Assembly (NCBI GenBank): GCA_963989385.1
Contig: OZ022508.1
Span: forward strand, 30,898,166 to 30,962,165
Reading direction: 5' to 3'
DNA from: Ctena decussata
Taxonomy: Eukaryota > Mollusca > Bivalvia > Lucinida > Lucinidae
DNA length: 64,000 bases
The first letter of the stretch is position 1. Each line of letters opens with the position of its first letter. The notes beneath the pieces are model-generated. The model made no database searches, was not told the DNA's origin, and was given only the letters and a program-made list of their open reading frames with translations. This document shows positions 1-64,000 of the stretch, in pieces. Made by a program: the position numbers and the translations under genes.

Positions 1-782
1 GATATTTTCAGAAAATGCGTTTCTTTAAGACCACAAGGGCATTATCTATAGTGTGGATTGAAAAGCCTAGACTATCGTATTTATTCGATTATAAGAAGGG
101 AGCGCCCTTCCAAAAAAAGCCGCATATATGTTAATTAGACTTGTGTTACAGTAATACAGATATAAAGTAGGGATTTTTCTTCCAAAACAATCCCAAAGCT
201 ATAGATCCTTTTTACAAAAAAAATCTAGAGCTTTGGGATTGTTGGAAAGGAAACTCCGTCTTCTTTTTGGTTGTTTTTATGGGGTTTTAAGACAGTACTT
301 CAGTCTACATCGGCTGTACCCCGTCTTCTAATTGAATAAATACAGTACATTTCGAACAGATTTCTCAAAATACAGCGCTAATAAATATGTAAATTTGTGT
401 CGATATGCTGAAATAGAAACATGTTGTTCGGGACACCTCTAAGCAATATAGGTTTCCACAGCCTCATCACAACTTGGACGAGCATGAAACGGTTAGAGAA
501 GTTCGCAGTGTATTGGTTAAAGCGTAACTTTCGATATTTTTGGTTTGTCTTCCCTTATGAACTTCAAAAGGAACGAATTTGCTCCTGAAGGGGCAAATTG
601 TTTTCTCTAAGAGTAACAAAAGTCGTTTTCCTTTGTGAAGAGATGAAATCTGCCCTTTAAATTGCTTATAGGCTTATAGAAACAGGAATAACCCTCAAAA
701 AGATCAATTTTGTGCAAGCTGATCTGAGTATTGACACTGAAATGTTGTGACCTACATCTCTAAAGGTCACCAGAATACAGAC
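1..782. other. Intron of the SLC22-like gene running off the left edge
   Basis: No exon of the missing C-terminal transmembrane half is visible on the minus strand. Apart from the hairpin at 178-247 the stretch is AT-rich and unremarkable. Confidence 0.55.
178..247. repeat. Short inverted repeat (hairpin)
   Basis: Two arms of about 26 bases, built on CAATCCCAAAGCT and its complement AGCTTTGGGATTG, flank a T/A-rich loop of about 15 bases. It is probably a tiny palindromic MITE; the size would also suit an intronic hairpin RNA. Confidence 0.6.
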
Positions 783-917
783 CTCTTTGTCACGGGCAGT
801 ACCAACGCATATGCTACGGACTCCACAGCGCCACCTATGAAGAAATTTAGGTATTTATTTCCAGCAAGACCAGTCATTAGCCAAGTCAAGCCATAGTAGG
901 CAACGGAAATAGCAAAC
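783..917 (-). CDS. SLC22: SLC22-like exon 5 (TM7-TM8)
   Basis: Encodes FAISVAYYGLTWLMTGLAG followed by NKYLNFFIGGAVE, matching the family's TM7-8. Acceptor CTATTTCAG; donor AAAGAG|GTCTGT leaves two bases of a split codon. This is the last exon I can find in the window. Confidence 0.88.
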
Positions 918-2740
918 CTGAAATAGAGAAAATACACAAATCCTAGGTGCCCCTGTTTCCAAAGAACCCGATTGTCCCATCCCACTATTACCATTTTAGC
1001 TATAAAATATGTTTAACAAATTTATGGCTGTTTTCTAGTACCAACAATGTTCTTGATTTGTAATTTCCTATTAGTAACTGAAGCAATTTTCTCTGACATG
1101 TGTCAAGCCAATACCATTCCTTTGTCATTAGACCAGAACTTCTTTATTTTCACATAGGATACGTATTACCGTAAAATAATTAAACTGTACGTTATTCTAT
1201 TTTCAGAAATTGTACATAAAACCCGTTTATCACATAGATACAGAATTTTGGACTGCCTAAGAAGCAATCTGCACGTTCTATAAAGTTTGGCTTTCAGAGT
1301 TTTTATCCTGCCCACCGCTCCGATAAAGGTTTTCCCGCTCCAACACGTTTATCAGCCCGTCGTTAACGTCAACGACGTCGCGTGAGATACTTCAACGTTA
1401 AAATGGCGAGAGCGATGTTGCAGAACAGAATATTTCCCATCCTTTCAGAGCTTCTATCTCTCTTATTATCCATCGTAGACATAAAGTGTGACCACTCATT
1501 TTCTTAGTTAGATCGAAAGGAACACGTTGGTGTCAAAATAAATATGAAATGGCTGGATTTTGTTTCGCTACAAAACGGGCGGGAAACATTTCAGATGGCG
1601 CAGTGATGCTGTGTGTTAGTAAGACTTATCATAAGATCCCTCGTTTCATTAGACACATTTCATCAGATGCCTACCTAGTTTCATTATACAATAAAATATT
1701 ACAATCACACTCGGGTGTCCCTGCCGTTGTGTTTGCGGGATGCCCTCTTAGGTCTTGGCCTTCAGCAATAGTAGCAAGTTTCAACAACTTCAAAATTGTT
1801 GATTTCTAGCAACTATTTCGGGACATTTTTTCCAATCAATATAGAATCTATATGATAAACAGATCATAACATGTTTTTTGTTATCACCCGATTTATTAGC
1901 CCTCGACCAATATCGGACCTCGGGCAAGCCCTCCGTCCGATCATATTGGAGTCTTGGGCTGATAAATCGGGTGATAACGAAAAACCAATGTAATTATCTC
2001 ACATATCAACTTACCATAAATAGAAAAGAACTAGACTTCTCCGTCGAAGATTTGGAGTTCTCATAAGATGCATGAACGTGTATTTGGTACTCTCCTCATT
2101 ACTTGCCCTCTGTTTCTTAATATCCTGCCAATTTTCTCCCGGGAATGGAAGCTTGTTGGTCTTAGTTGTCGTAGTAAGTAGACTTTCTGCTCTGTCAAGT
2201 CGGTTCGTGGCAACCAACCACCGCATGGACTCTGGCATAACACTAGAAATATAATAGGAACTGTTGGTCAATAGAGGGATGCCAGAACAAAGGTAGTTTT
2301 AAGGTACAAGGAATTCATTCATCCCCTCACAGCCCCAAATGTAACAAACTCCTTACTTACCATATATACCAGAAAACTAGTAAGCTCGGCAGAGATATTG
2401 CCAACTGAATATAACGCCACGTCTTTATTAAGTAGGCTATAGCCGGTATAAGCATTACCCCGGCACCCCAGATTAGTTCCATAAACACAGCAGCATATGC
2501 CCGATGTTTAGGTTGAAACATTTCCATAGCCAGTGTGTAAGTAGTAGACTGCAGACCCTGAAAAAGAGCACAAGTTGTAAACTATTAGAACATCTAACAT
2601 ATAAACAAATTAAAAATGAAAAATAAAAACAAACAAAATAATAATAACAAATATGAAAAGAAAATAAATGATCTGACTAATCAATATTTTGACTAGGTGA
2701 GCAGCAAAAGAAAACATGTAACACACATAAGGTAACTGAC

Positions 2741-2791
<51 letters not shown>

Positions 2792-5539
2792 TTCTAAAAT
2801 ATGAAGCCGATGCTAGCGGACATGGGCTCATGAGCAGTGTTTCAGCATTTCATAACTACACATGAACAGATTCAATTAAACCAAGTCTGCCAGTTTCTTT
2901 TTTATGTGTTCCCTGCTCAACGTCTATCATCACCACCGGAAATAGTTTACCACGGAATCGAAAGAGAAGGCCACGCGCGAGAGGGTGCTTGTCGAAAATG
3001 ACATATTTTATTGGTAATGTATCACTGTTTCATAATTAAATTATTGGACATCACTAGTGAATACAGTTATCTTATCTACTAAGTAAATATTTTAGATAAA
3101 TATGTGTTAAATGTTTGGTATGAAAGGAAAAACCGATGGCTGGTACCGAAGACAGAGTAAATTGTAACTATTTCACTACTTTCTCCCCGGACATTTGTGC
3201 ATTTCTTCTGCAGATTTTGCCAATTTAAGCCACAATGATTTAGGAAACAATGGCATATACGAGAATTTCAGCCTAAATCTGGTGGTTAAGCCAGTTATTA
3301 CCTGAATGATAAATATATGTTGTACGGCGAATAGAAGAAATACAAATACACAACTTTTCACCGTACACAACTGTTCATGTTTATCACCCATTGTAGCTAT
3401 AAAATCATTAAATTGACACTAAACAAAACACATAGATAATGCTAGTTCCTAGTTAAAACAGGTAATACAACTTTTATGTCAAAATATGGATGTAATTATA
3501 AACTCGGAACTTGTTTTTGCGAAAGCACCAACTCTCAGACAGTACAAAGCACCGATAAATGTGTGTAATTAAATCAATGCCAACGTTCAGACCACAATAA
3601 ACACGAAAACCAACAAAAACAATTTGTTCTTGATGTACATTATATAAATTGATTGTGCAGTAACAAAGAAAAAATTGTAAATAAAGGCTTCAAACTGGCT
3701 GGTGTCTTCCACTTTCGATTCGGTGGTAAGCTATTTCCGGTAGTGATGATGGACGGTGTTGTTTAAGAGTACTTTCTTTCAGAATTTATTTCACTTTTTG
3801 TGCATAAGCCGAACGTATTGAGGATTGCGCGTTGTATTACACACTATATCTCAGGCCAAAAGAATACAATATTTACCTGCATTAACATCCCTTGAACAAA
3901 ACGGAGGGTTGCAAATAACCAGTACCATGGCACAAATGAAATACCAACTCCAACCCCGACTGGTAAGAACAAGGTAAACATCATCACTGGTTTACGTCCG
4001 AATACATCAGCTAGGTGTCCGAACAAAACCCCACCCACCATTACACCACAAAAGTAGATGGTGATAGACAGCGCAGATAAGTAGGTTTCGTCGCAAACAA
4101 GGTCCCACTGAAAAATGTTGTTCCCTAATTATCATAATTACAATTTACGTGCAGTGCAAGTTTGAGCTTTCTTTTAAATTTCTTACACTCGACTTTTGAT
4201 GTGCAAGACTATTGAAAATGATGCATTTAATGTAAAATGGCTCATTTTCAGAGGAAACAGCTCTACATTTACCATTTTGCCTTCCTTCTAAAAGGGAGTC
4301 AAATCTTAAAGAAAAGCATTTGCTCTTTTAAGAGAAAATTCTTTCAAGATAAAATCCCCTTTTTGAAGGGCTTCATATTTCAGGAAGCAAATGGGAAGTC
4401 ACAAAAGCTATTTTCTTTGTAAAATTGGCGGAATGAAGGTGTATCATTGCGTGAATTTCTTGATCTCAGATTTATCTTTTACCATCAGGCAGGCCATACG
4501 TCTATTTATGCTAGGATAAATGGTGGTTTTACGATGACCCTTTCAAAATTGTTTTTCACATGTTTTTAATATACAGTCAAATCTGCTTATGTGGTCACCT
4601 CTATTAAGGGATCACCTGTCATTAGCATCCAGCTTTTCTGGGTCCCTTGAACCAAAATACAGTGCAAATGAGCCTGCATTAAGGGGTCACGTGTCTTAAG
4701 CAGCCACTTTTATTCCTTCCCTTGGCTGACCCCTTAAGACAGGTTTAACTGGTATACGAGTTGAATGTAAGGTTGACTCTGTGATACTACAGAACGCCGC
4801 TTTGGTATTCGTATGTACAACTCCGTCTCAGTCATTTTGTCGCTTTTGTAAACTTTTAAGGCCAAAGTAAATTTCGCTGACTGTCTACACGGGGTTATTA
4901 CTATTTCCCATACCTATGCTGTCGACCGATCCGGTACTTCGCAAAGTGACTGTCGACAGAGAATTGGTCGTAAACAATACCAGTGTTGATTGCTGTCAAC
5001 CGAACTGATACTGCTGTTGATCGTTTCGGTCGACAGCCTCTTTTGCATACAATGTTACTGACTTGCTTGGTCGATAGCACACATACAGACATTGGTATTT
5101 CCCCGTGTTACAGACCTCCAGACAGAACTACCAAAACACTGTGAATAAACACAACTAAATTTGCAGCTGAACAAAGCAATTAAGAACATTTCAATGTACT
5201 AACCTCTGTGACAATTGACGTTTCTCTTTCCTCCTTTTCATATTTCATCTCCCATACGGAATCATCGCCGTCGCATGAGACACTGATATTGAGTCCCGTG
5301 GAAAGGCTATACGTAGCCTCACATTTCTGGTGTTTCGATTGTATCACTGAAGCGTTCTCCAGAAAACTATTAGTTTCATAGAATTTCGAGTGGCACTTGT
5401 GCGGTGGCCGAGAACCATAGAAGGCCATAATAACATGGTTAAATACAACTGGGAAATAGTTTGTGCATAAGAGAATGAATACTAGTGTTTGATACCTCCC
5501 AGGTGTACCAATCTTGACAAACAAGCTTTCTAAGTTCAT
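783..5539 (-). CDS. SLC22: SLC22-family organic cation/anion transporter, 5' five exons (partial)
   Basis: Major facilitator superfamily carrier of the SLC22 organic ion group, expected in the plasma membrane. Minus-strand exons in order are 5204-5539, 3877-4107, 2361-2557, 2015-2242 and 783-917; all join in phase with GT/AG borders and give about 375 residues of a usual ~550. The start at 5539 is preferred over the upstream ATG at 5671 because it puts the family N-terminus (ESLFVKIGTPGRYQ, then TM1) at residue 1. Seen in order: TM1, a large Cys-bearing extracellular loop (about residues 35-110), the MFS loop motif GHLADVFGRKP after TM2, several TMs, PESMRWL (family PESPRWL), a charged cytoplasmic loop, and TM7-8 with the NKYLNFFIGG segment. 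The last four or so TMs must lie beyond the left edge, because I find no further exon in 1-782. Substrate cannot be told. Family call is firm; the member is not. Confidence 0.9.
1874..1987. mobile_element. Fold-back MITE in SLC22-like intron 4
   Basis: Arms GTTATCACCCGATTTATTAG and the inverse ending ATAAATCGGGTGATAAC fold on a GC-rich centre. The right end lies only about 25 bp from the exon 4 donor at 2013-2014. Confidence 0.7.
2015..2242 (-). CDS. SLC22: SLC22-like exon 4 (PESxRWL loop)
   Basis: Contains VMPESMRWLVATNRLDRAE, the family motif that opens the large cytoplasmic loop, then a charged segment and the start of TM7 (RRRSLVLFYLW). Donor TTATG|GTAAGT, phase 2. Confidence 0.92.
2361..2557 (-). 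CDS. SLC22: SLC22-like exon 3 (TM4-TM6)
   Basis: Begins GLQSTTYTLAMEMF and contains the conserved run around TWRYIQLAISLP before TM6. Ends in phase 2 at TATATG|GTAAGT. No single long ORF spans it; it was found from splice borders and family similarity. Confidence 0.9.
2743..2787. repeat. (AG)n microsatellite
   Basis: About 22 AG units in SLC22-like intron 2. Apparent Ser/Leu-rich reading frames through it are artefacts. Confidence 0.95.
3877..4107 (-). CDS. SLC22: SLC22-like exon 2 (TM2-TM3, MFS signature)
   Basis: Encodes 77 residues beginning WDLVCDETY, a hallmark of SLC22 just before TM2, and includes GHLADVFGRKPVM. Acceptor is TTTTTCAG, donor CAG|GTAAAT; both ends are phase 0. Confidence 0.93.
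4570..4760. repeat. Degenerate inverted/tandem repeat in SLC22-like intron 1
   Basis: Variants of 'taaggggtcacctgtctta' occur about three times in both orientations, ending with ccccttaagacagg. Probably a decayed palindromic transposon. Confidence 0.4.
4887..5108. mobile_element. MITE with ACACGGGG termini
   Basis: A 222-bp block begins ACACGGGG and ends CCCCGTGT, with internal GTCGAC-type palindromes (several CGACAG/CTGTCG pairs). It sits in SLC22-like intron 1 about 95 bp from the exon 1 donor. Confidence 0.65.
5204..5539 (-). CDS. SLC22: SLC22-like exon 1 (N-terminus, TM1, extracellular loop)
   Basis: Encodes 112 residues and ends in phase 0 at a GAG|GTTAGT donor. It holds TM1 and the long loop with several cysteines that is typical of SLC22 proteins between TM1 and TM2. 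Confidence 0.88.
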
Positions 5540-6123
5540 TTCTAAGATATTTTTCCCTTCGCTTTTTAAACCAATGTTAAATCCAAGCAAACGCACTAAG
5601 AAAACACGTGTCAGTGCTGCACAAGCTTTATTTACATTTTTGACTGTGGTTTCATTTCTGAACGCTTGCACTTAACGACAAAAAATGTTTGTATATAAAT
5701 AGTGTCATGTGAATAGGAACCTTTGACAATTTGCGAATGACAACTCAAATTACCTGCACTGCATCGTCACAGACCTCTATTTTTTTATCTTTCATCCAAT
5801 ATTCACTGTTTGTTTATGTGGGAAAACGTGCAGTCTGATCTGGCTGCGTTGATGCACACTTTTGTTAAAAATGCGGTATTTTGTGCGCGACGAAAATCAT
5901 TTTTACGCTACGCTAGACCTTAAGTACTCTTCCCTTTTTAAACTAAACATCGTGAATACACTTTCGACCTGAATAAATGAGTACATTTAATCAAAATAGA
6001 GGTGAGCTGTTGAAATTGATGAAAACATACCATAAACATTCTAAGCACTAGGACAGATAGGTCTGGGCCAACCGTGCAATCCATGATCAGATTGCTCCTG
6101 AAGGACCAGTCTGATCAGTTTAT

Positions 6124-6356
6124 GAGCCGAGACAGGAGAAAATAAAAAAGTGGTTGTGCGCCCAGCGCAGACTCAGATCAGCCTGGGCTTCCGCCCAGTC
6201 TGATCAGAGTCTTCGCTGTCCGCATGGAGGTAGCTTAAACCCTAAGCTACCGTTAAGCGCTCAGCAAAGTGTCTGATCGGATTTGGAGGATGCCCAGGCT
6301 GAGCTGAGCCTGTGCTGCGCGCACAACCACTTTGTTTGTTTTCTTGTGTCGCGGCT
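6124..6356. mobile_element. MITE family 1, copy 1 (GAGCCGCGACA termini)
   Basis: Starts GAGCCGAGACAGG and ends TGTCGCGGCT, with internal inverted runs (CAGATCAGCCTGGG and variants). Three more full copies lie at 11420, 45779 and 55058, and fragments near 7740-7830 and 9430-9500. Confidence 0.8.
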
Positions 6357-6547
6357 AATATGCACTTTTTGTCATTCCATCTGCATCTTTTGGATGATTT
6401 ACTGCATCGTAAAACCAAACAGTTCCAGTAATAGGACATTTTACGGTAATTAATACATGTGTCCCAATTTTTAGAATTTTTGTGTTTTGCCCAATGACAT
6501 GATCATTTGTTTCTTAATGGACGATTTGCGATTTTAAGGCCTTTTCA

Positions 6548-6709
6548 ACAGTATTTCAATCATGTCAGAGGACTATGGGAGGGTAATAATGAAAGGCTGC
6601 GTGCAGTGGAACCTCGTTTACGGTTCGAAAGATTTCCGTCAGCGGGTATCGAACCCGGTACCGCCAGATAAGTAGGCCAGCGCTTAACCTGCTGAGCTGC
6701 TGGGACTTC
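6548..6709 (-). mobile_element. tRNA-derived SINE, family 1
   Basis: On the minus strand the head reads CAGCTCAGCAGGTTAAGCGC, then GGTTCGATACC, giving RNA polymerase III A-box- and B-box-like blocks. Related to the elements at 13031, 47670 and 62375. Confidence 0.75.
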
Positions 6710-6837
6710 AACTAAGATTTCAAAACAGGATACTTTTTCTGGGTATTTCACTGTTTCAAAGTATTCTAGACACATATATAGAAGTTTTTTTTTCTTTGTT
6801 ATAGGCGGCCTTGTTGTACTGTATGAGACTATCTTCG

Positions 6838-7216
6838 ACAATCGGAGCACGCTCGGCCAATTCCGTGAATCAGACCTCAGGCGTATATACGGCGGAGCAA
6901 TATGCAGCAAAATCCAACATTTTGTTCTTCGCCGAAAGTATACGCTACGAATGATAATTAGTTCTCGACCTGCGACCTTTTTCAGCTGTTGCACGGACAT
7001 TCATTTAATGCTTTGCTGTTGTTAAAACAAAATAGTCAATTATTAATGCCAAGACAGAAAAAAAGTGTTTCTTTTCGTTTTATTATTTACTCGGTGCGAC
7101 AGTGCGACCATCTTTGTTTATGTCGTAGTTCCTATCAACAGTCGTGTGACGTAAGTAGTCCCACGTCATACATCCGAGGTTGATTCACGGAATTGGCCGA
7201 GCGGTGTTCCGATTGT
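6838..7216. mobile_element. MITE with CTCGGCCAATTCCGTGAATC arms
   Basis: Terminal inverted repeats of about 34 bp start ACAATCGG and contain the 20-base block named in the call. The interior is AT-rich and has no coding signal. It lies only 13 bp from the next MITE. Confidence 0.75.
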
Positions 7217-7229
7217 ATTTTCGAATATA

Positions 7230-7635
7230 GGGCCGTGCTCGATTGGGCTGTGCTTACCGTCGGGATTTTTGGAACAACAATCGAGTGCACTGGAACCGTG
7301 TCCTGATACGGTGTGCACTGTTCCAAACGAAAAGGTGGTGTGGACAGAACAAATAGTCAAAAAATGGCGGACAAGCAGACGACACAGGAAAATATAGAAA
7401 GAAGATATAGCTCTAAGCTTGTTTGGTGACATTTGAATTGTTTTCCCTTAAAATTCAGATTGCATCATCCAAAATGTCGTCAAACAGAAGAGAATGCGTG
7501 TTTCTCAAAACGCCATCATATTATTATTGTTCAATAGCCGTGCATTCGCCCCTTTCGTGCTCGTTTGGTATGCTCGATTTCGGAATTCTAATAGCCGTTC
7601 TGGCACAGTGCGCACAGCCCAATCGAGCACGGCCC
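7230..7635. mobile_element. MITE with GGGCCGTGCTCGATTGGGCT termini
   Basis: A 406-bp block with 24-bp perfect inverted ends. It abuts the previous MITE, so this is a hot spot of small DNA transposons. No clear target duplication. Confidence 0.8.
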
Positions 7636-8608
7636 AGCTACTCGGTTAGTTGTATTCATAGAAAGCCCACGAATAGAGTTGCTGCCTAGCCGTATTTATA
7701 AGGTTTCAGCAATGTATCGAAGAGTATCAGCTGCTGTTAGCTTAATCCATTCCGACAGCAAAGATTCAGTTCAGATTGATCAGAGTGGATAGCGTGTACT
7801 CCGGTCTGTCTGATCTGAGCCTTCGCTGGGCGAACGTTCCACAGTATTGGTTTTATCGAATCGCAGCTCATTTTCTGTGTTGATATACCCATTCGCCGAC
7901 CCCAACTCTATGTGTACAAGTAAAGCTTTTACAAAAAGCTTAGTCTACGCCTAGCAATCATTAATAGTTGGTGCTTATCAAATAAATCCATTGCAACCAC
8001 AAAAAACTACCTTGTGATACCATATGTACGGTATTTCATATGACCGCTCACATTGAGGGCACAATTTGTACCCGTCCGTCCAACCGGAAACACTGGACCC
8101 AGCGATCTTGAATATGTCTAAAATAAATTATATAACAGGGCAATGAGAAGAAAATTATCATATTTTTTCAGCCAGCTCAGATAGTCTGGTTGCTATGACA
8201 ACAAAAGAGAAGATCTATGCGCACCCTTCAATGATTCGTAAAGCTACGCTTATGAAAATTCAAATGTGCAGACAGACACAAGGTTGGCCAACGTGAAAAC
8301 ATAATACCCCGCCACTTGTGTGTTATGATGCAAGACAAAAACTCTAAGATTTTCTGGTATAATTTTGATTAAGGTCAAGAATACGTAAATGACTGGCGCA
8401 ATTAATTACGTGCGTCGCGAAGGACGTAACGTCACGAAATACATCCTAGTCAGTGAAATTTTCAATATGGCGGCCCATAGGACATTCAATAATAACGTCA
8501 AACATGGGGAAAACGGAGTTGTTGTCATTGTTTATTCAAGCCCTTTGCTCTTTTTTTCCCTGTATGTTTGAAGATATTTTATCAACATAAGAGCATTAAT
8601 AAATTAAT

Positions 8609-8609
<1 letters not shown>

Positions 8610-8653
<44 letters not shown>

Positions 8654-8668
8654 ACAGACAGAGAGAGA
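8610..8668. repeat. (GA)n microsatellite
   Basis: GA repeats of about 40 bp trail into GACAGACAGA. Arg/Glu-rich or Ser/Leu-rich frames across it are artefacts. Confidence 0.9.
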
Positions 8669-8774
8669 ATGTGACTGACACACAGACAGAGTTTCATGTG
8701 TGTAACAATTTAAGGCTGACCGGTTACATGTTCCCTCCCTGCTTTCAGGGCTCACAGGACTTTTCAGACACACA

Positions 8775-8945
8775 TATAAAAGGCGGAACCCATCATTTTC
8801 CTTTCGCTGCGTTATCCTTTCCTGATTTGAAAAAGCTACCTATTTACTGCTGGCTTGACAAAGAGACTTTTCCAGTCGCTAGCTGGCCGACTCAGGATTC
8901 GAACCCGCAACCGTCTGCGTCATAACCGAACGTCCGCGGTGCCGG
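8775..8945 (-). mobile_element. tRNA-derived SINE, family 2
   Basis: The minus strand reads GGTTCGAATCC in the head and CAGGAAAGGATAACGCAGCG in the body, matching in order the SINE at 61482-61744. The 5' end of the head is degraded. Confidence 0.75.
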
Positions 8946-9679
8946 TGGGATTGCGCATACGAAACCAAGTAAATGTATGCCAGCTGATTTTAGAGCTTTA
9001 TGGGATCGGAATGTAATATTTATTATAATGCCGATTTTTGCGATTTTAATACACATATGATCACATATCCTTTTTGGACATCGAAAATTTTGTTTTGATT
9101 ACAAAATAAGAATGATACAATATTTCTTCCACTTGTTGTATGCCGTTGCCAAAGATATAGCGGGCCTCTAACTCACACCGTCCCTACGGCCACTACGCTA
9201 CAAGAAGTCTTTATCTTTACCTATCCCACCGACGGTGGATTTGGAAGCTGACCTTGTAACTTACCATCATCTCGATATGACCGAAATACTGTCCAAAGGT
9301 CAATTTTATCTGACTACCATGAGCCACACCGACAGAACACGGGTCGTCAGAAATTATGATACATTCACATAGATCAGCCCGCGCATACGCACAGACAAGT
9401 AAATCTCTTCGCTGTTCCTCACGGAATCATTGTACCAGAGGACAACAAAGGCTCTGGTCAGGTTGGGCGGGTGCGCACAGTGATCTGAGCTTCCACTGAC
9501 CGTATATGCCCCAAAGAACCCATTTTGTCATGGCACGGCGCATTTTGTGATTTAGGGTAACGCAGTTGTTTATGCGGCTCAGTCGTGTCGGCTGCAATAA
9601 CCATATTACTGCTAGAAGAATGCTTGCATTTTTTACTAATTTTGGTCTAAGAGAGTCTGTAAAAAATTCTTTCACTTAA

Positions 9680-10178
9680 GCCTCGTTCACGCCACAAAAG
9701 TTTCTTTGTCACAGAATCTCTAACAAAGAAAGTTTGCCAAACATTTTGCGTTAACACGGAGCAAATTATTTGTTAAAGAAAAATGTGGCATGGAATCTTT
9801 GTCAAACTAACTTTGGCAAGGAAATATTTGCTGCTGTGTTCACACGATCGAACATTATTCGTCAAGGTAACCTGGAGAAATAAACTTTGCCCGTGTGAAC
9901 GGCCAACCATGCCACCTTTTCTTTGTTTAATATACTTTGTTCAAAATCAAACCGATTTGATTATGAGCAAAGTTTTCTGTGCTTATCTCCATAGCTAGTT
10001 TCTTTGTTACATATTCTATGGCAAATTTTCTGTTCACACGGACAAATTTTGTTTGTCATAAAAACTTTACCATATAAATTTGGCAATGAAGATGTGGCAT
10101 ATTTTTTCATTCACACGAGTAAATTTTACTTTTCCAACCCTACTTTGTCACAGAAACTTTGCCCGTGTGAACGAAACT
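9680..10178. mobile_element. MITE family 2 (CGTTCAC ends), copy 1
   Basis: Ends CTCGTTCAC and GTGAACGAAAC enclose many short repeats of 'ctttgtcacagaaacttt' and 'tttgccaaa'. CTTAAG stands at each border. It is related to the element at 24628-25023, for which an empty site is known. Confidence 0.7.
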
Positions 10179-10748
10179 TAAGACTTTCAGCATGAGAACC
10201 CTATTGGTCCTCATCTTTCCGTATTCTCATAACGCTCTTAGCATGTCTTATTACGCCGCCAGTAAACGACTGCAACGTCGCTTATAAATGACGTCGCGGA
10301 ACGGCATAAATTCATACATACCTATGCTTGCTTACCAAGCGCTACTTGAAAAACGAACTCGGTAGTCAAGGACTTTTCTTACCTTATTTTAATCGACAGA
10401 TCCTGTGACATAAAATATCAGTTTTTGAAAAAAATCTATGTACCGGTAAACAAGCTGTGTACGTTTAAATTTTAAAATCTGAGTTTTTTCTTCGCATTCC
10501 CATTGCCGTCAATGGAAACGGCCTCAAAATTTCATGTTTTTCAATCTGATCTAGCGACTAAACGAACTCGGTGACCTATCTTTTTTTATGGCACAATTCG
10601 ATGTAACACATGAAAATGCACCCCTGTGCAAAATTTAAAAAAAATCTATGTATGAGCCATTTACGTATTCTTGACCTTAAGTTATTTGCACATGCATTGC
10701 CAGTACTACTCGAATGGGTATGATTTAAGAAAATTTAATAAATTTTCC

Positions 10749-10897
10749 TTACCTGTGAATTATCGCTGATTAACACATGTTGTTGGATGGCAGATCACGA
10801 AATATTAATTCACGATAGCCGCAGGCCGGAATGAAATATTATTCGTATCTGCCCGACAACACATGTGTTAAATGTAATATGTGATAATTTACCGGGA
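10749..10897. mobile_element. MITE family 3, solo copy
   Basis: Palindromic element: TTACC...AATTATCGCTGATTAACA at one end and ATGTGATAATTTACCGG at the other, centred on a GGCAGAT/ATCTGCC inverted pair. The same element at 61437-61845 carries a SINE. Confidence 0.65.
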
Positions 10898-11419
10898 ATG
10901 AAAATTTATTTCGATTCTAACATTTCATACAATCAAACTGCATAGATATTGCGACGTTTTCTAATGCACCCTTTAGAGGCGGACGTCGCCAGAAGTTAAA
11001 TGTTTACGTCCGACGTCATCAAGGCGCGAAATGTGCACGCAGAGGGTTAACAACGTGATTTATCACAACTTTTCACGTAACGCCGTTTCCTATACGTTCA
11101 ATGGGGGAAAACGTTAATGTAATACTAGAATCCCTTTCAGAGACGGATGAAGGAAAAAAAAGAAAATAAACAACTCGAAAATACCATCCAGTATGTGTAA
11201 CACTAAATCTTTGCTTTCACAAAATCCTGTATTACCAAACCCGGGATAGCTCTATTCGGAGGAAAACATGTTATGCTCCTAATACAGCTACTCCTTACCA
11301 CGAAAGCTCTATTCGAACGAAGCTGTATTCGAAGGTAGCCATATTCAGTAGAACAATGCGATAAAACCATGACAGTAAGCTAAGAAGTATACACCGTTCT
11401 TATGACGCGGAGTATATTT

Positions 11420-11645
11420 GAGCCGCGACAAGACAGACAAAACCAACGCCCAGCAAAAACTCAGATTAGCATAGGCATCCGACTAGTCTTATCAGAGTCT
11501 TCGCTCGGCGCTTAAGATGTGTCCAAAGTCTAAGCTACATGTACCTCCATGCTGACAGCGAGGACTAATCAGGCGGATGTCCAGACTGATCTGAGTCTTC
11601 GCTAGGCGCACAAGCCACTTGGTTGCTTTTGTCTTGTCGGGGCTC
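11420..11645. mobile_element. MITE family 1, copy 2
   Basis: Starts GAGCCGCGACAAGACAGAC and ends CTTGTCGGGGCTC with the family's internal GATCTGAGTCTTCGC block. Confidence 0.75.
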
Positions 11646-13030
11646 ATTTCATTGTCCAACGTGGAGTCCTTCCACTCTACTTACATGTATCAGTCTGAGG
11701 GTAATTTTCATAGAGCTGCAAGCAAAATTTAAGGTGAGGTGGGAGCAAATTACAAAACACATGTTTTTATTCATACTTCCCTATATTGTACAGTTTCAGC
11801 TCCTCTTTCAGAAAATGTAGTAAAAAAGGGGGGTCGCCGTTGTCAAGTTCAAGATATCTGACCTCGAAAACGTCAATTTCTCCTTATTGTCGACAAACGT
11901 TATAATGGCGCTCTATGTGAAACGCATTTTTTTGCACGTCTCTCTTGGATAAAACCTTCATTCTGAGAAAACAAAACATATTTTTTCTTCAAAAACTAAC
12001 ACAGTATGACCAAATGATAGAGTTTATATTAAAGCAATAATAGTAGGTCGCCGACTTAACTTTTGAGCTAAAGTGCATACAATGCCCTGCGTGTTGTCTC
12101 TTTAGACTGAAATGTTAATGTCATGCATGGTGACGTTAATGATTCTTTACTTTCCGCGCCACGTATCAACAGTCGCTTATTGTAGGATCCCGGCAAAATT
12201 TGTCTAGGACTTTCGTCACTCGTGACTGTCATCCTCGGGAAAGCGGATGTAGTACATTTTCTCTCAATGAATTAGCCGCCTTGGCTAACTTTTCTTTAAT
12301 AATGGTTAAATAAAAACCGAATCGAAAACAGTGCCATTATGCCCTTCCCTACATCTTCCCTACATTTTACGGGCACCTGAGTTGACAAACTTCTGAAACA
12401 ACAACTTTAGGGTGGGCTTCCACGTGTTATGACATTTGAACAATTCCCTTGTCTCTTGTCATTTGTACAGTGTTAGTGAATCAAGCTTTCTAGTACATGA
12501 CCCGACCCAAAAAAGGAACCTATAATAGTTTGCACTGCGACTGGACCTGGCATCATTCTCTCTCTCTCTCACTGAAAATGGTTGTAAAAATGCAGCTTGA
12601 GTTCACTTTTAAAAATAGCGTCTAGGAGATTCAATGAATCGATTGAAAAAAAAATGAAGAAATGAAAGACAGAAAAATGAAAGAAAGGCAAGAAAAAAGA
12701 AACGCCACATTTCTTTTAGCTTATTGACAGAACAGAGCATTGAATTACCGTATCAATGTTGATAAAAGGTCCTGCAGATATTGCATCGACGTTGATACGG
12801 CTGCCGGGCGTTGTTCAAACGCTAGGGACGCTCTAAGAATTGCAATGTGGCCTAATTCTAATTAAGTGTGGTATGATAACATCCCATTGCAGACTGCATT
12901 TCATTATCACATTACCATGGTCCTGATATGACTGAATTACTGTAAAAAAGGACGAAAAATCTCCATCCAGCCAGCCATTCATCCAACCATCCAACCATCC
13001 CTCCATCCCGATCTATTTGATAACACCCGA

Positions 13031-13115
13031 GGAGCCCCGGTAGCTCAATAGGTTAAGCGCTGGCCTGCTGATCTGGCGGTCCCGGATTCGAGAACCGCTG
13101 GAGGCGGAAGTCTAT
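13031..13115 (+). mobile_element. tRNA-derived SINE, family 1
   Basis: Head GGTAGCTCAATAGGTTAAGC (A-box-like), then GGATTCGAGAACC (B-box-like) and GGAGGCGGAAGTC. The 3' part has diverged and the element runs into unique sequence. Confidence 0.75.
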
Positions 13116-13279
13116 AAAGCGTGGTCAAAGTGTTGGCAATGATTTGACTTCTCAATTCAATTTCATGAGGCGCTATCGTATGAAATTTGTAATAAAATTA
13201 TTACAACAGCAGTTGCGAACTCCATCTAACAAACTGATGAGAAACCGCCACAGAAAAGCTTTCCCGCTAATAGTAACTA

Positions 13280-13345
13280 CACTGGCGCTCACGTACTTGT
13301 ACACATTCAAAACGCGTCGGGGACGCAGTTGATGCGCGCGGGATA
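13280..13345. repeat. Left inverted end of copy A
   Basis: CACTGGCGCTCACGTA followed by TTGTACA and CG-rich sequence. Its reverse complement ends the copy at 25398-25463. Confidence 0.75.
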
Positions 13346-13809
13346 CGCGGTAATTATGAACGCGAATATTTTAGTAGCCAATGAAAATTCGTTCTCAGTT
13401 TTGCGTATACCGCGAAGCGACGCGTGCAACGCGCATTTTATGCAAATTTCATGGACCCAATCAAAATTGCGCACATGATACGGGTAGTGACGTAGTCCTT
13501 TGCGTCTCAACGCGCGCGTACGGGAACCAATCAAAATCGCGTATTGAATGCGCATTTTAGGGAGGTCAACTTTAAGTAAATCATGTGAAAGAAAGAGCCA
13601 TTAGTCTACATCAAGCTTGATGTTGAATGCTCATTTGGTCTTACTTGAACCATAACGGGAAAGAAAGAAAAAAAGAAGCCTAGAAACTCGACCGGCAACT
13701 CAAAACTAAATGCGACTGGGACAGTCCCATGACACTTCGCCATTGAAGTGGAAATAGCCTAAATCGCACTCTTCAGCCATAAATTCCTTTCGTATAAGAA
13801 ATTAAAATC

Positions 13810-13815
13810 GTGGAA
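13810..13815. repeat. Left 6-bp target-site duplication (GTGGAA)
   Basis: GTGGAA precedes the first base of the Polinton-like element and is repeated right after its last base. It occurs once in the matching uninterrupted sequence of copy B (26699-26704). Confidence 0.9.
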
Positions 13816-14693
13816 AGTAGTAAAGGACGCCACTCTGGACACGCCCGTCCGGAGACTAAGTCCGCAACCTGGGGCAGTCTCGGGCCGGGCGTGTCCATAG
13901 ATGACACCGTTTTAGTAAGCTTGAAAAGGCTAGTTTGAAATAACTTAGTCTTTTTCAGGGTAAAAGTCTATGTTAAATTGCATAGGAGATGTCTTAAGAG
14001 GCTATACAGCAATATGCGTCTGCTATGAGTCTCTTGGCCTTGTATCTCAAGACCTCACTATACCAGAGGCATAACTCTATAGCGTCAGTTGATGGTGTAA
14101 GTTGCTGTGGCATACTCTTGTTCATTCTGTTCAATTTCTGAGGCTTTACAGTTATATGCGTCTGCTATCAGTCTCTTGGCCCTGTATCTCAGGGCCTCAC
14201 TATACCAGAGGCATAACTCTATAGCGTCAGTACTTGTTCTTGGGGATTAATAAAATCTTGTATCTCAAGATTTTAATGTTCTGGACTGAAATTATTTCTT
14301 ACTAGCCTTCTAAAGCCTGACTACTACATTTGATGACGAGAAGATCTCTGCTGCCAGTGTGCTTGAACTTGTGGGTATCTAGTGGAAGGTCCACATATCC
14401 ACATTGAAATTGTGGAGCTGATGTGGATGTCAAGTGGAAGGTCCACATATCCACATTGAAATTGTGGAGCTGATGTGGATGTCTAGTGGAAGGTCCACAT
14501 ATCCACATTGAAATTGTGGAGCTGATGTGGATGATGTGGACTTGATGTGTATGCAATGTGGAGGTTATGTGGATGATGTGGATCCACAATGTGGAGTTTC
14601 CACATGTCCACATCTACACATTAGACAAATCGGCTTACCCTGTCCCATTTCTGACAGACTGACACAATGCATCTCAAAACCTCACTGTTACAA
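13816..14693 (+). repeat. Left terminal inverted repeat of the Polinton-like element
   Basis: Matches the reverse complement of 18749-19628 nearly perfectly over 878 bp. It contains a GC-rich outer block, two diverged copies of a block ending 'ccagaggcataactctatag' and the 52-bp tandem repeats. Confidence 0.92.
14381..14536 (+). repeat. 52-bp tandem repeats in the left inverted repeat (3 copies)
   Basis: Unit starts AGTGGAAGGTCCACATATCC at 14381, 14433 and 14485. Each unit contains TCCACAT/ATGTGGA inverted pairs, so single strands could fold into small hairpins. A derived run of TGTGGA motifs follows to about 14615. Confidence 0.9.
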
Positions 14694-14806
14694 TGCCAAC
14701 TGCCCAGAGGTTCACTTGTTCCTCATACATCCTAATTCTGAGTTATATCTGATTCCTACCTTCTATTCTGTACATGCATATTGTGGTTTATTATTTCGAA
14801 ACAAAA

Positions 14807-15192
14807 TTTGGTAGGTGTTGACTTGTTCTTTCCAATAAAAGAAAAAAATTGAAAATCCATTGAGGCAATTTGGAGTTATCACAGGTTTCTTACCCTCCAA
14901 ATTCCGCGCATGCGCAGTGTGACAATTTATTTTAAGAGTATTTGGTAGGTTTTGACTTGCTCTTTCCAATGAAAAAAGAATAATGAAAATCCATCAAGGC
15001 AATTTGGAGTTATTACAATTTTCTTACCCTCCATATTCCGCGCATGCGCAATGTGACAATTTATTTTAAAAGTATTTGGTAGGTTTTGACTTGCTCTTTC
15101 CAAATAAAAAAAGAATTATGAAAATCCATCAAGGCAATCTGGAGTTATTACAGTTTTCTTACCCTCCAAATTCCGCGCATGCGCAGTGCACA
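14807..15192 (+). repeat. 134-bp tandem repeat, about 2.9 copies
   Basis: Units start TTTGGTAGGT at 14807, 14941 and 15075, all 134 bp apart. Each unit ends with the palindrome TCCGCGCATGCGCA, which resembles the NRF1 site GCGCATGCGC. It lies just inside the left inverted repeat, outside the genes. Confidence 0.9.
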
Positions 15193-16029
15193 TGCCTGGT
15201 AAAACATCCTTCTTTTAGTTTAGAGCTAGTAGTTAACACAAAATATACTGATAACTGAAGTGGTAAATACATACAGGTATTCACTTTTCATTTGTATCAT
15301 TTTTTCTGAAAGCTATTACTTGAATAATCTATTTATAGAATAAGCAAAGTCAATCCAGATTTACCTCCCTTGTAATAACACCATAATATGAAAAATTGAA
15401 TAACTTTGTTATTTTTCGGCCGATTTTGATAAAATAAACACCAAAATGTAGATTTTATTATTCTTAAATTAATTTTTATAATGTAAAATGTGTTACTATA
15501 AATAGCTACATGACCTTTTATTGAAATAAGATATATGATATGCAAATGTCCAATCTTGTTTTAAGTAAACTGGTTTATGTTTAGTTATATATATTAGGAA
15601 CTCGCATATTAATATTGCTGGTTTGCCGGTCACCACTGGACTGGAACTGGTGTGCACAACGGTTATACCGCCTGGGCCCGCAGATGCGAAGTCTATCGAT
15701 TACATGTGAAACAGTAGAAGCCTTATGGCTTAAGGGGTCGGAACATCCATGGTTCCGTAAAAGGTACCTCCGCTGGCAGGTCTCTGGTCCATAGCGACAT
15801 TCAGGACTTGTGATCATGTAGATATGGCTTCAAATCGCCAGGGCTTCCCAGGCATAGGGTAACCGACCGGGGAAGAAATAGTGCTGTACAGCACACTCTT
15901 CTTGCTAAATTTTTAAGTGTATATTTTTGTCTTTACTGGCATGCAAGAAATAAAGATTGCATTTTTGTGGCACTATAATTTTGATGAGAATTGTGTGAAA
16001 TAATATATGAATTTCAAAATGCTATCCGG
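15193..16029. other. Non-coding left interior of the Polinton-like element
   Basis: AT-rich sequence with one GC-richer block at about 15600-15870. Short minus-strand frames (78 and 70 codons) have no recognisable motif and no TATA or poly(A) partner, so I do not call them genes. Confidence 0.5.
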
Positions 16030-16037
16030 TATATAAG
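16030..16037 (+). promoter_or_regulatory. TATA box, gene 1 of the Polinton-like element
   Basis: TATATAAG, 113 bp before the ATG at 16150. A short out-of-frame upstream ATG (16122) lies between them. Confidence 0.6.
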
Positions 16038-16149
16038 TGTGATGTTCAGATATGAATTCATTCTAGTTTTGAACAGAGAGAAGTAAGAAGCAAGAGAAAA
16101 AAACAAAGCAGTTTAAGATATTTGATGAGTTATAATTCATCTCCTGATC

Positions 16150-16992
16150 ATGAAGGACTTCTATCTGACACTTCTGAGCGATGGTTCTCTGAAAACTTTC
16201 CCTCAAAACACACAAAGCTCTTTTACTGTGAGACTAGATCACCCGATAAATATCGAAAGCGAAAAGTGGGAAGTTGCTTTGGTGGAATTAATTACACCAT
16301 CTCGAGTCAATAATATTTCAGAAAACAATAACTTTTTCTTTTTGTCATTTCTGGACCAAGCGGTATTAAATGCTCAGGGAATAGATACCACAAAGGATTT
16401 GTGTGCTAGTGGAGAGGGCTGTCATGAATATAAATTATTTCTTCCTGAAGGAAATTACAACTCTCCACAGCATTTGGTGGATGAGATGCAATCTGTTATA
16501 GATACAAAACATGGATCTTTAATGAAACAAATAAATGCTTCTATCAGCATTACTTATGTTAAAAGCACAAATCGTCTAAAAGTTGTTGCACAAAATCCAA
16601 ACCAGGTCAGGATTCGCTTTCCAGCTTCACTTGGACAAGCTCTTGGAGTTAATCCGGATATGTCAGAAAACCCCATTGGAAACGAATCATATGCTTTCAA
16701 ATATGGAGTAGACCTAAATATATTGCATAATCGCTTGTACGTGTACTCAGATGTAGTTGATTATACATACCTTGGTGACGTGACGGCCCCTATTTTGAGA
16801 GTTGTACCATTTGAGAATTCAAAACGCTCTCAGCAGTCACACAAAGAATTTGTCAACATGCACTACGTTCCAGTGGGAAAATCTTATATTGATCAAGTTC
16901 ATATCAGTATCAAAGGTGATACCGGTAAAAATATTCAGTTCAGCTCTGGAAAGACTTTAATTAAGTTACATTTCAGGCGGCGAATTAAATAA
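16150..16992 (+). CDS. 280-residue Polinton-like element protein, candidate jelly-roll (minor capsid type) protein
   Basis: Intact ORF from ATG to TAA. The N-terminus (LTLLSDGSLKTFPQNTQSSF, then WEVALVELITP) follows a pattern I associate from memory with proteins near MCP-like genes in invertebrate Mavericks. These open with a short strand, a polar 'P-N' stretch and a 'W-E-V-A-L' strand. Composition is strand-rich, with no signal peptide or membrane segment and a basic tail (FRRRIK). The length suits the Polinton PY/penton-type minor capsid protein, but I cannot confirm the fold. It is the only gene of the element without a frame break. AATAAA overlaps its stop codon. Alternative: a lineage-specific accessory protein of unknown role. 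Confidence 0.6.
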   Translation: MKDFYLTLLSDGSLKTFPQNTQSSFTVRLDHPINIESEKWEVALVELITPSRVNNISENNNFFFLSFLDQAVLNAQGIDTTKDLCASGEGCHEYKLFLPEGNYNSPQHLVDEMQSVIDTKHGSLMKQINASISITYVKSTNRLKVVAQNPNQVRIRFPASLGQALGVNPDMSENPIGNESYAFKYGVDLNILHNRLYVYSDVVDYTYLGDVTAPILRVVPFENSKRSQQSHKEFVNMHYVPVGKSYIDQVHISIKGDTGKNIQFSSGKTLIKLHFRRRIK

Positions 16993-16993
16993 A
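16988..16993 (+). terminator. Poly(A) signal overlapping the stop of gene 1
   Basis: AATAAA includes the TAA stop at 16990-16992 and is followed by an A-rich run. Confidence 0.55.
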
Positions 16994-17012
16994 AAAAGAA
17001 ATACAAAATAAG

Positions 17013-17020
17013 TATAAATA
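17013..17020 (+). promoter_or_regulatory. TATA box, gene 2 of the Polinton-like element
   Basis: TATAAATA, 55 bp before the first ATG of the next unit (17075) and 20 bp after the previous poly(A) signal, so the units are tightly packed. Confidence 0.55.
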
Positions 17021-17074
17021 CAACACACTGTTACAAACGTCACCATTTCAAGTAAAATCTTGAGAGAAAGCAGA

Positions 17075-17486
17075 ATGTCTGGTAGTTCCAATAACCTAAC
17101 AAAAGCACACTGTGGGCTAACTTGTGAATCTTCAGGCTTGCCTGTCATTCCTGTTGTACAAAAAAAGAAAAAGAAATCCTTCTACCTTTGGACAGATTCG
17201 ATACCTCATGAAACGATTGTCAACTGCTTTGGACAAAAGGCTCAGAGAGGGTAGACCTTTAAAGTATTGCCGACTATGCAGAGCAGAAATTCGTTCATTA
17301 TGTCGTGAGGAGAAAGAAAAGCAACACAAACTCAAAGGATACATACACAAGAAGAATAAACAGTTAAGACGTTCCAGGCGGACAAAGAATGATTCTGGGG
17401 GTCAGAAATGTCATAGACGTAGTGAAGCTAAAGAAGATATCAACAGACAGACAGGGAACAAGCTGGAGTTAAAAACAATGAAATAA
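17075..17486 (+). pseudogene. Basic Lys/Arg-rich protein split over two reading frames
   Basis: The frame from ATG 17075 opens MSGSSNNLTKAHCG and runs to 17254. An overlapping frame carries most of the protein-like sequence, up to the stop at 17484-17486. The switch would lie near 17158-17180, where an A-rich run (C, seven A, G, five A, G, three A) could be a mutational slip, a sequencing indel or a programmed frameshift site. The second frame is strongly basic, contains CRLC and then C-terminal clusters KKNKQLRRSRRTK, and lacks its own well-placed ATG. Charge suggests nucleic acid binding, for example a core or DNA-condensing protein; that is inference. AATAAA overlaps its stop. Confidence 0.5.
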
Positions 17487-17487
17487 A
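17482..17487 (+). terminator. Poly(A) signal overlapping the stop of gene 2
   Basis: AATAAA spans the TAA at 17484-17486, the same arrangement as in gene 1. Confidence 0.55.
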
Positions 17488-17744
17488 GTGTTAGTCACTT
17501 TTTTAATGCTATGATGATTGAGTAACATTGGAAACTTGTATCAGTTTTCTAAATGTAGGTTTGTTAAAATTCAGTTGGTATTTAGACTATTGACAGAATT
17601 AATAAAACTGATATTAAATTATACACATTTTTTTCACAATTTTCTACATCATTTAGTTCACAAAAGTGCATGCAATTGGTAAAAATGTAAGAATTGCAGT
17701 GGTTTACCAAACTTAGCACAAGTTCTTCAATATCTATTGCAGAC

Positions 17745-17752
17745 TATAAAAG
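17745..17752 (+). promoter_or_regulatory. TATA box, gene 3 of the Polinton-like element
   Basis: TATAAAAG, 43 bp before the ATG at 17795: the best match of the three to a core promoter. Confidence 0.65.
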
Positions 17753-17794
17753 AAAGAGTCAAAGGATAAAACTTCATTCTTCAACCAGTCGTTA

Positions 17795-18489
17795 ATGGGT
17801 CGATACCAGTGCAAGCAGTGCTTCCGTGAATTTGCTCGATCAGACAGCCTGAGAAGACATATGTCCAGTGGTGTTTGTAAAGCAACTACAACTATGTCTG
17901 ACAGCGAAGAAAGTACTATCTCAGAAGCATCGGATGTAACTACAAACAGAAAATATTTGAAGGGAATGAAAGGACATGATATCTTTGGAGAATATGATTA
18001 TAGTAAACTCTCGGACGATCCAGACACAGAACCGTCAGAAGTGGAGACAGACAGTGAGTCTGCCAGTAAAGAGGAAAAACAGAAAGCCAAACGCAGGAAA
18101 ATTCAAAAGACAAGTCCTTGGGATAGACTAATGAGAAGTACTTACAGAGACAATCAAGATCAGTTCGATGAAACAGTGGAAAATAGCATGCAGGAGACAC
18201 CTAACATCGATGTTGAATCAGCTGAGGAAATGGCATATGAAGAACTGAAACCAAAATACAGATCAACGCTGGTTACCAAGTATCAAGACCTCGTGGCACT
18301 CGGGTCTGCTTGAGAAAAGATCCTATCCACAAGAAAGTAATATCAACAGCTCACAGATTGAAAGAAGATGAAGACTATGATGAAGAAGAGGCGATGCAGT
18401 ATGCAATGAAAAAAAGAAGATATCTACTTGAACGAAATCTTGACGAATATGAAAGACCAACTTTAACTGTTGAAGAGGAAACCCAATGA
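17795..18489 (+). pseudogene. Zinc-finger protein of the Polinton-like element, frameshifted near its end
   Basis: The first frame (17795-18313) encodes 172 residues: one N-terminal zinc finger with C-x2-C at residues 6-9, a basic linker and a H...C pair at about 22-28, then an acidic Ser/Glu-rich region, a KRRKIQK nuclear-localisation-like patch, and a helical acidic domain beginning WDRLMRS. The stop at 18313 is premature by appearance: another frame continues without a gap to 18489 with helical, charged sequence (YAMKKRRYLLERNL) that looks like the rest of the same domain. One indel near 18300 explains it. A DNA-binding regulator is the likely role. Its AATAAA is at 18689. Confidence 0.6.
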
Positions 18490-18688
18490 CATGGATTCTT
18501 GAAAGGACTTTGAAATTAACCATTTCAGCGATGGCAAAGCATTGAGATCATTTAAATAATAGTAGAACTGTAGTGGAACCTATCAAAAGAGTTTTATTTA
18601 CTATCAAACACTAATGATCATTATGTAAACGAAGACAGAGGGACGGTCCTAATCCTCTGTCTGTCGTAATGAATAGGTGAGCGGGACA

Positions 18689-18694
18689 AATAAA
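18689..18694 (+). terminator. Poly(A) signal, gene 3 of the Polinton-like element
   Basis: AATAAA followed by a GT-rich stretch (GTTGTTCTG), 200 bp after the second-frame stop and 55 bp before the right inverted repeat. Confidence 0.6.
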
Positions 18695-18748
18695 GTTGTT
18701 CTGAATTTAAACTGTTGTTAATTGTTCTTTTCTTCCTAGTTCTTATTG

Positions 18749-19628
18749 TTGTAACAGTGAGGTTTTGAGATGCATTGTGTCAGTCTGTCAGAAATGGGAC
18801 AGGGTAAGCCGATTTGTCTAATGTGTAGATGTGGACATGTGGAAACTCCACATTGTGGATCCACATCATCCACATAACCTCCACATTGCATACACATCAA
18901 GTCCACATCATCCACATCAGCTCCACAATTTCAATGTGGATATGTGGACCTTCCACTAGACATCCACATCAGCTCCACAATTTCAATGTGGATATGTGGA
19001 CCTTCCACTTGACATCCACATCAGCTCCACAATTTCAATGTGGATATGTGGACCTTCCACTAGATACCCACAAGTTCAAGCACACTGGCAGCAGAGATCT
19101 TCTCGTCATCAAATGTAGTAGTCAGGCTTTAGAAGGCTAGTAAGAAATAATTTCAGTCCAGAACATTAAAATCTTGAGATACAAGATTTTATAATCCCCA
19201 AGGAACAAGTACTGACGCTATAGAGTTATGCCTCTGGTATAGTGGTGCCCTGAGATTCAGGACCAAGAGACTGATAGCAGACGCATATTACTGTAAAGCC
19301 TCAGAAATTGAACAGAATGAACAAGAGTATGCCACAGCAACTTACACCATCAACTGACGCTATAGAGTTATGCCTCTGGTATAGTGAGGTCTTGAGATAC
19401 AGGGCCAAGAGACTCATAGCAGACGCATATTGCTGTATAGCCTCCTACGACATCTCTTATGCCATATTACATAGACTTCCCGCCTGAAAAAAAGACTAAG
19501 TTATTTCAAACTAGCCTTTTCCAGCTTACTAAAACGGTGTCATCTATGGACACGCCCGGCCCGAGACTGCCCCAGGTTGCGGACTTAGTCTCCGGACGGG
19601 CGTGTCCAGAGTGGCGTCCTTTACTACT
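18749..19628 (-). repeat. Right terminal inverted repeat of the Polinton-like element
   Basis: 880-bp inverse of the left repeat with a few substitutions and small indels. High identity points to recent insertion or repeat homogenisation. Confidence 0.92.
18911..19066 (-). repeat. 52-bp tandem repeats in the right inverted repeat (3 copies)
   Basis: Inverse of the array at 14381-14536, same copy number and unit order. Confidence 0.9.
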
Positions 19629-19634
19629 GTGGAA
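19629..19634. repeat. Right 6-bp target-site duplication (GTGGAA)
   Basis: Second copy of the duplicated target, after which copy A resumes with TCTGAAATTAATATGG exactly as in copy B. Confidence 0.9.
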
Positions 19635-20515
19635 TCTGAAATTAATATGGCCTTTATGGAAAATAAGTGCCAGGCGGCAGTCACTTTGAATCTTAAAGAA
19701 TTCAAGTCAGGGTGGGGGGATAAAAACCTCTGATCAGTGACCTATAAATAGCAGTGACCTGGAGGGCTGATTGGAGTTTTACGAGAGCATGTTTGGGAGA
19801 GGAGTGGTAGGTCACTGCTCTGATCAACATGACTTGGAAACGGTTGTCTCCAGGGCAGTGTCCTCAGCCCTATCCTATTCATTGTAATAATAAATACCCT
19901 TGATGATGCTGGGTGGGTGGGGGGGGGGAGGGGAAGGGCAAACCTCTCTCTTTCTCAGTTTGCAGATGACAGTGCTATCTGGACCTACCAATCCTCTCCC
20001 AAACATGCTGTCGTAAAACTCCAGTCAGCCCTCCAGACAATCGAGATATGGTCCACGCTCTGGGGCTTCAAAATACCCACTATTAAGACAAAGTCTATAA
20101 TTTTCCCTTAAAAAAAGATAAATATTGAATCACTTTAAAAACTCTCCCTTTTTGGGACAGAAATAGAATTTTGTGACCATATCACCTTCCTGGGTATGAT
20201 CAAACTAACATAAGGGGTCAGCATATTAAAAATCTGATTGAAAAATGTAATAAAGACCTAAACCTCATGAGGACGGTTTCCGGCACCTCCTATGAAGCAA
20301 ATAAAAAATGCTATTGACATTATATAAGGCCCTAATCCTCAGTAAAAGTTGATTATGGCGCGCAAGCTTATAATTCGGCACCCAAAACATCTACTCTCAA
20401 AGCTCAAGACCTCATCCAAAACAACTTAGCACTCCGTATTGCTACGAGGGCATACCACTCCGCCCCTATTAATGCTTTAGAAGTTGAATGTGGAATTAAA
20501 CTCCTACAGCTGAAG

Positions 20516-20610
20516 GTGCCAGGCAGCGTAGTGCAATCGATAGGGCACCTGACTCATGCCAGAGGTCTTGGGTTCGAGAACCCGGTTGGGCCACATACTT
20601 CGTTTCTCCT
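20516..20610 (+). mobile_element. tRNA-like SINE fragment within the RT remnant, copy A
   Basis: Contains GGGCACCTGACTCATGCC and GGTTCGAGAACCC, an A/B-box-like pair. The same insertion is at 27540-27615 in copy B, so it predates the copying. Confidence 0.6.
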
Positions 20611-20963
20611 TCCGCTGATTCAAGAAAGGCAGTTGTCAATTATTGACCATCGGCACTTACAACCATACCAAACCCTCAAAACTGGACGTTTATCCCCTAA
20701 TAAATGAAGCAGTTACCAAAAAATGGCAATCCCAATGGACCAATAGCAACAAGGGCCACACCTTCCCTTTCGTCAAACCAAAGGTTAAACTTCAATGTGA
20801 CGTATATAGTCTCAATAGACGTTTCGACATAGCCTATTCCGGACTAAGGCTAGGACACTGCGGGCAGGGCTGCCTTCACTACAGTAACCAGTCCGCCCTA
20901 TGCCCCCACTGCAATGATGCAGAAGATCTCAACCATATCTTCTTTGACTGTGTGGCCCCATAA

Positions 20964-21370
20964 CAATCAAAGGCGAGACCATAGAATCCACAATATTCAA
21001 GTTAGGCTATCATACAATAGACCTGAGACTGCTCCTTTCTCCCCCAAAGAAACATGCAAATACAATACAGAAGGTAGTCTTTGAATACCTAGACAAAACC
21101 AATATCATTGCCAGGATATAGATAGATTCCAATACAATAGAGAAAAAAATCCCCCTAATTTTCTCTAATTCGAGCCCCTGTTGCTAACCACCTACCAAAC
21201 CCATTTCCCAAAATCCCTGGATCCACATTAATACCCTACTAAGTGCAATGCTCATGACAAAAACTCCCATTACCCAGTAAAAGCCCCAGAACCCATCTGT
21301 ACGACTACAATCTGACTTTCCCTACGGTCGAATAAATAACTTTTGTCTATTGACAATAAAGGCTAAAATT
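20964..21370. other. Copy A segment between RT remnant and tandem array
   Basis: Non-coding, collinear with 27969-28355 of copy B; no feature recognised. Confidence 0.5.
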
Positions 21371-22340
21371 AATGTGTATCCAACCTCATTAAACTCACAC
21401 CCAGGCTAAGTTACCTGGAAACTAAATGAAACAGCCAAAAGAAACTGCACTCTTTTCCCGTCAATCCGCAATAAGAGATAAGCTATAGTCCTCTGGTCCA
21501 TTAAAAATACTCTCCATTTCTTCCCCACCCCCAAATTAATGTGTATCCAACCTCCTTAATCTCACACCCAGGCTTACTTACCTGGAAACTAAATAAACCA
21601 TTATAAGGTTCAACTAATTTGCTCCCTAGAAACGGCCAAAAGAAACCGCCGTCCTTTTTGAACAACCCGCAATAAGAAATAAGCTACTGTCCCCGTGTCT
21701 ATTAATAATATTCTCCATTTCCCCTCCAAAAAATAATGTGTATCCAACCTCCTTAATCTCATACCCAGGCTTAGTTACCTGGAAACTAAATAAACCATTA
21801 TAAGGTTCAACTAATTTGCTCCCTAGAAACAGCCAAAAGAAACAGCCAAAAGAAATCGCCGTCCTTTTTGACCAACCCGCAATAAGAAATAAGCTTCTAT
21901 CCCCGTGTCTATTAATAATATTCTCCATTTCCCCTCCAAAATATAATGCGTATCCAACCTCCTTAATCTCATACCCAGGCTTAGTTACCTGGAAACTAAA
22001 TAAACCATTATAAGGTTCAACTAATTTGCTCCCTAGAAACAGCCAAAAGAAACCGCCATCCTTTTGGAATAACCCGCAATAAGAAATAAGCTACTGACCC
22101 CGTGTCTACTAATATAATATTCTCCATTTCCCCTCCAAAAAATAATGTGTATCCAACCTCCTTAATCTCATACCCAGGCTTAGATACCTGGAAACCAACT
22201 AAACCATTATAAGGTTCATCACATACATTTGCTCCCTAGAAACAGCAAAAAGAAACTGCTCTCTCCTCCCAACAATCCACAATAAGAAATGAGCTACAGT
22301 CCTGTTGTTGACTAATAATATTCTCCATTTCCCAAAATAT
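21371..22340 (+). repeat. ~200-bp tandem array, five units (copy A)
   Basis: Units open AATGTGTATCCAACCTCCTT at about 21371, 21538, 21735, 21945 and 22144. Each contains ACCCAGGCTTAGTTACCTGG and a TTTGCTCCCTAGAAACAGC block. Copy B has three units. Confidence 0.9.
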
Positions 22341-24023
22341 TAGAACACTAAAAAAACTCCCATGAAAATACAGGACCCTAAAAGTTTAAATATGCAATAT
22401 ATTTTGGAACCAACTAAACCAAGATAAGGTTTAGAACAAATGCTACAGTCCTAGGTCCCAAAACGAATTTTTACCCCACCTACCTCCCTCCCAGCAGAAT
22501 TAAGCTACGGTCTTGTCTGAGACCAACGGTCGCAATTAATGATGTGACCCAGGCAATCTCAATTACTCATGAGGGCCACAAAACCATGAGACAACTGCAT
22601 TCCAGATCACCCTCAATTTCTTATCCCCCACTGCCCATTGCATTAGTTAATAAGAGAATTTGCTCCCCACCTAAGAATTTGCTCCCCATTTCCCCCTAGA
22701 CCTGCCCTGGGCCCAGCTAGGACAGGGAGCTTGTTCCGGCAGAACTAGCAAAGTGAAGTCTGATGGAGGCCTGCAGTTCGGGGAAGATGCATTATGGCTT
22801 GCCTCTCATGCCATGCGTTTCCAGAAGCCCTGAATTGTATTGCTAAAACCAACCCACAGTGGGTCGCGAGGGCTGTGTGCATGGGAAGTAATTTATGTGG
22901 ATCTGTGCACAAGTCCATTTGGGTTCTATCCCATTGCTACTTAATGTTTTTGGAAGTTTTTGCTCCCCACCAAAGATTTTGCTTCTCCCTTTTTCTGAGA
23001 CGTCACCTGCCCAGGACCCAGCACAGGTCCACTTCGGTGCAACCCCACTAACACATGAATCTGGGCAGTCTTTTGCACCCGCCCCCTCCCCACCAAAGAA
23101 TTTGCATCCCATCTAAGAATTTGCTCCTTGTTCCCTCCTCCTCCTCCCCATTTTTTTTCCTCCATAGAACTGTCTTTGACCTAGCCAGGACAGGGGGGGG
23201 GATTGTTCGAGCTTTGGTCTAGCTTCGGTTAGAAAACCAAGTTCTTCTTGTAGAGAGTCAGGTGTTTTTTCTTGCCGGGGTTCTCGGTTTTCAGTCACCT
23301 TGATGATCATTCATCTCTGGCCCCATATGCTGAAAATTTTTGCAGCATTAAATTGCTTTCTGGAAATCAAGGTTTATCTTGGAATGTAGGTTACTATTCT
23401 GCCTTCAGCCAAAACTACATGCTACAAATGAAACATTCTTAAACTTTATTTTGTTAACTTTTACTCTGTGTAGAGGATATCTGTTTCGATTCGGCACAGA
23501 TTGCTCTGCAATAAGGTAATCCAAAGAGAACCCACTTGTCTGTTCAGACTATACCATTTCCAATTTAACGCAAATTACTTCGTAGTAAAATAATGTTTTT
23601 GATTGGGTGCAAGTTACTTTGCAGTAAAGTAAATGCAGCCTGCTCAAATGTTAACATGACCTAAACATGCCCGAGGTCAGTTCAAAAATAAATTTTAATG
23701 CGGCTTTGCTTCGGTTTGCTGTTTAGACAGGACTTTTAATCCGAAGTAAAAGTTAATTCGGATTTGATCCAAGGTACTCTGTAGGATTAGTTTAATTACT
23801 CCGAATTAGTTTTTAATTCGAATAAGATTTGCTAGTCTAAACAGCTAATTCAAAGCAAATTCTGATTCGATTCGGATTAAAACTCTAGTCTAAACAGGAT
23901 TATTGAAGGTATAGAAAATTCAGGCATGCGAATATTTTTACATTGTTTCAAAGGCAAGCATAATTGCTTATTTGTGGCCTTGGTTGTGGAGAAAACTGGA
24001 GTACCTGAAGAAAACCACCAACC
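22341..24023. other. Copy A middle part without genes
   Basis: Repeated short block 'aatttgctcccca' at about 22655-22690 and 23095-23130. AT-rich sequence with a probable decayed MITE at about 23460-23900 (ends with TCTAAACAGG motifs) that copy B lacks. No coding signal. Confidence 0.5.
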
Positions 24024-24457
24024 TTCCTGCAGAGACTGTCCGAGTGATTCTGCTTCCTGCCGAGGATCTCGGAAGGAAGCAGAGTCACGTGGAAGTCTCG
24101 GTAGGAAGCCAATTTTGGAGGACAGAAGTCTCTGCAGGAAGCAAGAGATCGCGGACAGTCTCGGCAGAAGCCAAATATGATGTGAAGTCCACCGAGACTG
24201 TCTGCCAGTTCTTGCTTCCTGCAGAGACTTCTGTACATGATAATTGGCTTCCTGCCAAGACTGTCCGCGTGACTCTGCTTCCTGCCGAGAGGCTTGACAG
24301 GAAGCAGAATCACGCGGACAGTCTCTGCAGGAAGCCATTTATCATGTACAGAAGTCTCGGCAGGAAGCAAGAACTCGCGGACAGTCTCGGCGGAAGCCAA
24401 ATATGATGTACAGTCTCTGCAGGAAGCGAAAATTAGAGGAATCGATTATACCCTGTG
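24024..24457. repeat. Alternating palindromic array, copy A
   Basis: Built from GCTTCCTGCCGAGACTGTCC and its complement in alternating orientation, giving at least three nested hairpins centred near 24070, 24185 and 24290. The outer left arm present in copy B is missing. Confidence 0.8.
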
Positions 24458-24624
24458 GTATTGTTTAACTCAATATAATAGTCTGGGTCCAAATTTTGCT
24501 GGTCAGTTTAATTCTTAGCGAGGGTTACCGTGTGTGTTCTGGCCCAGATAAATTGTGACTTTTTTTTTGTTTGTTTGTTTTCTGGGCTTAGAAGTTAAGA
24601 AAAATAGAAGTTATGTATAGCTTC

Positions 24625-25026
24625 TAAAGGCCCGTTTACACGAGTAAAGTTTCTATGTCACAGAAACTTTAACAAAGAAAGTATGACAAATTATTTGTCA
24701 AAGAAAATGTGCCATAGAATCTTTGTCACATAAACTTCGGCAATGAAATATTTGCTGCAGTGTTCACACGACCAATTATTCGTCAAAGTTACCTGCAGCG
24801 ATGAAACAAAATCTTTGTCACATTTTCCACGCTTGTAGCAATGTTCTTTGTTACATAATCTTTAGCAAAGTTCTCCGTTTACACGGACAAATTTAATATG
24901 TCGAAGTAACTTTACCATATATATTTGCCAAATAAACATTGTCATACTTTGGCATTTACACGAGCAAATTTTTCTGTGACAAACCTACTTTGTCATAGAA
25001 ACTTTGGTCGTGTAAACGCGCCCTAA
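24625..25026. mobile_element. MITE family 2, copy 2, with TAA target duplication
   Basis: Element 24628-25023 (396 bp) has ends AGGCCCGTTTACACGA and the inverse ending CGTGTAAACGCGCCC, with TAA on both sides. Copy B has one TAA at 30896-30898 and no insertion. A 3-bp TAA duplication and G/C-rich ends fit the PIF/Harbinger superfamily. Confidence 0.85.
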
Positions 25027-25397
25027 GCCTAGAAGTTCTATTATAGAGTTAGTCTAAATAGTAGTTAATGAGTCCCATTGATACAGAAATCGAGACGTTA
25101 CGAGTTGTAATGTAAAAATTGACCCAGATAATGTGGGACTACTTTATGGTTCCCGTCTTCTGCGCATCGATTCCGTCAGATTCCCGGTAGAGAGATCGAT
25201 ACAATATTTAATTAACTTAGTAACTTATATTGTTTTAAGCTATCTTAAAACTATTTTAATCAGGCCAACGTACAATCTGCGGTTGTACGCGTATTGAACA
25301 AGTCATGAATATTCATGTTATCATCGTTTGCGTCTCCCGCGTCGAGACGCGCCAGGGCGCGTCTAGACTCGTCTGATGCGCGGTTCTAGGTGATACG

Positions 25398-25463
25398 CAC
25401 GCAGCACGCGCATGCAACGCGATACGTACGCGTTTTTGGTGTACAAATACGTGAGCGCCAGTG
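25398..25463. repeat. Right inverted end of copy A
   Basis: Reads ...GTACAAATACGTGAGCGCC then AGTG, the inverse of the left end with a few mismatches. Confidence 0.75.
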
Positions 25464-26181
25464 TAGCTATATTTTTTTGCAGTTTCTTATCTACGACACT
25501 TTCTATTTCCTTTTAATTTCAGCCAGCGCTCAGCCTCTTTACATTTTGTAATCAGATCATGGAGTACATGTAATCACAGAAGCGGATAATGTTGACGCCA
25601 TCTTGTTTTTCTGAGACGGAACTTTTAACATCATTTCGTAACGTTGCGACAGAAACTGCCACACGGCGGCGCTGAATTACTCCCACCTCACCTTAATCAT
25701 AGATTAGACTGGTGTTTACACTGATGAATTGGATAGGAACAGATGAATGTAAAATCAAACAATATATATGTATATTATTAGCTTCGGAAACAAATAGACT
25801 GGTGTGCCTTTTAATTTTAATCTTCGTTTGTGCACTGTCGTTTTATTTTCGAAATGAATATAAGCGCTTCGGGACTATTGAATAGGCTACATGATAGCAT
25901 ATCGACCGATGGATGAAACCCATCTTTCCATCCATTTGTCCGTCCGCCTCGTCCGTCTATCCATGGACGAATTATGAATCCCCCATTAAAACCAACTTTC
26001 ACGTGGAACCTCCATGGATAAGGGGAACGAGAGTCCATTCTAGATCTCAGACTGCCTGATAATGATGACTTCCTCTATTATAAAGCGAACCCCAAACCCA
26101 TCCCAACTCCCCCCCCCCCCCCCACACACACACAGACAAAACAAAAAGAGATTATACGTAGAATTTAGAACTGAAAGGTTA
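25464..26181. other. 718-bp spacer between copies A and B
   Basis: Unique-looking AT-rich sequence with a poly-C run and (CA)n at 26109-26134. No gene. Confidence 0.6.
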
Positions 26182-26698
26182 CACTGGCGCTCGCGTATTT
26201 GTACACATTCAAAACGCGTCGGGGACGCAGTTGATGCGCGCGGGATACGCGGTAATTATGGACGCGAATATTTTAGTAGCCAATGAAAATTCGTTCTCAA
26301 TTTTGCGTATACCGCGAAGCTACGCGTGCAACGCGCATTTTATGCAAATTTCATGGACCCAATCAAAATTGCGCACATGATACGGGTAGTGACGTAGTCC
26401 TTTGCGTCTCAACGCGCGAGTACGGGAACCAATCGAAATCGCGTATTGAATGCGCATTTTAGTGAAATCATGTGAAAGAAAGAGCCATTAGTCTACATCA
26501 AGCTTGATGTCGAATGCTCATTTGGTCTTACTTGAACTATAAGTGGAACGAAAGAAAAAAAAAGAAGCCTAGAAACTCGACCGGCAACTCAAAACTAAAT
26601 GCGACTGGGACAGTCGCATGACACTTCGCCATTGAAGTGGAAATAGCCTAAATCGCACTCTTCAGGCATAAATTCCTTTCGTATCAGAAATTAAAATC

Positions 26699-27968
26699 GT
26701 GGAATCTGAAATTAATATGGCCTTTATGGAAAATAAGTGCCAGGCGGCAGTCACTTTGAATCTTAAAAAGGCATTTGACCTTATATGGACTTCATGGACC
26801 CTCATCAAGCTAAACGAATTCGGCATCAATGGAAATGTGTTCCGCTGCATTCATAACTTCTTAAACGGCAAAAGAATCCAAGTCAGGGTGGGGGGTAAAA
26901 AACCTCTGATCAACATGACTGGGAAATGGCTGTCTCCAGAGCAGTGTCCTCAGCCCTATCCTATTCAATGTAATAATAAATACCCTTGATGATGCCCTGG
27001 GGGGAGGGGGGGTGCAGGACCCAAACCTCTCTCTTTCTCCGGTTGCTGATGACAGTGCCATCTGGACCTGGCACTCCTCTCCCAAACATGCTCTCCCAAA
27101 ACAATCGAGATATGGTCCAAGCTCTGGGACTTCAAAATCCCCACTACTAAGACAAAGGTTAAATTTTCACTAAAAAAGACTTAATATTGAATCACTTCAA
27201 AAACTCTCCCTTTTTGGGACAGAAATAGAATTTAGTGACCATATCACCTTCCTGGGTATGATCCTAGATAGCAAACTAACATGGGGTCAGCATATTAAAA
27301 ATCTGATTGAAAAATGTAATAAAGACCTAAACCTCATGAGGATGGTTTCAGGCACCTCCTATGAAGCAGTTAAAAAAATCCTATTGACATCATATAAGGC
27401 CCTAATCCTCAGTAAAATCGATTATGGTGTGCAAGCTTATAACTCGGCACCCAAACATCTACCCCGTATTGCTATGAGGGCATACCACTCCATCCCTATT
27501 AATGCTTTAGAAGTTGAATGTGGAATTAAACTCCTACAGCTGAACGCGCCGGGCCGCAATCGATAGGGCACCTGAATCATGTCTGAGGTCTTAGGTTTGA
27601 AACCCAGTCTGGCCACATACTTCGTTTCTCCTTCCGCTGATTCAAGAAAGGCAGTTGTCAATTATTGACCACCGGCACTTACACCCATACCAAACCCTCA
27701 AAACTGAAATGAAGCAGTAACCGAAAAATGGCAATCCCAATGGACCAATAGCAACATGGGCCATACCTTCCATTTCGTCAAACCAAAAGTTAAGTTTCAA
27801 TGTGATGTATATAGCCTCAATAGACGTTTTGACATAGCCTATTCCGGACTAAGGCTAGGACACTGCGTGCAGGGCTGCCTTTACTACGGTAACCAGTCCG
27901 CCCTATGCCCCCACTGCAATGATGCAGAAGATCTCAACCATATCTTCTTTGACTGTGCAGCCCCATAA
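26699..27968 (+). pseudogene. Non-LTR reverse transcriptase remnant, copy B
   Basis: Better preserved 5' part than copy A: motif A-like LNLKKAFDLIW, then GINGNVFRCIHNFLNGKRI, VADDSAIW (motif C, at about 27045-27065), LGMILDSKLTWGQHIKN and the C-terminal Cys/His cluster. Frames are broken at several points and there is no 5' ORF or endonuclease. It begins at the GTGGAA where copy A was hit by the Polinton-like element. Confidence 0.82.
27540..27615 (+). mobile_element. tRNA-like SINE fragment within the RT remnant, copy B
   Basis: Diverged counterpart of 20516-20610; the B-box-like block reads AGGTTTGAAACCC here. Confidence 0.5.
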
Positions 27969-28355
27969 CAATCAAAGGCAAGACCATAGAATCCACCATA
28001 TTCAAGTTAGGCTATAACACAATAGATCTGAGACTGCTCCTGTCTCTCCCGAAGAAACATGCAAATACAATACAGAAGGTAGTCTTTGAATACCTGGACA
28101 AAACCAATATCATTGCCAGGATAAAGATAGATTCCAATACAATAGGGAAAAATTCCCCCTAATTTTCTGTAATTCGAGCCCCAAACCCATTTCCCAAAAT
28201 CTCTGGATTCACATTCTCCCCTACTAAGTGCAATGCTCTTGACAAAAACTCCCATTACCCAGTAAAAGCCCCAGAACCCATCTGTACGACTACAATCTGA
28301 CTTTTCCAATGGTCGAATAAATAACTTTTGTCTATTGACAATAAAGGCTAAAATT

Positions 28356-28945
28356 AATGTGTATCTAACCTCCTTAACCTCACACCCAGGCTAAGTTACC
28401 TGGAAACTAAACGAACCATTATAAGGGTCAGCACATTTGCTCCCCAGAAACAGCAAAAAGAAACTGCCCTCTTTTCCCAACAATCCGATGTAAGAAATAA
28501 GCTACAGTCCTATGACCATTAATAATATTCTCCATTTCTTCCCCATCCCCAAATTAGTGTGTATCCAACCACCTTAATCTCACACCCAGGCTTAGTTACC
28601 TGGAAACTAAATAAACCATTATAAGGTTCAACTCATTTGCTCCCTCGAAACAGCCAAAAGAAACCGCCGTCCTTTTCGAACAACCCGCAATAAGAAATAA
28701 GCTACAGTCCCCTTGTCTATAAATAATATTCTCCATTTCCCCTCCAAAAAATAATGTGTATCCAACCTCCTTAATCTCACACCCAGGCTTAGTTATCTGA
28801 AAACCAACTGAACCATTATAAGGTTCATCACATTTGCTCCCTAGAAACAGCAAAAAGAAACTGCCCTCTCCTCCCAACAATCCACAATAAGAAATTAGCT
28901 ACAGTCCTGTTGTTGACTAATAGTATTCTCCATTTCCCAAAATAT
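28356..28945 (+). repeat. ~200-bp tandem array, three units (copy B)
   Basis: Units open at about 28356, 28556 and 28753. Two fewer than in copy A, so the array expanded or contracted after copying. Confidence 0.88.
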
Positions 28946-30284
28946 TTGAACACCAAAAAAAAAAAATCCCATGAAAATACAGGCCCCTAAAACTTCAAAT
29001 ATGGAATATATTTTGGAACCAACTAAACCAAGATAAGGTTTAGAACAAATGCTACAGTCCTAGGTCCCAAAAGGAATTTTTACCCTAACTACCTCCCTCC
29101 CAACAGAATTAAGCTACGGTCCTCCCTGACGCAATTCATGATGTAACTCAGGCAGTCTCAATTACTCATGAGGGCCACAAAAACATGAGACAACTGCATT
29201 CCAGATCACCCTCAATCTCTTATCCCCCACTGCCCATTGCATTAGTTAACAAGGGAATTTGCTCCCCACCTAAGAATTTGTTCCCCATTTTCCCCCTAGA
29301 CCTGCCCTGGGCCCAGCCAGGACAGGGGGCTTGTTCCGGCAGAACTAGCAAAGTGAAGTCTGACGGAGGCCTGCATTCCGGGGAGATGCATTATGGCCGG
29401 AAGTGTGCCTCTCATGTGATACGTTTCCAGAAGCCCTGAAATGTATTGCTAAAGCCAACCCACAGTGGGTCGCGAGGGCTGTGTGCATGTTAAGTGATTT
29501 ATGCGAATCTGTGCACAAGTCCATTTGGGTTCTATCCCATTGCTACTTAATGTTTCTGGAAGTTTTTGCTCCCCACCAAAGATTTTGCTTCTCCCTTTTT
29601 CTGAGACGTCACCTGCCCGAGACCCAGCACAGGTCCACTTTGGTGGAACCCCACAAACACATGAATCTGGGCAGTCTTATGCACCCCCCACTCCCCACCA
29701 AAGAATTTGCACCCCACCCAAGAATTTGCTCATTGTTCTCTCCTCCTCCCCTTTTTTTCTCCATAGAACTACCTTGGACCTAGCAAGGACGGGGGGGGGG
29801 GGGGCTTGTTCCAGCTTCGGTCTAACATCGGTTAGAAATTCAAGTTCTTCTTGAAGAGAGTCAGGTGTTTTTTTCTTGCCGGGGTTCCCGGTTTTCAGTC
29901 ACCTTGATGATCATTCAACTCTGGCCCCATATGCTTGAAATTTTTGCAGCATTAAATTGCTTTCTGGAAATCAAGGTTTATCTTGGAATGTGCATATTCT
30001 GCCTTCAGCCAAAACTACATGCTACAAATGAAATATTCTTAAACTTTATTTTGTTAACTTTTACTCTGTGCAGAGGATGCCTGTTTCGATTCAGCACAAA
30101 TTGATCTGCAATAAGGTAATCCGAAGAGAACCCACTTGTCTGTTCAGACTATACCATTTCCAACTTCGATGTAAAATAAATGTGAGATGGGAGTGCGCTG
30201 ACCACTGAGCTATGGAGACCCCTTGAAATAGTCTTGAATTGGCTTTGAAACACTTATAATTTGTTATAAAAATATGCCAGTATT
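28946..30284. other. Copy B middle part without genes
   Basis: Collinear with copy A 22341-23560. It ends with a different insert, including a minus-strand tRNA-like A-box block near 30188-30222 (complement reads CATAGCTCAGTGGTCAGCGC). Confidence 0.5.
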
Positions 30285-30705
30285 CACAGGGTAGAATCGA
30301 TTCCGCTAATTTTCGCTTCCTGCAGAGATTGTACATCATATTTGGCTTCTGCCGAGACTATGCACGAGTTCTTGCTTCCTGTCGAGAGTCTCTGCAGGAA
30401 GCAAGAGATCGCGGAAAGTCTCGGCAGAAGCCAAATATGATGTACAGTCCGCGGAGACTTCGGCGATATCTCTTCCTTCCTGCAGAGACTTCTGTCCTCG
30501 AAAATTGGCTTCCTGCCGAGACTGTGTGCGTGATTCTGCTTCCTGCCGAGAGCAGAATCATGCAGACAGTCTCTGCAGGAAGCCATTCATCATGTACAGA
30601 AGTCTCGGCAGGAAGCAAGAACTCGCGGACAGTCTCGGCGGAAGCCAAATATGATGTACAGTCTCTGCAGGAAGCGAAAATTAGCGGAATCGATTATACC
30701 CTGTG
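30285..30705. mobile_element. Fold-back element, copy B palindromic array
   Basis: Fully symmetric: starts CACAGGGTAGAATCGATTCC and ends GGAATCGATTATACCCTGTG, with arms of about 95 bp that continue as GCTTCCTGC/GCAGGAAGC repeats. The complete form shows that copy A's array has lost its left end. Confidence 0.82.
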
Positions 30706-31350
30706 GTATTGTTCAACTTATTATAATAGTCTGGGTCCAAATTTCACTGGTCAGTTTAATTCTTAGCGAGGGTTACCGTGTGCCCGGATTTGTCCGTTCC
30801 GGCCCAGATAAGTTGTGACTTTTTTTGTTTGTTTATTTTGTTTGTTTGTTTTCTGGGCTTGGATGTTAAGAAAAATAGAAGTCATGTATAGTTTCTAAGC
30901 GTAGAAGTTCTATTATAGAGTTAGTCTAAATAGTATTTAATGAGTCCTATTGAATTCAGAAATCGAGACGTTATGATATGTTATGTAAAAATTGACCCAG
31001 ATAATGTGGGACTACTTTATGGTTCCCGTCTTCTGCGCATCGATTCGGTCAGATTCCCGTTAGAGGGATCGAGACATTCACAATATTAACTTAGTAACTT
31101 AGCAGTGAAGAGTTTTTAGTTTTAAGCTATCTTAAAACTATTTTAAATAGGCCAACGTACAATCTGCGGTTGTACGCGTATTGAACAAGTCATTGATATT
31201 CATTTTATCATTGTTCGCGTCTCCCTCGTCGAGACGCGTCAGGGCGTGTCTAGACGCGTCTGATGCGCGGTTCTAGATGATACGCACGCAGCACGCGCAT
31301 GCAACGCGGTACGAACGCGTTTTTGGTGAACAAATACGTGAGCGCCAGTG

Positions 31351-33001
31351 TAGTCCCAACAGAATCTCTAAATTTTGTGACTTGAAATTTAAAATCTTGC
31401 TTCTGAATCAATCGGCCCCGATTTTTTTCCCATAAGAAAGCACATGCCGTGAAAAAAAAGCCAAGGTCAAACCAAGGTCATCATCTGAATAAATGTGATA
31501 GTACTTGAGTAGACAATGCTATTTTGCACGTTTCAAGGCCATCTGGTTAGTGTTTGGTTCTGGAGAAGAAAATTTTAAGCCAATGTTGATCATGAAACCA
31601 CAGCAGTTTACTGATTCAAAAAAAATCGCCCTCACGACCCCTGGATGATCCACATTCATCTGAGTGCTTTAGAAGAGGGTATGTTTAAAACTCTAGAAAT
31701 TTGAGTGTCCTTGGTGAAAGTTCTGGTGCTCAGAAATCTCCATGTATTTATTTAGTTGTATATACTCACTTTTATATTTAAATCTATAAAAAGTTTCCGA
31801 GAAGTGTAATGTTGTAGCATTTTCGCATAGAAAAGCAGAAGGATGGACTGGATAGATATTCGATTGGACGTTAATTTCCGTGAACTGAAGTACCTAAGAC
31901 CTTAATGTATTTCCAATTATGATGGTTATTATTTTAGATTTTTGTGCGGAGGTTTAAATTACCCTTTGATCTTTTATATATAAACACTTCTCGTTTAAAG
32001 ATTTTCATGTCGTCAGCCTTTTTGATATACTCGATCATTGGAGAGATCCCGAAAATGATTCATACCAAGTTTGGTCAAACAGGAGATAGTAGCACGAACT
32101 AACAATACGTCGTAAAAATAAAAACGGACAGCAAAAGCTCAGCTCTTTCCCAGTTTGTCGTCATATATTTAGTCCTAACCAAATATTAATATTTGACGCC
32201 TATAAAAATCTATTTTATATTCTTTTCCATTTAAGTTAAACTTACAAAGAGCAAAACGAACCGATTTTACGCATACTACAGATAAAGGGACACAACAAAC
32301 ACTTTCATCAATAAATCATATCGCAAAGACCGCCTTGGAGCGGTAAATAATACATTACTGGTGGTCTAAACTTTTTTACGTAGCCCCAACCCTCATAATC
32401 CATTCAGCCGTCTTAAGAAGAAGTCGGTGTGACAGAAAGTTTACTGACGGACGACGGACGGTGGAAAACCAATTATCACAAAACACCACCATGACTTCAT
32501 CTCGGTGAGCTAAGAGAAACAGAGATCCTGAAAACAGGACACAAGTTTCTATGTGTCATTGAATGAAGTGTGCTGTCGACGTGCCATTTTCTTTTGTTGG
32601 TTCCTGGTTGGATTTATTGGCTAATACAATAAAAATATAGTCACATTGGCCAAACTGACAATTAGAAAAGTCACGACATTATACCAGATTATGCCCAGCA
32701 TTTTATTCAAAACAAAACTTTGTGCAACTACTTGTATCTTTATTGTTTCTCATAATTAACAACAATGCAATAACAAATGGGTTTGCAACATTTAACATTC
32801 AAAAGCACAGTATTACACTTACAATACAACAAATTATTGTGGAGATATAAAAAACTACAAAGTTGTATGTAATAAATTAATATATGTTAATCTTTGGCTC
32901 TAATAATAAGTCCTAACAGTATTAGCAAATGTTCAAATTCCTTTATTCATCTGTGACCAGTTATGTACCAGCATATGAATAAATTATGTGGCACAAAACA
33001 G
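31351..33001. other. 3' flank of the ABCC gene
   Basis: Non-coding and AT-rich. The right part must contain the minus-strand 3' UTR. No other gene seen. Confidence 0.5.
32942..32947 (-). terminator. Candidate poly(A) signal for the ABCC gene
   Basis: AATAAA on the minus strand, 55 nt after the stop. A second AATAAA lies at 32702-32707, which would give a 300-nt 3' UTR. The sequence does not decide between them. Confidence 0.35.

Positions 33002-64000
<30,999 letters not shown>

What the first reader, a model, noticed from the sequence alone, without database searches (positions are those of the whole stretch)
13816..19628. Stripped Polinton/Maverick-like element carrying only three small genes
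The ends (AG...CT), 878-880-bp inverted repeats and perfect 6-bp duplication are the classical Polinton signature, yet at 5.8 kb it has no polB, integrase, ATPase or protease. It keeps three independently promoted units instead of random deletion debris. This looks like a dependent element, possibly a satellite of a full Polinton or adintovirus-like parasite in the same genome.
Basis: partly seen in the sequence, partly recalled or inferred. Interest (0 to 1): 0.88.

Follow-up and report, generated by a model that had tools for sequence, protein, structure and literature searches.

The report
Satellite of an animal Polinton virus
In an animal genome, a small mobile element shares the ends and a control region of a much larger virus-like transposon but carries its own capsid-corner gene and two further genes, so it looks like a satellite that lives off the bigger element, a way of life well known from bacterial viruses.

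Summary
Confirmed and extended. 13816-19628 is a 5,813-bp insertion with long inverted repeats and a 6-bp target duplication; a duplicated segment in the window keeps the empty site. It is not deletion debris. All 14 other copies fetched match the three genes and have perfect 6-bp duplications; all three genes are under purifying selection. ORF1 is a penton (vertex) protein. The genome also holds 18.4-18.5-kb Polintons (PolB, integrase, ATPase, protease) that share the ends (92-97%) and a 1-kb control region (88-91%), but their penton is only 61% identical and ORF2 and ORF3 are not found in them. A second satellite family (4.8 kb, same three genes) shares its ends with a second Polinton of 16.3 kb. 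Pentons group satellite with satellite; ends group each satellite with its own helper. Best reading: a helper-dependent satellite that takes helper cis-signals and brings its own vertex protein. Mobilisation, packaging and interference are inferred, not shown. In this copy ORF1 is open; ORF2 and ORF3 are interrupted.

The parts
13816..19628 (+). whole satellite element, 5,813 bp
   Evidence: inverted repeats, target duplication and empty site
13810..13815 (.). left copy of 6-bp target duplication GTGGAA
19629..19634 (.). right copy of 6-bp target duplication GTGGAA
26180..26767 (+). paralogous empty site in a segmental duplicate; single GTGGAA at 26699-26704
   Evidence: blastn of the flanks against the duplicate
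13816..14693 (+). left terminal inverted repeat; its outer 270-500 bp match the ends of the 18-kb Polinton at 92-97%
18749..19628 (-). right terminal inverted repeat
13833..13900 (+). imperfect terminal hairpin, predicted also in the helper-1 ends
   Evidence: z -4.7 for 13816-13955 as DNA
14765..15905 (+). non-coding control region shared with the helper (88-91%); in the helper it lies between the leftward genes and PolB
14806..15188 (+). 2.9 tandem 134-bp units with three YGCGCAYGCGCR sites (14905-14916, 15039-15050, 15174-15185)
   Evidence: the label NRF1 is recalled
16150..16992 (+). ORF1, 280 aa, penton (vertex capsid) protein, open frame
17075..17486 (+). ORF2, basic Cys-containing protein; frame interrupted here, open as 136-141 aa in 14 of 14 other copies fetched
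17795..18489 (+). ORF3, C2H2 finger, acidic linker and helical domain; frame interrupted here after 18313, open as 231 aa in 13 of 14 other copies fetched

Best explanation
The element is a helper-dependent satellite of Polintons. Shown: it was inserted as a 5.8-kb unit with Polinton-type ends; of 16 helper proteins sought, only the penton has a counterpart in it; it shares ends and one internal control region with a full-length Polinton in the same genome; it carries a separate lineage of penton plus two genes not found in the helper, all three under purifying selection. Inferred: the helper's protein-primed polymerase copies it from the matching ends; the helper's integrase inserts it (hence the 6-bp duplications); the shared control region lets it respond to the same signals as the helper; helper capsid protein plus the satellite's own penton make its particle, perhaps a smaller one fitted to 5.8 kb; and ORF3 (C2H2 finger, acidic linker, helical domain) is a regulator acting on the helper or host program. 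Satellites persist by re-acquiring the ends of whichever helper they use.
For: Two length classes of paired termini: of 42 pairs made from 100 listed of 197 termini, 22 at 5.2-6.3 kb and 13 at 17.9-23.9 kb. Same three genes in 14 of 14 other copies fetched. Perfect 6-bp duplications, all different, in 14 of 14 small and 3 of 3 large elements fetched. Helper genes: PolB 159 bits, rve plus chromodomain, A32-type ATPase, C5 protease. Helper proteins in 15 satellite elements: penton 15 of 15, each of 15 others 0 of 15; satellite ORF2 and ORF3 in seven helper pieces: nothing below E 1. Shared ends 92-97%, shared control region 88-91%, penton only 61% aa with pS about 0.61. dN/dS 0.19, 0.32, 0.14, all 95% intervals below 0.6. 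ORF1 model matches mavirus penton (Foldseek E 3.4e-11). Second satellite family with the same genes and a second helper. Gene and end groupings disagree as end-capture predicts. None of 74 PolB places taken from the listing lies within 30 kb of any of 150 ORF3 places.
Against: No mobilisation, particle or transcript was observed. The helper's MCP is named by position only (no Pfam family; no PDB match of note). PolB and ORF3 lists are partial (74 of 420 and 150 of 559 candidates scored). Only 3 of 13 long family-1 elements were read, as halves, and 6 kb of one helper-2; only 1 of 13 long family-1 pairs holds a listed PolB place. An ORF2 relative (P0163) and a helper-clade ORF1 (P0009) list the same longest contig length, 2418, which might be an element in another species that pairs ORF2 with a helper-type penton.
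Confidence: 0.85

Rival explanations
1. Ordinary non-autonomous deletion derivative: a recent internal deletion of a full Polinton that the parent mobilises, with left-over genes of no role.
For: Shared termini and a shared internal non-coding region; one gene homologous to a helper gene.
Against: Penton only 61% aa identical with pS about 0.61 while non-coding parts are 88-97%; ORF2 and ORF3 not found in either half of three helpers; purifying selection on all three genes; same gene set recurs in a second family with other ends; one main short length class.
Confidence: 0.05
2. Segment of a bipartite virus: the 5.8-kb and 18-kb elements are two segments that need each other.
For: Both share ends and a control region; the pairing occurs twice.
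Against: The long element encodes its own penton, PolB, integrase, ATPase and protease, so nothing obvious is missing from it. Not excluded by sequence alone.
Confidence: 0.05
3. Host-useful defence element: the satellite is kept because it suppresses the helper, as reported for virophages integrated in a protist against its giant virus.
For: An own penton and a zinc-finger regulator could disturb helper assembly or expression (inference); purifying selection. The virophage precedent is from the start of an abstract in a listing only (PMC10945749).
Against: Selection is equally expected for selfish spread; copies lie dispersed at different sites. It is compatible with, not opposed to, the best explanation.
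Confidence: 0.15
4. Independent small transposon that converged on Polinton-like ends and uses another enzyme.
For: None beyond small size.
Against: 160-bp ends 92-96% identical to a co-resident Polinton, and 6-bp duplications in both.
Confidence: 0.01

Closest known systems
Polinton/Maverick (polintovirus), full length
   Same: AG...CT ends, 6-bp target duplication, penton gene. Helper-1 of this genome fits the description (integrase, PolB, ATPase, protease, and a penton one gene from the putative MCP, the place given in PMC4028283, passages read).
   Different: 5.8 or 4.8 kb against the 15-20 kb given in PMC4028283; PolB, integrase, ATPase, protease and the putative MCP not found; two genes not found in the helpers.
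Non-autonomous DNA transposon (Ds, MITE type)
   Same: Ends shared with an autonomous partner; moved in trans (inferred).
   Different: Carries three conserved genes under purifying selection, one of them a capsid protein of its own lineage.
Phage satellites that remodel helper capsids (PICI and PLE from abstracts in a listing; P4 recalled)
   Same: Small genome, dependence on a larger helper (inferred here), integrated state, a gene of its own that acts on the capsid (here a capsid component).
   Different: Animal genome, Polinton helper, a vertex (penton) gene; no capsid remodelling shown.
Virophages (mavirus, Sputnik)
   Same: Closest solved penton structures include both.
   Different: That virophages carry their own MCP, ATPase, protease and replication genes is recalled; that all known ones parasitise giant viruses is from PMC11071308 (passages). 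This element carries only the penton of these.
Zinc-finger (Ziftr) genes of some adintoviruses and of a clam-dataset adomavirus (PMC11071296, passages read)
   Same: Virus-borne zinc-finger gene, one case from a clam dataset.
   Different: No sequence comparison was made here; ORF3 has one C2H2 finger and a separate helical domain.

Membership tests
Polinton/Maverick | 6-bp target duplication and AG...CT terminal inverted repeats | tested here: met
Polinton/Maverick | protein-primed PolB | tested here: not met
   helper PolB part finds no match in 15 of 15 satellite elements; present in helpers
Polinton/Maverick | rve integrase, A32/FtsK ATPase, C5 protease | tested here: not met
   no match in 15 of 15 satellite elements; present in helper-1
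Polinton/Maverick | penton (PX) gene | tested here: met
   AF2 plus Foldseek; homolog in helpers beside the putative MCP
Polinton/Maverick | double jelly-roll MCP | tested here: not met
   no frame over 280 aa in the element and no match to the helper's putative MCP in 15 of 15 satellites; the helper frame itself is MCP by position only
Helper-dependent satellite | lacks replication and mobility genes but shares the helper's cis-acting ends | tested here: met
Helper-dependent satellite | own genes absent from the helper and kept by selection | tested here: met
   ORF2 and ORF3 not found in halves of three helper-1 and 6 kb of one helper-2; dN/dS
Helper-dependent satellite | replicates or moves only when the helper is active | not testable with these tools
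   needs expression and excision data
Helper-dependent satellite | packaged with helper proteins, or interferes with the helper | not testable with these tools
   needs particles
Internal-deletion derivative (Ds/MITE-like) | sequence is a subset of the autonomous element at uniform identity | tested here: not met
   penton 61% aa, ORF2/ORF3 not found in the helper, ends 92-97%
Virophage | own MCP, ATPase and protease | tested here: not met
   helper versions find no match in the element
Virophage | parasite of a giant virus | not tested
   -

The most novel reading that the evidence does not exclude
A class of animal dsDNA provirus satellites that hijack Polinton capsids by supplying their own vertex (penton) protein, and that persist over host speciation by repeatedly capturing the ends of whichever Polinton is active: the animal counterpart of P4/PICI-type phage satellites, perhaps overlooked because Polinton-like elements under 10 kb have been set aside as incomplete.
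Probability: 0.5. Interest if true: 0.95.

Novelty: new variant of a known kind. Interest (0 to 1): 0.86.

Why it matters
Whether animal Polintons form particles is, as far as I know (recalled), not settled by direct observation. A satellite that keeps a penton gene under purifying selection, long separate from the helper's penton, is indirect evidence that particles were made and that the vertex matters to the satellite. It gives a matched two-by-two set (two satellites, two helpers) in one genome in which packaging, end recognition and interference can be tested, and it predicts that some short Polinton-like elements set aside as fragments are real satellites.

Tried and rejected
Relatives of ORF1 in viral contigs and genome contigs, and of ORF3 in viral contigs: pattern matches but no confirmed relative. 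tblastn of ORF1 in phage records: no match. Rfam on the element: five hits, none at its gathering score; the Flavi_NKV_CRE and mir-1003 hits are taken as chance hairpins. PDB sequence search with the ORF1 profile: one weak penton hit, E 2.1; putative MCP: nothing better than E 0.21. The segment 15570-15930 as a structured RNA: z -2.2 only, not claimed. Pfam hits of ORF2 (ThiD2, Fer2_BFD) are below cut-off and rejected. A genome-wide search with the putative MCP did not complete, nor a fold search of the ORF3 model or a 'viral' fold search of ORF1.

Literature: six phrases such as non-autonomous Polinton or Maverick found 0 papers. Searches for Polinton with satellite, helper, penton and related terms showed no animal Polinton satellite among the papers listed (30 of 141, 25 of 67, 15 of 39, 15 of 18, 8 of 8); these were seen as titles and abstract starts. 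Passages were read in PMC4028283, PMC11071296, PMC6431247 and PMC11071308 only. Most subscription papers and Repbase were not searched, so a short non-autonomous Polinton entry may exist there.

Full report
What is there. The element 13816-19628 is 5,813 bp, begins AGTAGT and ends ACTACT, and is flanked by a perfect GTGGAA duplication. Its inverted repeats match as 878 against 880 bp at 98%. The window supplies its own control: the host segment is duplicated at about 26.2-31.4 kb, and the duplicate has no element. Left flank 13278-13815 matches 26180-26704, right flank 19629-19697 matches 26699-26767, and the two matches overlap by exactly the 6-bp duplication. So a 5.8-kb unit sits precisely in a place that is empty in the duplicate.

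Genes. ORF1 (16150-16992, 280 aa) is open. It has 114 entries in the protein collection, its own included, none with a Pfam family. An AlphaFold2 model from 58 sequences (mean pLDDT 90.2) matches the mavirus penton first (6g41, E 3.4e-11, probability 1.00), then adenovirus penton base and Sputnik. ORF2 is a short basic Cys-containing protein without a Pfam family. ORF3 has a C2H2 finger and an acidic stretch; the model of its relative P0121 (mean pLDDT 68.4, 31 sequences) shows a disordered stretch after the finger and confident helices at 105-214. In this copy ORF2 and ORF3 are interrupted in frame; open frames exist in other copies.

Other copies. G000 has 1.658 Gb in 245 contigs and is not named; I did not identify the host. 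The repeat search scored 40 of 1,240 candidates. A 28-bp terminus pattern with up to 3 mismatches occurs 98 times forward and 99 reverse, control 0. From the 100 places listed, 42 pairs can be made: 22 at 5.2-6.3 kb, 13 at 17.9-23.9 kb, and 7 others (78, 2,073, 4,065, 4,234, 8,462, 11,201 and 11,848 bp); 16 places stay unpaired. I fetched 14 of the other 21 short pairs and 3 of the 13 long ones. All 14 short copies match ORF1, ORF2 and ORF3 in the same order; ORF1 is open at 280 aa in 13 of 14, ORF2 at 136-141 aa in 14 of 14, ORF3 at 231 aa in 13 of 14. All 14 short and 3 long elements have perfect 6-bp duplications, and all are different. The outer 500 bp of the two arms differ by 0 in 4 of 14 copies, by 0.2-1.4% in 9, by 14.8% in one, and by 4.4% in the window copy. 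If arms start out identical, recent and older insertions coexist and the window copy is among the older.

Selection. Pairwise Nei-Gojobori counts over all pairs, bootstrap over codons: ORF1 0.19 (0.10-0.37, 14 copies), ORF2 0.32 (0.18-0.59, 14 copies), ORF3 0.14 (0.08-0.27, 13 copies); 0 of 1,000 bootstraps reach 1. Copies with broken frames were dropped from these counts (L054 for ORF1; window for ORF2; window and L058 for ORF3). Copies are not independent, so the intervals are approximate.

The helper. The long elements read are Polintons. In the C3 element (L039, L040) the frames include an A32-type ATPase (29.4 bits), an rve integrase with chromodomain (51.4 and 29.4 bits), a C5 protease (22.6 bits against a cut-off of 21.3) and a penton homolog; a 431-aa frame one gene after the penton is taken as MCP from position only, the place given for it in PMC4028283 (passages). 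PolB was scanned in the C13 element (159.3 bits), and a PolB-like frame of 1,285 aa runs to the end of the C3 left piece; the C3 and C13 halves are 99.7% and 99.3% identical over the parts compared. The helper shares with the satellite its outer 270 bp at one end and 500 bp at the other at 92-97%, and about 1 kb of non-coding sequence at 88-91%. In the helper that region lies between a leftward frame and the PolB start. It contains the only YGCGCAYGCGCR sites of the window (three places, six matches as both strands count; expected 0.02); 15 of 15 satellite copies and 3 of 3 helpers have 2-3 of them, the second-family element L059 none. That this is an NRF1 site is recalled. The helper penton is 61.4% identical to the satellite's, with pS about 0.61. 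Of 16 helper proteins, the penton matches in 15 of 15 satellite elements and each of the other 15 in 0 of 15; satellite ORF2 and ORF3 of both families find nothing below E 1 in the six helper-1 halves and the 6-kb piece of helper-2.

A second pair. A protein search with an ORF3 relative scored 150 of 559 candidates and, by frame length, showed two types of ORF3. Two places of the second type were fetched. Both hold the three genes in the same order, at 77-78%, 54-56% and 72% identity, and none of the helper proteins tested but the penton. One (L059) is a 4,844-bp element with 989-bp inverted repeats at 99.6% and duplication TTCTAC. Its terminus occurs 75 times forward and 67 reverse, control 0. 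From 100 listed places 33 pairs result: 11 at 4.7-6.2 kb (8 hold a listed ORF3), 5 at 12.1-16.6 kb (3 hold a listed PolB, none ORF3), 12 at 1.8-3.0 kb and 5 below 0.7 kb with neither. In family 1, 12 of 22 short pairs hold a listed ORF3 and 1 of 13 long pairs a listed PolB; no pair of either family holds both. The lists are partial: 74 of 420 PolB and 150 of 559 ORF3 candidates were scored, and some short copies without a listed ORF3 do hold one when read. None of the 74 PolB places lies within 30 kb of an ORF3 place. Six kb of one second-type Polinton (L061) show integrase, penton, putative MCP and protease at 79-87% to helper-1. Satellite-2 shares with it 161 terminal bp at 96.9% and 351 subterminal bp at 92.9%; satellite-1 shares only short pieces (117 and 45 bp) and the penton gene.

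The incongruence. Penton protein identity: satellite-1 to satellite-2 77.1%, helper-1 to helper-2 83.6%, the four satellite-helper pairs 61.4-66.1%. Terminal 160 bp: satellite-1 to helper-1 91.9-96.2%, satellite-2 to helper-2 96.9%, all cross pairs 57.3-62.1%. The genes say the two satellites are one lineage; the ends say each belongs to its helper. The simplest history is one satellite lineage whose ends were taken, at least once, from the local helper. One sequence of each second-pair element stands behind these figures.

Age and spread. In trees of ORF1, drawn with a midpoint root, the satellite pentons and the helper-1 pentons lie in separate groups, each at 100/99. Proteins from a bacterial MAG (Candidatus Thiodiazotropha AB2693, which I take to contain host DNA; that these bacteria live in lucinid clams is recalled) fall in both: P0048 with the helpers, P0004 with satellite-2 (98/97), P0006 with satellite-1 (99/96). 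Equal longest-contig lengths link ORF1 with ORF2 six times, ORF2 with ORF3 four times and ORF1 with ORF3 once. One of these, 2418, links an ORF2 relative with a helper-clade ORF1 and could speak against a clean split elsewhere.

How it most likely works. Shown: precise insertion, shared ends, missing machinery, separate selected genes, two matched pairs. Inferred: the helper polymerase recognises the ends; the helper integrase inserts the element; the shared control region ties its expression to the helper program; helper MCP plus the satellite's own penton form its particle, which may be smaller or may mark satellite DNA for packaging; ORF3 regulates. I put 0.85 on helper dependence and about 0.5 on the penton being used in satellite particles.

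Known or new. Short non-autonomous transposons and phage satellites are known kinds. PMC4028283 removed Polinton-like elements below 10 kb as incomplete (methods passage), which may be one reason why such elements were passed over. My searches showed no animal Polinton satellite among the papers listed; Repbase and most subscription papers were outside reach.

Noticed in passing
13278-25466 and 26180-31353: Diverged tandem segmental duplication (about 85-94% in the longer pieces) that includes arrays of about 200-bp repeats; it keeps the empty site of the element.
   Followed up: partly
G000, family-2 termini: Twelve terminus pairs only 1.8-3.0 kb apart with no listed ORF3 or PolB: possibly a third, gene-poor tier using the same ends. 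Not read.
   Followed up: no
13833-13900 and 19544-19611: Strong imperfect hairpin near each end (z -4.7), predicted also at the helper-1 ends; the second pair has a different, weaker terminal hairpin.
   Followed up: partly
14370-14533 and 18909-19072: 52-bp tandem repeats (TGTGGATGTCTAGTGGAAGGTCCACAT...) in the inner part of the satellite repeats, outside the stretch shared with helper-1.
   Followed up: no
15570-15930: Piece of the shared control region with tRNA-promoter-like boxes seen by eye; RNA folding only z -2.2.
   Followed up: partly
P0009 and P0163: A helper-clade penton and an ORF2 relative list the same longest contig length, 2418: possibly an element in another species with a helper-type penton next to ORF2.
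   Followed up: no
protein collection, P0004, P0006, P0048, P0160: Polinton and satellite proteins are filed under a bacterial MAG (Candidatus Thiodiazotropha AB2693), which looks like host contamination.
   Followed up: partly
20643-20963: Short frame with a weak zf-RVT match below cut-off, perhaps a retroelement fragment.
   Followed up: no
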